DNA of 64,000 nt, taken from the NCBI GenBank assembly GCA_030407315.1, contig JALQPE010001831.1, positions 28,130 through 92,129 on the forward strand. The letters are read 5' to 3'. The notes beneath the pieces are model-generated. The model saw nothing but the letters and a program-made list of their open reading frames with translations. It did no database searches and was not told the origin of the DNA. Position 1 is the first letter of the stretch, and each line of letters opens with the position of its first letter. Source of the stretch: Asparagopsis taxiformis. Lineage: Eukaryota; Rhodophyta; Florideophyceae; Bonnemaisoniales; Bonnemaisoniaceae. Below are positions 1-64,000 of this stretch, piece after piece. Both the position numbers and the translations under genes were made by a program.

Positions 1-3000
1 ATACTACCATTCTTGAGGAAACACTGCTATGCAAAGAGCTGTGACATCGAGTTTCCGATAGACCTTCGAAAGAGCGGAGCAAGAGCTGCACAGCATCGAG
101 GTGCAGTAGGAACCCGTGGAACAACAGATGACAGAGACAATTGTGGAGGAATGGCGAAAGTTCGTATTGTACTCCCAAGCACATGGGCTCTGAAAGATGT
201 CCAGACTCGACCAATCTTTAAAGCATTCCGCAGTGATGCGAACAATCGAAGCTCGGAAGGAGAAAAATCAACCGCAGAGTGCAGCATTGAAGATTCGTTC
301 ATTGCAAAGTGCAGGAGGGGTGTTTTGAGCGACCCATTCGTTCGCACAGCAGTTGTTCCCATTGACAGCGATGGGAAAAAGGGTTTGAAGCACATTTATG
401 TACCTGATGGAACAGCAATTCGAATCCGATGTCATCCAGGAGCTCGTCAGGTTGCCGTCATCGAAAGAGCAAAAGGGTTCAGGAAGAATGACAGAGATGG
501 TGGGAAACCGAAGAGGAGAAGAGTGGCGGTTACGTCGTTGTGGGAACTTCATGCTAGGACCATAGTTACCTATGAGGCTCGACACGACGGTGAGCATGAT
601 GTGCATGTCGAAAAATATCTGCAGCCGCGAATGTCACATCTATTGGAATGGGAGAGGCAGCATGCTCTGCGAGCGATATCGCAATGTGTAATCGGAGCAG
701 GAGCCAAGGGAAAAGGAACACGAGCTGGGGACGTGATAACCGTTCTATTACCAATTGGAATGGAAGAGGGTGATATTGTTCCACACGTCGTATTGGTGAA
801 CAGGTATTTGAAAGAGCAGGTCGGAGAAGCATCCACCATGTTACTTTGCTTTTCACCGGGCGCGAGCTTTGCTGAAGCCAGAAACCCGCCCGATAGACTA
901 GGAAGCCCCAACTATGAAGAAATTCGTGTTTCAGGGGTGTTCTCGGATGGTTTCGGAGACCACAGGTCGCAATGGCACCCAGCGTCTCCGCGAGAAGATG
1001 CACCATGTTGGGGAAAGCTGGAGGATGGTCGAAACTACTTTGTTTACCGATTTCTCCTTTACACGGATGACTTTGAACCATTCACAAGCAGGAAGGGAAG
1101 TTTTGGTGGATGCTATATGTTACCTCTCAATCTACCGCCTCGGAAAAGGGGAAGCTACCAAGCGGTTCGAGTGATTGGTTTGCCACCTCCGGGAGTGTCC
1201 ACAAATTGTGTATTGCGATATATCGTTCAAGATATAGTGCGAGGAAGCACAGAGGGTTTCCCAACGAAAAATGCAGAGGGAGAAGATATTGTGGTATTTC
1301 TAGACCCAGTGGGGAGCATTGGAGACTATCCTGCAGTTTCACATACCCTGGATGTTCTTGGACACACATCAAACTCTCCGTGCCACATCTGCAGTTTCCG
1401 CAAATATGACCTGAGCAGTACTGGTGGCACGAAGAATGCATACACTTCGGTAGTGAACGGGCAAACATCGACGCATGCCAGGAGCAAGTATCGGAATGCA
1501 TCGACACGTAAGGATGCCACAGAAACCCAGCTTCGCACTCTCGGACTGGCTGCAGAAGAAGGGGAAGATTTACCATTTCATGTCCTGAGCACTTCCTTGG
1601 AAGCAGTGCAGGAAGAAGTACCGAAGACGGAAAACGGAGTTTCAGTTGTCCCAGCAATTTTTGACCCGTACCGTTCCGCAGTGATAGCACCTGACCATCT
1701 ATTGTCTGGACTGGCACAAGATGTACTGAACGCTTGTATTTCAGCTGCCAGCCCACGAATTCGAGAGGTAGCTGAATTGCAAATTCTGGGCGCTCTGAAG
1801 AAGTTCAGGATGGGAAGGCAGAACCGTTTATTTGGAACCAACAATCTGCTTTCCATGAACATGAGTGACATATTCAGTGTGCTTCTGATAGCACCTATGG
1901 CATTCGAAAACGCAGCTCGAATGATGGATGGGAAAGGGGAAGGTCATCGTGAAAAATTTGATGGGGCCGTCAAACTAGTAGTGATGTTTCAGAAGCTGGT
2001 TTCGTGTATTAGTTTCATGCCCGTATGGTGGAAAGACGGTCCCCATGAAGTAGAGACGGCTGACGGAGAAGGTGGCAGGAATGAATACATTCTGGGAAGA
2101 ACTGTAGACTACGTGGAGACGTTGAATGAGTATTGTCGGAAAGTGAAGGGAGCAGGAGCACATTTGGACAAGCCTAATGTTCATCGTCTTGTCGAGTTTT
2201 GTGTTCATACGCTTCCTGCCTACGGCTCTGTGAAGCACGTGCAGGAGCTTATATTCGAACGGATGCATCAGCCGCTGAAGAAAGGTGTGAGAATGTCCAA
2301 TCACCAAAGCGAACAGCTTTCAGCGCTGGAATTAGTTCTTGCGGATGACTGGCAGACGAGAGTGGCCATTGTTTTGCGCGAAATCGGCATGGAGCCACAA
2401 CATTGGTCCTCGTCCGAATGCTCTCAAATGGTCAACGTTCTTTCACAGGAGCTAGGGAGAGAAATAGATGTGGAAGACGAGGTAGTGAAAAACTGCTTCC
2501 AGGAACCGGTTCTCCAGCTTCTCTCCCAGCGTCGAGGAAAGATATTGTCGGCGGATGGTGAAATTGTGACGTGGAGAGGGCATGGAGGTATATCTATTGA
2601 CGAGGTCAAGGAGTACATGAATGGAAAATGTGATATGGCAGAGGGTGCTGTAGGTGTTTTCAAACGGTTCTTTACCGAAAGGTACGGAAGCGGAACAAGC
2701 GGGTGTGGAAAGTATGCCGAATGGGTGAGAAGAGTTTCTAGAAGCACTACGACAGAGTGGGGAAGGAAAACAGTGCAGAGGTCTGGCTCTCTAGAATCAG
2801 GAGCTATCATCCATGCTGTTTGCCCTGAACAGATGAAATGTGAGGATGGTGCAACTTCACAAGCGATTCTGTACCCGGCGTCTCGTCTCACATCAGAGAT
2901 AATGCGGGGAAGAATTAATTATGAACCGCGGTTTTTTATTGTTCTAGCGTTCTTTATCCTGAGGAACGAGAGTGCGAGAGATGAGCAAGGTACAGCTTAT

Positions 3001-3243
3001 GGAGTTTGCCTGGGTTTGCAAAAAACTGATGAAGGAGTGTTCAAGGTCGAAGAGAGGCGACGAACAGTAATTGTGGAGATGAGTGAGGGAGTCACTGAGG
3101 TGTTTGGTATGCACTATTGCAATGGGAGTGTATGCGAATATGATGAGAACATGAGGGAGGTAAGGCACGGACCCGGACTGCTGGAGGGTGGAGAGATATA
3201 TGCACTATGTAGGCGAGACGGATTTCCACCGAGGGCTGCATGA
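1..3243 (+). CDS. T1: CMC/CACTA-like DDE transposase, 3' 1080 codons
   Basis: The frame is open from base 1, and the protein is the C-terminal 1080 residues of the 1267-residue T2 at 27552-31355, nearly identical to it. The first 187 residues lie left of the window, so the first in-frame start codon here is not the real start. Visible landmarks (T2 numbering): FLDPVGSIGDYPA near 621-632, a CHIC zinc-type pair at 648-651, PDHLLSGL at 751-758, and FERMHQPLK near 939-947. This order (acidic pair, Cys pair, D/H-LLxG, late FExxH..LK) resembles CMC/Plavaka-type DDE transposases. Assignment of single catalytic residues is tentative. AATAAA at 3256-3261 is a likely polyadenylation signal. The gene would cut and paste E1 and related elements in the nucleus. 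Confidence 0.75.
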   Translation: MLPFLRKHCYAKSCDIEFPIDLRKSGARAAQHRGAVGTRGTTDDRDNCGGMAKVRIVLPSTWALKDVQTRPIFKAFRSDANNRSSEGEKSTAECSIEDSFIAKCRRGVLSDPFVRTAVVPIDSDGKKGLKHIYVPDGTAIRIRCHPGARQVAVIERAKGFRKNDRDGGKPKRRRVAVTSLWELHARTIVTYEARHDGEHDVHVEKYLQPRMSHLLEWERQHALRAISQCVIGAGAKGKGTRAGDVITVLLPIGMEEGDIVPHVVLVNRYLKEQVGEASTMLLCFSPGASFAEARNPPDRLGSPNYEEIRVSGVFSDGFGDHRSQWHPASPREDAPCWGKLEDGRNYFVYRFLLYTDDFEPFTSRKGSFGGCYMLPLNLPPRKRGSYQAVRVIGLPPPGVSTNCVLRYIVQDIVRGSTEGFPTKNAEGEDIVVFLDPVGSIGDYPAVSHTLDVLGHTSNSPCHICSFRKYDLSSTGGTKNAYTSVVNGQTSTHARSKYRNASTRKDATETQLRTLGLAAEEGEDLPFHVLSTSLEAVQEEVPKTENGVSVVPAIFDPYRSAVIAPDHLLSGLAQDVLNACISAASPRIREVAELQILGALKKFRMGRQNRLFGTNNLLSMNMSDIFSVLLIAPMAFENAARMMDGKGEGHREKFDGAVKLVVMFQKLVSCISFMPVWWKDGPHEVETADGEGGRNEYILGRTVDYVETLNEYCRKVKGAGAHLDKPNVHRLVEFCVHTLPAYGSVKHVQELIFERMHQPLKKGVRMSNHQSEQLSALELVLADDWQTRVAIVLREIGMEPQHWSSSECSQMVNVLSQELGREIDVEDEVVKNCFQEPVLQLLSQRRGKILSADGEIVTWRGHGGISIDEVKEYMNGKCDMAEGAVGVFKRFFTERYGSGTSGCGKYAEWVRRVSRSTTTEWGRKTVQRSGSLESGAIIHAVCPEQMKCEDGATSQAILYPASRLTSEIMRGRINYEPRFFIVLAFFILRNESARDEQGTAYGVCLGLQKTDEGVFKVEERRRTVIVEMSEGVTEVFGMHYCNGSVCEYDENMREVRHGPGLLEGGEIYALCRRDGFPPRAA

Positions 3244-3363
3244 TTTTTAGGGAAGAATAAAATGAATAACCAGATGCATCACATATGAATTGTACACTCT
3301 AGGGCGGTGGTGGATTGGTGCAAAGTAGTGGGGAGAGGATCTGAGAGGATGGAGGGAGGTATG

Positions 3364-3905
3364 CTTACAGCAAAGTCATCGTTACGATGACTTTGCTGTA
3401 AGAAAACGTTTCCATTACAGTGGCCAAGAATGTTTTACCGGGTAAAAAAATCGTGGCAGCTGTAATGATTTGCTTTCTTACAGCAAAGTCATCGTAACGA
3501 TGACTTTGCTGTAAGGAACCGTTTCCTTGCAGTGGCCGAAGAATTTTTTACCGGGTAAAAAATCAGCAAGAAATTTTACCGGGTAAAAAAATTGTGGCCG
3601 CTGTAATGATTTGCTTTCTTACAGCAAAGTCATCGTTACGATGACTTTGCTGTAAGAAAACGTTTCATTACAGCGGCCACAATTTTTTACCCGGTAAAGA
3701 AATCATGGCTACTGTAATGTTTTCTTTTCTTACAGCAAAGTCATCGTAACGATGACTTTGCTGTAAGAAAACGTTTCATTACAGCGGCCACAATTTTTTA
3801 CCCGGTAAAGAAATCATGGCTGCTGTAATGTTTTCTTTTCTTACAGCAAAGTCATCGTAACGATGACTTTGCTGTAAGAAAACGTTTCATTACAGCAAAT
3901 TCATC
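3364..3905. repeat. Palindrome cluster 1 (five 39-bp palindromes plus TACCSGGTA spacers)
   Basis: Five copies start at 3364, 3477, 3618, 3729 and 3840. Each is CTTACAGCAAAGTCATCGT, a central A or T, then the exact reverse complement. Spacers of about 70-100 bp contain TTTTACCGGGTAAAAAA or its complement and a (G/C)GGCC(A/G)CTGTAATG motif. A degraded half copy ends the cluster near 3905. It lies between the transposase and P1, exactly as cluster 6 does in E2. This is not a CRISPR array: the spacers are themselves repeated. It may be a protein-binding or boundary array. Confidence 0.9.
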
Positions 3906-4577
3906 GATAGTTAAGGTTAAGTAACCAACTTTAGGATGTCCAGAGGACCTGCTCGTTGTAAGGAATAAGGAATATTGATCAACTGACGAAGAGGAAGCAT
4001 TTTGAATCGACTAGGGTAGGAACGCAATGAGATTTGGTATGCAAGAAAACTGAATCGCAGTAGTGAATAGGTAGTTGAAATGAATTCATATTGATGTTCT
4101 TTGGTGTATTGTCCATTGGAGCACATTGAAAACCATTTATATGATCACCGTTTAAATAGTCTATGAATCCTTTGCAGCCGAGTACGCCAATAGGAAGAAA
4201 TTCAAGCAGTGGCCTGCACGGGAACCGTTCATTTGTGAGTAGCAAAAGTTAGTGTAGAAATGAATTTTTCAGACTTGTAGGAGAGGTGGATCGTAGTAAA
4301 TGTATAAAACTCACGTAGAATCGATTGATAGGAATCAATGGTACGGAAGAAGAAGCGAGGTGGAGAGTGTGGATGAAATAGGTTGTTGGAATATGAATGA
4401 TAATTGACGTGGTGAGGTAAACGGGTTCGATTGCATTATATGCGCTAGAGGTACATACTATTAGGTGTAGATTGATGGAAAGGGCTAAACGCTTTGTGGA
4501 GGTATCAGGATCAGGTAGAGTCAGAGGTGCTGAGCGGGTGCAGCGTAAGGTTCATCAGGACTGAACGTAGGTAGGGA
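3906..4577. other. P1 upstream region without a supported gene
   Basis: This stretch has only short overlapping ORFs and is copied almost exactly at 26217-26880. A TATAAA at 4302-4307, about 270 bp before the first P1 start codon, is a possible promoter element. No repeat array or RNA gene was recognised. Confidence 0.4.
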
Positions 4578-7500
4578 ATGTCTTGTCCGGACAGTATAAG
4601 AGAGGAAGCTGAGAGACGGGAAGCGCACTCGGAGGTACCACAATTGTGGATTTCATCGTCTACACAACATTTGAACAGAGAACCGATTGAACGAACTGAG
4701 ATTGCAGGGATTACAATGGGAGACAATAGTATCATGAATACTACAGCGGAGAAGAGCAATTCTCCTTCTGCTGAAGAGAAAAGCATCACTATTGCTCAGT
4801 ACAGCTCTTCTAAAGTGCAAGTTGATCCTCGCAAAGTGAAATTTCCGACAGTGACCTCCCGTTTGGTGCGACCGGGTCGTGTAAACGAACTGGCCAGCAT
4901 TTTCATGGATAGAGGTTTCTCTACCACTGGAACTATGATTACAGTCTGCAAAATGGAAGATAACGAAGGAGACGAGTTTTACTGCATCGATGGCTCTCAT
5001 CGCATAGCTGCTCTGCAACTATGCCTGGAGAAGTACTCAGGAAAGAACAGGGATTCCTTGGAATTGGTTTGGGTACAACAGTTGATTGCGCCGAACGGGC
5101 GTCTAATTTTCGATGCGCTGGAGGTTCTGAAACTGTCTCTCGAAGCCAATATACAAACTCACGATGTCGCTTCTGTGAGCATTGCCGACAATGTGTGTGC
5201 GGTCATAGAGTTTCTCAGGTTTTCCAACCAGATGGATCTTCCTGTTGTCCGGCTTATTCCTATTCTGAAAGAAGTGAGCTATATTCTGCCGTCCGACAGG
5301 AACCGTTCGGAGAACTCGTATAGGCAGTACATCAACATTGCGAAGGGGTTCAATCGCACAGACAGCGTTGCTTTCGTGTACTGGAGCTCTATCCCTAGCG
5401 TTTACAATGCTTTGGATAGGAACAGAGAAATCGAGGATGCAAGAACCGAGGGAAGAGATCCGGACTTTTCTCGAATTGACTCTGCCGATATGTACGGGTG
5501 CGTGCTCGATCTTGTCAATAACGCAATATTCCGCAATGGCACGGACGGACGCGGGACGCGCGATAAGGAGTGGTTCCAGTGGTTTGTGCTCGAGATGACA
5601 GCGTCGTGGACAAGGATGAGGAGGAAGAGAGGACTTGTCAGAAATATCGGAAGCGGAAGTCCGTTCACGATGCGCACTTGGCTACTGGCTCTGTTGGCCA
5701 TCTATGATATGGCAGAGGTCGTCCGCAAGTGGTTGAACTCTGCAACGATGGAGGAATTCGTGCGAACGGATTTGGCAGCAGAAAACGCGAAGGAGGTCGG
5801 GGATAATGATCATCGCATTGGAGAGCGCATTGTATTCGTCCTTGTCGACTTTCATGACGACGTGGTAGACAGTAGCAGTCTGAGAACCAAGAACGGGATG
5901 TTTACAAACAGTTTTTACGACAAACTGGAATATGCTACCGGGACAAAGGCAATGCAGGAGACGAAAGCGGAGGAGGAGAGGGAACGGAATCGCATGACCC
6001 CCGGAGAAATAGAAAAAGCACTTGTTGATGGCGCCAAAGCAGAAGACGAAGAAGCACCTACTGCCGCAGAACAGGGAAATAATTCTACAGAGAAGGAAAC
6101 TGTGGAAACTTCTGGTCCTGTTCAAGCAGAAGAAGGAGTATCTGCCGAAGCCCAAGCAGAGCAGGAAGTTTCTGCTGTTGTGGAGGAAGAACAGGAAATT
6201 ACTCCAAATGTGGTGGCTGAAGAAGTGATTCCTGCTGTCGCGACGAAAGCAATAGAAGAGGCACCTCTGAGCACCCCGAAAGAAGCAGAAGACCGTCCTG
6301 CCGCAGCAAAAGAGGGAGGACAGGAACGTCCTGCCACGCGTCTTGCAGCAGCTGAGAAGAGGGAAGCAGAACGTCTTGCTGTTCTCCAAAAAGAACAGGA
6401 ACGTCTTTCAGCTTCAAGGGCAGAGCGGGAAAGTCGTGCCAGGGATAATTCGCCGGGAAGGATTGTCAGAGAAGATCTTCCTCAGGGAAGGAAACAAAGC
6501 GGCGATACGCAAAGTCTGGATATCAACTTGGACAATAGTGGTCGCATGGACATAGACACGCCTGGACAACAAGCTGGAGATGCGCAGAACCGCTCTGTGA
6601 TATTGAAACTTCGAATCAGGACACCAGAAACTTACAGCACTAGCCCGGCCGAAGTGGACAAGGAGAATTCGGGAAGAAGCAGGAGTTCTGGTGGAAGCGG
6701 CGATGAAAACGAGTCCAGGTTGGATAAGAAGCGAAGAAGGGAAGATACTAGCGCGAAGTTTTCTGAGCCCAATACGCCGGATGACAACATTGAGATTGGG
6801 CCTCCCCGGGAAAAGAAGAGTAGAGTCAATGCAAGAAAACGAACGACTGGAGAAGAAGCACCACTCTTCACTGACGAGCAAGAAAACTCCCTTCCAGACC
6901 GCACATTCGCAGAGGACATACCTGAGAAGCTGCCTTTATGCGTTCCTTCCAACTCGAGAATGAAGTATTATATCACAGAAGAAGACATTGATACAATCCG
7001 GACGGAGATAATGGAAGCAGCTGCAGGCTACTCTACTTTGGTATGTCCCCTCGGTTCTTGTGAAAGCCAACAATACTTCAGCTACCAGAGAAGAATGATC
7101 GACGAGCTTGGTTACGTGGTGTTGCAAGACATTTTCTCTTCTACTACAGTGGGAGCAGCTACGCACGAGTTATTCACACAGATGGCCAGCACATTCCAAG
7201 GTACTACAAGTGGCTCAAGTGCAAGTCAGAAGAACCCGTGGAAACCACTTCGACCGAAAGACAGCACTGGTGTATTCAAGACGGACCGGAAAAGCATCTG
7301 CGATGACCTTGAGCAAGAAAGCGCGCGGCAGTACAGGAACAAGCTGATTCTGGAGCTAGGTAAGGCGATTTGTGCGGAGAACCTGAAGCTCGGGTTTGGA
7401 AGAGAAGAAGCGGTGGTCTTTCCAGAAACGGGTCTTCGTCTGATTTTGACCGCAGAAGGTAGTCAGGAGCAACTTATGCATACCGATGTTCCCGTCCGTG

Positions 7501-7838
7501 AGGGAACTGGAACTGGTCCTCTCAACTCGCCATCATATTTCATGATGGCTGCTGGTGCGGATGGGTTCATCATTCGTATCGCCAAGTTCAGCCATGTGTG
7601 CCTAAGTCATCCAGCGAAAGAAAAGTACCGCGTGCCAGTGACGAACGTGCGCATCCCACCGTATTCCCTGCTTGTATGCCGAACGGACGTGTATCACGGA
7701 GGAATGGGATTCGCGGAGGGTCGTTCTTCGGTGAGGTACCAGCATCCTATCCGGTCCCATCTATCACTGCGAACTTCCAGGGAGAAGTTGCTACAGCCTC
7801 CCTTCAATGTCAACTACTGGGAGCGTTTAGATATCTGA
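4578..7838 (+). CDS. P1: ParB-like domain plus C-terminal 2-oxoglutarate/Fe(II) oxygenase-like protein
   Basis: 1086 residues. The N-terminal part holds a ParB/sulfiredoxin-like domain (about 90-190) with IDGSHR at 137-142. A conserved helical region follows, with HDVASVSIADNVC, INIAKGF...YWSSIPS and a Trp/Arg-rich segment. Residues of about 470-770 are a Glu/Ala-rich, charged, probably disordered and coiled linker with basic clusters (KKRRR). The motif FTDEQENSLPD...SRMKYY opens the C-terminal domain. There HTD (H968, D970), YHGG (H1040) and PIRSH (R1059) match the HxD...H...R iron/2OG signature. The predicted role is oxidation of nucleic acid or a chromatin protein, directed by the N-terminal domain; the substrate is unknown. 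The start is uncertain: M1 at 4578 or the Met at 4716, which has the better context. It follows T1 and cluster 1, as P1b does in E2. Confidence 0.8.
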   Translation: MSCPDSIREEAERREAHSEVPQLWISSSTQHLNREPIERTEIAGITMGDNSIMNTTAEKSNSPSAEEKSITIAQYSSSKVQVDPRKVKFPTVTSRLVRPGRVNELASIFMDRGFSTTGTMITVCKMEDNEGDEFYCIDGSHRIAALQLCLEKYSGKNRDSLELVWVQQLIAPNGRLIFDALEVLKLSLEANIQTHDVASVSIADNVCAVIEFLRFSNQMDLPVVRLIPILKEVSYILPSDRNRSENSYRQYINIAKGFNRTDSVAFVYWSSIPSVYNALDRNREIEDARTEGRDPDFSRIDSADMYGCVLDLVNNAIFRNGTDGRGTRDKEWFQWFVLEMTASWTRMRRKRGLVRNIGSGSPFTMRTWLLALLAIYDMAEVVRKWLNSATMEEFVRTDLAAENAKEVGDNDHRIGERIVFVLVDFHDDVVDSSSLRTKNGMFTNSFYDKLEYATGTKAMQETKAEEERERNRMTPGEIEKALVDGAKAEDEEAPTAAEQGNNSTEKETVETSGPVQAEEGVSAEAQAEQEVSAVVEEEQEITPNVVAEEVIPAVATKAIEEAPLSTPKEAEDRPAAAKEGGQERPATRLAAAEKREAERLAVLQKEQERLSASRAERESRARDNSPGRIVREDLPQGRKQSGDTQSLDINLDNSGRMDIDTPGQQAGDAQNRSVILKLRIRTPETYSTSPAEVDKENSGRSRSSGGSGDENESRLDKKRRREDTSAKFSEPNTPDDNIEIGPPREKKSRVNARKRTTGEEAPLFTDEQENSLPDRTFAEDIPEKLPLCVPSNSRMKYYITEEDIDTIRTEIMEAAAGYSTLVCPLGSCESQQYFSYQRRMIDELGYVVLQDIFSSTTVGAATHELFTQMASTFQGTTSGSSASQKNPWKPLRPKDSTGVFKTDRKSICDDLEQESARQYRNKLILELGKAICAENLKLGFGREEAVVFPETGLRLILTAEGSQEQLMHTDVPVREGTGTGPLNSPSYFMMAAGADGFIIRIAKFSHVCLSHPAKEKYRVPVTNVRIPPYSLLVCRTDVYHGGMGFAEGRSSVRYQHPIRSHLSLRTSREKLLQPPFNVNYWERLDI

Positions 7839-8090
7839 TGAAATTAGTTCTTAATAGCATTCTATGGCAGGCATCAAGGCCGCCTTCAAGTAAACGATGA
7901 AAGTTAGGCTAGTACATGACGTTTGCGTATGTAGACGGGTCGAGAGATATACAATACTCAATTTAATATGAGAAGGGGAGGAAACTATGGTGGGCACTAC
8001 TAGAATAGAACAAGGTAATATCGCAGTCGTCTTTGGTTACAACATTGAGGTGAGGAAGGCTTACAGATGATGCAGTTTCGCTGGGGTGCT
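7839..8090. other. Short 3' flank of P1
   Basis: This is non-coding sequence between the P1 stop and cluster 2. It probably contains the P1 3' untranslated region, but I see no canonical AATAAA. Confidence 0.35.
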
Positions 8091-8316
8091 GACAGCAAAG
8101 TCATCGTTACGATGACTTTGCTGTAATGATTTGATTTCTTACAGCAAAGTCATCGTAACGATGACTTTGCTGTAAGAAATCAAATCATTACAGCGGCCAC
8201 AATTTTTTACCGGGTAAAAAATTCTTGCTGATTTTTTTACCCGGTAAAATTTTCTCACCACTGTAATCAAACCTTTCCTTACAGCAAAGTCATCGTAACG
8301 ATGACTTTGCTGTAAG
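8091..8316. repeat. Palindrome cluster 2 (three copies)
   Basis: A slightly shortened copy lies at 8091-8126 and full 39-bp copies start at 8138 and 8278. The spacer carries TTTTACCGGGTAAAAAA and TTTTTTTACCCGGTAAAA as an inverted pair. It sits directly downstream of P1. Confidence 0.88.
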
Positions 8317-8915
8317 CATCCCGGGTAAACGGCTTCGGCTGTAAGCGGTTGGGAGTTTCGTCCGTCTCCCACCCTGGGAAGGGTGAGAAGGGAAGTGTGG
8401 AGCCGGGAACATCGTACAACGATGGTTTGGACGACTGTTGACGGCTCTGGGGAGCACTCTGCGTCGTGCAAGCCTGGTTTGCGCTGGCTGCACTACCTGG
8501 TATTGAACGGTTCTGTGCGCAAAGTTTACTCATGAAGGAGTTAGGGTGTTGTGTACCACACCAACCATAGTTACTAACATTTGCAGTGTACTCTAGTGAT
8601 GTAATTATTATTCTAGTTTCTAGCTATACAATGATATTAAGTAAGTCAGATGTGCACAGAGCATGGTCTAAGCCTAGCACGGTAGAGAAAGATGGAAGAA
8701 AGATTGAAGGGTAGGCATGCAGAGGTATGAAGGCAGCAGTATGTGTAGACTATGGCAGTGGTAAGAAAATATTTCATGCACCAAAGGGTGGGTAGAGTGA
8801 CATTAGAGAGGTGGTGTGTAGGGGGAAGGTAGGTGGAGATGATGAAGGAGGACAACAGAAACGAGAGCGAGGGTTGAGACCAACGGCTTACAGATGGAGC
8901 AGTTTACCAGGGATG
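8317..8915. other. Spacer between clusters 2 and 3
   Basis: No gene is supported. Its first 250 bp (GGGAGTTTCGTCC..., GAACATCGTACAACGATGG, CGTCGTGCAAGCC) match in inverted orientation the stretch at about 14270-14420 near cluster 5. The P1 and P2 flanks therefore share a longer duplicated unit than the palindromes alone. Confidence 0.5.
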
Positions 8916-9181
8916 CTTACAGCAAAGTCATCGTTACGATGACTTTGCTGTAAGGAAAGGTTTCATTACAGTGGCCATGATTTCTTTACCCGGTAAAAAA
9001 ATTCCTGGCCGCTGTAATGAAAACGTTTTCTTACAGCAAAGTCATCGTAACGATGACTTTGCTGTCAGGAAACAAAACATTACAGTGGCCATGATTTCTT
9101 TACCCGGTAAAAAAATTCCTGGCCTCTGTAATGAAACGTTTCCTTACAGCAAAGTCATCGTAACGATGGCTTTGCTGTAAG
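8916..9181. repeat. Palindrome cluster 3 (three copies)
   Basis: Copies start at 8916, 9030 and 9143. The second ends in CTGTC instead of CTGTAAG and the third has one arm substitution (GATGGC). Spacers of about 75 bp repeat the motifs TTTACCCGGTAAAAAAATT and GGCC(G/T)CTGTAATG. The cluster lies 165-235 bp upstream of P2, where it could act on that promoter. Confidence 0.88.
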
Positions 9182-9414
9182 GATCCTTGGTAAACTGCCT
9201 GAGCTGTAATTGTCGTACAACGAAAAGTGATGTGGAAGGTTCGGATTGGTCAACCGCTGAATATCATTACCAGGGTGTATACTAATAGGAATATGTCAGA
9301 TCTCTAAGTTTCGCCTATCTTACTCAGCTTACGCAGCAAAACAGCTTGTCGTTCAGATCTTCTTCTCTCTTTCTCAATCTTTCACTCTTCGTTTGTCAAT
9401 CACTCACCAAAGCA

Positions 9415-12400
9415 ATGGCTCAACAATCCCCCAACGCTTTCGACCGCCAGGTGCGCTCTGCCAGCCGCCGTGACAACGATTCTCCCACTCCTTCTCCCTC
9501 TCCTTCTCCCTCTCCTTCTCCTTCTCTGGCCCCCCCTGTCCCCATGGACGTTTGCGAAGCTGCTGCAGCGCTGACCCAGCTCAGCCCAGCACCTAAGCCC
9601 GTCCCCTCCCCCCCTTCCGCTTCCGATCCCGCGGTTGTCCCGACAATCGACGCTGGCGTTCCCGCAACTCCGCTTCCGGCTCAATCTGCCGAAGCGGCGC
9701 CAGCCGTCGAGGGATCTGGTGCTCCTCTGCCCAGCTCGCCTGCTCCGGACATGATCATCGCGTCCGGCAGCGACTTGGCAGAGGATGCGGAGAAGGTCGA
9801 TGATCACAACGCTCGTGACATCGTACCGAACAAGCCTCTCCGCAGCACCAGGCTGGCCTACCCTGGCACAGTGCCCATCCCGGTGGATGTGGACTACGAC
9901 ATAAGTCCGGAGAGCTGCCGAAACATTCCAGTCTTCATTTCCCCCCTGGATGTTTCTCCTCCGGCAGTCGTGTCCAGGGTGGTCAGGCCGCATCGCGTTG
10001 ATGAGTTGAAGAAAACGTTTCTCACTCAGGGATTTTCCGTGATTGCTTCACGCGTGTCCGTCTGCGAGGTGATTGATTCCAATGCAAAAGTACGACTGCA
10101 ATATGTCGATGGATCTCACCGAGTGACCGCGTTGAAGGCCATTCTCGAGTCGGCTGGACCTGCTCCTGCGAAGGACAGTCCAGAGTGGGAGGAGTTTGTC
10201 AAGTCTGACATCTACCGTCGCTTTGGAACTATTCCAGTCGACTTTCTCCTCCCACCGACTCGGCTTGGCCGGGATGTCTTCTGCTCCGAAGAAGTACTCC
10301 CGCTTTCACGGCTGATGAACTTCCACACCCACAATGTCAGCGAGGTAACAGTTGCTGACAATGTGTGCTCTGTGATGGAGTTCATCAATATCCACCGCCT
10401 GGGAAAGAAGAAGATCGAGCCGACCGTTCAATACATAAAAGAACGGAAAGCGCTGAGCTGGATTCGTCCGAGACAGCTCATGCGCTACGTCTCGATCGCG
10501 CGAGGGTTCAAGACCATTGAAAGCCCTGCTTTCAAGTACTGGTCGAGCATCCCGAACAGGCCGGAGTTCGTGCAGTTCTCTTCGACCGAGGATCTGGCTG
10601 GTTGTACGGTGAACTTGTTGTTCAATGGGTCGTTCAGGAGTGCTCCGGATGTGCAGAAGTGTTTCATCCTGGAGATGACGGCGCGCTACACTTGTAGCCG
10701 TCGGTCGGCCGGGCTGAAACCGTACTCGGTTGGTACCATTGGGCAGGAATGGATTGCTGGTTTGTTGGAAATCTTCGGGTACGTGAAGGAGGTGGCCGAG
10801 TACTGGAACGTGTCGGATGTGTTGAGGATGCTGGATGGGTCAATTCCCAGCCGGGGTGACCCGAGCAAGAGCTTCGACATTCGCTCGCGCGTTGTCGAAG
10901 TTCTTGCTCAGATGGTCCCCAAGAAGGGGTGCTGGGCAGACTTCCGTCCCAAGGAAGGCCCCCCCGATGGTTACAGTTACGAAAATATTTTTCCCCGTAA
11001 GAAGTCTGTCTTCGGGAAGGACGCCAGGAAAATGCTCCTGCGCGTCACTGGGTACCGCGACATGCAAATGCGGAAACGCTTTCACGCGATGTACCCAGAC
11101 ATCCCACATGCTGCGCTCCCAGCCACATGTGGTGATGATGCCCCCATCCCTTCCTCTTCCAATTCCTTGCCCATCCCTTCATCCTCCATTCCTTTGCCCC
11201 CACCACCTCAACTGGAATCTTCCAGCAATTCCGAGGTTGCCCCTGTTCCTGTCTCTACCCCTGCCGTGTCTGCATCCTCCCCTGCGGTGACCCCGGTCAA
11301 GCCGACTGCGCGTGGTCCCCAGGATGGCAGCGAACGCTCTGGTCCAGTTTCCCACGCCGGGACTGGTACCCCCAACCGTCCTGTCCAAGCCGCGCAGGAG
11401 CAGGTCTCACCGGCTTCGCAGCCTGAGCCTGCGACTCCGGCTGCCGAGCAGCACCCTGCTGCTCCGGCCCCCGCTGTCGAAGCTTCCCGTTCTGCATCTG
11501 CTAGCAGTTCGGGAAGCTCCAGCGATGACAGCTTCGTCCCTTCACCATCCGGTGGGGTTGGACAGAAGACGGTTGCGAGGATTTCGACGGAGGGCCCTAC
11601 TCCCGAGAATGTGGTCGAGGGCAGCAGTGCGAAGGGCGGTGCAGATCCTGACGAAGATGTCATTGAAGTCAGTGATTCTGCACCGCCCGGAGTGGAAACT
11701 TCTGGGAGGAAAGTGATGCCCAGAAGGAGTACCCGCCTGCAAGCGAGTCGTTCCGGTCGTGGTGGAACGGCGGGTGGTGCTGTGGAGGTCGTCGAGCTGG
11801 AGAGCGCCCCCGAGGATGCGGGTGAAAACTCCATCCTCGGGAAGCGTAACTTGGAAGCCGCTTCTGCGACGCCCGAGCCTTCTACCAAAAAGAGAAGGCT
11901 CGGTGAGACTTCATCAAAGTCGTCGTCAAAGAAATCCAAGTCGGCTTCCCGAGGTCGCTCTCGGGAGCCGGTTCTCCAGTTCGACGACGCCCAGGAGAAT
12001 CCCATTCCCGACAGCATCGTCGATGAGAATGTGGCCGCCGTTCTCCCCAGCGCAATTGCGTCTGGCAGCCGGATGAAGTACTATATGGAAAGTACGACGG
12101 TGGAGACGGTTCGGGCGGAAATGAGGGCGGCAGCATTCCAGGCAGCTGCATCGCCGGGTGCTGAGGATACGGTGGTGGACAGGTACTTTGCGGTGAAGAA
12201 GGCATTGTTGGAAAACTTGGGGGTTATTGTTATGGAAGGCCTGTTGGCATCGTCCACGGCTGGTAATGCGACGCATGAGTTGTTCGGTCACTTCGCTAGG
12301 CAGTTCCCGCTGGTTGAGGAGGTTGAAAAACCCTCCCAGCAGTCTGATTCTAACGATGACGACAGGGAGCCACAGGACGAGCCGCCAGCTTTCGCAAAGC

Positions 12401-13062
12401 CCGGCTTCGATCCTTCGCCGTGGCAGTTCATCCACAACGTGGGTGATGCGAAGGACCGCATCGATGGTGGTCGTGGGCGCCTCTCTCTGCCGCGGCGTGA
12501 GTTGTGCGACAAGTTGGAGGAGGGGAATTTGGAGATGTATAAGAACAAGTTGGTGGCAGAGCTTGCTCTTGGTGTTTGTGCGGAGTTCTTGAAGTTGGGA
12601 ATGGAGGGTGAGGATCCTGTCTTCTTCCCGAAGACAGGATTGCGGCTGCTTCTTACAGCAGATGGGGCTGCGGACCAGGATGGGCACACGGACTTCAAGG
12701 TAGCGACGAATAGTGTTGGAAGTCCTACCACGTCTCCATCATATTTCATGATGTCGAGCGGAGCCGATGGGTTCTCTATAGTAGTTGCCCCTTATAGTCA
12801 TGTATGCCTGGCCAGTCCGGGCGCCGATATGTGGAAGGTTCCCCCTCTCATCTTTTGGGTGCCACCCTATTCCGTATTGGTTGGTCGCGGTGACCTTTAC
12901 CATTACGGGGTCGGCTTCAGCCGAGGAGATCTTCCTGCAGGCGAGAAGTTAGTCTATGGCCTGCCCACGCGCGGCCACATCTACTTGAAGACGGAGAAGG
13001 ACGTCCTCACGGACCACATCCACACCGTCGAATATTACAAGTACGATAGGAGCAATAGATAG
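9415..13062 (+). CDS. P2: ParB-like domain plus C-terminal 2OG/Fe(II) oxygenase-like protein
   Basis: 1215 residues from the Met at 9415, which has G at -3 and G at +4. A frame extension to 9346 would add a hydrophobic 23-mer that looks like translated CT-rich 5' UTR. An SP-repeat and Pro/Ala-rich N-terminus precedes the ParB-like domain (VDGSHR, D232). THNVSEVTVADNVC and YVSIARGF...YWSSIPN follow, then a long Ser/Pro/Ala linker with KKRR-type basic patches. The motif DAQENPIPD...SRMKYY introduces the oxygenase-like domain: HTD (H1091, D1093), YHYG (H1163) and PTRGH (R1186). The D-to-H spacing is 70 residues, as in P1 and P5. It is GC-richer and more diverged than P1 and lies between palindrome clusters 3 and 4. 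Its target is unknown; I expect a nuclear protein. Confidence 0.8.
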   Translation: MAQQSPNAFDRQVRSASRRDNDSPTPSPSPSPSPSPSLAPPVPMDVCEAAAALTQLSPAPKPVPSPPSASDPAVVPTIDAGVPATPLPAQSAEAAPAVEGSGAPLPSSPAPDMIIASGSDLAEDAEKVDDHNARDIVPNKPLRSTRLAYPGTVPIPVDVDYDISPESCRNIPVFISPLDVSPPAVVSRVVRPHRVDELKKTFLTQGFSVIASRVSVCEVIDSNAKVRLQYVDGSHRVTALKAILESAGPAPAKDSPEWEEFVKSDIYRRFGTIPVDFLLPPTRLGRDVFCSEEVLPLSRLMNFHTHNVSEVTVADNVCSVMEFINIHRLGKKKIEPTVQYIKERKALSWIRPRQLMRYVSIARGFKTIESPAFKYWSSIPNRPEFVQFSSTEDLAGCTVNLLFNGSFRSAPDVQKCFILEMTARYTCSRRSAGLKPYSVGTIGQEWIAGLLEIFGYVKEVAEYWNVSDVLRMLDGSIPSRGDPSKSFDIRSRVVEVLAQMVPKKGCWADFRPKEGPPDGYSYENIFPRKKSVFGKDARKMLLRVTGYRDMQMRKRFHAMYPDIPHAALPATCGDDAPIPSSSNSLPIPSSSIPLPPPPQLESSSNSEVAPVPVSTPAVSASSPAVTPVKPTARGPQDGSERSGPVSHAGTGTPNRPVQAAQEQVSPASQPEPATPAAEQHPAAPAPAVEASRSASASSSGSSSDDSFVPSPSGGVGQKTVARISTEGPTPENVVEGSSAKGGADPDEDVIEVSDSAPPGVETSGRKVMPRRSTRLQASRSGRGGTAGGAVEVVELESAPEDAGENSILGKRNLEAASATPEPSTKKRRLGETSSKSSSKKSKSASRGRSREPVLQFDDAQENPIPDSIVDENVAAVLPSAIASGSRMKYYMESTTVETVRAEMRAAAFQAAASPGAEDTVVDRYFAVKKALLENLGVIVMEGLLASSTAGNATHELFGHFARQFPLVEEVEKPSQQSDSNDDDREPQDEPPAFAKPGFDPSPWQFIHNVGDAKDRIDGGRGRLSLPRRELCDKLEEGNLEMYKNKLVAELALGVCAEFLKLGMEGEDPVFFPKTGLRLLLTADGAADQDGHTDFKVATNSVGSPTTSPSYFMMSSGADGFSIVVAPYSHVCLASPGADMWKVPPLIFWVPPYSVLVGRGDLYHYGVGFSRGDLPAGEKLVYGLPTRGHIYLKTEKDVLTDHIHTVEYYKYDRSNR

Positions 13063-13566
13063 CATATCAGAAGTATTAAAACCTATACTACTGTTCCCTG
13101 CTATAAAGTTCTGTCTTTCTCATCTCAACATTGTTACCTTAGCCCATTTTTCAGTTCTCATCTATACATCTGTCCTTCATCTCATAGTTTAGTGCTACTC
13201 AGCAGATTGCTTGCTACTTTTTAATATTAGTCTACAACGTTATATGATTTTACTAGCTAGGCCGTAGGGGGAGACTAGTTTCAACCCTTGACAACGCGCA
13301 GATTTCGACTACGAGAGCCGTCACTGTGATAAATTATTTGTAGAATTTTCGTCTATCTTCCCACCTACACTAGGCTACCTATATATATACAGGGTATAAC
13401 CTGAACAGAGACCACGTGAGGTAAAATACTCCTGAGAGCTGCTCACAGCCGTACAGACCTTTGCTGAGCAATTTACCCGACTTCAAACTTCGCTTCTTAC
13501 CTTTACCAGGATGAGAGAAGGACGAAACTCCCTGCTGCTTACAGCCGAAGCCGTTTACCAGGGTTC
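13063..13566. other. P2 3' flank
   Basis: No gene is supported. The sequence is T-rich just after the P2 stop. The last 60 bp (GAAGGACGAAACTCCCTGCTGC...) are repeated before cluster 5 at about 14394-14447. Confidence 0.4.
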
Positions 13567-13857
13567 CTTACAGCAAAGTCATCGTAACGATGACTTTGCT
13601 GTAAGGAACCGTTTCCTTGCAGTGGCCGAAGAATTTTTTACCGGGTAAAAAATCAGCAAGAAATTTTACCGGGTAAAAAATTGTGGCCGCTGTAATGTTT
13701 TGCTTTCTTACAGCAAAGTCATCGTTACGATGACTTTGCTGTAAGAAAACGTTTCATTACAGCGGCCACAATTTTTTTACCCGGTAAAGAAATCATGGCT
13801 GCTGTAATGATTTGTTTTCTTACAGCAAAGTCATCGTAACGATGACTTTGCTGTCAG
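13567..13857. repeat. Palindrome cluster 4 (three copies)
   Basis: 39-bp copies start at 13567, 13707 and 13819, the last ending CTGTC. The spacers are nearly identical to those of clusters 1 and 5, including the inverted TTTTACCGGG/CCCGGTAAAA pairs. Confidence 0.88.
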
Positions 13858-14340
13858 CACCCCGCCGGAACTGCCAAAGCTGTAAGCAGTCTGGCTTCAC
13901 CCTCTCCCCCATTTCTCTACTCCGCCTTCAGCATCCCAGCCTCTCTGGTGACGACTGACGCCTTTCGTTTCCCCCCTCACGCCCCCTCTCGCAATGAAAT
14001 ACTCGTCTATTACCACGATAGGCTACTCGTACTGCCGCCTTAATTTTCCTCTACACACACCCTCCCATCCGTCTCTTCCGTACTACGATCTTAGGCTATC
14101 CTACCTTACGATTATAGTTGTATAGTGAGTAGCTAGAGTCCTACTTATTGACGACTATAGTGCACCGGAACCGGCGCCGGTTCCCGCCCGGGCGGGTTGA
14201 ATATATATTTTATGCCGTGAGGCACAGGTACCATATGGTCGCTGTGGCTCACGGCACAAGGAGTAGATTTTGCGACCAACAGCCGTCCAAACCATCCTCC
14301 CGTGATGTTCCCTACTTCACACTTCGCTTCTCATGTGAGA
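13858..14340. other. Spacer between clusters 4 and 5
   Basis: No gene is supported. It contains the short perfect palindrome GGAACCGGCGCCGGTTCC near 14166, and its end is the inverted counterpart of the sequence after cluster 2. Confidence 0.4.
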
Positions 14341-14418
14341 CAGCAGGGAGTTTCGTCCTTCTCCCATCTTGGTAAAGGTACCTTTACCAAGAAGGGAGAA
14401 GGACGAAACTCCCTGCTG
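14341..14418. repeat. 78-bp palindrome beside cluster 5
   Basis: Arms 14341-14379 and 14380-14418 pair base for base with a single mismatch and no loop. The arms begin CAGCAGGGAGTTTCGTCC and meet at AAGGTACCTT. One arm alone is repeated at 13510-13540 and, inverted, at about 8350. The full palindrome therefore looks like a fusion of two inverted copies of an element motif. Confidence 0.85.
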
Positions 14419-14447
14419 CTTACAGCTGAAGCCGTTTACCAGGGTTC

Positions 14448-14850
14448 CTTACAGCAAAGTCATCGTTACGATGACTTTGCTGTAAGAAAACAAATCATTA
14501 CAGCAGCCACGATTTCTTTACCGGGTAAAAAAATTGTGGCCGCTGTAATGAAACGTTTTCTTACAGCAAAGTCATCGTAACGATGACTTTGCTGTAAGGA
14601 ACCGTTTCCTTGCAGTGGCCAAAGAATTTTTTACCGGGTAAAAAATCAGCAAGAAATTTTACCGGGTAAAAAATTGTGGCCGCTGTAATGTTTTGCTTTC
14701 TTACAGCAAAGTCATCGTTACGATGACTTTGCTGTAAGAAAACGTTTCATTACAGCGGCCACAATTTTTTTACCCGGTAAAGAAATCATGGCTGCTGTAA
14801 TGATTTGTTTTCTTACAGCAAAGTCATCGTAACGATGACTTTGCTGTCAG
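14448..14850. repeat. Palindrome cluster 5 (four copies)
   Basis: Copies start at 14448, 14560, 14700 and 14812, the last ending CTGTC. The unit composition is the same as in cluster 4, so the two are probably a duplication. It lies about 300 bp beyond the 3' end of P3 and downstream of P2, in the convergent intergenic region. Confidence 0.88.
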
Positions 14851-15154
14851 CATCCCCGGTAAACGGCCCGCACTGTAATGGGGTGACTGCTTCTCCTACA
14901 TCGCTCTGTTACTGGTGTTCTACATGCTGCGTTGCTACACAATTTCGCACTCACATCTTTCTAGTTTCTCTCCCTTTCGTATCCATAGGTATAGCAGTTG
15001 AAAAGTGGATAGTTTGCACTCCAGGCCGCAGATGCCTTCCTGCAGTCATGTCACGATTGTTGTAGTGTAGTCTATAATATCTAGCGCTCTTGGAAGATGA
15101 TGCACAGTCTATTGTCTCTGTCAATGCGTGTTTACTCAAATCTATCAAAGTAGC

Positions 15155-18100
15155 TCAGTTAGCTGGCCAATATTTTCTACCATAGTCAGCAAATATCTCC
15201 TCATCAGCTTCAACGTCTCTGGTCAGAACGACCTTGACAGCATGGGGATTCTTGATATTCGAAGCAAAGTCCGGTTTGTCTATGGCATCGCCTTGTCGAA
15301 ACTCGGCTGACTGTGTTCGACTCACCTCGGTCGCTTTCTCCGTTCCGTCAATGACCCGACAATCATTGAGGTAGCTGGTACAATTATAGACCGCTGGAAC
15401 GAGCCAGACCTTCCGAACAGGTGCACCCCTCCCTATGTACGTGGTTTCCAATTCCATGTTGTAGTCCTGGAACCTCTGTCCTGTGCACCCAAATCCTTCC
15501 GGGCCGTACATCACTGATCTCTGCGGTTCCGAGTCTCGAATCTTCGCATAGAAAATCGTCCCGTTGTACCAGCCAATGACCGTCCCCTTCTTCAGTTTCT
15601 TCGCCGCGAATACGCCAAACCCACCACCTCTTACCTCCGATTGCGAAACATAGACACCGTAGAATGCGGCATCAGCAGCCAGAATCGCGTCCGGGTCTAT
15701 GCTCCAAAACGAGTGCATGTCCTCGGCCGGCCACTGGTCCATAGGCACCCCGCTCAATCTGTGAAGCATAGAACCGTCCTTCTTCATTGACGCAACGAAC
15801 ACAAGCAGATGGTTCGGCAATGCTGTCACAGCAGGTAAACCTTCTGGTGCATCTGAGATGTGCTTCTGACGAAGCCTTGGAGCTTTTCCTGTGACCGGTA
15901 CCGACTCGTCCCCAAGAATACTCTCCACCTCACGCTGCAAGATCCCCCCATATCGCCCGGCTTTCACCTCACTGACGAAAGCATGCAGTATCCACTCCTG
16001 CGATGCATCGTGGCACCTTTTTTCCTTCTCACACCCAATGAACCGACGATACGTACCATCCCTCAACGTCATACACGCTATGGCTGTGCTGTATGTTCCC
16101 GAGAAGAAATCCATCACGATATCGTTCTGCTTCGAAAATCGTTCCAGAAGCTCACGAAGAGTGGTCAACGCCTTCTGCTCATGGCGCAGTCGGTTGTTCT
16201 GCCCATCGTATTGAGCTTCACCAGCCGACAACCTCGGAACGTTGTCAATCGCGTTGGTGAACCCAGGGTGCCTCGATATGTCCGGATTGTGCAACCTGTA
16301 ATCCACCATATCGTATGCAGCCATACCCTTCCCCCGCTTATACGCATGGATAACGAAATCGTGCATATTATGCAGTGTGCACGTTTTCGTCGATGGATTG
16401 GACGTAAAGCTGTGTGGTCGGCGAGATAGCACGACTGGAACACTGTCCACAATCATCTTGCCAGGCTCGGCATTTCTGATTGCATCCATCCATGCCACGA
16501 GTTGGCGCACGCTGGAATAGATTAGAGCATGACCGCCAGGCCGAAGAACTCGAACTATTTCACACGCAACACTCGCCAACTCTTCCGGCTCCAGAATATC
16601 GTACTCCGAGTTTTCTCTGCCGCCTTCCCGCCTCGTGTTGAATGGAGGATCAGTGAGCACAAGCTGAACACTGTCCTCCAACACGCCATCTTCCAGGAAA
16701 CTAATTTTGTCCTCCACCTCTTTGGCTACATCAGTGGCGTCACAATTCACAGTGTGAATGTAACGCCCCATCACAGCTTCCAGCTTGGTGACATATTCCG
16801 GCTTGGATTCCTTTCCGACGTCAACGAGCGGTGCTTCTGTAGGCGATACAGTGTCAACCTCCATAGCGTCATCCTCGGCCGCACCTTCTCTTGTTGCTGT
16901 TTCGCTAGCAACCGCCGCATTATCGTCCTCTCCACCACCGCGCTCCAGCCTAGCCTTCTTCCTCTGTGGCTCCAGACTATCCTCTTCTATATCCTCGCTG
17001 CCATTGTTTGGCACTGCTGCGGATATTTCCATCTGCGCAGGTGCACCTTCAAGGATGCCAGGCTCGGGCGTATCCTCAAGACTGTGCAACTCATCCATGG
17101 TCAGAGGAAGCTTTCGTTGCTCTCGGGTTCGCAATAACCAAGCCTTCAGCCTCCTCTGACCATCCAGGGCATGAGACGTGTTCAACTTGGCTCGCATGAA
17201 CGAGTTCAATCCGAACTTGTCAGGAGTGTCGAAAAGCAAGGCTCGAAGTCTCTGCATCAGCTGACCACGCTCGGCGAACACATTCACCTCAGTGACACAT
17301 TGGCGTATCGACAGCAGGAAGGCGCTTGTCAATGATCGCAGCCTTGCATCCACAGCCACTGGAAGGTCGGCACAGAACCCGTTTTCACTGTCTACAGTTT
17401 TCGGGACAATGGTCAGGTTTTTCCGATGCTCCTCGACCGCGCAGCCATCAGACCGATTCGGGAGTGACCTGAAGCAAAGGCTCGCAGGATCGAATACCAT
17501 GAACGGCCAGCACATCGATTCAACATCCTCATACCCCAACACTCTTGCCCCGGTATCCCACGCAGCTAACACACGGTCGACAACAAATCCAAGCTGGTTG
17601 GCTTGCGCACTGGATGTTGCAATTCCAACCATTCCACCACCACCAATGGCCCCGGATGTGGCTCTGGCCCGCCTAGATGGCGCACTGCCCATCTCCTTAC
17701 TGCGAATAGCCAAGATACACTGGCACATCATAACCATCAGCCTCCTGAACCGCTTCTGGCTAGCCTGCAAAGAATCTTGCATGTCGGATGTAGCGCCGTC
17801 TAGAAAGTACCTGCTCGAAAGCAGTTCGCGGTTCAGTGGAGAGGACAATTCTCCGCGGGGTGTCTTGCCAAACATTTCGACGGCACGAGAACTAGTCACC
17901 CCCACCTGTTTCGGAAACTCAACCATCCTCGGAGAATCACCCATCTCTGCATTGAGTCCCCATGCATGACAAAACATTTGCCACAGACGCAAATCAATCG
18001 CACTCGAATCTTCTGCTCGGTGATACGGCCGAAGCACAGCCAGGATAGACATGCATGAGCTGTACTGCGGTTTACCACTCAGGCTTGAAGCAATTTGGCC

Positions 18101-18631
18101 GCTTGGATCGCAGGACTTGATCCAGCCCAACACATCGGCCATCCTCACAGACGAAATATGAGCGTACTTGTCCTTTCCTTTTTGGACCCAGTACTCGTCT
18201 CTGAGATCAACGGCGATCATCAGATACTCAACAAACATCATGCGCCTTTGCAGGCCTGCAATGTCGTTGGATGTCGTCGCTCTCACACGGTCCAGCACAA
18301 CAGCAGTACTGCTGTTGGTGTCCGCCACGATAGACTCTTCTCGCATAGGAATCGTAACGCCAGGAGGAAAGACGCCCTTCTCCATTCCACGTACAATTGC
18401 CATGCAGCGGTGCGCTCCATCCAATATCTCCAGAACGCCTTCTCGAAACCTGCCAGTCACGGGATGAGCTGTGTCATAACCGCTGTTGCGAATGCTCTCC
18501 ATGAGCGCTTCCACATGACTTGCATCAACATCGCGAATCGATACGAATTTGCTGACTTGATTGGGGTCGATGAACACCCATCCGTCGTGCTTTTCACCGT
18601 GATTGTGGAACGTTCCTTCCATGGCGAACAA
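15155..18631 (-). CDS. P3: ParB-like domain, beta-class DNA methyltransferase and SET domain in one protein
   Basis: 1158 residues. An N-terminal ParB-like domain carries EILDGAHR (D71-R75). A helical middle and an acidic linker with KKARL (about 500-620) follow. A DNA methyltransferase then shows LVLTDPPFN (D661-F664, motif IV) ahead of VMDFFSGTYSTA (D841, motif I, AdoMet site). This order defines the beta class; DPPF favours N6-adenine over N4-cytosine, whose usual motif is SPPY. The C-terminus is a SET domain: RGGGFGVFAAKKLKKGTVIG near 1000-1020, YLNDC in place of the usual NHSC, and EEIFADYG with Y1150. There is no post-SET cysteine cluster. ParB-methyltransferase fusions are common in bacteria and phages, so that part may be horizontally acquired. 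Predicted role: sequence-directed DNA methylation coupled to lysine methylation, in the nucleus. Transcribed toward P2. Confidence 0.85.
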   Translation of the reverse strand: MFAMEGTFHNHGEKHDGWVFIDPNQVSKFVSIRDVDASHVEALMESIRNSGYDTAHPVTGRFREGVLEILDGAHRCMAIVRGMEKGVFPPGVTIPMREESIVADTNSSTAVVLDRVRATTSNDIAGLQRRMMFVEYLMIAVDLRDEYWVQKGKDKYAHISSVRMADVLGWIKSCDPSGQIASSLSGKPQYSSCMSILAVLRPYHRAEDSSAIDLRLWQMFCHAWGLNAEMGDSPRMVEFPKQVGVTSSRAVEMFGKTPRGELSSPLNRELLSSRYFLDGATSDMQDSLQASQKRFRRLMVMMCQCILAIRSKEMGSAPSRRARATSGAIGGGGMVGIATSSAQANQLGFVVDRVLAAWDTGARVLGYEDVESMCWPFMVFDPASLCFRSLPNRSDGCAVEEHRKNLTIVPKTVDSENGFCADLPVAVDARLRSLTSAFLLSIRQCVTEVNVFAERGQLMQRLRALLFDTPDKFGLNSFMRAKLNTSHALDGQRRLKAWLLRTREQRKLPLTMDELHSLEDTPEPGILEGAPAQMEISAAVPNNGSEDIEEDSLEPQRKKARLERGGGEDDNAAVASETATREGAAEDDAMEVDTVSPTEAPLVDVGKESKPEYVTKLEAVMGRYIHTVNCDATDVAKEVEDKISFLEDGVLEDSVQLVLTDPPFNTRREGGRENSEYDILEPEELASVACEIVRVLRPGGHALIYSSVRQLVAWMDAIRNAEPGKMIVDSVPVVLSRRPHSFTSNPSTKTCTLHNMHDFVIHAYKRGKGMAAYDMVDYRLHNPDISRHPGFTNAIDNVPRLSAGEAQYDGQNNRLRHEQKALTTLRELLERFSKQNDIVMDFFSGTYSTAIACMTLRDGTYRRFIGCEKEKRCHDASQEWILHAFVSEVKAGRYGGILQREVESILGDESVPVTGKAPRLRQKHISDAPEGLPAVTALPNHLLVFVASMKKDGSMLHRLSGVPMDQWPAEDMHSFWSIDPDAILAADAAFYGVYVSQSEVRGGGFGVFAAKKLKKGTVIGWYNGTIFYAKIRDSEPQRSVMYGPEGFGCTGQRFQDYNMELETTYIGRGAPVRKVWLVPAVYNCTSYLNDCRVIDGTEKATEVSRTQSAEFRQGDAIDKPDFASNIKNPHAVKVVLTRDVEADEEIFADYGRKYWPAN

Positions 18632-19135
18632 AGGTAGAGTTTTTAAGAAAGGGATAGTTGGTTGCTGCTTGACCAGGGTGGCGCAAAGCAGAAGTTGGTT
18701 GTTTAAAACAAAGTGTCAGCGAGTGGTAGCACTTCGGTGGCTGTTTCCTTTCCACCCCTGTCCGAACCTTTACAAGATAACTACATCGACTGTTAGCTCA
18801 ATAATCAATGTAATACTAAAGTAATACTCAAAATATTTTTCCATGCAATTTATTGGGCCCCGTAACATCTCTAAGCGTATCTTTGTAGTCCAATCGTATG
18901 CATCCGACATTCACTTCTAGAACGATTATTCACATCAAATTTTATGCTGCAATCAGTTCATGGCAGACATCATCCACACTGACGTGTCAATTTTGTCAAT
19001 TGTCCATTCTATTTCTACACCACCTAAACATCTCTTCTGGACCTTTCCAATCCTCCTAGTATATACTACTCTTTAGCAGAAGGTAACGGTTAGGCTTTCA
19101 CTAATACAACAATTCTATCCCATAGCTATCCCAAC
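18632..19135. promoter_or_regulatory. Divergent intergenic region between P3 and the 453-residue gene
   Basis: 504 bp separate two start codons on opposite strands, so both promoters should lie here. TATATA at 19060-19065 is about 70 bp before the start at 19136 and is a plausible TATA box. No palindrome cluster occurs here. Confidence 0.45.
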
Positions 19136-20497
19136 ATGCTTCCTCTCGCTCCAAACGACGTTATAGAAGTTCAATGGGAACTTCGGCCGTTTGGGAGGAA
19201 ACGAAAAATTGTGTGGTGGTCTGCAATCGTCAAGGAAATTACTCAGGTCAAGACCGAAACAGACCCATTCCTCCATGCATTGCTCGAATACAAAGCTGAA
19301 TATGGTTTCGACTCTACCCTTTCTCAAGTCAAGATTTCAGATCGTAACGAGCTCGTCGACAAGGATTCCGGAAGGGTTCTCCCGTGGCGAAGTGGTGAGC
19401 TTCGCAGTATGGACTCACCTGCATCCCCAGCAGAGAGAGACCCGGACTACGGCATTGACCACACTCGCCACCGCCACCGCGGCATCCTTCAAGATTGCAC
19501 TGCGGATCAAATGAAGAAGACCATAGCAGAAATGCTGGCAAGATTGGAAAAGCTGGAGTCAGCTGCCAAACATCCTCTTCCCCCTCCATTCGATTCCAAC
19601 AGCTCCATGACCTCCTCTGCTCTGACTGTATGTAGCATTCTGTTTCAGAAGCTTGGTGTGTACACGGACAAGCCCCTCTCCCTCCGGATGACAAAATCCG
19701 AGCACTCCAGGGGAATGCGACAAACATCGCAAGAAGAAATCAGAGTACAGGCTGACTGCTCCCTTGCTCAATTCCGCACTATTGCCATTCAATGCAAGGC
19801 GAAAGAGAATCGTGATGTTCTCTTCCTGCCGTCCTTTGAGGACATCACCTTTCCCTCTGGAAATGAGTCGGATCTTTCCATCATTTTCCCCACCTTTCAG
19901 GCACTATGTGACTCCATAGGTACCTCGCAACACGGGTTCCAGAAAATATTGGTGAAGAGCAGGGCGGAACGCGATGGAGGCAGCTCATCGATTGTCCGAA
20001 TTTTAGGAAATCTAGTCGACGTTGACTGCTCTCATGATGCTCCTTCTTCCGCATTTCTCGTCGGCTCATCTGCTTACGTCCTGTCCAGCCCAGACCAACG
20101 TATGACAGTTCTTTGCAGAGACTCCTACGAGTTTGACCATGTCAACAATACATTTTTACATCCCCTATGTCTTAGCCAACTATCACAGTCTAGCATCGTG
20201 GACTCTTTCCACCTACGTGATAAGGCTACTGTTACTTATGGAGCAACGTTTTCGTTACTGTGGAGACGTATTCAGCGCCGAGCTTGTTACAGCACTTTCC
20301 AGCCTCTATCAACCGCAGAGACGTTTGGTACACTACATCTACGCTTACCTTGCTGTATTTTCAGTGGTACTACTATATGCCAGGAGCTTGAAGACATTGG
20401 CTATGAGGCTATCTCTCGTCTTGGCTTCAATGCGGATTCAGACACTACCCACCCACCCTCTCCTCCACCTGCCACCTGCAGTCCGGAGCAAAAATGA
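19136..20497 (+). CDS. Accessory protein with a possible Tudor-like N-terminus and a coiled coil
   Basis: 453 residues; not confidently recognised. The first 80 residues (VIEVQWELRPFGRKRKIVWW..., then LEYKAEYGFD and VLPWR) have the beta-rich, aromatic look of Tudor/SH3-fold chromatin readers; this is an impression, not a match. Residues of about 120-145 (MKKTIAEMLARLEKLES) should form a coiled coil. The rest is Ser/Leu-rich without a motif I know. Its position inside E1, divergent from P3, makes a transposon accessory role plausible, for instance TnpA-like binding of subterminal repeats. No paralogue is visible in E2 or E3, whose corresponding parts are outside the window. Confidence 0.6.
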   Translation: MLPLAPNDVIEVQWELRPFGRKRKIVWWSAIVKEITQVKTETDPFLHALLEYKAEYGFDSTLSQVKISDRNELVDKDSGRVLPWRSGELRSMDSPASPAERDPDYGIDHTRHRHRGILQDCTADQMKKTIAEMLARLEKLESAAKHPLPPPFDSNSSMTSSALTVCSILFQKLGVYTDKPLSLRMTKSEHSRGMRQTSQEEIRVQADCSLAQFRTIAIQCKAKENRDVLFLPSFEDITFPSGNESDLSIIFPTFQALCDSIGTSQHGFQKILVKSRAERDGGSSSIVRILGNLVDVDCSHDAPSSAFLVGSSAYVLSSPDQRMTVLCRDSYEFDHVNNTFLHPLCLSQLSQSSIVDSFHLRDKATVTYGATFSLLWRRIQRRACYSTFQPLSTAETFGTLHLRLPCCIFSGTTICQELEDIGYEAISRLGFNADSDTTHPPSPPPATCSPEQK

Positions 20498-20772
20498 TAA
20501 AGCACACCTATCCGTAGTTATCCTGTTCCTGGGTATTCCATTCTAGAGCTCCTGTGGCCATCAATTTCTAGTAAAGACGGATACCCTCGCCCCTTCCTAC
20601 TTCGACTATTCCACTACCTGTCTCTGCGCTGTTCCTTCGACTTGACACTATCGTCTGACTGGTTTCCTGATGTCTCGCACCTATCTACTTCCATCTATTA
20701 CAAAATTCACCTCAACAGAAATTTTATTTCTTCATTCTTCGTCTACTACACCGAAACTGGTTTCATCCGATA
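20498..20772. other. Convergent gap
   Basis: A 275-bp gap between two convergent stop codons. It presumably holds both 3' untranslated regions; no other signal was seen. Confidence 0.4.
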
Positions 20773-22353
20773 CTACTCCCCTTCATTCTCGATTTCATCA
20801 TCGACGAATACCTTCACATATTCTGCATCTCCTCCGTCCTCTTCCATAGACCTGAAGCTCTCCTCCAGCACTGATTCCCCCCCATCGTCTACGTTCAGTT
20901 CTTCATATCTATCACGCGATATAGTCAAAACCTCCTCATTCATGAACCGACTACTCACCCGCTCCCCGGGAAGAAGCAGTTTCACTGCTTCATTGATTTC
21001 CCGGATTTGCGCTCCTTCCACCTCTGTTCCACTTTGAAATTTCAAAATCGTTCGGAACCCGTATGCAAGTATGTAGATGAATTGCAAGGAGTATTCTGAA
21101 CGTCGCAGGAACATGTTCTTATCAGAACATTGCGTGTAGGCGACTGCAAAGTTCAGTGCAACCTCTACTAAATTGATCCTCCTAGTCAAAAACCTCTTGT
21201 CCGGTTCTCCAATTATTTGAACTTCGTACTCGACTTTGAATAGCATTTCTTTTCGCACTGCAATGAAGTCGCGAAGAATCTTCATATTCTTGTCATCCAT
21301 TGCTGCACGCTCCGCTGCATTCATTTTCCTCTGCGCCGAGTACAGACTTGGAACTGACTCAATGTCCAGCCCACCGTCGTGCAAATGATGCTCCATTCGG
21401 ACTGAACCTTGAAACCCACTGTATAGAACGAATCCAAGATCTCGGATGAACCGGTTTCGCACATGATCTCTGGACTTGTTCATAAACCCGGTCACTGCTG
21501 TGAGTGCCGATTTCGTCACAGTGATGCCTACCTCCTTTCTGTGCAACGGCCCATTGTCTCCAACCTTTCTTCGCTTCTGCTTTCGAGCGGCCCCATCACT
21601 TCCCTCGGACGTCCCATGCATTCCATCCATGCGAGCAGAGTCCGTTCCGCGAATTGTCTCCTCAATGGTCCCGGTAGTCACATACCCCCGCGCCCTCCAC
21701 CGTTCGATACCTTCCGACGTTCCATTGGAGCTGGAACGGTCTCCTCCCTCTCTGAAAGAATTGTTTTGACACGTATTCTTGATTAAAGAGGTCACAACTT
21801 GGCAGCGCAATTCAATGTGGTTCCGGCCGGCAAGCGTCCTATTGAACACATCCTTTCGCTCATTGCTCTGCCTGGCGAACATCAGCGTATTGATTAGCTG
21901 GCATCCGTTGAAATGCCTATCCCTCTTATCCACCATTGCCTTCGTGTACGTTGGAACAACAGCACACAGCACAGCACACACCATTTCGAACGTGAACGAT
22001 TTCTCCGCATCCTGCGCAATGCGGAGACGTTCCCTGTCCTTCTCGGAGGCGATCTTCTTCGGATGTCCTTGTCCCTGGCTCAGAAGCCCATCGACGATGC
22101 TCTTGACCTCCTGCATATCGGTGTTTAGCATGGAGACAGTCTTGGCGACATTTCCGAGAGTCTCGCGTAATTGAATGGTGCTCTTCTCGACGGCATCCAT
22201 TTTATCACTCAGGGCTTTCAACTCTGCAGTGATGTTCGAAAAGCCCTCACGCGTTATTTCGGAAAATGCGGCGATGCTTACGGAGGTTTCGGGATTCATC
22301 TTGACCTTGCAATTGGAGTTTGCTAAAAGGAGAATTGCTTTGAAGGATGTCAC
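20773..22353 (-). CDS. Accessory coiled-coil protein, function unknown
   Basis: 526 residues, or 508 if the Met at about 22299 is used; that start gives a cleaner N-terminus (MNPETSVSIAAF). Residues of about 25-95 are a strong heptad-type coiled coil (ITAELKALSDKMDAVEKS...). A basic patch follows (RKQKRRKVG, a likely nuclear localisation signal). The C-terminal half is a charged alpha/beta region ending in an acidic tail (VDDEIENEGE). I do not recognise the family. It is the last gene before E1's terminal array, the place where a subterminal-repeat-binding or structural factor might be expected, but that is inference from position only. Confidence 0.6.
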   Translation of the reverse strand: MTSFKAILLLANSNCKVKMNPETSVSIAAFSEITREGFSNITAELKALSDKMDAVEKSTIQLRETLGNVAKTVSMLNTDMQEVKSIVDGLLSQGQGHPKKIASEKDRERLRIAQDAEKSFTFEMVCAVLCAVVPTYTKAMVDKRDRHFNGCQLINTLMFARQSNERKDVFNRTLAGRNHIELRCQVVTSLIKNTCQNNSFREGGDRSSSNGTSEGIERWRARGYVTTGTIEETIRGTDSARMDGMHGTSEGSDGAARKQKRRKVGDNGPLHRKEVGITVTKSALTAVTGFMNKSRDHVRNRFIRDLGFVLYSGFQGSVRMEHHLHDGGLDIESVPSLYSAQRKMNAAERAAMDDKNMKILRDFIAVRKEMLFKVEYEVQIIGEPDKRFLTRRINLVEVALNFAVAYTQCSDKNMFLRRSEYSLQFIYILAYGFRTILKFQSGTEVEGAQIREINEAVKLLLPGERVSSRFMNEEVLTISRDRYEELNVDDGGESVLEESFRSMEEDGGDAEYVKVFVDDEIENEGE

Positions 22354-22832
22354 GCTTAGTACAGCAGTGTTGTAGCAAATATCATTTCAGTGGATGCATC
22401 CATCCTGGTCTACTCTACATAATAATAATGCTTCCCAGTGCTCCGTAACGGTTATTTTTCATAATTTAGTGGTGGATGGTGCGTATTCTTTCCTTTGCCA
22501 CCACCCACGTCCTGTGCATACCACACCTCGCTACCAGACTGACGTCTCCTACTAGACACTTTCAATGCAAAGATAGATAGGTATAATTTGAAATGCTAAA
22601 CTCAACATATTATAGCTACTATGTACATTCTCTCCTTACGGTGAGACAAACCAGATATGTTCTGTTCTCCCAATCTTCCTTTCTCCAACGTCCTATTCAG
22701 CATCTAGCTTCCCCGCACCCAACTATCTGTAAAGCACCATCACAATTAATATAGTCGTATACCACACACCATTCCAATATTTACCTTCACACCAACACTA
22801 TGCTCCATATTTCCTCTAAGTCCACTCCACCA
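22354..22832. other. AT-rich spacer before the E1 terminal array
   Basis: 480 bp without a supported gene. It should contain the promoter of the 526-residue gene. No TATA box was clear. Confidence 0.35.
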
Positions 22833-23201
22833 GACAGTGTTGTCAAACAATGCACGGTACTACCCGCAGACAATACAATTTGCTATCTACACTACTGTCT
22901 ACAGATTTCCCCAGACAGTGCAGTAATACAGTACAATGTATTGTCTCAGACAGTAAAATGTACTGTCTGCACATACTGTCTGGCGGCAACACTTCCGGAC
23001 AGTAAAATTTACTGTTCTGGACAGTAAATTTTACTGTTTTTGGTACTGTCCAGATTTCGTGCCAGTTTACTGCTGCAGCAGTATTCTGAAATTTCCAGAC
23101 AGTAAATTTTACTGTCTCCGCGCACTGTCTTGGCCAGACAGTAATTTTTACTGTCTCAGACAGTAAATTTACTGTCTGTTTTCATTCTCAACACCGTAGT
23201 G
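22833..23201 (+). repeat. E1 3' subterminal palindrome array and TAGTG terminus
   Basis: About a dozen variants of CAGACAGTAAA(A)TTTTACTGTCTG are packed head to head, with degenerate copies on the left. The array ends CAACACCGTAGTG at 23201. The same 13-bp terminus ends E2 at 33963. Dense short direct and inverted subterminal repeats are typical of CACTA elements and bind the element's own TnpA-type protein. Confidence 0.85.
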
Positions 23202-26200
23202 TGGCTGAACTTGGCGATACGAATGATGAACCCATCCGCACCAGCAGCCATCATGAAATATGATGGCGAGTTGAGAGGAAGTTCCAGTTCCCTCACGGAC
23301 GGGAACATCGGTATGCATAAGTTGCTCCTGACTACCTTCTGCGGTCAAAATCAGACGAAGACCCGTTTCTGGAAAGACCACCGCTTCTTCTCTTCCAAAC
23401 CCGAGCTTCAGGTTCTCCGCACAAATCGCCTTACCTAGCTCCAGAATCAGCTTGTTCCTGTACTGCCGCGCGCTTTCTTGCTCAAGGTCATCGCAGATGC
23501 TTTTCCGGTCCGTCTTGAATACACCAGTGCTGTCTTTCGGTCGAAGTGGTTTCCACGGGTTCTTCTGACTTGTACTTGAGCCACTTGTAGTACCTTGGAA
23601 TGTGCTGGCCATCTGTGTGAATAACTCGTGCGTAGCTGCTCCCACTGTAGTAGAAGAGAAAATGTCTTGCAACACCACGTAACCAAGCTCGTCGATCATT
23701 CTTCTCTGGTAGCTGAAGTATTGTTGGCTTTCACAAGAACCGAGGGGACATACCAAAGTAGAGTAGCCTGCAGCTGCTTCCATTATCTCCGTCCGGATTG
23801 TATCAATGTCTTCTTCTGTGATATAATACTTCATTCTCGAGTTGGAAGGAACGCATAAAGGCAGCTTCTCAGGTATGTCCTCTGCGAATGTGCGGTCTGG
23901 AAGGGAGTTTTCTTGCTCGTCAGTGAAGAGTGGTGCTTCTTCTCCAGTCGTTCGTTCTCTTGCATTGACTCTACTCTTCTTTTCCCGGGGAGGCCCAATC
24001 TCAATGTTGTCATCCGGCGTATTGGGCTCAGAAAACTTCGCGCTAGTATCTTCCCTTCTTCGCTTCTTATCCAACCTGGACTCGTTTTCATCGCCGCTTC
24101 CACCAGAACTCCTGCTTCTTCCCGAATTCTCCTTGTCCACTTCGGCCGGGCTAGTGCTGTAAGTTTCTGGTGTCCTGATTCGAAGTTTCAATATCACAGA
24201 GCGGTTCTGCGCATCTCCAGCTTGTTGTCCAGGCGTGTCTATGTCCATGCGACCACTATTGTCCAAGTTGATATCCAGACTTTGCGTATCGCCGCTTTGT
24301 TTCCTTCCCTGAGGAAGATCTTCTCTGACAATCCTTCCCGGCGAATTATCCCTGGCACGACTTTCCCGCTCTGCCCTTGAAGCTGAAAGACGTTCCTGTT
24401 CTTTTTGGAGAACAGCAAGACGTTCTGCTTCCCTCTTCTCAGCTGCTGCAAGACGCGTGGCAGGACGTTCCTGTCCTCCCTCTTTTGCTGCGGCAGGACG
24501 GTCTTCTGCTTCTTTCGGGGTGCTCAGAGGTGCCTCTTCTATTGCTTTCGTCGCGACAGCAGGAATCACTTCTTCAGCCACCACATTTGGAGTAATTTCC
24601 TGTTCTTCCTCCACAACAGCAGAAACTTCCTGCTCTGCTTGGGCTTCGGCAGATACTCCTTCTTCTGCTTGAACAGGACCAGAAGTTTCCACAGTTTCCT
24701 TCTCTGTAGAATTATTTCCCTGTTCTGCGGCAGTAGGTGCTTCTTCGTCTTCTGCTTTGGCGCCATCAACAAGTGCTTTTTCTATTTCTCCGGGGGTCAT
24801 GCGATTCCGTTCCCTCTCCTCCTCCGCTTTCGTCTCCTGCATTGCCTTTGTCCCGGTAGCATATTCCAGTTTGTCGTAAAAACTGTTTGTAAACATCCCG
24901 TTCTTGGTTCTCAGACTGCTACTGTCTACCACGTCGTCATGAAAGTCGACAAGGACGAATACAATGCGCTCTCCAATGCGATGATCATTATCCCCGACCT
25001 CCTTCGCGTTTTCTGCTGCCAAATCCGTTCGCACGAATTCCTCCATCGTTGCAGAGTTCAACCACTTGCGGACGACCTCTGCCATATCATAGATGGCCAA
25101 CAGAGCCAGTAGCCAAGTGCGCATCGTGAACGGACTTCCGCTTCCGATATTTCTGACAAGTCCTCTCTTCCTCCTCATCCTTGTCCACGACGCTGTCATC
25201 TCGAGCACAAACCACTGGAACCACTCCTTATCGCGCGTCCCGCGTCCGTCCGTGCCATTGCGGAATATTGCGTTATTGACAAGATCGAGCACGCACCCGT
25301 ACATATCGGCAGAGTCAATTCGAGAAAAGTCCGGATCTCTTCCCTCGGTTCTTGCATCCTCGATTTCTCTGTTCCTATCCAAAGCATTGTAAACGCTAGG
25401 GATAGAGCTCCAGTACACGAAAGCAACGCTGTCTGTGCGATTGAACCCCTTCGCAATGTTGATGTACTGCCTATACGAGTTCTCCGAACGGTTCCTGTCG
25501 GACGGCAGAATATAGCTCACTTCTTTCAGAATAGGAATAAGCCGGACAACAGGAAGATCCATCTGGTTGGAAAACCTGAGAAACTCTATGACCGCACACA
25601 CATTGTCGGCAATGCTCACAGAAGCGACATCGTGAGTTTGTATATTGGCTTCGAGAGACAGTTTCAGAACCTCCAGCGCATCGAAAATTAGACGCCCGTT
25701 CGGCGCAATCAACTGTTGTACCCAAACCAATTCCAAGGAATCCCTGTTCTTTCCTGAGTACTTCTCCAGGCATAGTTGCAGAGCAGCTATGCGATGAGAG
25801 CCATCGATGCAGTAAAACTCGTCTCCTTCGTTATCTTCCATTTTGCAGACTGTAATCATAGTTCCAGTGGTAGAGAAACCTCTATCCATGAAAATGCTGG
25901 CCAGTTCGTTTACACGACCCGGTCGCACCAAACGGGAGGTCACTGTCGGAAATTTCACTTTGCGAGGATCAACTTGCACTTTAGAAGAGCTGTACTGAGC
26001 AATAGTGATGCTTTTCTCTTCAGCAGAAGGAGAATTGCTCTTCTCCGCTGTAGTATTCATGATACTATTGTCTCCCATTGTAATCCCTGCAATCTCAGTT
26101 CGTTCAATCGGTTCTCTGTTCAAATGTTGTGTAGACGATGAAATCCACAATTGTGGTACCTCCGAGTGCGCTTCCCGTCTCTCAGCTTCCTCTCTTATAC

Positions 26201-26216
26201 TGTCCGGACAAGACAT
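23202..26216 (-). pseudogene. P1b: broken copy of P1
   Basis: Nearly identical to P1 over about 960 codons (for example RKRTT to RERTT, SGSSAS to SGSSTS), including the intact IDGSHR motif and the HTD motif. A 2-bp deletion near 23278-23283 shifts the frame shortly after HTD. The gene is cut at 23202, 3' of the codons for KFSH, by insertion of E1 with TGG as the presumed target duplication. The distal His and Arg of the oxygenase-like domain are lost on this side. The downstream ORF tail is partly E1 terminal repeat read in frame. Confidence 0.9.
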
Positions 26217-26915
26217 TCCCTACCTACGTTCAGTCCTGATGAACCTTACGCTGCACCCGCTCAGCACCTCTGACTCTACCTGATCCTGATACCTCCACAA
26301 AGCGTTTAGCCCTTTCCATCAATCTACACCTAATAGTATGTACCTCTAGCGCATATAATGCAATCGAACCCGTTTACCTCACCACGTCAATTATCATTCA
26401 TATTCCAACAACCTATTTCATCCACACTCTCCACCTCGCTTCTTCTTCCGTACCATTGATTCCTATCAATCGATTCTACGTGAGTTTTATACATTTACTA
26501 CGATCCACCTCTCCTACAAGTCTGAAAAATTCATTTCTACACTAACTTTTGCTACTCACAAATGAACGGTTCCCGTGCAGGCCACTGCTTGAATTTCTTC
26601 CTATTGGCGTACTCGGCTGCAAAGGATTCATAGACTATTTAAACGGTGATCATATAAATGGTTTTCAATGTGCTCCAATGGACAATACACCAAAGAACAT
26701 CAATATGAATTCATTTCAACTACCTATTCACTACTGCGATTCAGTTTTCTTGCATACCAAATCTCATTGCGTTCCTACCCTAGTCGATTCAAAATGCTTC
26801 CTCTTCGTCAGTTGATCAATATTCCTTATTCCTTACAACGAGCAGGTCCTCTGGACATCCTAAAGTTGGTTACTTAACCTTAACTATCGATGAATTTGCT
26901 GTAATGAAACGTTTT
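26217..26915. other. P1b upstream region
   Basis: The reverse complement of 3879-4577. No gene is supported. Like its twin it ends in the half-palindrome TCGATGAATTTGCTGTAATG. Confidence 0.5.
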
Positions 26916-27431
26916 CTTACAGCAAAGTCATCGTTACGATGACTTTGCTGTAAGAAAAGAAAACATTACAGCAGCCATGATTTCTTTACCGGGTAAAAAA
27001 ATTGTGGCCGCTGTAATGAAACGTTTTCTTACAGCAAAGTCATCGTTACGATGACTTTGCTGTAAGAAAAGAAAACATTACAGTAGCCATGATTTCTTTA
27101 CCGGGTAAAAAATTGTGGCCGCTGTAATGAAACGTTTTCTTACAGCAAAGTCATCGTAACGATGACTTTGCTGTAAGAAAGCAAATCATTACAGCGGCCA
27201 CAATTTTTTTACCCGGTAAAATTTCTTGCTGATTTTTTACCCGGTAAAAAATTCTTCGGCCACTGCAAGGAAACGGTTCCTTACAGCAAAGTCATCGTTA
27301 CGATGACTTTGCTGTAAGAAAGCAAATCATTACAGCTGCCACGATTTTTTTACCCGGTAAAACATTCTTGGCCACTGTAATGGAAACGTTTTCTTACAGC
27401 AAAGTCATCGTAACGATGACTTTGCTGTAAG
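26916..27431. repeat. Palindrome cluster 6 (five copies)
   Basis: 39-bp copies start at 26916, 27028, 27139, 27280 and 27393. It is the inverted twin of cluster 1. The position between transposase and P1-type gene is kept, and the arms are unmutated in all five copies. Confidence 0.9.
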
Positions 27432-27551
27432 CATACCTCCCTCCATCCTCTCAGATCCTCTCCCCACTACTTTGCACCAATCCACCACCGCCCTAGAGTG
27501 TACAATTCATATGTGATGCATCTGGTTATTCATTTTATTCTTCCCTAAAAA

Positions 27552-30500
27552 TCATGCAGCCCTCGGTGGAAATCCGTCTCGCCTACATAGTGCATATATC
27601 TCTCCACCCTCCAGCAGTCCGGGTCCGTGCCTTACCTCCCTCATGTTCTCATCATATTCGCATACACTCCCATTGCAATAGTGCATACCAAACACCTCAG
27701 TGACTCCCTCACTCATCTCCACAATTACTGTTCGTCGCCTCTCTTCGACCTTGAACACTCCTTCATCAGTTTTTTGCAAACCCAGGCAAACTCCATAAGC
27801 TGTACCTTGCTCATCTCTCGCACTCTCGTTCCTCAGGATAAAGAACGCTAGAACAATAAAAAACCGCGGTTCATAATTAATTCTTCCCCGCATTATCTCT
27901 GATGTGAGACGAGACGCCGGGTACAGAATCGCTTGTGAAGTTGCACCATCCTCACATTTCATCTGTTCAGGGCAAACAGCATGGATGATAGCTCCTGATT
28001 CTAGAGAGCCAGACCTCTGCACTGTTTTCCTTCCCCACTCTGTCGTAGTGCTTCTAGAAACTCTTCTCACCCATTCGGCATACTTTCCACACCCGCTTGT
28101 TCCGCTTCCGTACCTTTCGGTAAAGAACCGTTTGAAAACACCTACAGCACCCTCTGCCATATCACATTTTCCATTCATGTACTCCTTGACCTCGTCAATA
28201 GATATACCTCCATGCCCTCTCCACGTCACAATTTCACCATCCGCCGACAATATCTTTCCTCGACGCTGGGAGAGAAGCTGGAGAACCGGTTCCTGGAAGC
28301 AGTTTTTCACTACCTCGTCTTCCACATCTATTTCTCTCCCTAGCTCCTGTGAAAGAACGTTGACCATTTGAGAGCATTCGGACGAGGACCAATGTTGTGG
28401 CTCCATGCCGATTTCGCGCAAAACAATGGCCACTCTCGTCTGCCAGTCATCCGCAAGAACTAATTCCAGCGCTGAAAGCTGTTCGCTTTGGTGATTGGAC
28501 ATTCTCACACCTTTCTTCAGCGGCTGATGCATCCGTTCGAATATAAGCTCCTGCACGTGCTTCACAGAGCCGTAGGCAGGAAGCGTATGAACACAAAACT
28601 CGACAAGACGATGAACATTAGGCTTGTCCAAATGTGCTCCTGCTCCCTTCACTTTCCGACAATACTCATTCAACGTCTCCACGTAGTCTACAGTTCTTCC
28701 CAGAATGTATTCATTCCTGCCACCTTCTCCGTCAGCCGTCTCTACTTCATGGGGACCGTCTTTCCACCATACGGGCATGAAACTAATACACGAAACCAGC
28801 TTCTGAAACATCACTACTAGTTTGACGGCCCCATCAAATTTTTCACGATGACCTTCCCCTTTCCCATCCATCATTCGAGCTGCGTTTTCGAATGCCATAG
28901 GTGCTATCAGAAGCACACTGAATATGTCACTCATGTTCATGGAAAGCAGATTGTTGGTTCCAAATAAACGGTTCTGCCTTCCCATCCTGAACTTCTTCAG
29001 AGCGCCCAGAATTTGCAATTCAGCTACCTCTCGAATTCGTGGGCTGGCAGCTGAAATACAAGCGTTCAGTACATCTTGTGCCAGTCCAGACAATAGATGG
29101 TCAGGTGCTATCACTGCGGAACGGTACGGGTCAAAAATTGCTGGGACAACTGAAACTCCGTTTTCCGTCTTCGGTACTTCTTCCTGCACTGCTTCCAAGG
29201 AAGTGCTCAGGACATGAAATGGTAAATCTTCCCCTTCTTCTGCAGCCAGTCCGAGAGTGCGAAGCTGGGTTTCTGTGGCATCCTTACGTGTCGATGCATT
29301 CCGATACTTGCTCCTGGCATGCGTCGATGTTTGCCCGTTCACTACCGAAGTGTATGCATTCTTCGTGCCACCAGTACTGCTCAGGTCATATTTGCGGAAA
29401 CTGCAGATGTGGCACGGAGAGTTTGATGTGTGTCCAAGAACATCCAGGGTATGTGAAACTGCAGGATAGTCTCCAATGCTCCCCACTGGGTCTAGAAATA
29501 CCACAACATCTTCTCCCTCTGCATTTTTCGTTGGGAAACCCTCTGTGCTTCCTCGCACTATATCTTGAACGATATATCGCAATACACAATTTGTGGACAC
29601 TCCCGGAGGTGGCAAACCAATCACTCGAACCGCTTGGTAGCTTCCCCTTTTCCGAGGCGGTAGATTGAGAGGTAACATATAGCATCCACCAAAACTTCCC
29701 TTCCTGCTTGTGAATGGTTCAAAGTCATCCGTGTAAAGGAGAAATCGGTAAACAAAGTAGTTTCGACCATCCTCCAGCTTTCCCCAACATGGTGCATCTT
29801 CTCGCGGAGACGCTGGGTGCCATTGCGACCTGTGGTCTCCGAAACCATCCGAGAACACCCCTGAAACACGAATTTCTTCATAGTTGGGGCTTCCTAGTCT
29901 ATCGGGCGGTTTTCTGGCTTCAGCAAAGCTCGCGCCCGGTGAAAAGCAAAGTAACATGGTGGATGCTTCTCCGACCTGCTCTTTCAAATACCTGTTCACC
30001 AATACGACGTGTGGAACAATATCACCCTCTTCCATTCCAATTGGTAATAGAACGGTTATCACGTCCCCAGCTCGTGTTCCTTTTCCCTTGGCTCCTGCTC
30101 CGATTACACATTGCGATATCGCTCGCAGAGCATGCTGCCTCTCCCATTCCAATAGATGTGACATTCGCGGCTGCAGATATTTTTCGACATGCACATCATG
30201 CTCACCGTCGTGTCGAGCCTCATAGGTAACTATGGTCCTAGCATGAAGTTCCCACAACGACGTAACTGCCACTCTTCTCCTCTTCGGTTTCCCACCATCT
30301 CTGTCATTCTTCCTAAACCCTTTTGCTCTTTCGATGACGGCAACCTGACGAGCTCCTGGATGACATCGGATTCGAATTGCTGTTCCATCAGGTACATAAA
30401 TGTGCTTCAAACCCTTTTTCCCATCGCTGTCAATGGGAACAACTGCTGTGCGAACGAATGGGTCGCTCAAAACACCCCTCCTGCACTTTGCGATGAACGA

Positions 30501-31355
30501 ATCTTCAATGCTGCACTCTGCGGTTGATTTTTCTCCTTCCGAGCTTCGATTGTTCGCGTCACTGCGGAATGCTTTAAAGATTGGTCGAGTCTGGACATCT
30601 TTCAGAGCCCATGTGCTTGGGAGTACAATACGAACTTTCGCCATTCCTCCACAATTGTCTCTGTCATCTGTTGTTCCACGGGTTCCTACTGCACCTCGAT
30701 GCTGTGCAGCTCTTGCCCCGCTCTTTCGAAGGTCTATCGGAAACTCTATGTCACAGCTCTTTGCATAGCAGTGTTTCCTCAAGAATGGTAGTATCTTCTG
30801 TCGCATCACAGAGTCCGACGGGACATGCTCACTTGGATCTCTGCGGAAATTCATTCCGAACAGGGTACCTTCATAGTGGGCTCTTGTCATTCTTTGAGTT
30901 CCACTCAGCTGAAGAGCCCCATACATTGCAGGCCATCGTAGTAGTGCCTTGAAATCACCACATGCTTCATCCCCAGCATTTGGGTCTATCGGGCCTCCAG
31001 TTGAAATAGAATCAGAACCTCGTCCGGTTGCTTCTTCCGATTCCATTAGCGTGCTCGATGCTATGTAGATGTCACTTCCAGCTTCATCGTTGTTGCTGTA
31101 CACATCAATACAACCTTCTATTGTGTCACCCATAGGGATTGGGGACTCCAATAGGTCATCTGTGGTACACTCACGTCGTAGCTCATTACCTCTCGGGATT
31201 TCTTTGTTCATGCAGGCTGCATCACTGCTGCGGATTTCTCCCTGCAGTTTCCCAGGAAGCTGTTCACTGGGACTGGCCACATTGAGTGAATCGAATCTCG
31301 CCTTTGTCCTACGACTTGTGGTTTTCTTTCGAATAGGAGTCCGTCTCGGAGCCAT
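27552..31355 (-). CDS. T2: full-length CMC/CACTA-like DDE transposase
   Basis: 1267 residues and the only complete copy of this subfamily here. The N-terminus is strongly basic (MAPRRTPIRKKTTSRRTK), probably nuclear-localising or DNA-binding, followed by an acidic region of about 130 residues. The core has FLDPVGSIGDYPA (D622, D629), CHIC (648-651), APDHLLSGLAQD (D752, H753), and LIFERMHQPLKK with E940. A region before it (HRLVEFCVHTLPAYG) resembles the helical insertion of CMC transposases that precedes the last acidic residue. Both acidic clusters and the Cys pair are conserved in the diverged T3, which argues for function. AATAAA lies 13 bp past the stop on the minus strand. It is the leading gene of E2. 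Confidence 0.8.
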   Translation of the reverse strand: MAPRRTPIRKKTTSRRTKARFDSLNVASPSEQLPGKLQGEIRSSDAACMNKEIPRGNELRRECTTDDLLESPIPMGDTIEGCIDVYSNNDEAGSDIYIASSTLMESEEATGRGSDSISTGGPIDPNAGDEACGDFKALLRWPAMYGALQLSGTQRMTRAHYEGTLFGMNFRRDPSEHVPSDSVMRQKILPFLRKHCYAKSCDIEFPIDLRKSGARAAQHRGAVGTRGTTDDRDNCGGMAKVRIVLPSTWALKDVQTRPIFKAFRSDANNRSSEGEKSTAECSIEDSFIAKCRRGVLSDPFVRTAVVPIDSDGKKGLKHIYVPDGTAIRIRCHPGARQVAVIERAKGFRKNDRDGGKPKRRRVAVTSLWELHARTIVTYEARHDGEHDVHVEKYLQPRMSHLLEWERQHALRAISQCVIGAGAKGKGTRAGDVITVLLPIGMEEGDIVPHVVLVNRYLKEQVGEASTMLLCFSPGASFAEARKPPDRLGSPNYEEIRVSGVFSDGFGDHRSQWHPASPREDAPCWGKLEDGRNYFVYRFLLYTDDFEPFTSRKGSFGGCYMLPLNLPPRKRGSYQAVRVIGLPPPGVSTNCVLRYIVQDIVRGSTEGFPTKNAEGEDVVVFLDPVGSIGDYPAVSHTLDVLGHTSNSPCHICSFRKYDLSSTGGTKNAYTSVVNGQTSTHARSKYRNASTRKDATETQLRTLGLAAEEGEDLPFHVLSTSLEAVQEEVPKTENGVSVVPAIFDPYRSAVIAPDHLLSGLAQDVLNACISAASPRIREVAELQILGALKKFRMGRQNRLFGTNNLLSMNMSDIFSVLLIAPMAFENAARMMDGKGEGHREKFDGAVKLVVMFQKLVSCISFMPVWWKDGPHEVETADGEGGRNEYILGRTVDYVETLNEYCRKVKGAGAHLDKPNVHRLVEFCVHTLPAYGSVKHVQELIFERMHQPLKKGVRMSNHQSEQLSALELVLADDWQTRVAIVLREIGMEPQHWSSSECSQMVNVLSQELGREIDVEDEVVKNCFQEPVLQLLSQRRGKILSADGEIVTWRGHGGISIDEVKEYMNGKCDMAEGAVGVFKRFFTERYGSGTSGCGKYAEWVRRVSRSTTTEWGRKTVQRSGSLESGAIIHAVCPEQMKCEDGATSQAILYPASRLTSEIMRGRINYEPRFFIVLAFFILRNESARDEQGTAYGVCLGLQKTDEGVFKVEERRRTVIVEMSEGVTEVFGMHYCNGSVCEYDENMREVRHGPGLLEGGEIYALCRRDGFPPRAA

Positions 31356-33118
31356 CTTGATGTTTTTGTTCTTTTCTTCTTCGCTCAGTTTTGTTGCATA
31401 GAATACAACTCTAAACTTCTACGACATGACTACTATCTCAATACAGTATTACTTTTAACCGTTACGAAACCTTTCCAGGGTTTCATTCGATCCAATGAAC
31501 TGGTTCACCACAATTCTTTGTCCTATGCTCATTTCTTTATACACATTGATTGCTATTTCATCCGGACTCAACATCGTTTTGCTATCTTGTATCGCATTCC
31601 CTAACCACAAACCCAACCAAGATGTATCCATTTCCGGAAAACGGCCGTTTATTTCGCAGTGATGCTCTAGGCACTAATACTGAATCTGATTTTCTCATAC
31701 ACGTACTTCCTACTCGTATACTCTACCACATTTTCGGCCCGATTTACAAGTTGGAAGCACAATCTCTCGTTGAATCGTACTCGGTGTGATATCTTAAATT
31801 AGCATAAATTTATATATTGCAATGCAGATTCACTGCTCGCTTGCAACATGAAAATTATAAAATTTCTCCCACACTGCTGTTTCCTAGCCGCCCACATCCA
31901 CGTGGCCCGCTTTGACTGCCTGCCAAGTGTGCTCAGAGCATGCAATGACGTCATCGATATATACCGTCCACATCATCACTGGAAGCGCGGACTCCTCGTC
32001 CAGGAAAGGGCGCCATTTTTCCTACTCCTCGCCTCACCCTTTTCTGTAGGCCCCATATGCTAGTGTTTTTCCTATATTTCTGTAGTGATGACGTCATTAT
32101 AGACTAGAGAAGGCGGTAGAAGATACAATAATTTTGCGCCTGTTCTGCCAGGTCATGTGCTTCAAAGCGTAATTCGCACCCTAGGTACCGTTTTTCTGGG
32201 CCTCCCATCCCACCGCTCTGTTTCAAAATTATCCCTCTATCGTTCTCCTACACGTCATTTCCGCCCGTAGAGTACTACTTAAACAACAGATTCTGGAGAT
32301 CCCTGTTTCCATCTTCATATCCGTCGGAAACAAAGCAACAACCCTGGCCGTGGAAGCCGTATAGATCATCTAAACTGCTTCCAAAGCGTAAGTTTTAGAT
32401 CATCAATACGGCTTCCAAGGCCAAAGTTGTTGCTTTGTCTCCGACGGATATGAACCATGATGGTACGTTTCCACAACTCACGCCACTAACCCAGTTTTCT
32501 ATTTGTTTTCTCTTTCTCAGGTTTCCAGTCGGTGAGTGTTCCACTTCTACTTTCATTTATCTTTCTCTCTTACCACTTCTCCACTACTTTTCTTTTCTGC
32601 CTGTGAGTACATATCTCAATTTGGGATGCAATGGTATTTGTTAAGGTACGTTAGTCTCCTAATCACCATCAATTTCCCTCTCCAATTCAACGTCACTAAC
32701 TTGTTTCCTTTCTCTACATCATTTTTTCTTCTTCTCTTCATTTCCTAGCTTATTCATGCAGCTCAATCAGTTGATAGATTTGTAGACTTTTCTAGTAGTT
32801 TTAGTTTTACTCGTCGGAATAGTGTTAGTTGTAGTATCATTTTTAACATAGGGATTGTTTATTCTCAATTTAGCCTGCGCAAATAAACAAATCCAGAGTG
32901 AAGCTTCCCATATCGCACCCTCTTAGATTGCTACCTATCCTACCGCGTATACCTCTCGCTAGCTCATAGTCACTACGAAATAAAAATTCCTAGCCGTACT
33001 ATTCTGTCCATTCCCATATGAATACCGTCCATGCCCCATCCTCATAGCGCTAGAACTGCCTTCCTCTACCCCAGAAAGATGCCCACGACAGCGTGACGCT
33101 CCATCTCATCCACCACTC
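31356..33118. promoter_or_regulatory. E2 leader: transposase upstream region with an opposite-strand hairpin unit
   Basis: 1.76 kb without a convincing protein gene. The minus-strand transposase promoter must be here. On the plus strand, an inverted repeat (32315-32453) is followed by splice-like signals. There is GTACGT at 32463, CACTAAC, and a pyrimidine tract ending CTCAG at 32520. A second set follows: GTACGT at 32646, CACTAAC, and TTTCCTAG near 32750. Confidence 0.45.
32315..32453 (+). ncRNA. Putative hairpin RNA (imperfect 61-bp stem)
   Basis: The left arm 32315-32375 (TCATATCCGTCGG...) pairs with 32392-32453 (...CCGACGGATATGA). There are roughly eight mismatches or bulges and a loop of about 16 nt, a fold like a microRNA or hairpin-RNA precursor. 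It lies about 1 kb upstream of T2, on the opposite strand, just before splice-like signals. The equivalent place in E3 and E4 also holds a long hairpin of unrelated sequence. Transcription is not shown by the sequence. Confidence 0.5.
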
Positions 33119-33963
33119 CCAGACACCGAATTTTACTATATCAGGACACTACTTTTACTGTCTCCAGGTGCTGCCCAGGGCAGCACGAAATACTGTCTCC
33201 AGGTGCTGCCCAGGGCAGCACGAAACACTGTCTCCAGGTGCTGCCCAGGACAGTGGAAATCACTGTATCCAGGTGCTGCCCAGGGCAGCACAAAGTATTG
33301 TCTACAGGTGCTGCCCAGGGCAGCACAAAGTACTGTCTACAGGTGCTGCCCAGGGCAGCACGAAATACTGTCTACAGGTGCTGCCCAGGGCAGCACGAAA
33401 TATTGTCTACAGGTGCTGCCCATGGCAGCACGAAATACTGTCTACAGGTGCTGCCCAGGGCAGCACAAAGTACTGTCTACAGGTACTGCCCAGGACAGTG
33501 AAAATCACTGTCTCCAGGTACTGCCCAGGACAGTGAAAATCACTGTCTCCAGGTACTGCCCAGGACAGTGAAAATCACTGTCTCCAGGTACTGCCCAGGA
33601 CAGTGCACCGTGTTGGTTCCATCTATTGTCCCAGGCAGCGTATTTCACTATCCGGCCATGTTGCCTTGGCCAATACAAAACACTATCCGCCAACACTGCC
33701 CAGTACAGTAAATTACATCATATCCAACTATTGAATAAATCATTAATTTTTACTGTCTCCATTCACTGCCTCAGACAGTACTGTGAGACAGTGTTTTTTA
33801 CTGTCTGCAGACAGTGTTCCGTACTGTCTGCCAGACAGTGCAAATCACTGTCTCCAAGTGTGGCATTAATTTTCATTTGCCGCATAGTGATTTTTACTGT
33901 CTCAGACAGTAAAAATCACTGTCTCGCAGTACTGTCTGAGGCCCCCTTTTCAACACCGTAGTG
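33119..33963 (-). repeat. E2 5' subterminal array and CACTA terminus
   Basis: From 33165 to about 33600 there is a tandem minisatellite of about 35-bp units: GTGCTGCCCAGGGCAGCAC (a palindrome), then (A)AA(G/A)TACTGTCTACAG. It shades into CTGCCCAGGACAGTG units. After that come dispersed ACTGTCT/AGACAGT palindromes like those at E1's 3' end. The terminus CAACACCGTAGTG (minus strand CACTACGGTGTTG) ends at 33963. Continuous reading frames through the minisatellite are artefacts of unit length. Confidence 0.85.
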
Positions 33964-34240
33964 AAGACCTTGGTTACTCGAGTGATGTGGAATTGTGGCA
34001 GTCTTGCAAAACTGTGCCATGCATGTAGGAAAGGAAAAGAGATCAGTCTGTACGATGTAGAAGCTATGCGGGGTGAGAGGTAGAGGAACTCTAATAGTGC
34101 AGTAGACTGACCGTGCTAATATTTTCAAAGTCATGAATAGGAGTAGATTTAGTTGTGGTAAAGGAAGTATACTACCGAAGCTAGCTTAGGATTGGCAGAT
34201 GCTGCCTGTAGAGGGAGAGGCAAAGCAGTATTCTTGCAGA

Positions 34241-37114
34241 TTATCGCGCACTAGGTGCATCCCAGTAGTTGACTGTTTCGATAGCATCCGCCAATTCTTC
34301 TTCGTCACTTAAAAGGTAGAGATGAGAACGAACCGGAAGACCATATGTTAGGCGATTTTCCGCTGAACTACTGAATCCTTTGCCTCCATGGTAGAAGTCA
34401 CCACGACCGATGAAGAGAGAATACGGTGGCACGTAGATGTCCATAACAGGCGTCTTGTACTTCTCAGCATCTGCACGCGTCAAACAGACGTGGCTGAAAT
34501 ACGCTCCACGAAGCCAGAACCCATCAGCCGCGCTTGCCATCAGAAAGTACGATCTTCCAGGTGGGAAATCGGAATCATTGATGACCACCGGTAGGTCTGT
34601 GTGCAAGTCTTGATCTGGAGCACCATCAGAGGTCAGCAAAAGACGTAAACCGGTTTTAGGAAAGGCCACAGGCTCATGGATTCCTAGGCCCAAGTACATT
34701 AGCTCGGCACAGATTGCTTTGCCGACCTCGAGAATCATCTTGTTCTTGAATTGATGTTCATCCATCTGCTCGAGATCGTCGCAAATCTTCTTCCTTGAGA
34801 TAGAGAACCTTCCCAAACGAGAGGCCTGTTGCTCTGCCGTTACCTCACCCTTGTTTCGAATCTGATGCCAGGGATCATTGGAACTGTCTTCAGCAGAAGA
34901 ATGAACAGGTTTGAACTTCTGGGCGTAGAACGTGAACAGTTCATGTGCTGCGTTGCCCACAGTCGAAGAACGGAAGATACCACTGAGTACATGGGCACCC
35001 AAGAGATTGAGAGTTGACCTAGCTGTTGCAAAGAACTTCTCTGCACAGCAAGCTGGACCACTGCACGCTATACAATTCATATCGGCAGCAGCTGCACTCA
35101 AAATCTCCTGTCGGATTGTTTCGTACAGCTTGCTGTCGATATAGTACTTGACCCTAGAGTCTGACGGTATGGTGTTCGGGAGAATATCCATAATCCGTTC
35201 ATCGACTACCCTGTCGGGGAGGGGATTTTCCTGCTCATCGCTGAACAATGGAATCTCCTCGGTTGAACGTTTAACCGTACGGTTAACTTCCAGTCTTCTG
35301 CGCTTCGGAAGGGGCTCTTCGGACTCTTCTTCTACCTCCGACTCTGCCTGACTGTCGCCGCCAACCCGTAGACTCTCCGTTCTCTGCCGTTTCGACCTGC
35401 GAAGTGTCTCGACTGGCTCATTCACCGCAAGCGGTGGTGCATTGAGAGGGAGACGGAGGAGAACAGATCCCAATTGCTTCTCAGAACCTGCCACAGTGGC
35501 ATCAGGGGTTCCTTGAGCCTGCTCAACTGCAGGAACGGAAGTGGCAGGAGCAGGAGGGGTAGCAGGAGGGGTGGAAGGGGCGGGAACGGAAGCGGCAGGA
35601 AGAGGAGGGGTAGTAGGAGCAGGAGTAGAAGGGGTAGAAGGGGTAGAAGGGTAGAAGGGGTAGAAGGGTAGAAGGAGTAGAAGGGGTAGAATGAGCACGA
35701 GGAGCAGGAGGGGTAGAAGGAGCAGGAGGAGTAGGACCAGAACGGGTAGAAGGGGTAGAAGGCTCATCTGATTGGGGCGTAGATGGCTTCGGCGCATCTT
35801 CAGATGGCTGTTCATTGTGAACAATGACCCTTTGGTCCTCTTCCATGTCCACAACGCCCGTGGGAAAGCGAAGCTGCTCATACATTTCGTCGGAGACGAG
35901 AGCATGCTTCGTACCTCTGTTGTCGTCGGTATTGAAGTGCAGGAGGGTCTCCGCGATACTGTTCGCAATAACAGTCTCCTTTCCTGACCCAGTGTTCTTG
36001 AGCTCGGAGTAGAAATGCTCGAGCGGAGGCTCCATCTTTTGTGAGCAGCAACCGGCTCGGACATCTTGAAAACTTCAATCAAAACACGAACGAAAGGATT
36101 ACCAAATCCTCTTGTCGTCCTACTCAACTGACGCAGATCTCGCATGCGTGTCCAGAGAGCTGTTATGAGCAAGATAAACCTTTGCTGATACTCCGAGCCG
36201 CGACGGAAGTCTGCCATGAAAACGAGATCCATGTTGCAGCCATACATGTCTACGGACTGCTTGAAGACATCGTCGTTGATGTCACGGCCTTCTTTAACGG
36301 CCCTTTCCTGTTCCGCAGCGAGAATTTCCTTGGTGAACATGCTCGGTACGGAACTCCAGAACTCAAGCGCTTTGTTGTTCACAGTCCGGAAGCCTTTCGC
36401 AGCAGTCACGTGCTTGTTGATGGCTTGGTAGCCCAGTTTCGATATCGACAACTGGCTGTCCATGATGACCTGAATGCACTTCCGATTCGGTTCACCCAGC
36501 ATGTCCTTGGTCGTGAGCAGTTGGACCACAGAACACACTCGGTCTGCCAAAGAAACAAGGGCAACATCATGTGTGAGTGTGTTTGCTTGAATGGACAGCC
36601 CGAGTACTTCAAAAGGTGTGAAGTACTCATCGGAAACTTCTTCTGTCCCTGGGCGCCTGATCAAAGCCACATCGATGTTCCTGAATGAAGCAGCATACGG
36701 ATGTTGCCCTTCCGGGTCTTCACGAATGCACTTCTGGAGAGCCGCAACGCGATGGCCACCATCGATGTAAAAGGTTTGAAGGGTGGGGGTTGTGCTGCCT
36801 TCACTAGGAAGGAGCATTTTGCAGGCAAGGATTCGGGAGATTGAGGAGGTGAATCCTTCCCTCAAGAACTTCTCCTTCAGCTCAAGCACTCTCCCTTCCC
36901 TAATATGACGAGAGAATAGGGGGGGTCTGTGCAAATCCAAGGGAGACAGCCTGTGGTCAGCTTTGGGACAGTCTGACAACTGAACCTCGGCGGTGACAGA
37001 GTTATCGTGACCAGGGCTGCGAGAAGGGGCGCGAGAGCGAGCGGAGGCCCGACCGCGAGTCGAAGCGCGAGCAGGGGCGGGGGCAGAGGGTTTGGAGCGA
37101 GTGCGAGGAGCCAT
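34241..37114 (-). CDS. P4: ParB-like/2OG oxygenase-like protein with a frame-displaced middle
   Basis: 957 residues as one ORF. The N-terminus is Arg/Ala/Ser-rich; the ParB-like domain has YIDGGHR (D118). THDVALVSLADRVC and TAAKGF...FWSSVPS follow. The C-terminus has FSDEQENPLPD...SRVKYY, HTD (H838, D840), YHGG (H909) and PVRSH. In the middle (about residues 360-490) the frame encodes Arg/Ser- and Leu-rich nonsense. The next frame (36035-35640) instead reads a sensible continuation (GKETVIANSIAETLLHFN..., SDEMYEQLRF) that matches P1's GERIVFVLVDFHDD region. One indel near 36040 and a second in the GGGGTAGAAGG repeat near 35640 would explain it. The gene is therefore either a recent pseudogene or affected by sequence error. 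Confidence 0.7.
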   Translation of the reverse strand: MAPRTRSKPSAPAPARASTRGRASARSRAPSRSPGHDNSVTAEVQLSDCPKADHRLSPLDLHRPPLFSRHIREGRVLELKEKFLREGFTSSISRILACKMLLPSEGSTTPTLQTFYIDGGHRVAALQKCIREDPEGQHPYAASFRNIDVALIRRPGTEEVSDEYFTPFEVLGLSIQANTLTHDVALVSLADRVCSVVQLLTTKDMLGEPNRKCIQVIMDSQLSISKLGYQAINKHVTAAKGFRTVNNKALEFWSSVPSMFTKEILAAEQERAVKEGRDINDDVFKQSVDMYGCNMDLVFMADFRRGSEYQQRFILLITALWTRMRDLRQLSRTTRGFGNPFVRVLIEVFKMSEPVAAHKRWSLRSSISTPSSRTLGQERRLLLRTVSRRPSCTSIPTTTEVRSMLSSPTKCMSSFAFPRALWTWKRTKGSLFTMNSHLKMRRSHLRPNQMSLLPLLPVLVLLLLLLLPLLLLVLILPLLLLLPFYPFYPSTPSTPSTPAPTTPPLPAASVPAPSTPPATPPAPATSVPAVEQAQGTPDATVAGSEKQLGSVLLRLPLNAPPLAVNEPVETLRRSKRQRTESLRVGGDSQAESEVEEESEEPLPKRRRLEVNRTVKRSTEEIPLFSDEQENPLPDRVVDERIMDILPNTIPSDSRVKYYIDSKLYETIRQEILSAAAADMNCIACSGPACCAEKFFATARSTLNLLGAHVLSGIFRSSTVGNAAHELFTFYAQKFKPVHSSAEDSSNDPWHQIRNKGEVTAEQQASRLGRFSISRKKICDDLEQMDEHQFKNKMILEVGKAICAELMYLGLGIHEPVAFPKTGLRLLLTSDGAPDQDLHTDLPVVINDSDFPPGRSYFLMASAADGFWLRGAYFSHVCLTRADAEKYKTPVMDIYVPPYSLFIGRGDFYHGGKGFSSSAENRLTYGLPVRSHLYLLSDEEELADAIETVNYWDAPSAR

Positions 37115-38139
37115 TGAAGGATGAGGGAAAGCAGGAATGGAGAGAAGCTTGATTGAGTGTACGACCCCGATAACGACGATACAGAGACGATTAAGATAGA
37201 TTTATTTCGCTACTGCAGTCTGATAAAGGATCAAACGTGAACAATCCGTTTCAACTCTGATTTCAATTTTTTGTTTATTTCTAGACCACTTGACTCAGAT
37301 CAAGAGTAATACTCGAAATTCAGTTAATTTCTGCGGCCAAATACAATCGCTATACGACGAGTTCATACTCAAAGTGGCTAAACAGGTACGAGTTGGTCAT
37401 GGTGATTACCCCAAAACCACTCAAGTAATAACTACATAATGCTGAAGTCACATACTTCCCAGCATTTTGCACCAACTCGTGGAGCTGATGCGTACATACC
37501 AAATGCGTCTGTATTCAACATGAACCACGAATAAGTGGGCTTCGGCCAATGAGTGCACTGCACCTGGCTTGAGAAACTAGGAATAATACCCGGTATTATT
37601 TTGGCCTCCCAAAAGCCAGGTGCACCAACGCCATTGGCCGGTGGTAGTTTGGACAACCTCGGCCAATGGGGTTGGTGCACTTGGTCTATACCGACCCAAA
37701 ATAATACCCGGTATTATTTTGGCCTCCCAAAAGCCAGGTGCACCAACGCCATTGGCTGAGGTTATCCGGAGTACCCCAGGCAATGGGGTTGGTGCACTTG
37801 GTCTACACCCACCCAACTTTATACCCGGCCAGACTCCTGTTCTCAGGAACTGAAAATTTTACCGGGGATAGTGAACGATGTAATATAATACCAGGTTTTA
37901 CTATCTGCTATCGTTTCTTGCATCTACTGAAGAGGTTTAGAATTTGCAGCTCCTGTAGGTAGAGCTTTCTGTGGAGAATAGCTTTCTGCATGTGGTGTTT
38001 GTTACATTTGTGAAGTTGATCTGACTATATAAAGAATCCATGCAGTATCTCTTTTATCATGTTCTATTGGAATTGTGTTTATTACTCTACGGATTCATAC
38101 CCAACTAAGGCTTCAACACGGCTGGACAGATGCCCTTCA
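37115..38139. repeat. Intergenic region of E3 with ACCCGGT palindromes
   Basis: No gene is supported. At 37553-37830 three units carry AATAATACCCGGTATTATT (37582-37600 and 37700-37718; a third is degraded near 37821). They are separated by TTGGCCTCCCAAAAGCCAGG and GTGCACCAAC(G/C)CCATTGGC motifs, themselves partly palindromic. This is the positional equivalent of E1's clusters 2-3, between the two ParB/oxygenase genes. It shares the core TACC(G/C)GGTA. Confidence 0.75.
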
Positions 38140-41100
38140 TCACTTCAATTTCGAATTGCCCTCCCAATGTCCAACGACATATTCTCCTTCTTCACTTTGA
38201 TGCTGCTCAGTTTTGAGGAATATGTGAGATCGGATCGGGAACTTGTATTGAAGACCCTTATTGCTCTCAAATCCTTCCTCGTGGTGATAAACATCCCCTC
38301 GGCAGACAAGAACAGAATATGGTGGTACTTCACACCTCTTCATTGGAACTCTGTATAACTCTCTGTTGGGATGGGATAAACAGACATGACTGTAGGGTGC
38401 AAGCACGAGGCCGAATCCATCTGCGCCGCTTGACATCATGAAGTAGGATGGCGGAGAAGGGGGACTGTTAACTTCATCGATTCCCACTTCATAGTCTGTA
38501 TGTCCAGCACGAGGTTTAGTCCGCTCTCCAGTCAGCACTAAAGTAGTTCCAGTGCTGGGGAAGGCCATCGGGTCCTTCCCACTAGTCCTCAATTCCAAAC
38601 CTTCCGCACAAATACCTAGACCGAGCTCAACAATCATCTTCTTCCGATAGAGATTATTATTGTTATCCTCGAGGTCATCACATAAGCTCTTCCGCTTTGT
38701 TATAAAGATTCCTCTGCCCTTCTCACCTTCTTCATCAGAGTTTTTCCCATCCATCATAGCCATGCACCACGGTGTCCAGTCCGGATCTCTGCGGGTGTCA
38801 CCGGATTCAGAGTTCTTCTTGGCATCCTCGAGACGTTCCTCAAACAACGCAGAAAAATGAAGGAGCAGTTCGTGGATCGCATCTGCAGTAGTAGAAGACT
38901 TGAATATTCCGTCCAGAATTGTAAACCCAACCAAGTCTATTTCATTTCGTTTCTCTCGGAAATAAGCCCTCGAGAGAAACTCAGCGGAAACATTTTGTGC
39001 CGAATAGGCACTCGCTGCTGCTTCAGCGACCTCGGCTCGAAGCGTATCGACCAGTTTCCCATTCACATAGTATTTCATTCGACTGTCGGGATGAATGATA
39101 ACAGGCAGTTTCGCTTCTATACCTTCCTCCACATCTTTGTCAGGGACATCATTTTGTTGCCTGTCCGAATACTGACCTCCTTGAACCGCGTGGACTGCAG
39201 CGTCTTTGCCGGATTGCAAATTTGCGTCTTCACGCATCTTTTGCTTCTTCTTCTGCCGCGGCCTGCTGGTATCCTCTCCCACCAGGTCAATAACCTCTTG
39301 AGGGGTGACATCCACCAATTTCCGTTTGGATCGTAGAATCATTGGCGGCGTCTCCGTATTCCTCGGCTTTGCCTTTAAGGGCACGAAACCACTGCTGTGC
39401 TTGGCTTTCATCAACTTCCTAGGCGTAGAACTGGTAACAGGTGTTTCCGTGTCCTCCAGCTCAGGTAAAACAGGTAGGCCGACATCCGCTGTAGATAACA
39501 TAGCGTCTCCAGTGCCATCACCCTGATTTCGTACACCTTTCATCGGGTCCTCCGTTGTCCTTCCAGAAGAATGTTCGGGACATTCTTCGCGGACATCTTT
39601 CGTTCCAGACCCATCGCTCTTCCTAGATTCAGGACCTCCTTCACCATCTCGACCAGTTCTTGGATGACCAACTGACATATTCGCCGGCGACTTTCCACCC
39701 TGCTCTGGTCTGAGCGTGGCACTTCCGGCTGCCACTGGGCTAGGTGGTTGTTGCAGGTCATTTTCATCACCGTGGTCATTTCTTCCTCGATTTGCACCAG
39801 TTGGTTCAAGCTCTTGAGTTCCTACGTTCTTCTGCAACACATCCCCAACTTCACAATCTCCAGGTTTCGAAGAATTGTTCTCGGTAGGCGCAGTAGGCAC
39901 TGCGCGGTCCGTTGTAACCTGCTTTGCGCTTTCGGAATCTGCCGCTTTCCCTGTCGCCTCTTCACCAACCTGTGTTGCAGCACCGACCTCAGCGTTAACA
40001 CGATCCGATATTTCCAGACTGCCCTGTGTCTGCTGTTGGGTAAGTACATTTGGACTCTGTACCACGTCCGAGCGATCAATGGCAGCATTTGAAGTATCAC
40101 CATACGATGCGGATTGTTGTCGTGGTTGAGGTGCAGTATTCCCTTCCAAGGATTTTCGCCTAGTCCGCCTTTCCTGCACACCTATTTCAGGCGCGACGGA
40201 ATGGTCGAGAGAGTCATCCGATAGAATTGGGCCGTTGAAAACCACATAACGGATTTCTTTCATCATAGACCGCGTCAATGCTGCACGTATACCTCTCCCA
40301 GTTGGTGCGTCGGAAGGATAGAAATCTTTGAGGACAGTCAAAATGCGATATCGTATGGTTTTTCGTGTTCGTCCACCTGGCTCCGGTACTTCATGTAACT
40401 TCCTGAAACATGGATGAGGTGAGGAATGCCAGGAGTTTTCTTTCCGTACAGCTTTCTCAAGTATGTCATATATTTCACACATGCTGTAGCACCACTTTTG
40501 CGCGCATGTCTTTAGACTTATACCACCATCTCCTTTCCTACGTTTCCACATCGTCCACATTGCAGTGAGCTCTAGAATGACAAGTTTGGTGTCCACCGAA
40601 GCTTTTCGAAACGCAGAAGCGAATAGGACGTCCACAGTGCATCCCTGCATATTCTTCGAGTCTGGCGGACTAGTTTCAGTTGCAAATCGACTTGGGATAG
40701 CTGACCAATGTTCGAACGCCGGGTTATTTACGTCTCCGAAGCCCTGCGCAATCGAAACGTACTTCATCATGATTCCTTCCTGACAACCTGGAATGACCTT
40801 GTTCTCGACTACAACTTTTGTGCACACATTTACCTTCGCCTTCATCAAGCCCTTCATCATCATGAACTTCATGACCGTACAGACGTGGTCAGCAATAGAA
40901 ACTTCTATCACGTCATGAGTCTTTTCGTTCAGCTTCTGCGATATTCGCATCACTTCAAGAGGATGAAACATTTCACGGGTTCCAGGTGGTCGGATGAAGT
41001 CAACGCTAATGCTCCTCAGTCTCCATCGATCAGCAACTGTCGGTTTGTTTTCCACAATCGACTGCAAAGCGCTGATACGATGACCTCCATCAATGCACTG

Positions 41101-41664
41101 CAGTTTCTTCCGTCCGTCTGACCCCATTGTTTCACAGATGGTCATTCGGGTGCCAGTTTCCAGAAACCCCTCGGTAGATATTTTGCTGACCAGATCGCGC
41201 ACTCTGGCCTCCTGCACAAGACGAGAAGTTGATTCCGGTTTGGCAACATCTAGCGGATTGATCATTTTAGGTTCAGTCCTGCATTCGACAATGTTGATGT
41301 CAATCCCCATCACAGACTCTTCTGATGCTTCCATGCCAGCAGGACTCCCCTCGCCTTCACGGACGTTAGACCTCTCCCTGTTTTTCGATTTCACCGTCCC
41401 AGGAGTAGATGGAAAGCGTAGAGTGTTTTTCCCAGATGGTGATATATCGCCAAGGGTTTTTGCTGCCTCTATCATGGCAGCGTCTGCTCCCTGAATGGGT
41501 GTCTGGCTATCTGCCGTCTCCCTTCCCGCTGCAGACGGAGCCCCTCCATCAGCAGAACCTCCGGAGGGTGTTTTATCACCGCCTACCGTCGTTGCAAGTC
41601 TCTCTGCAACGCTTTCGACGGTATCCTTTGGTTCCGCAGCGCGCTCAGTGTCGCTTCCGGCCAT
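38140..41664 (-). CDS. P5: ParB-like/2OG oxygenase-like protein of E3
   Basis: 1174 residues, uninterrupted. After a low-complexity N-terminus comes the ParB-like domain (LVQEARVRDLVSKI..., CIDGGHR with D192), THDVIEVSIADHVC and YVSIAQGF...HWSAIPS. A long polar linker with many charged repeats and KKKQK follows. SDRQQNDVPD...SRMKYY leads into the oxygenase-like domain: GHTD (H1055, D1057), YHHE (H1127) and PIRSH. The D-to-H distance is 70 residues, the same as P1 and P2 despite low overall identity, so the presumed iron site is under selection. It follows transposase T3 as P1 follows T1. The substrate is unknown. Confidence 0.8.
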   Translation of the reverse strand: MAGSDTERAAEPKDTVESVAERLATTVGGDKTPSGGSADGGAPSAAGRETADSQTPIQGADAAMIEAAKTLGDISPSGKNTLRFPSTPGTVKSKNRERSNVREGEGSPAGMEASEESVMGIDINIVECRTEPKMINPLDVAKPESTSRLVQEARVRDLVSKISTEGFLETGTRMTICETMGSDGRKKLQCIDGGHRISALQSIVENKPTVADRWRLRSISVDFIRPPGTREMFHPLEVMRISQKLNEKTHDVIEVSIADHVCTVMKFMMMKGLMKAKVNVCTKVVVENKVIPGCQEGIMMKYVSIAQGFGDVNNPAFEHWSAIPSRFATETSPPDSKNMQGCTVDVLFASAFRKASVDTKLVILELTAMWTMWKRRKGDGGISLKTCAQKWCYSMCEIYDILEKAVRKENSWHSSPHPCFRKLHEVPEPGGRTRKTIRYRILTVLKDFYPSDAPTGRGIRAALTRSMMKEIRYVVFNGPILSDDSLDHSVAPEIGVQERRTRRKSLEGNTAPQPRQQSASYGDTSNAAIDRSDVVQSPNVLTQQQTQGSLEISDRVNAEVGAATQVGEEATGKAADSESAKQVTTDRAVPTAPTENNSSKPGDCEVGDVLQKNVGTQELEPTGANRGRNDHGDENDLQQPPSPVAAGSATLRPEQGGKSPANMSVGHPRTGRDGEGGPESRKSDGSGTKDVREECPEHSSGRTTEDPMKGVRNQGDGTGDAMLSTADVGLPVLPELEDTETPVTSSTPRKLMKAKHSSGFVPLKAKPRNTETPPMILRSKRKLVDVTPQEVIDLVGEDTSRPRQKKKQKMREDANLQSGKDAAVHAVQGGQYSDRQQNDVPDKDVEEGIEAKLPVIIHPDSRMKYYVNGKLVDTLRAEVAEAAASAYSAQNVSAEFLSRAYFREKRNEIDLVGFTILDGIFKSSTTADAIHELLLHFSALFEERLEDAKKNSESGDTRRDPDWTPWCMAMMDGKNSDEEGEKGRGIFITKRKSLCDDLEDNNNNLYRKKMIVELGLGICAEGLELRTSGKDPMAFPSTGTTLVLTGERTKPRAGHTDYEVGIDEVNSPPSPPSYFMMSSGADGFGLVLAPYSHVCLSHPNRELYRVPMKRCEVPPYSVLVCRGDVYHHEEGFESNKGLQYKFPIRSHIFLKTEQHQSEEGEYVVGHWEGNSKLK

Positions 41665-42266
41665 TGCAAAGATTTGGACGCGTAGAGAAGCCGTTCAGGA
41701 TAACAAAGATACCTTTTCTCTCCGACTACACGATCAAGAGATATTCCTCTTTCAAGGTGGTATTTGGCGGGAAACGATCTCCCTACACGTCTAAACGTGA
41801 AATATCAGTTATTGATTCACCTTCCACGCGCTCCAATTGTATTCGGCCATCTGTCATTCCTCGACGAAGGACTTCCCACACACAATTCCTTCGTTCCCAA
41901 AACCATCCCATTGCCATGAATCATAGTACTCCACTTGTCACTGGAGCCAAAAAACTATACCGGGTATTATTTTCCACTTCATTGGCCAGGTGCCGGCTCT
42001 CCATTGGATTATGCGAACTCAACTTTGTGGAACTAGGAGTCCTGCAACTCGCGGCTCCATCTCTAGTACCAATGGCGTCATACGTACGTAAGTGCGTACG
42101 CTCTTCGCAAAACACACTTTATTTGTGCGCATGGAACAAAATCCCACTCTATTCTTCAAACGACATGTACAAATTTTGTATAGCATTTGTTGGAAGACTT
42201 GATCAGGACTGCTGCTAAATGAATTACGAAAGTTTACTGATGTATTAAACACTGTGCTGGAACACT
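41665..42266. promoter_or_regulatory. T3-P5 intergenic region with one TACCGGGTA palindrome
   Basis: 602 bp containing the P5 promoter and the T3 3' end. TACCGGGTA at 41958-41966 in the context AACTATACCGGGTATTATT, followed by TTGGCCAGGTGC, repeats the vocabulary of the 37.6-kb patch. It occupies the place of cluster 1. No other gene is seen. Confidence 0.55.
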
Positions 42267-45200
42267 CTATGCTGAACGTGGTGGGTATCCATCTTCTCTA
42301 GTTAAGACGCTCACTTCACCACCAGAAAGAATATCACTATTGTGCTCTACAATGCCACTTTGTCTATCGTATGAACAAACTCCTGACTCGCAGTTATGTA
42401 CGTGCAAAACTTCTCGGACCCCGTCGTTCATTTCAACGTGAACTATAGTATCATTCCCACCTTTCCGGTACATACCGTCTCCAGTGCATGTCAAGGGAAT
42501 GCAGACAGCATATGGAGTTTTCTGCTTCCATTTCTTTGCCTTCTTCTCCTCTCCTTGCCCTACCACAATAAAAAAGGACAATGTGACGAAAAGGACACGT
42601 CTGGAACATGTGAATTCCTCCATGCTCGTCCTGCTATGGGCGGGTACTACTATACCAGCATCATACCATCCATCTTTGCACACTGCTTGAATGATGCTTC
42701 CAGGTTCAGCACGCCCTAACCTCGATTCGCTCTCAGATCCCTCATGACTAGTGCGCACTCTTTGTGCAGCAGTGAGCCACCATAGTCGTTCACCATGTTG
42801 AGACCCGTTTACCTGTCTGGTTCTGAGAAAAGTTTCAGAAGCTTTACGTATCCTTGCCATCATGACGGTTTCTTCTGCCGGAACATTTTTCGCGTCTTCA
42901 ACAGATTCCCCTCGCCACCGCGTGATTGGACAGTGGGTGCTCACCATAGTACTGCTCCTCTCTGATATGAGATGGAATACAGGACTTAAGAAGCATCTTT
43001 TTGCTGCCTCTTCTGTCGCATGTGGACTCTCCGAAATTCCTTTTCCTAGTGCAAAATACACGCGTCTGCAATCGGCAGACGTCCATTGTTTTGTATTGTG
43101 ACCTACCGCACCCAGCGTGATGGCTATTCGTGCGAGCCAGTCATCGGCCATGATGAGCTCCATTGATGACAGATGTTCATTCTTATGGTTCGAGTTTCGA
43201 ACCCCTCTTTTAAGAGGCTGGTGCATTCTCTCGAATAAAAGCTCTTCCACATGTTTCGCAGCTCCAAAAGCTGGTAATGTATGTACGCAAAATTCTATCA
43301 ACCGATGCAAGTTCGGTTTGTCCAGATGTTTCATTGCAATAGGATCCTTCTTGCATACCTCATGCAGTTCTTTCATATAGTCTGAAACAAGAGCTAGAAT
43401 GTGGTCATGACGTCCGCCATTCTCGGCCTCGAACCTCCTGGTTGACTCAAGTCCATCTATCCACCATGTTGGGATGAATCGAATGCTGGCAACAACCATT
43501 TGAAACTTTTTCAGCAAACGAAGAATACGTTCAAGTTTTTCATACCCGTCCCAAGAGTTCCCGATGACGATACGAAATGCCGAATAAAATGCTTGGGGAG
43601 CTACAACGAGAACAGCGAATATATCGCTCATGTTCATCGATAATAGGTAGTTCTGCCCGAATACCTGACTCTGACTACTCAAACAGAACATTCGGAGGGT
43701 ATTCAGTAGAACTGTTTCCGCAACATTTCGAAGTACAGGTGTTGCTGCGGTGATTGTCGCATTCATCACATCTTGAGCCAGTCCGGAGAGCAGATGGTCT
43801 GGGGCAACTACAGCAGAGCGATATGGATCGAATTGACAAGGAACAACTGGAACTCCTTCTTCGTTTGTAGGAACTCCTCTCCGCACACGATTAAGGGATT
43901 CACTCAAATTATGGAGTGCCTTATTCTCAATCGGATCTAGGCTTAGTCCAAGAACTTTGAGCTGATCTTGCGATGCGACTTCCCTCACAAGCTTGTTTCG
44001 GTGCATTCCTCGGGCATGCGTACTCATCTGACTGTTTAGCAATGCTGTGTATGCATTTCGTGAACCTCCACTGCTGCTCATATCTTGCTTTTCGAAAATG
44101 CAGCTATGGCATGGTGTATTACTGGTGTGTCCACGGACATCCAGAGTATGCGAAACAGCTGGGTAATCTCCGATAAATCCAACAGGATCCAGGAATATGA
44201 CCACGTCTTCTCCATTTGCATCTTTCGCTGGAAAACCGTCTGTACTTCCCTTCACAATGTCGGGTACAACTCTCTCAATTACAACATTTGTTGAAACTCC
44301 CGGGGGAACGAATCCAAGAACGCGGACTGCGTGGAAGCTTGCTCTCTTGCTTGGCTGTATGCCTAATGGAAGCATATAGCAGCCACCAAAACTTCCTTTC
44401 CGGCTTGTGAACGGCTGGAAGTCATCAGCATATAGCAGAAATCGGTATACGATATATTTCCTGCCATCTGAAAGATTCCCCTCACTGCAGGCATCCATAC
44501 GTTTAGAGCCGGGGTGCCATCTAGACCTCTTGTCTGGAGCTCCTATGAGCTGGACGTCTTTCACCCGAATTTGTTCGCGATGTAGCTGCCCAGTTGCTCC
44601 CCTTGTGGAGCAAATGAGAAAAGTCGCATGTTCAGAGCGTCCCTTTTTCAGATGTCTGTTCACGAGTAGTAACTCTTCAAATGTGCTCCCATCAGACTTA
44701 CTTTTTGGCCGAAACAGAGTGATAGCGTCACCTGCCCGAATATCATTGTTGCAATGTTCTCCGTCGAGCGTTGTGGTGGAGACGACACGCCTCGCATTTC
44801 TTTTCTCAGTTTCTTCCATTGCATCGATTTGCGGGCCTATCACATCTTCCATATTTGATTCTTGTTGTTCTTCTCCGGTTGCAAGATAACTTGCAATGAT
44901 GATAGCTTCAATTCTCCAGTCACTCCTTGCTGTAAAACTTCTTCTGCTCCTAGAATTCTTTCCAGTTTCGATGTTCTTTCCCTGTTTCGTTCTGGCTCCT
45001 CCCAGCTTAGCCACCAGGGCCTCTTGATTTGTCGTCGGCATACATATGATCCTCAACTCGTCTCCATGTCGGGCGTATACCTTTCTGTGCATCTTGTGAC
45101 CGTCATGATCTGATGCACTTACCGAAATGCGATGGAATGGGTCATTCAGAACAGCTGAACGGCATTTGACAATGAAAGAGTTTTCAATACTTTCTGAAGC

Positions 45201-45968
45201 AATTTGATATGCTTCATCTTCTCTTTCATCACTATTATCCCTTTTACTAGACTTTATGCAGTCCAGAATGGGTCCGGTCTGTATATCCCTTTCCGCCCAT
45301 GTGCTCGGTAGCACGACTCGTACCGATGTAGTACAATGAGCTCTACGGCTACTAGACAGTCCTGGAGACATCTTTCCAAGCCTAGAGCCGCTTTTTGTTA
45401 CATCTATTTCACACGTTGTATCCATGCTTTGTGGGAAACATGTTTTCAGAATGAACGGTAAAATGACTTTCCTCATGTACGAGTCGCTGGGTGCTTGATC
45501 CGAAATGTCCCGCTTGAAATTAGACATCTCACGCATACCTTCATAGTCCTTGCGTTTCATCCGTAGCGTTCCACTAAGCAATATTATTGCAGAGAATACT
45601 GGCCAGGTCAGCAGTTTATCCACAAGTCCGCGGTCATCTTCCGCTGCCTCTTCTCCGTCGTGGTCATCACAGCTCTCGGCCGAGCTTTCCTCAGAGCCTA
45701 TCGTTTCTTCTTCTCTGGTAACTTTTCCAGCCTCAAAAAATGCAATGTGCTCTTCTCCATTGCCACTAGAAATATTCTCGTCTTCAGCAGATGCTTTTCC
45801 GACGTTTTCGTCCGGTATATCGGCGTGAACCTCGAATGTTTCGTTCGAAACTAGCGGGGTTTCCCCATTTTCGTGCCTTGTCCCACTTTCGTATGGGATT
45901 GACAATGATTCAAACCTTCTCCGGGTTCTTCGAGGTGTACCTTTCTTCCGAACAGCTGTTCGTTTCAT
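42267..45968 (-). CDS. T3: CMC/CACTA-like DDE transposase of E3
   Basis: 1233 residues, uninterrupted, a diverged homologue of T2. It has the same basic start (MKRTAVRKKGTPRRTRRRFE), an acidic segment, FLDPVGFIGDYPAVSHTLD, CHSC, APDHLLSGLAQDV and LLFERMHQPLKRG. Long identical blocks (YRFLLYADDFQPFTSRKGSF, then GGCYMLPL) flank the core. Conservation of the acidic residues and the Cys pair while flanks vary suggests both lineages were active. Leading gene of E3; its N-terminal third is duplicated as a pseudogene in E4. Confidence 0.8.
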   Translation of the reverse strand: MKRTAVRKKGTPRRTRRRFESLSIPYESGTRHENGETPLVSNETFEVHADIPDENVGKASAEDENISSGNGEEHIAFFEAGKVTREEETIGSEESSAESCDDHDGEEAAEDDRGLVDKLLTWPVFSAIILLSGTLRMKRKDYEGMREMSNFKRDISDQAPSDSYMRKVILPFILKTCFPQSMDTTCEIDVTKSGSRLGKMSPGLSSSRRAHCTTSVRVVLPSTWAERDIQTGPILDCIKSSKRDNSDEREDEAYQIASESIENSFIVKCRSAVLNDPFHRISVSASDHDGHKMHRKVYARHGDELRIICMPTTNQEALVAKLGGARTKQGKNIETGKNSRSRRSFTARSDWRIEAIIIASYLATGEEQQESNMEDVIGPQIDAMEETEKRNARRVVSTTTLDGEHCNNDIRAGDAITLFRPKSKSDGSTFEELLLVNRHLKKGRSEHATFLICSTRGATGQLHREQIRVKDVQLIGAPDKRSRWHPGSKRMDACSEGNLSDGRKYIVYRFLLYADDFQPFTSRKGSFGGCYMLPLGIQPSKRASFHAVRVLGFVPPGVSTNVVIERVVPDIVKGSTDGFPAKDANGEDVVIFLDPVGFIGDYPAVSHTLDVRGHTSNTPCHSCIFEKQDMSSSGGSRNAYTALLNSQMSTHARGMHRNKLVREVASQDQLKVLGLSLDPIENKALHNLSESLNRVRRGVPTNEEGVPVVPCQFDPYRSAVVAPDHLLSGLAQDVMNATITAATPVLRNVAETVLLNTLRMFCLSSQSQVFGQNYLLSMNMSDIFAVLVVAPQAFYSAFRIVIGNSWDGYEKLERILRLLKKFQMVVASIRFIPTWWIDGLESTRRFEAENGGRHDHILALVSDYMKELHEVCKKDPIAMKHLDKPNLHRLIEFCVHTLPAFGAAKHVEELLFERMHQPLKRGVRNSNHKNEHLSSMELIMADDWLARIAITLGAVGHNTKQWTSADCRRVYFALGKGISESPHATEEAAKRCFLSPVFHLISERSSTMVSTHCPITRWRGESVEDAKNVPAEETVMMARIRKASETFLRTRQVNGSQHGERLWWLTAAQRVRTSHEGSESESRLGRAEPGSIIQAVCKDGWYDAGIVVPAHSRTSMEEFTCSRRVLFVTLSFFIVVGQGEEKKAKKWKQKTPYAVCIPLTCTGDGMYRKGGNDTIVHVEMNDGVREVLHVHNCESGVCSYDRQSGIVEHNSDILSGGEVSVLTREDGYPPRSA

Positions 45969-47399
45969 CTCTTCTCTTTGGATTCGAGAGAACCTTGCAC
46001 AAATTGTGGATTAATGTCAACTAGTAGGCAACTAATAAGATGGTATCCGTCTCTTTTTAACCAGGCCACTGTAATAGTTTATGGTACCTATATTTTCTTA
46101 CCGTTACATCTTATCGAAAACTTCACACTGACTAGTGTCCTACCTAACTCAAGGAACAGGTGACTTGATTTCCCATGTTGGGTTCTTCAGCGAGCTTTAA
46201 TGCCTCCAACGATTCCTGCTTCCTTTTCTGAATGAAATACACGAATCATTTACAATTTAGCTTCAGTACATGGTATAATAGGCCTCAATAGTAATCTTGT
46301 TATGGTAATAAACTATATATAGATGAGAACACGGTTGCAATTCTCTTTCGGATTGTCTACTACTCTAATTTACAGCATTTATTCGATGTTTCTCCTTCAG
46401 TATGCAGCTAAACATCAATACCAAGACTTTTAGGTTGGTTTGACATTGCGTAGGGGCATGATTTCTATTTCTGCTAATTTATCACGTCCAGAAAATTTGA
46501 CAGATCATCCGCTGCCAAATCATCTGCCACATCATCGTCTGCCAAATCATCTGCCTTCCAGTTACGACGAGGTCATTATGAGTGGATGAGCTGTCTATTT
46601 AAGGCTGTTGATGCGCGACGTATAGGACCATTTCATCATCCGGTTATCATGAAGATGACAGGTAAGGCTGGTACGTTGTCGAGTAGGTATCTTTCCCCTC
46701 TCTCATTTCTTTCCACATGCTTTCCATGAAAGATAGTGCACTAACCATAAATATCGTTCTTCGCTGATCCTATTCTAGTCTATTGATTGCAAATGATTCT
46801 GGCATAGGTATTGGTTGTAGGTTGGAATGACGAAAGCTTGCAAGCTTTCGTCATTCCAACCTACAACCAATACCTTTGCACGCAAAAATAGTTCAATGAT
46901 GGTAAGTTTGTTCATTCCATTCATACTCATGTTCTTCTCATCCTTTACAATACTTTTCTATATCCGATTGCTAACCTGTTGCAAATCATCTGTAATGGTG
47001 TTTATTTCCCTCCTGTCTGAACATCACATGTAGTTTTGAAACAGCAAGGAACTCGATTTGCTTGCACAATAGTCCTGGTTGTAGAGATAGTAAGATTTTA
47101 GATACGATAGTTCGATTTTATGAGTAGTCTAGTCTAATGATAGAACTGAAACAATCCTTCAGGCATCGTTGTCCTTGCTACATAAAAATTCTGACATCCT
47201 TTTAGATCACACTTGGTTATCCCTATACACTTCTATGAAGACCACCGAGAGAGATACTCCATTCTGCCCGACATTTCGTAGCCAGATGCCTGAACATGCG
47301 GCTGGAATGGCATTTCCACCTCATTCTATCGTCCTGAACATCAATTGTAGGCACTAGAAAGTATTACCCTAGGCATCATATTCTACTACTTTCCCGTTC
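45969..47399. promoter_or_regulatory. E3 leader: transposase upstream region with an opposite-strand hairpin unit
   Basis: 1.4 kb without a convincing protein gene. GGCCACTGTAAT near 46064, a motif of the E1 clusters, lies 95 bp before T3. On the plus strand TATTTAAG (46596-46603) is followed by two intron-like stretches, 46662-46778 and 46902-47033. Each has a GTAAG donor, a CTAAC branch-like motif and a TAG acceptor. The exon between them holds the 46806-46875 hairpin. The whole region is repeated, inverted, in E4. Confidence 0.45.
46779..46901 (+). ncRNA. Putative exon containing a perfect 35-bp-stem hairpin
   Basis: 46806-46840 and 46841-46875 are exact reverse complements with no loop, meeting at GCTTGCAAGC. 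The exon is bounded by TATTCTAG before 46779 and ATG/GTAAGT after 46901. In E4 the same palindrome at 61154-61222 has lost one base. Coding potential is poor. It may be a hairpin-RNA or small-RNA source, or simply a cruciform structure. Confidence 0.45.
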
Positions 47400-48577
47400 T
47401 GTCCGAGTCAGTACCGCCAGGCACTACAATTTACTGGTTCAGTATAGACTTCCCGGCAGTAAATTGTACTGTCTCAAGCACTAGTTCCAGGTAGTGAAAT
47501 GTACTGCCACAGGTAGCACTTCCAGGTAGTACACTGCACTGCCACAGGCAGTAACTGGTACTGTCCTATGCCCCTGTCGAGTACAACACTATCAGACAGT
47601 ACTTTACGCTGATCTGGACAGCTCTATAATACATCAAAATCTACTACTTTTTGTAGTGCTGTGGGGCAGCAATTCACATATCCTGGAGCAGTACAGCGTG
47701 GCAGTGATTTACACATACGCAAGTAGTAGAGCACGGCAGCACTTTCCACCACGGCAAGTAGCACGGTACGGTAGCACTTTTCGTATCATAAAGCAGTACT
47801 ATCAGGCAGCTTTTCCCAGAGACTATCAGCACCTCATTTCATTGCTTTCACACATTTCGTCAGACATCATAATTTACTGTCCCCACTCGCTTCCACAGGC
47901 AGTAGAATACACAGCCTCGAAGCATGTCTGCTGTCATCATATTCCACTGCATTACTCTACTGCCAGAACATAGACTTGTCACTACCTGTAAGTACAAAAA
48001 AAAGCAGCACCACACAGCAGCAGAAATTACTGCTTTGTCCAATAATAGAATACAGTACATTTCTCTGCCTCTGCCATGACCTGCAGGCAGTATCATACAG
48101 TACATCGGGGCACTACCTAAATATAGCAAAATGTGCTGCCGTCATTCGGGCCCGCAGCCAGCACAGCACGCTGCCGGAAACACTAGCTTCTACTGCCACA
48201 CGGTGCATCCCACGCCACCAAATAGTACTGCCGTGGGCCATATTCCTGGACAGCATATTTTACTCCCTCCCCGTGCTGCCCAAGTCAGCACAATATACTA
48301 CTTTATTTTACAGGCCAATGTAGCACAAATCACTGCCAGAAAGCCAATCTAAATCCAGCAACTATCACTGCCTCCCACCACTGCCTCACGTCATACATCC
48401 AGGCAGTACTTTCTACTGCCGTCGGCAGCACATGGCCACTGCCTCCGGGCAGTGCACTGTACTGCCGGCAAGTAGGGCATTAATTTATATTTTTACAGTA
48501 CTAAATTTTACTGCCTCAGGCAGTAAATTTTACTGCCGTACAGTACTGCCCCAGGCCCGATTTCAGACACAGTACTG
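47400..48577 (-). repeat. E3 5' subterminal palindrome array and degraded CACTA terminus
   Basis: The array is built on CAGGCAGTAAATTTTACTGCC-type palindromes and GTGCTGCC/GGCAGCAC variants, densest near 48400-48577. It ends GACACAGTACTG at 48577, where the intact sequence would be GACACAGTAGTG. Inverted copy at 59482-60660. Confidence 0.8.
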
Positions 48578-50912
48578 TAAGTTATGCTAGGGTGACATCT
48601 TCTTCCGTGTTTCATCATGGTCCCGCCTTACTCCCTCAACACAAACACTACTCACCCATCACGTTACTCATATCCCGTGCACTTTGTATTAGTAGTGAAC
48701 CCGCCTGCTTAGTTGCTGCAATGCGTGGATGTAGGCAGCACACGACCAACCTGAAATGGACGTCCGGTGGATGTCCAGCTCAGATGCATTGCTGGCCAGC
48801 CCAGAAATTCTACAATTTCGGGCACAAAAAAATTGCAAAAAATCATCGATTTGGGCGGGTCGATTGTGCCGTACGGCACACCCCCATCTCAAAAACATGT
48901 TCACATGTGCATGTTTTTGAGAATAGCCCAAATTTTAATTCTAATCAAGGTGTCTAATTTGGCCACAACGGCCCCAGGAACCGGCCGCCGCCCCGAGTGG
49001 GGTTGTCACTGGCTTCTGTAAGCAATAACTGTAAGGCTAAATGGCGCCTAACGACGGGTCGATTTCCGGCTCAACACGTCAGGGACAGGTCTTGGTCCTT
49101 GTTCCATCATGGTCCCGCCTCACTCTCTCACGACCAACCTGAAATGGACGTCCGGTGGATGTCCAGCTCGATTGCACTGCAGTGCAATCGAGCTGGACAT
49201 CCACCGCCCCAGCATGCTGGCCAGCCCAGAAATTCTAAAATTTCCGAAAAATCAATTTGGTGGCCCAGCATCTCCTGTGCCGAAAATTCCCGCAGTCACT
49301 TCTGATATACTATATCGTAGTAGTAGTAATAGTCTAGACGTGTTTCGCACTTGTACGCATCAGGGAAGGCTGCACGGAAGGTTGAGACTACGCTACTTGT
49401 GTACCGCGTCGTCTGAAATAGCGAGTAGTGTTTGTTGTATAGCCTATACAACTGAGTTGTGGAGTATGCGTCTAGTGGTTTGTAAAGCTTGCAGAACGGG
49501 ATAGGGATGTGGGTGGCCCTATTTTATGAATACATGAGTACCAATATTCAGGATTGACAAAGCGGAAAGGCATAGGCTCATACATGTTTGAGATTGCATA
49601 GTGGAGAAAATATTTACATCGAAATTTACATGGAGCTGATGGAGGTTTTAAGGATGACGTATGAGAGGAAGAAAATTCTTCTGTGGTATGAGGATGTGTT
49701 CTGTGGGGGGATGCAATCTTGGGATGGTACAGGGGGAGGTGGAAATGTACGGAGTGCGGGTTTAGAATGGAGTGTGATTCGGAGAGGAGTGCCGACAAGC
49801 ATATTATGGGGATTGGGGAGACGCTGCGGGGTGTTGGGGTAGTGAGGGCGGAGGAGGTGTTTAGGTGGGACCGTAGGAGGGTGCGGTTGAAGGCGCCGAG
49901 AGGAGGGGGTTTTAGGAAAGTGAGGAGAAAGAGGGGGAGGGGGGTGGCGTCTGTTCTGGCTGTGGTGAGTGGGGATGTGATGGTGAAGAAGGGGTTATTG
50001 TATTTGGGGAGGGAGGGGAGTGGGAGGAAGGGTGCGAAGTGGGGTGTTGATATGTGTTTCAGAGCGGGAGGTTTCTGGGGAGACGGCGGGGGAGCGGGAG
50101 CGTGGGCCGGTGGTGGTGGTGTATACGGTATCGAAGATGCGGATGTCTTGGGGGCATGGAGCAGCTGAGGGAGGGAGGGGTGGAGCAGGTCGGGTACGGG
50201 ATGGGGAGTGAGAGGTTTCGGAAGAGTAAGCTGCAGGGGAAGTTTGTGTAGAGGGCGAAGGAGAGGGTTTGAGGGTAGAGGAGAGAGGGTATTGAAGAAC
50301 AATACGTTGCAAAGGTGTTGGGGGAGAGCATGGTCGAGGAGATAGGGGGTGTTTTTGCCCTATTCTGAGGTAGTATGAGGACTGGTTATACGAAATCTGT
50401 ACGGTAGAGCAGAACAGTAGGTATGGAATGGAGGTGTGCACCGTGGAAGCGGGGATAGGTAGCTGAAAATGCGTGCTAGAGTGGTATTGGGGGTGTTTGA
50501 GGTACAGTACGGGGGAGGTGAGCACCAACAGGAAGGGGTGTGAGCGAGAGAATGAAAAAATTAAAGACAAAATTGGAGTCGACCGACAAGGAAAATAGAG
50601 TGGTCGCCGTGATGGATGCGGACATCCAAGTCGAGCACGGCGGCAGAAATTTCTGGGGTCGAAATTTTTGAATTTCTGAACCGGCGCCCGTCCTAGGTGG
50701 ACATAGACATGGCGGAAGTCCATCCCGAGGGGGACATCCGTGGTACTAGAAACAATGAATGTCGCCCTAGTAATACTAGACGTACTAGACCGCATGGACG
50801 TCCGGTTCTAGACGGACATCCAAAAATACTGGAGAACATGGACGTCCGCCTAGTAATACTAGGTGTACTAGAGGTTGTGGACGTCCGCGTCCATTTCCGA
50901 GAACACAGACGC
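48578..50912. mobile_element. X: unclassified element with GGACGTCC/GGATGTCC palindromes
   Basis: Both flanks carry the same vocabulary: GGACGTCCGGTGGATGTCC and AGAAATTC near 48755-48830 and 49143-49240, and GGACGTCCG, CTAGTAATACTAG and CAGAAATTTCTG at 50620-50912. Its right end CCGAGAACACAGACG abuts the Tc1 start codon, and the same end abuts a TA in E4 at 63571. Inner ORFs are short. One frame at about 49640-49830 reads WKCTECGFRMECDS, perhaps a decayed zinc-finger remnant. The left boundary is uncertain, and a 200-bp segment (about 48600-48800) is repeated at 49085-49240. Confidence 0.4.
49153..49206. repeat. 54-bp perfect palindrome in X
   Basis: Arms 49153-49179 and 49180-49206 are exact reverse complements, from CGGTGGATGTCCAGCTCG to the centre CACTGCAGTG. 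The outer part matches the single-armed copy at about 48764-48785. Confidence 0.9.
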
Positions 50913-51907
50913 ATGCCGCGCGGACGTCAGCTCAGTGATGCTGAGAAAGCAGCCATCTTGGCATATTACCATCATGGTATGAGCCATGTTGACATTTCCA
51001 AAGAAGTTGGAAGGTGTCGCAGCACTGTCCAAAAGTTTCTGGCACGCCCAAAAGTGACACAACAGAAGAGATGGGTGGCTAGGAATAAAAAGCTGACAGA
51101 AGCAGCTAAGCGAGCACTTATAAGGGAGGCGTGTAAGGGGAAAATGAGCGCAACAGAGCTGAAAAAACACTTCAATCTTAGTGTAAGTGTGAGGCGTGTA
51201 CAGCAGATACTGAGTTCTGTTTCATATTTGAGATATGAAAGCATGAAGAAGGGCTGTTTTATGCTTAAAAGGCATCGAGAAATGAGACTCACTTGGGCTA
51301 GGAATCATTTGGAAACAGGAACGGATTGGAGGCGTCACATCGTTACAGATGAAAAGAAGTTCAATCTGGATGGTCCTGACGGACTCGCATGCTACTGGCA
51401 CGATTTACGGAAGGAAAGGGAGATCTTTTCGAAACGACAGCAAGGTGGTAAATCATTGATGGTTTGGGGGGCTGTTGCTTACAATGATTTATCGAATCTA
51501 GACATACTAGATGGATCTGTAGACTCTGCACGCTATTGCCAGACGCTTCGTGAAACACTTCTTCCCTTTGCTCAAAAGCATTACCAAAATAATTGGTTGT
51601 TAGTGCAGGATGGTGCAAGTGTGCACAGGTCTAATGAGACGAAAAAGTGGCTGGCAGACAATGGAGTGTGTGCAATTGAGTGGCCTGCAAAAAGCCCTGA
51701 CCTCAACATTATTGAGAACGTTTGGGGAATGCTTGCAAGAAAGTTTATGCCAATTGCAGACAGTTTAGCGGACTTACGGAACTTTCCGACGCAGTGCTTG
51801 ACGCATGGAATGAAATTGATATTCCGACTGTCCACAGGCTGTACGAATCGATTCCCAAACGCCTGCTTAGTGTGGTAGGCAGCAAAGGAGGTCCGACGAA
51901 GTACTGA
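50913..51907 (+). pseudogene. Tc1/mariner-type DD34E transposase, frameshifted
   Basis: The natural start is the Met at 50913 (MPRGRQLSDAEK). Upstream in-frame codons are translated X repeats. An N-terminal helix-turn-helix (DISKEVGRCRSTVQKFL, about 25-41) is followed by the DDE catalytic core. That core has VTDEKKF (D146), LVQDGAS (D233) and SPDLNIIENVW (E268). The D233-E268 spacing is DD34E, typical of Tc1. Near 51775-51790 the frame is lost; the proper C-terminus (LSDAVLDAWNEIDIPTVHRL..., GGPTKY) continues in the next frame to 51907. AATAAA lies at about 51912. The 5' terminal repeat is missing, replaced by X. Confidence 0.85.
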
Positions 51908-52120
51908 CTTCAATAAACCAGTTCATTGAATCTAGCTGTATGTATAAAATTTCGCGCCGAAATTAATATTTCGCACCGTTATGGACACATACAGTCGAGC
52001 TGGAACGTTTGCGAACGGAACAAATCGCTGGAATGGAATTGTACGGTGAAAAGGAGTGGAACTGTGTGTACCGTGTGAAATGAATCGGGCTTGAGGGTGA
52101 GAACGGTCTAATATGGGGTG

Positions 52121-52148
52121 GTGTGACACTTAAATTTCGCACACTGTA
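52121..52148 (-). mobile_element. Tc1-type terminal inverted repeat (3' end) and TA target
   Basis: The minus strand reads TA then CAGTGTGCGAAATTTAAGTG, a typical Tc1/mariner terminus starting CAGT next to a TA dinucleotide. No matching 5' copy was found left of the transposase, consistent with truncation. Confidence 0.6.
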
Positions 52149-52461
52149 CAGCCGGCACGCGACAAGTGTTTATCGCGCAGGCTCGGCGGCGCGGCGCGCG
52201 TAATACTTAAGCAGCAAGCGCGCCGGCGGCCAGAATCTGGAAGTCAGCTATGTATAGGCAATCTAGCCTCGAATTACGCATGCGCAAGTGCAACGCAGCC
52301 GGCCTACGAGAGGCAAACATACTGCTCCGCTGCGAGAAGGCAAGTTTTTGACGGAGCGTCACCCAAAGGCACGTCAATTCTTCAGCCTAGTCGTCGCTTT
52401 CGTTCAGGCGCGTCAATTCCGCTGCCTACTCGTCGCTTTCATTCAGTACCCGTATCCACTT
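52149..52461. other. Left flank of the solo LTR
   Basis: About 310 bp. Short direct repeats occur (GCGCGTCAATTC, CGTCGCTTTC in two or three variants). Sequence continues across the solo LTR to 53125, so it probably belongs to the same element as the gag-like remnant. Confidence 0.35.
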
Positions 52462-53119
52462 TGTAGTAGGTAGAAAATCCGCAAAGCGGCAAAACCACCC
52501 TACAGGTGTCCCGAGCCTCGGTAGTGTGGTAGAGCAAGCGAATCTTGCGTCAACCGCCAATAGCGAGTATACCCCGAAAGGTCTGCCGGTAATACCGGGT
52601 GAAGGTTGGGGGTGCTCACGCACGAAGTGCGTATTGATGGAGCGAAAGACGTAACCCGTCGAGCTGTATAGCTAAAGCTAATTCGTCCTGGAAGGATGGA
52701 ATAGAGCAATGCAAACACTGTTCAGTGGAGTCGTAAATTCCACGTGAGTTTACGTTACCTCTAAAGGTTAAGCACTCTGGCTAATCCAGAGGCATTTTAT
52801 ACTAAACTAAGTTACTGTAAACAGTTAGGGTAGGTAGACAGTTAGGAACAAATATCCTTATGTGCACCAATCAGATCCCTGATTATGGCGACCGCGGGAG
52901 CCCGCGAGATCACCGACTGTTAGTGTTACAGTGTAAAGTTAGCTGAGTCAGCTTAGTTAAAATTTGCCCCTTGTGGGGTCTTTAGTTGTCCCAATGGGTC
53001 CCTCTCCCTCACTGGTCTGAGGTACAGCGAGGCTGTTTCCATTGGTTATTCCCGAACCGGGGTCGTCCAATACGATGTCGACACGACCCCACCAGGGCAG
53101 ACTACTCCGTGGTATGACA
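52462..53119 (-). mobile_element. Solo LTR with 5-bp target duplication
   Basis: On the minus strand it runs TGTCATACC...CTACTACA, with a TATAAAA in the middle. It is homologous in reverse orientation to the LTR at 55402-56087: shared blocks include AACGTAAACTCA, CAGCTCGACGG and GAGGCTCGGGACACCTGT. It is flanked on both sides by CACTT (52457-52461 and 53120-53124), the expected 5-bp duplication. No internal region accompanies it, so it arose by LTR-LTR recombination. Confidence 0.9.
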
Positions 53120-53138
53120 CACTTGCTCCCCTAGCAAT

Positions 53139-55282
53139 ATGAACCCGCCCCCTGGGAACGACAAGAACACCACATACATTGCGAGATCCGGCCGCAAGCG
53201 GATCTACCCTAACCTCAGCTCGGGAACTGCGATTGTTCGTCAGCGTCCTTACCTTCCTGACAGCTCTCTCCCGCCCACCATGGCACAGCCCAGCTAGCAG
53301 CTAACTCCTAACTCCTCTCCGACCCCGACAAGCCGTTACAATGAGCTTGGTACCCTTGAAATAGGTCAAATCCTATCACTTGAAAACAAAGATCTGAAAC
53401 AAATATACAATGATGCGCCACCGGCAGTCAAGCGGCGTTTCCAGCTCAAAGCCTCAGCGCCGCTGGAGACTGTCCTGGAAATGCGTGACGCGGTACGCTC
53501 AGCTTCCACTGATACCGAGCAGTGCAATGAATTGTCGCCGAACGAATCTTTCGAAACGCTCATGAATATGCCTCCCCCAGAGCTTGAACAAATTGCAAAG
53601 TGAAAGCCAGGCGACTTACAGCACCTCCTGGTCTTGGGGATGAAAGCCAGCAATCATCTCCCTGATCTGCGTGATATGGCAGTCGAAAGCGCCGCCATGA
53701 GAAATCTGGCTACAGTGATCTAGTTGAAGTACAATACCGTCAATGATCTTCTTGAATTAGAGGAGGAGGAGAAAACCAGAGACTGAGACTCGAGATAGAT
53801 GCTCTGCGAAAGAATACACCATCCATAATCCCTACAGCCGATCCCCCATCCAGCATAGCCCTATCCTCGTCAGCAACTCCGCGACGCATATTGGCGGAGT
53901 ACCGATCTCCACTCCCCCATCCACACCAATGGAGAGTTTGGAATTTCAGTGGGGGCGGAGAAGGGTCGTGCGTCTTCCGTCCCAACTCCCCTCCTACCCA
54001 ACACACGGCACCTCAAAAAATCTGCTAGCAATACCAGAAATAATTGGCCCATCCATCCTCTACAACATTATCAAGCAAGGACTGACGGTAGAGACTTATG
54101 TACGCACACGCCCATACTGGCAGAGTGCAAACCATCCAGAACAAATCGAACTGGAAGCGTTGACGATAGCGCGCGTCATTCAAATCACACTCTTGCAGTA
54201 CGCATCTCCGACTACTGGGCTCTTTTCCTGTCCCTGGATGGAGGTAGCCCTCCGAAATATGTACACTGTACTCAAAGTGGAGGAAACGCATGCCCGGAAT
54301 CCTCAGTACACCAGAGCGACGATCTAGGAAGGATGCAAGCCATCTCTAGAGACACAAAGATACGAAGGTATGGTGGTACCGCTACTGGAGAACAGCAGGA
54401 TACAGTACCTAGCAGCCGAAATGCGGATCAACGCTGCAATGAATCGCATGAATCCTCCGGCGAGGACCTCCAGTTACGCCCAGGCCCACCACCAGCGACG
54501 CAGTCTCCATCAGCGGTTCGCGCCAGAAAAGACAAAAGACAGCAAAGACAATTTTCCCTTTCCATAGTTCCCAGCGAAAAACCCTTGGCTCGTACCTTCC
54601 CCTTCCATCTATCCCTCAAATCTGACCCGACCTCCCCCACTTGCCATACCTTCACGGCGCTCGGTTTTCTATATTCTGGAAACGGTGCAGCGACGCCCGT
54701 TTCGCTGCCCCATCTTACCGCAGCCTCTAAGCGAGCTGCAAGCCCGGTGTCGGCGCGACTCACAAATTTGCGCATGGAGATAGAGGGAGAGGCGTTCAAC
54801 TCTGTCAATGCGATGCCAACTAGCTCAGCGGTCCCATTGACGATACCGCCCGAAAACAGTGAACCAATCTCTACGCTAGAATCATGGGAGATCATCGCGG
54901 CTATCGCATGCGACACCCGAGGATACTTCATGCCACTCGACGCTCGACGGGTAGACCTGCCGAGCGAGCAAAACATTTCTGGGGTAGCTTGGATAAATCT
55001 CATACTGCACCAATTCCGAGACATGGTACTCGACCGATCCCTAGAATATCTCACCGAACCAATGATCCAAGCCGCATTATCATCGCCCGAATATCCCAAA
55101 CATCGGGTACATGCAGTGACTGGCCACTACCCGCTCATCATGGACACAGCCTATGCGCAGGTGTGGTAGTTTGGTCTGATACTGTCACTGAAACTCCAGA
55201 ATATAAGTGGCTCGCGGAACGGATTACAATTACTTCTTTAGCGGTCAAGAAGGATGCTGACAGAGACAGAATGATAAGCTAG
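53139..55282 (+). pseudogene. Decayed gag-like gene of an unidentified retroelement
   Basis: The start (MNPPPGNDKNTTYIARSGRK) lies 15 bp past the solo LTR. The frame continues through at least five in-frame stops (TAG, TGA) with sensible, charged, helical sequence (LETVLEMRDAVRSASTDTEQ). It then shifts frame near 53775 and again near 53930. A good stretch at 53996-54328 reads IPEIIGPSILYNIIKQG...YVRTRPYW. Another at 54870-55260 reads SWEIIAAIACDTRGYF... and VTETPEYKWLAERI. No zinc knuckle, protease or reverse transcriptase was seen. The gag assignment rests on position and composition only. Confidence 0.45.
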
Positions 55283-55401
55283 GCACGTTTCCAGAATAGC
55301 TTCATGCCCGACCCGCCGTACACATCTCTCCCATCATCCGATCTATTTAACAACGTGCAGCTGCCATAGGGCTGTCACCTATCTGGTTTCTACTTTGATA
55401 T

Positions 55402-56087
55402 TGTCATACCGCCTGGCGGTCCTCTCAACCAGAGCCGTGTCGCTTCCCTATTGGGTGCCCACTTAAGGGATGTGCCAATCAAAAGGCACCAGCCAACTGG
55501 GCGTGTTTCCTGTAATTGGGACTAGCGCAAGGCTGTAAACACCCTATTCGGGCCTATCGGCCTCGGCCAAGACCCCACAAGGGACAAATTTCTAACTTAA
55601 GCTAACCAGCTGTACATTACAATGTAAGCCTAACTGGCAATAACCCCACGGGTAGGCGAGTGCCGCTAACTGGGCTCTGGTTGGTCAATAACTGGATATT
55701 TATTCCTAACCACTAACCCTAGCTTACAGTAGACTTAGTATAAATATGCCACTGGAATAGCCAGTAGGCACGGTTTCTAGAGTAACGTAAACTCAAGTGG
55801 AATTACAACCCCCTGGAACAGTGTTCGCATACCTATTGTTCAACCCCTCTCCGAGAAAACCTTAGGGCTAGCCAACAGCTCGACGGATTACGTCACTTTG
55901 CTCCATTAATACGCACCTTGCGTGAGCGCTATATTCGCACAATCCCCTCCGGGTAGCGATACCTTCTCTCATACGAGATTACCGGCTGGGTACGTTATAA
56001 GGTTCAATTTCTCTACCATCTCCTATACCGAGGCTCGGGACACCTGTCGGGTGGTTTGCCGCTCTAGCGGATTTTCTACCTGCTACA
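55402..56087 (+). mobile_element. 5' LTR of a Ty3/Gypsy-like element
   Basis: 686 bp from TGTCATACC to TGCTACA, with TATAAAT at 55739-55745. Its homologue is the solo LTR at 52462-53119. A primer-binding-site-like TGGTCTCTCGACC begins at 56089 and gag starts at 56166. The preceding bases GATAT predict the 3' target duplication. Confidence 0.8.
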
Positions 56088-56165
56088 TTGGTCTCTCGAC
56101 CTAGAACCTAGTACCCTCTGGTAACTCTCCTTGGGAGAACTTCCCCTTTTCACATCATCTCCACG

Positions 56166-58029
56166 ATGCCTCGTAACCCTACAGCGGGACCCTCTAGTGA
56201 GGACATAGCGCCTGCCAGCGACTTATCCTATTCGGATCTGATCGCCGAAGAAGGCGTGGTGATCAACACCCTACAAGATCGGGCTGACCGAATCTTCAAC
56301 GAACGGTTGGAAGAGTTCAAGGCTGAATTCAGCACAATCGTCGAGAAGACTGTTCAAGACCGCAGGGCGGAGATCGTAGATCCCACGGTCGAAACCGTAA
56401 TGGAACTGGTCGAGCCAAAATTGCTGGCCGCCAGCCGAGAAGCCACCCAAGATCGGGACGCCGAGTTCCTAAGCGGAAACCTGGATGCAGGTAAAAGCCG
56501 AATTCGCTAAACGCGTATCCCGTTTGGAAACTCGTCTGGAGGAGCTTTCGATTCACGGCTCTAATGCCAGTCCGTTAGGACAACAGGAGTTACCTTCGCG
56601 CCGCATCCGATCGGCCAACTTCCCCGACCCTACACCCGGTAGGGAGGAAGAAGAAGAAGATCCCCGATTGGATCAAGTCGCAGAAGCGACCCGACACCTG
56701 TCGGACCGTGTCGACGCCCTCGCTGAGTCGCTATCCCAGACAGGGAACATCTCTCGCACGAGAAAACACTCCCGTGCCACCGGAATCGAACCGGAAAATC
56801 CCTCGTGGGACGATGAGGAAGGACCTCTTGAAGAAGGATTAGTGCCATTAAAGGCTCGCGAACCCGCGTTCGACCAGATGGTCTCCTATCGGTACTACCG
56901 ACTCAAGAATAAGTCCTTAACGACCGACTCCCCAATGGGGAAACCAAGAAGCTTATACTAGCTAACGGAGAAGATCCGTAATTTTAATGTGTCACTAACG
57001 CCGTTCGATGGTACGGAACCTATCGACATCCTCCGGTTTCTCGCGGAATTCCAAGATGCATGTGATTCATGCGGAGTCTCGGAGGGAGAAGCTACCAAGT
57101 TACTCAAGTATTTCCTAGAAGGAGAACCTCAACGGTTTATCGCCGCTGAGGCGCGAAAGCGCAAGCTTCTCAACCAGCTGCATCAGCAGATCACTTGGTC
57201 TCAAGCCGTTAACGCCCTTCTGGCTCGCTACGCGACGGACAAATTGTCACTGCGTCGTATGCGTCCGCTAGGACATTCAATTTCCTAGCGGACGCATACG
57301 ACGCAGTGACGCGTATTCGGCAAGGCCCGGAGGAGGATGAAGCTGCATACGCAGACAGACTGTAGGAAGCTGCTCTCCTGTGTGCGAACGTCTTCTCGGA
57401 AAGAGACTTGGTAAATTATTTCCTCAAGGGCCTACGCCCAGAGGTTAAGCACACCGTCAAGGTTACAATCGGCCGCTCCGGCAGAGAAGATTTTCTCGCT
57501 GTCCGTAACCTTGCTCAAGGACTCGGGGACTCTTTACGAGCTTCGCTACCCGCAAAGCCGAAGGCTTACCCTACCCGGAAATGGCCGAACGCAAACGCAA
57601 GGCGATGCTCGCCACCCTACCCGGGGAGCCGCCCGCGATACCGCGGACCCCACCGCCGACCTTACCTATCCCTCCTGGGAACTCAACGGGCGCTCCAATG
57701 CAGGCCCCTACCCTAACGGGAGAACATCTTAAACTAGCTGAGAGTATGATCCCTGAAGGGGCTGTTACTTGGAGATGCTCTGGCTGTCGCCAACCGGGGC
57801 ACGTGTTATACACTTGCCCTTACTTACCACCCTCTGTGGGAACTTACTTCGCCTTTGCGAATTACGCTTACCAGCAAGAACCGGAACAGGTTATGCGCCG
57901 CCAAAAGCGCCAGTCCGACCGGTTCAACTGGAAAAGGGATTACCCTAAAGCCGTTCTCCAGCGGTCAAACCCTCCAACCGCATGGTTGCGTTCGCCGTTG
58001 ACGAAAATCATCCCAAATCGGGCCCTCTG
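56166..58029 (+). pseudogene. Ty3/Gypsy gag with zinc knuckle, frameshifted
   Basis: The start MPRNPTAGPSSED is followed by an acidic coiled N-terminal part. The frame then shifts near 56490 and again near 56950. The capsid-like core reads LTPFDGTEPIDILRFLAEF at 56992-57050. It continues in another frame after 57273 (FNFLADAYDAVTRIRQGPEE, NYFLKGLRPEVK). An in-frame TAG lies near 57362 and another shift near 57560. A CCHC zinc knuckle (CSGCRQPGHVLYTC, C-x2-C-x4-H-x4-C) lies at about 57776-57817. The protein would package element RNA; it is clearly non-functional now. Confidence 0.8.
57247..57309. repeat. Inverted duplication inside gag (26-bp arms, 11-bp loop)
   Basis: 57247-57272 is the exact reverse complement of 57284-57309, with ACATTCAATTT between. 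The right arm encodes the expected gag residues (LADAYDAV). The left arm is a foreign reversed copy that breaks the frame. This is the signature of a local template switch. Confidence 0.85.
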
Positions 58030-58129
58030 AGGCGAGACGTTTAGAACGTAACGGATCTTCCGTAACGGCTCAAGACGTTGCAGACGCCTTAGAAACCTCC
58101 AACGACTCCGACAAGTCATCGGAAAACTA

Positions 58130-59164
58130 ATGACGGGGAGTGAGGTGTCGCACCCCCGTGAGGAGGTGGAGCGATTACGCTACTCGGTGGACATTTCACC
58201 ACAACCACCTCCGCAGGAAGAGGCTGCAACTCCCTCTAGGGACCAAAGTGTTCTCCAGACACCAGCCCCTTCGGGTTCCCCCACAGGGACTCGAACCTCA
58301 AGGCCGAAAGCCTCATGCCTGCTTAAGGCCGCCCATTACGTAGTAATGGGTTCCATCGGACTCGATCCGTCAGTTCTCACGCCCATGCGTATGGTGATGG
58401 ACACCGGGTCCGGACCATCGGTCATCCATGAAAGGAGCTTACCCAACAACTGGGAACAATTTCATGTCCCGACGGGAAAAGTTCCACAACTGGCCGATTC
58501 CAACGGCAATCCTCTTCGGATAAAAGGCAAGATTGTACTGTCATTACAGTTAGGCCACAAGTCCTTTGAGGAAGAATTCTTCGTCGCGCCTAAGTTGGCC
58601 GTACCCCTCATCTTGGGAACTGGGGCAATGAATACCCACGTAGACACAATTAGGTGCCGGGCCCAACGAATTGATATTCACGACGGCGGGTCGATAGCTA
58701 TCCTAGTGATGTCGCCTACGCGTAAAACATCCCCCACCGTTTCGTGCTACGTGGATGCCTCGCGACCCTCTAATGGGATTAACTTAGACCGCCAGCCACA
58801 TGGCATTCGGTTGTCACAAAGTGTGAATATTCCTCCGCGGAGTCAAGTGACAACTACTGTTGTATGCGCCGGTGGCGGCTTGAGTATACTCTCACCGAGA
58901 GATCGGATCCTTCAACGACATCGAGTCTCTATCCCGAATGGGGTTGCGGGGGTCATCCCGCGACAGGAATTCCTGACTATCTTAACTAACTTCGGTACAT
59001 CCGACAAGTACCTCCCTAAAGGGACAATCCTTGGCTATGCCCTTCGGGCACCTGAGCGGCCGATGCGCCCCATGGCTCTTAGCCGTTCCACTTCCTCCCA
59101 AGAGGCCCTCGCTGTGGCGACCACTCTCCATCAGGAACCGAGGCCGATGCCGCTCAACCATTAA
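58130..59164 (+). pseudogene. Ty3/Gypsy retropepsin-type protease region
   Basis: A 344-residue open stretch. After a Pro-rich spacer, MDTGSGPSV with D91 is the aspartic-protease active site; LILGTGAMN near residue 160 is the second conserved glycine-rich strand. The downstream half (GVIPRQEFLTILTN, YLPKGTILGYAL) resembles the linker before reverse transcriptase in Gypsy polyproteins. It is separated from gag and RT by frameshifts, so it is part of a decayed pol rather than a separate gene. Confidence 0.8.
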
Positions 59165-59229
59165 GCTGGAAACAAGAAGTCTCTCTAGACCACCTCGTTC
59201 AAACCCTGTTACGGGAACGCATCCTTAAC

Positions 59230-59481
59230 ATGCTGGCTCGCCATGAGGCCATGTGGGATGGATCTCTGGGAAATATCCGTGCCACGGAACACCGAATCGA
59301 CATCGTCGAAGGGAGCAAGCCTAGACGGCAACAACCCTATCGGATGGGACCTGCTCGTCGAGAGATTGCCCGGAAGGAAATCAGGAAATCACCAGCATGC
59401 TGGAAAAAGGAGTGATCGAATCATCGACCTCCGAGTGGGCTAGCCCAGTGGTACTGGTCCCGAAAAAGGATGGAAAACTAC
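59230..59481 (+). pseudogene. N-terminus of Ty3/Gypsy reverse transcriptase, cut by E4
   Basis: TEHRIDIVEGSKPRRQQPYR in one frame and LEKGVIESSTSEWASPVVLV followed by PKKDG in the next are the hallmark opening of Gypsy reverse transcriptase. The sequence ends precisely at 59481, where CACTACTGTG of E4 begins. The catalytic domain should resume beyond E4, outside the window. Confidence 0.88.
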
Positions 59482-60660
59482 CACTACTGTGTCTAAAATC
59501 GGGCCTGGGGCAGTACTGTACGGCAGTAAAATTTAGTACTGTAAAATATAAAATTAATGCCCTACTTACCGGCAGTACAGTGCACTGCCCGGAGGCAGTG
59601 GCCATGTGCTGCCGACGGCAGTAGAAAGTACTGCCTGGATGTATGACGTGAGGCAGTGGTGGGAGGCAGTGATAGTTGCTGGATTTAGATGGCTTTGCAG
59701 TGATTTGTGCTACATGGCCTGTAAAATAAAGTAGTATATTGTGCTGACTTGGGCAGCACGGGGAGGGAGTAAAATATGCTGTCCAGGATATGGCCCACGG
59801 CAGTAATATTTGGTGGCGTGGGATGCACCGTGTGGCAGTAGAATGCTAGTGTTTCCGGCAGCGTGCTGTGCTGGCTGCGGGCCCGAATGACGGCAGCACA
59901 TTTTGCTATATTTAGGTAGTGCCCGATGTACTGTATGATACTGCCTGCAGGTCACGGCAGAGGCAGAGAAATGTACTGTATTCTATTATTGGACAAAGCA
60001 GTAATTTCTGCTGCTGTGTGGTGCTGCTTTTTTTTGTACTTACAGGTAGTGACAAGTCTATGTTCTGGCAGTAGAGTAATGCAGTGGAATATGATGACAG
60101 CAGACATGCTTCGAGGCTGTGTGTTCTACTGCCTGTGGAAGCGAGTGGGGACAGTAAATTATGATGTCTGACGAAATGTGTGAAAGCAATGAAATGAGGT
60201 GCTGATAGTCTCTGGGAAAAGCTGCCTGATAGTACTGCTTTATGATACGAAAAGTGCTACCGTACCGTGCTACTTGCCGTGGTGGAAAGTGCTGCCGTGC
60301 CCTACTACTTGCGTATGTGTAAATCACTGCCACGCTGTACTGCTCCAGGATATGTGAATTGCTGCCCCACAGCACCACAAAAAGTAGTAGATTTTGATGT
60401 ATTATAGAGCTGTCCAGATCAGCGTAAAGTACTGTCTGATAGTGTTGTACTCGACAGGGGCATAGGACAGTACCAGTTACTGCCTGTGGCAGTGCAGTGT
60501 ACTACCTGGAAGTGCTACCTGTGGCAGTACATTTCACTACCTGGAACTAGTGCTTGAGACAGTACAATTTACTGCCGGGAAGTCTATACTGAACCAGTAA
60601 ATTGTAGTGCCTGGCGGTACTGACTCGGACAGAACGGGAAGTAGTAGAATATGATGCCTA
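59482..60660 (+). repeat. E4 5' subterminal palindrome array
   Basis: The same CTGCC/GGCAG palindrome array as in E3 (47400-48577), inverted. A GTAAAATTTAGTACTG motif is densest near the terminus. Confidence 0.8.
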
Positions 60661-62057
60661 GGGTAATACTTTCTAGTGCCTACAATTGATGCTCAGGACG
60701 ATAGAATGAGGTGGAAATGCCATTCCAGCCGCATGTTCAGGCATCTGGCTACGAAATGTCGGGCAGAATGGAGTATCTCTCTCGGTGGTCTTCATAGAAG
60801 TGTATAGGGATAACCAAGTGTGATCTAAAAGGATGTCAGAATTTTTATGTAGCAAGGACAACGATGCCTGAAGGATTGTTTCAGTTCTATCATTAGACTA
60901 GACTACTCATAAAATCGAACTATCGTATCTAAAATCTTACTATCTCTACAACCAGGACTATTGTGCAAGCAAATCGAGTTCCTTGCTGTTTCAAAACTAC
61001 ATGTGATGTTCAGACAGGAGGAAATAAACACCATTACAGATGATTTGCAACAGGTTAGCAATCGGATATAGAAAAGTATTGTAAAGGATGAGAAGAACAT
61101 GAGTATGAATGGAATGAACAAACTTACCATCATTGAACTATTTTTGCGTGCAAAGGTATTGGTTGTAGGTTGGAATGACGAAAGCTTGCAAGCTTTCGTC
61201 ATTCCACCTACAACCAATACCTATGCCAGAAACATTTGCAATCAATAGACTAGAATAGGATCAGCGAAGAACGATATTTATGGTTAGTGCACTATCTTTC
61301 ATGGAAAGCATGTGGAAAGAAATGAGAGAGGGGAAAGATACCTACTCGACAACGTACCAGCCTTACCTGTCATCTTCATGATAACCGGATGATGAAATGG
61401 TCCTATACGTCGCGCATCAACAGCCTTAAATAGACAGCTCATCCACTCATAATGACCTCGTCGTAACTGGAAGGCAGATGATTTGGCAGACGATGATGTG
61501 GCAGATGATTTGGCAGCGGATGATCTGTCAAATTTTCTGGACGTGATAAATTAGCAGAAATAGAAATCATGCCCCTACGCAATGTCAAACCAACCTAAAA
61601 GTCTTGGTATTGATGTTTAGCTGCATACTGAAGGAGAAACATCGAATAAATGCTGTAAATTAGAGTAGTAGACAATCCGAAAGAGAATTGCAACCGTGTT
61701 CTCATCTATATATAGTTTATTACCATAAAAGATTACTATTGAGGCCTATTATACCATGTACTGAAGCTAAATTGTAAATGATTCGTGTATTTCATTCAGA
61801 AAAGGAAGCAGGAATCGTTGGAGGCATGAAAGCTCGCTGAAGAACCCAACATGGGAAATCAAGTCACCTGTTCCTTGAGTTAGGTAGGACACTAGTCAGT
61901 GTGAAGTTTTCGATAAGATGTAACGGTAAGAAAATATAGGTACCATAAACTATTACAGTGGCCTGGTTAAAAAGAGACGATACCATCTTATTAGTTGCCT
62001 ACTAGTTGACACTAATCCACAATTTGTGCAAGGTTCTCTCGAATCCAAAGAGAAGAG
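60661..62057. promoter_or_regulatory. E4 leader with hairpin
   Basis: The inverted counterpart of the E3 leader. The hairpin 61154-61222 has lost one base in one arm relative to E3. TTAAATAG near 61425-61432 and the splice-like signals are retained on the minus strand. Confidence 0.5.
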
Positions 62058-63571
62058 ATGAAACGAACAGCTTTTCGGAATAAAGGTACACCTCGAAGAA
62101 CCCGGAGAAGGTTTGAATCATTGTCAATCCCATACGAAAGTAGGACAAGGCACGAAAATGGGGAAACCCCGCTAGTTTCGAACGAAACATTCGAGGTTCA
62201 CGCCGATATACCGGACGAAAACGTCGGAAAAGCATCTGCTGAAGACGAGAATATTCTAGTGGCACTGGAGAAGAGCACATTGCATTTTTTGAGGCTGGAA
62301 AAGTTACCAGAGAAGAAGAAACGATAGGCTCTGAGGAAAGCTCGGCCGAGAGCTGTGATGACCACGACGGAGAAGAGGCAGCGGAAGATGACCGCGGACT
62401 TGTGGATAAACTGCTGACCTGGCCAGTATTCTCTGCAATAATATTGCTTAGTGGAACGCTACGGATGAAACGCAAGGACTATGAAGGTATGCGTGAGATG
62501 TCTAATTTCAAGCGGACATTTCGGATCAAGCACCCAGCGACTCGTACATGAGGAAAGTCATTTTACCGTTCATTCTGAAAACATGTTTCCCACAAAGCAT
62601 GGATACAACGTGTGAAATAGATGTAACAAAAAGCGGCTCTAGGCTTGGAAAGATGTCTCCAGGACTGTCTAGTAGCCGTAGAGCTCATTGTACTACATCG
62701 GTACGAGTCGTGCTACCGAGCACATGGGTGGAAAGGGATATACAGACCGGACCCATTCTGGACTGCATAAAGTTAGTAAAGGGATAATAGTGATGAAAGG
62801 GAAGATAAAGCATATCAAATTGCTTCAGAAAGTATTGAAAACTCTTTCATTGTCAAATGCCGTTCAGCTGTTCTGAATGACCCATTCATCGCATTTCGGT
62901 AAGTGCATCAGATCATGACGGTCACAAGATGCACAGAAAGGTATACGCCCGACATGGAGACGAGTTGAGGATCATATGTATGCCGACGACAAATCAAGAG
63001 GCCCTGGTGGCTAAGCTGGGAGGAGCCAGAACGAAACAGGGAAAGAACATCGAAACTGGAAAGAATTCTAGGAGCAGAAGAAGTTTTACAGCAAGGAGTG
63101 ACTGGAGAATTGAAGCTATCATCATTGCAAGTTATCTCGCAACCGGAGAAGAACAACAAGAATCAAATATGGAAGATGTGATAGGCCCGCAAATCGATGC
63201 AATGGAAGAAACTGAGAAAAGAAATGCGAGGCGTGTCGTCTCCACCACAACGCTCGACGGAGAACATTGCAACAATGATATTCGGGCAGGTGACGCTATC
63301 ACTCTGTTTCGGCCAAAAAGTAAGTCTGATGGGAGCACATTTGAAGAGTTACTACTCGTGAACAGACATCTGAAAAAGGGACGCTCTGAACATGCGACTT
63401 TTCTCATTTGCTCCACAAGGGGAGCAACTGGGCAGCTACATCGCGAACAAATTCGGGTGAAAGATGTCCAGCTCATAGGAGCTCCAGACAAGAGGTCTAG
63501 ATGGCACCCCGGCTCTAAACGTATGGATGCCTGCAGTGAGGGGAATCTTTCAGATGGCAGGAAATATATCG
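62058..63571 (+). pseudogene. T4: 5' fragment of an E3-type transposase
   Basis: Begins MKRTAFRNKGTPRRTRRRFE like T3, then suffers frameshifts near 62260, 62510, 62780 and 62900. Sensible segments occur at 62548-62780 and 62929-63571 (KVYARHGDELRIICMPTTNQ). It stops before the catalytic core, cut at 63571 by X. It is therefore dead. Confidence 0.9.
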
Positions 63572-64000
63572 TATCGTCTGTGTTCTCGGAAATGGACGCG
63601 GACGTCCACAACCTCTAGTACACCTAGTATTACTAGGCGGACTTCCATGTTCTCCAGTATTTTTGGATGTCCGCCTAGAACCGGACGTCCATGCGGTCTA
63701 GTACGTCTAGTATTACTAGGGCGACATTCATTGTTTCTAGTACCACGGATGTCCCCCTCGGGATGGACTTCCGCCATGTCTATGTCCACCTAGGACGGGC
63801 GCCGGTTCAGAAATTCAAAAATTTCGACCCCAGAAATTTCTGCCGCCGTGCTCGACTTGGATGTCCGCATCCATCACGGCGACCACTCTATTTTTCCTTG
63901 TCGGTCGACTCCAATTTTGTGTTTAATTTTTTCATCCTCTCGCTCACACCCCCTTCCAGTTGGTGCTCACCTCCCCGTACTGTACCTCAAACACCCCAAT
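63572..64000 (-). mobile_element. Second copy of the X terminus
   Basis: The reverse complement of about 50912-50490 with a few substitutions, beginning CGTCTGTGTTCTCGG. It directly follows a TA within the transposase fragment. It continues past the window edge. Confidence 0.75.

Follow-up and report, generated by a model that had tools for sequence, protein, structure and literature searches.

A giant CACTA-ended transposon of Asparagopsis taxiformis with palindrome arrays and a predicted methylase–SET protein bearing a candidate ParB-like N-terminus

Among described systems, the nearest to the one reported here is Sola1-1 of Ectocarpus, a giant algal DNA transposon with a protein of ~1100 aa that combines a ParB-like part with an N6A/N4C methylase, and for which self-binding and self-modification have already been proposed (PMC12477816). 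The same paper reports giant EnSpm elements from red algae and, on transposons of green and red algae, refers to Iyer 2011 and Petroll 2025; the phrase ‘set domain’ is absent from its text, and the passages covered here do not mention palindrome arrays. VANC of Arabidopsis has family-specific motifs that form arrays in noncoding regions of the transposon encoding it (PMC5735166). Giant Plavaka repeats with intron-poor genes are reported from the protist Amoebidium (PMC11244446), and Plavaka is also reported from fungi (PMC12730594). ParB–methylase proteins of transposons are already known; new here are arrays of palindromes between the genes of the element. Open-access PMC, a scope without Iyer 2011 and Petroll 2025, yielded no description of either such arrays or a SET fusion.

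The window analyzed, a stretch of 64,000 nucleotides from the red alga Asparagopsis taxiformis, contains an open reading frame on the minus strand (15155..18631), termed MTSET, whose product is confidently predicted to contain a beta-class DNA methylase and a SET domain and, with weak support, to begin with a ParB/Srx-like region. The frame is uninterrupted and, read from a TTG, has 1158 codons; translation probably starts at the ATG of codon 4, the point at which P0001, a 1155-aa database protein 99.7% identical to MTSET, begins. A sequence-only reading of this DNA had claimed a single polypeptide with a particular succession of motifs, and both claims hold: one open frame spans all three parts, and the motifs are all present in the order ILDGAHR (residues 69–75), TDPPFN (660–665), DFFSGTYS (841–848) and, C-terminally, EIFADYG (1145–1151). 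The assignment rests on domain profiles and on a full-length homologue, P0002, that is 43% identical over 99% of the length and retains the same three-part order, so the architecture is not a product of chance. Structure prediction from a three-row alignment gave a poor model (mean pLDDT 37.7) for which Foldseek returned nothing at E 0.001; its seven best weak matches (E 0.5–1.9) are all DNA methylases, none ParB or SET.

The methylase occupies residues 655–878 (15998..16669, minus strand), where Pfam N6_N4_Mtase (PF01555) matches with an E-value of 2.3e-16 and 60.9 bits, against a cut-off of 26.7. Motif IV (DPPF/Y, 661–664, in TDPPFN) precedes motif I (FxGT, 843–846, in DFFSGT), the order that marks the beta class, and this order is kept in all four families aligned. 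Profiles of solved structures match DpnA/M1.HpyAVI (3.7e-12) and CcrM (1.3e-7), which are named adenine enzymes; the bdelloid N4C enzyme matches the methylase profile at 0.002. The top NCBIfam match is a DNA methyltransferase of unspecified type; the second and third are adenine-specific. The predicted product is most likely methylation at N6 of adenine. The Pfam match, the motif order and the rank of adenine enzymes as best among solved structures bear out the earlier claim of a bacterial-type, beta-class methylase. Its proposed capture fares less well: in a 14-row tree, a fork joins the transposon rows with a phage ParB–methylase at a support of 56/96, a weak grouping that does not settle the place or time of capture. 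A protein database search with the methylase piece retained none of 1125 candidates.

The SET domain lies at residues 1004–1151 (15179..15622, minus strand), and matches Pfam SET (PF00856) with an E-value of 4.2e-6 and 27.6 bits, against a cut-off of 22.4. Profile matches to EZH2-type (3.3e-5), KMT2 and SETD8 proteins are all better than that to an algal-virus SET protein (0.16); at the level of profiles, eukaryotic histone methyltransferases outscore the viral protein, and the domain is probably of the histone type, as had been claimed. The usual canonical SET motif is NHS. At this position, the four families compared all read ND(C/S/P), with the Asn kept and the His replaced, and activity on histones is therefore not to be assumed. 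The C-terminal tyrosine, which in SET domains lies in DYG, is present in all four families, as DYG in three and as HYG in L020.

The ParB/Srx-like region (residues about 18–107; 18311..18580, minus strand) contains the motif LDGAHR. A DGxHR-type box signifies the ParB/Srx family, and one is found in eight of eight aligned ParB-like segments. Residues 26–107 match PHROG 4272, of unknown function (E 1.7e-5), and residues 33–81 a PHROG named ParB-like partition protein (E 0.003). Pfam does not find the ParB-like part in the N-terminus of MTSET, and misses it also in L036, the phage-type protein compared below. Noc, the best match among PDB profiles (0.033), was lost when the profile gained a solo ParB and dropped two zinc-finger-type rows. 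The ParB-like label of the sequence-only reading is weakly supported, the best match to a family named ParB being at E 0.003.

Judged by its sequence surroundings, MTSET is cargo of a giant CACTA-ended DNA transposon. The element measures 26.4 kb, of which 1..23201 falls in the window; it starts upstream, at contig C1708:24891 (L009:6762). Inverted repeats of CACTACGGTGTTGA occur at both ends (the right one at 23188..23201, minus strand), and subterminal CAGACAGTA/TACTGTCTG motifs and palindromes occupy 22947..23178. The right end recurs in L013 and the transposase-side end in L014, each with other flanks. Carriage by a transposon had been claimed before, and these matching ends support it. 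Terminal inverted repeats of the CACTA kind, a feature of CACTA/EnSpm/CMC elements, are present; no target-site duplication of 2 bp or more was found in the flanks of this element (element 1), the CACTA expectation being 2–5 bp. The element is present a second time at 23202..33963 (minus strand), inverted and truncated, with an array of five palindrome cores (26912–27431) and a terminal repeat (33950–33963).

The large ORF cut by the window start, TpA (1..3243, plus strand), is taken as the probable transposase. It has a 99.8% DNA copy within 23202–30794, and the full ORF of the copy, at 27552–31355, matched no Pfam family. A comparison with the Plavaka transposase in L010 gave a probability of 2.7%, which is no clear match, and an initial reading of TpA as KDZ-like is opposed by the CACTA ends. 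Two further plus-strand genes, P2OG_A (4578..7838) and P2OG_B (9346..13062), combine ParB-like segments (IDGSHR and VDGSHR, respectively) with putative dioxygenases (HTD...YH...R motifs). The residues HxD...H...R, which are those of 2-oxoglutarate Fe(II) dioxygenases, are invariant in the four P2OG-type ORFs of the window. The Pfam, PHROG and NCBIfam profile libraries gave no identifying match for P2OG_A and no match for P2OG_B; the dioxygenase profile matched nothing in the PDB. A poor model of P2OG_A (four rows, mean pLDDT 36.7) returned nothing from Foldseek at E 0.001, the best weak matches being unrelated proteins, and a protein database search with the P2OG alignment found, among 7997 scored, a 100% identical copy and nothing else. 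An initial reading of these proteins as TET/JBP-like found no supporting profile. Two accessory ORFs (19136..20497, plus strand, and 20773..22353, minus strand) have relatives, 38% and 38.5%, respectively, near an MTase–SET gene in L014, one of 20 sampled loci.

One perfect 39-bp palindrome is arrayed in the gaps between TpA, P2OG_A, P2OG_B and MTSET. The arrays comprise five cores at 3364..3882, three at 8089..8316, three at 8916..9181, three at 13562..13854 and four at 14443..14847, the last 0.3 kb downstream of MTSET; no 39-bp site occurs from MTSET to the right end of the element. The 18 units of element 1 are 99.1% conserved over the 39 bp versus 66%, 64% and 58% further out, although, since units were chosen by core match, part of this conservation arises by construction. 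None of the 23 sites in the window falls inside the 14 listed ORFs (coding fraction of 1–23201, 0.72). Across the genome, there are 8,325 perfect cores and 9,713 with up to two mismatches, numbers that, at 18–20 sites per element, are consistent with the 425 places in the 141-Mb genome at which a marker from the MTSET gene is found. This perfection is largely a matter of recent copies and, as two arrays are also near-identical over 302 bp, the units are not independent of one another.

Of 150 scored PF01555 matches (2605 candidates), 78 share an identical score and span and were taken as the MTSET subfamily, C3 being confirmed by L031; 52 of the 78 are open for at least 1100 aa. MTase–SET proteins without a ParB-like part recur at 22–31% identity. 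Genome SET matches considered as copies of 15155–18631 were rejected as such: none of 20 sampled loci match at the DNA level, and they represent a 22–25% relative. In the Plavaka-associated family of relatives, which lack ParB, a separate ParB-like gene adjoins in 14 of 20 sampled loci and is divergent from the MTase–SET gene in 12 of these 14; at seven such loci, the two genes are separated by a 43-bp palindrome that differs from the 39-bp one and whose 21-base arms are perfect. At six of the 20 sampled loci of this abundant family, no solo ParB was found in the ~10 kb fetched, and at five of 20 no half-site. A TpB-type element has yet another palindrome, at 198 places; two related element types carry palindromes of their own.

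The reading we prefer, with somewhat less than even confidence and partly by analogy, is that MTSET acts as an accessory chromatin writer, addressed by its ParB-like part to the element's own palindromes. A dimeric ParB/Srx-like module—supplied by MTSET, by the P2OG proteins or, in the related Plavaka-associated family, by a separate gene—would bind the palindromes. At these sites, the methylase would modify the DNA, with N6 of adenine as the most likely position, and a lysine of a histone or of some other protein of chromatin would be methylated by the SET domain. This joint mark would distinguish the element from host DNA, and could either keep it expressible and mobile despite host silencing or serve to regulate its copies. 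A competing mark would be removed or prevented by the partners that are putative dioxygenases. The logic would be that of VANC, by way of another protein family, and it is the analogy with VANC that suggests self-addressing.

The strongest rival, itself rather doubtful, holds that the arrays are unrelated to the ParB-like domains and serve instead as sites for the transposase, as terminators that form RNA hairpins, or in replication or recombination. Perfect inverted repeats could indeed form hairpins, the binding of palindromes by ParB is a prediction from sequence, and no palindrome was found beside L037 and L038, two other ParB–methylase genes. But the 39-bp sites are absent from the element's ends (the nearest lie 6.6 and 8.4 kb inside), where different CAGACAGTA palindromes sit instead; they lie both upstream and downstream of genes; and at seven of 20 loci of the relative family the other palindrome separates divergent ParB-like and MTase–SET genes. 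We rate the terminator and transposase-site readings lower. It is unlikely that MTSET silences, placing DNA and histone methylation on its own element or on competitors so as to limit copy number or exclude rivals. EZH2, a repressive enzyme, is among the best SET matches, and self-limitation would be useful to an element with many near-identical copies; yet copies are numerous and many of their frames intact, which suggests an element that has recently done well and has not been shut off, and the putative partners, if dioxygenases, better fit removal of a mark. We give equally little credence to action of the methylase and SET domain on host genes or proteins, with the arrays only regulating transcription of the element's genes: five arrays and 18 sites per element exceed what an operator needs, even if sites do lie close to a gene start in one case and to gene ends in others, and the related family has a single, operator-like site between divergent genes. 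It is highly improbable that MTSET was captured as cargo and serves no function for the element. Truncated copies exist (26 of the 78 subfamily rows are shorter than 1100 aa), but the MTase–SET fusion is retained across families 43% to 22% identical, with methylase motifs and the SET tyrosine in four of four, and nonsynonymous/synonymous per-site ratios are below 1 (0.34–0.53 in four parts of the abundant MTase–SET gene, counting distinct changes). An assembly or ORF artefact has almost no probability, given that separate contigs carry many copies with open frames and that a 396-aa stretch in L031 is 100% identical to MTSET; no point in its favor was found.

If self-marking by MTSET is the right reading, VANC would no longer be the only system in which transposons mark themselves through a sequence address. 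A single chain that could write both DNA and histone methylation, and whose candidate address occurs perfectly thousands of times, would offer a direct test of how selfish DNA governs the chromatin it lies in, and of whether a eukaryote has N6-adenine methylation that is written on purpose. More broadly, and more doubtfully, giant eukaryotic transposons may fuse or pair ParB/Srx-like readers of perfect palindromes, specific to each family, with swappable effectors, so that one polypeptide co-writes DNA and histone marks on its own element and a sister protein erases a mark. The effectors named in this modular scheme are a DNA adenine methylase with SET, a methylase with a zinc finger, and a putative dioxygenase.

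Compared with known systems, the phage-type ParB–methylase L036 (IMG/VR contig) resembles MTSET in its ParB-like N-terminus (PHROG ParB, E 1e-11) and N6_N4 methylase, but has 403 aa and no SET match, and groups only weakly with the transposon enzymes. Sola1-1 belongs to another transposon superfamily (PMC12477816). HarbingerS transposons, named in a title cited in PMC12730594, likewise carry a SET histone methyltransferase, but are of the Harbinger type. The TET/JBP transposons, including Plavaka and EnSpm, are CACTA-like and carry a DNA-modification enzyme as an accessory; they are fungal and encode erasers, whereas MTSET is a putative writer and the P2OG proteins are only putative dioxygenases (PMC12730594). 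VANC of Arabidopsis VANDAL is, like MTSET, transposon-encoded, and both elements array family-specific motifs in noncoding DNA; VANC, however, causes loss of DNA methylation, its motif has nine bases in one orientation where ours is a 39-bp palindrome, and the likeness proposed here is one of function (PMC5735166).

The fusion proposed from the sequence, of ParB-like, DNA methylase and SET parts in one protein, is encoded by a single uninterrupted open frame, MTSET (15155–18631, minus strand). Pfam places the methylase at residues 655–878 (E 2.3e-16) and the SET domain at residues 1004–1151 (E 4.2e-6), whereas the ParB label is less secure. The N-terminus carries a DGxHR box, and matches a PHROG family named ParB-like partition protein at E 0.003 and a second, whose function is unknown in PHROG, at E 1.7e-5. 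Pfam detects ParB neither in MTSET nor in the related ParB-like proteins, and it also misses ParB in the phage-type protein of an IMG/VR viral contig (L036), which PHROGs detects at 1e-11. A profile of eight ParB-like segments (MTSET, its database relative P0002, the genomic loci L037 and L038, and four P2OG ORFs) returned ten PDB rows up to E 10, none significant alone: Noc (0.033), 1vk1 (0.049) and a MarR protein (0.095), then three SerK rows (0.21–0.22, one protein) and SbnI (0.43), and finally BURRH, twice, and NF-kappa-B. We take 1vk1, SerK and SbnI to be members of the ParB/Srx superfamily. Adding the separate ParB-like gene of a related family ('solo ParB') and dropping the two zinc-finger-type rows left only MarR (0.3) and sulfiredoxin (0.67); the zinc-finger-type rows alone found SerK at E 1. 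Hhalign among the three ParB-like groups, using profiles of two to four rows, gave probabilities of 85%, 30% and 32%. We tentatively regard the N-terminus as ParB/Srx-like.

In the methylase, motif IV lies ahead of motif I, which upholds the beta-class order read earlier, and 4/4 families retain the two motifs. Methylase and SET profiles built from these four families were searched among solved structures. The methylase matched DpnA/M1.HpyAVI (3.7e-12), CcrM (1.3e-7) and MboIIA (1.4e-7), with the bdelloid N4C enzyme further down (0.002). The NCBIfam matches, all far below cut-off, were headed by an unspecified DNA methyltransferase (2.5e-9), followed by CcrM and another adenine-specific family. 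Since adenine enzymes are the top structural matches and rank second in NCBIfam, N6-adenine is the likely target, as the sequence-only reading supposed, although the first NCBIfam match is to an unspecified type. The SET profile is closest to EZH2-type chains (3.3e-5) and to KMT2D and SETD8 (3e-4), in keeping with the histone type claimed for it, with weaker matches to the Legionella effector LegAS4 (0.0076) and an algal-virus SET (0.16); in NCBIfam it matches LegAS4 (3.3e-4, far below cut-off). The usual SET motif is written NHS, but this position reads ND(C/S/P) in all families compared, which argues for caution over the putative histone activity.

Carriage by a transposon, also proposed earlier, is borne out by the ends. 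The same 14-bp end, CACTACGGTGTTGA, bounds the element at 23201 and at L009:6762, 26.4 kb apart, and single ends recur with other flanks at two further loci (L013 and L014). This element (element 1) contains a putative transposase (TpA, without a Pfam match), P2OG_A, P2OG_B, MTSET and two accessory ORFs, and its flanks show no target-site duplication of at least 2 bp. A second copy, inverted and truncated, lies at 23202–33963. Subterminal stretches near element ends (22947–23178 and 33772–33938) carry CAGACAGTA motifs and palindromes, which differ from the 39-bp sites of the interior, and a 35-bp tandem repeat of 12.8 copies (33156–33603) lies beside the transposase-side end. The accessory ORFs (19136–20497 and 20773–22353) have 38% relatives at L014:6807–9999; such relatives lie near an MTase–SET gene of another family in one of 20 sampled loci. 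In the 141.5-Mb genome, a 33-base MTSET marker has 425 matches with at most two mismatches (235 + 190), a count of marker occurrences rather than of full-length elements. Members of a related, abundant MTase–SET family lie near Plavaka transposase genes, for example at ~5 kb on contigs C178, C310, C357 and C364 and ~9 kb on C436 (examples, not a full count), and L010, on the window's own contig, contains an MTase–SET piece as well as a Plavaka transposase (E 1.7e-24).

Between the genes, self-comparison of the window revealed recurring near-palindromic units, each built on a perfect 39-bp palindrome, CTTACAGCAAAGTCATCGT(T/A)ACGATGACTTTGCTGTAAG. Arrays of these occupy the gaps TpA/P2OG_A (one), P2OG_A/P2OG_B (two) and P2OG_B/MTSET (two); none occurs from MTSET to the right element end. 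The window holds 23 sites, 22 of them perfect in the 33-bp core and none inside the 14 listed ORFs; 18 lie in element 1 and five in the truncated copy, where they duplicate one element 1 array. The genome contains 8,325 perfect copies of the core, and 9,713 copies when up to two mismatches are allowed (reversed control, 0). This amounts to 19.6 perfect cores per marker, as 425 nearly identical copies would give, and so the evidence of constraint is the comparison within the element, not the count. For the 18 element 1 units, conservation averages 99.1% up to 19 bases either side of the centre and then 66%, 64% and 58% outward. The core value is partly by construction, as units were chosen by core match (at most three mismatches), but half-sites with up to one mismatch number only 48 in the window, two beyond those of the 23 sites. 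Because two arrays share a 302-bp stretch at 99% identity, the units are not independent; this duplication raises the conservation of the flanks, not the contrast between core and flanks. Gene conversion within arrays could also make the units alike.

The 39-bp site (core, up to three mismatches) was not found in L037, L038 or the 20 loci of the abundant family (L011–L030), and other elements have palindromes of their own. The abundant family has one with perfect 21-base arms (43–45 bp) in 9/20 loci, and its half-sites in 15/20, ~1 kb upstream of the MTase–SET gene; in seven loci it lies between solo ParB and that gene, and its 35-base core occurs 123 times. A long near-perfect palindrome (46802–46879) lies upstream of TpB, an ORF of another element type, and again in the second copy of TpB (61150–61226); genome-wide, 198 places carry its 38-base core with at most two mismatches. 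The palindrome TACC(C/G)GGTA is common to two element types: all 24 window occurrences (3436–41958) are outside listed ORFs, 21 within arrays and three in gaps among P2OG_C, P2OG_D and TpB. A Mariner/Tc-like transposase (50697–51878; DDE_3, E 5.8e-16) recurs in part after a TpB segment, at 63575–64000, and the second TpB copy thus appears to be broken by it. ORF 58130–59164 matches a retroviral-type aspartyl protease at E 0.0022, below the curated cut-off.

The four P2OG ORFs, P2OG_A to P2OG_D (4578–7838, 9346–13062, 34241–37114 and 38140–41664), belong to two element types and have diverged (29–47% identical in parts), but all begin with a ParB-like region and carry a C-terminal domain whose HxD...H...R is invariant. 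This motif suggests a putative 2-oxoglutarate dioxygenase, an identity for which profile and structure comparisons gave no match. Possibly these ORFs are erasers paired with MTSET as writer.

A protein database search, in which the 7992 candidates with most shared words were scored, kept three: P0001 (99.7% identical to MTSET), P0002 (43% over 99% of the length) and P0003 (31% over the methylase–SET half, without the ParB part). In the same genome, the loci L011–L030, 20 of 150 rows picked to mix scores and frame lengths, encode MTase–SET proteins without ParB, 22–25% identical to MTSET. A solo ParB-like gene adjoins MTase–SET in 14/20 (divergent upstream in 12, downstream in two; in L020 a 697-codon frame with VIDGLHR) and was not seen in six, where the stretch examined may cut it off. 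The abundant gene, as distinct from the window subfamily, appears to be under purifying selection in a small sample of 18 of 21 loci (L010–L030). L010 and L011 were dropped as too short, and L014 was lost to a filter that required an exact C-terminal string, a slight bias towards conservation. Nonsynonymous/synonymous per-site ratios, from distinct changes with 7 to 36 synonymous events each, are 0.34 for the N-terminus, 0.53 for the methylase, 0.46 for the part between and 0.36 for SET; the all-pairs count gives 0.44 overall and 0.16 for SET. L037:344–3661 and L038:1590–4418 encode ParB-like–methylase proteins whose Cys-rich C-terminus looks like a zinc finger, matched by no profile; SET was not matched in either.

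In the methylase tree (14 rows, including one phage row without the DPP motif), the four SET-type rows group together (91/92), as do the two zinc-finger-type rows (97/94). All six join a phage-type ParB-methylase, the connection that the phylogeny was to address, but at a weak fork (56/96), and 42% of bootstrap trees set the transposon rows apart from all others. Phage records match MTSET in the methylase part only (four records, none covering 80%), as do plasmids (one record with the whole of MTSET as query, 137 with the methylase piece); 2/134 candidate viral stretches held a relative.

The portion of PMC12477816 consulted already describes ParB-methylase proteins carried by algal transposons and proposes that they mark the element encoding them. 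In the open-access literature searched, of incomplete coverage, we found no description of the fusion to SET, of a putative dioxygenase partner or of palindrome arrays. The VANC proteins of Arabidopsis, as presented in the consulted portion of PMC5735166, are transposon-encoded factors addressed to arrayed, family-specific motifs in their own noncoding DNA. The layout here is similar, with arrayed motifs in noncoding element DNA, and since ParB-like domains occur in both fused and separate form, the best reading by analogy is that the ParB-like domains would address their proteins to sites in the element's own DNA.
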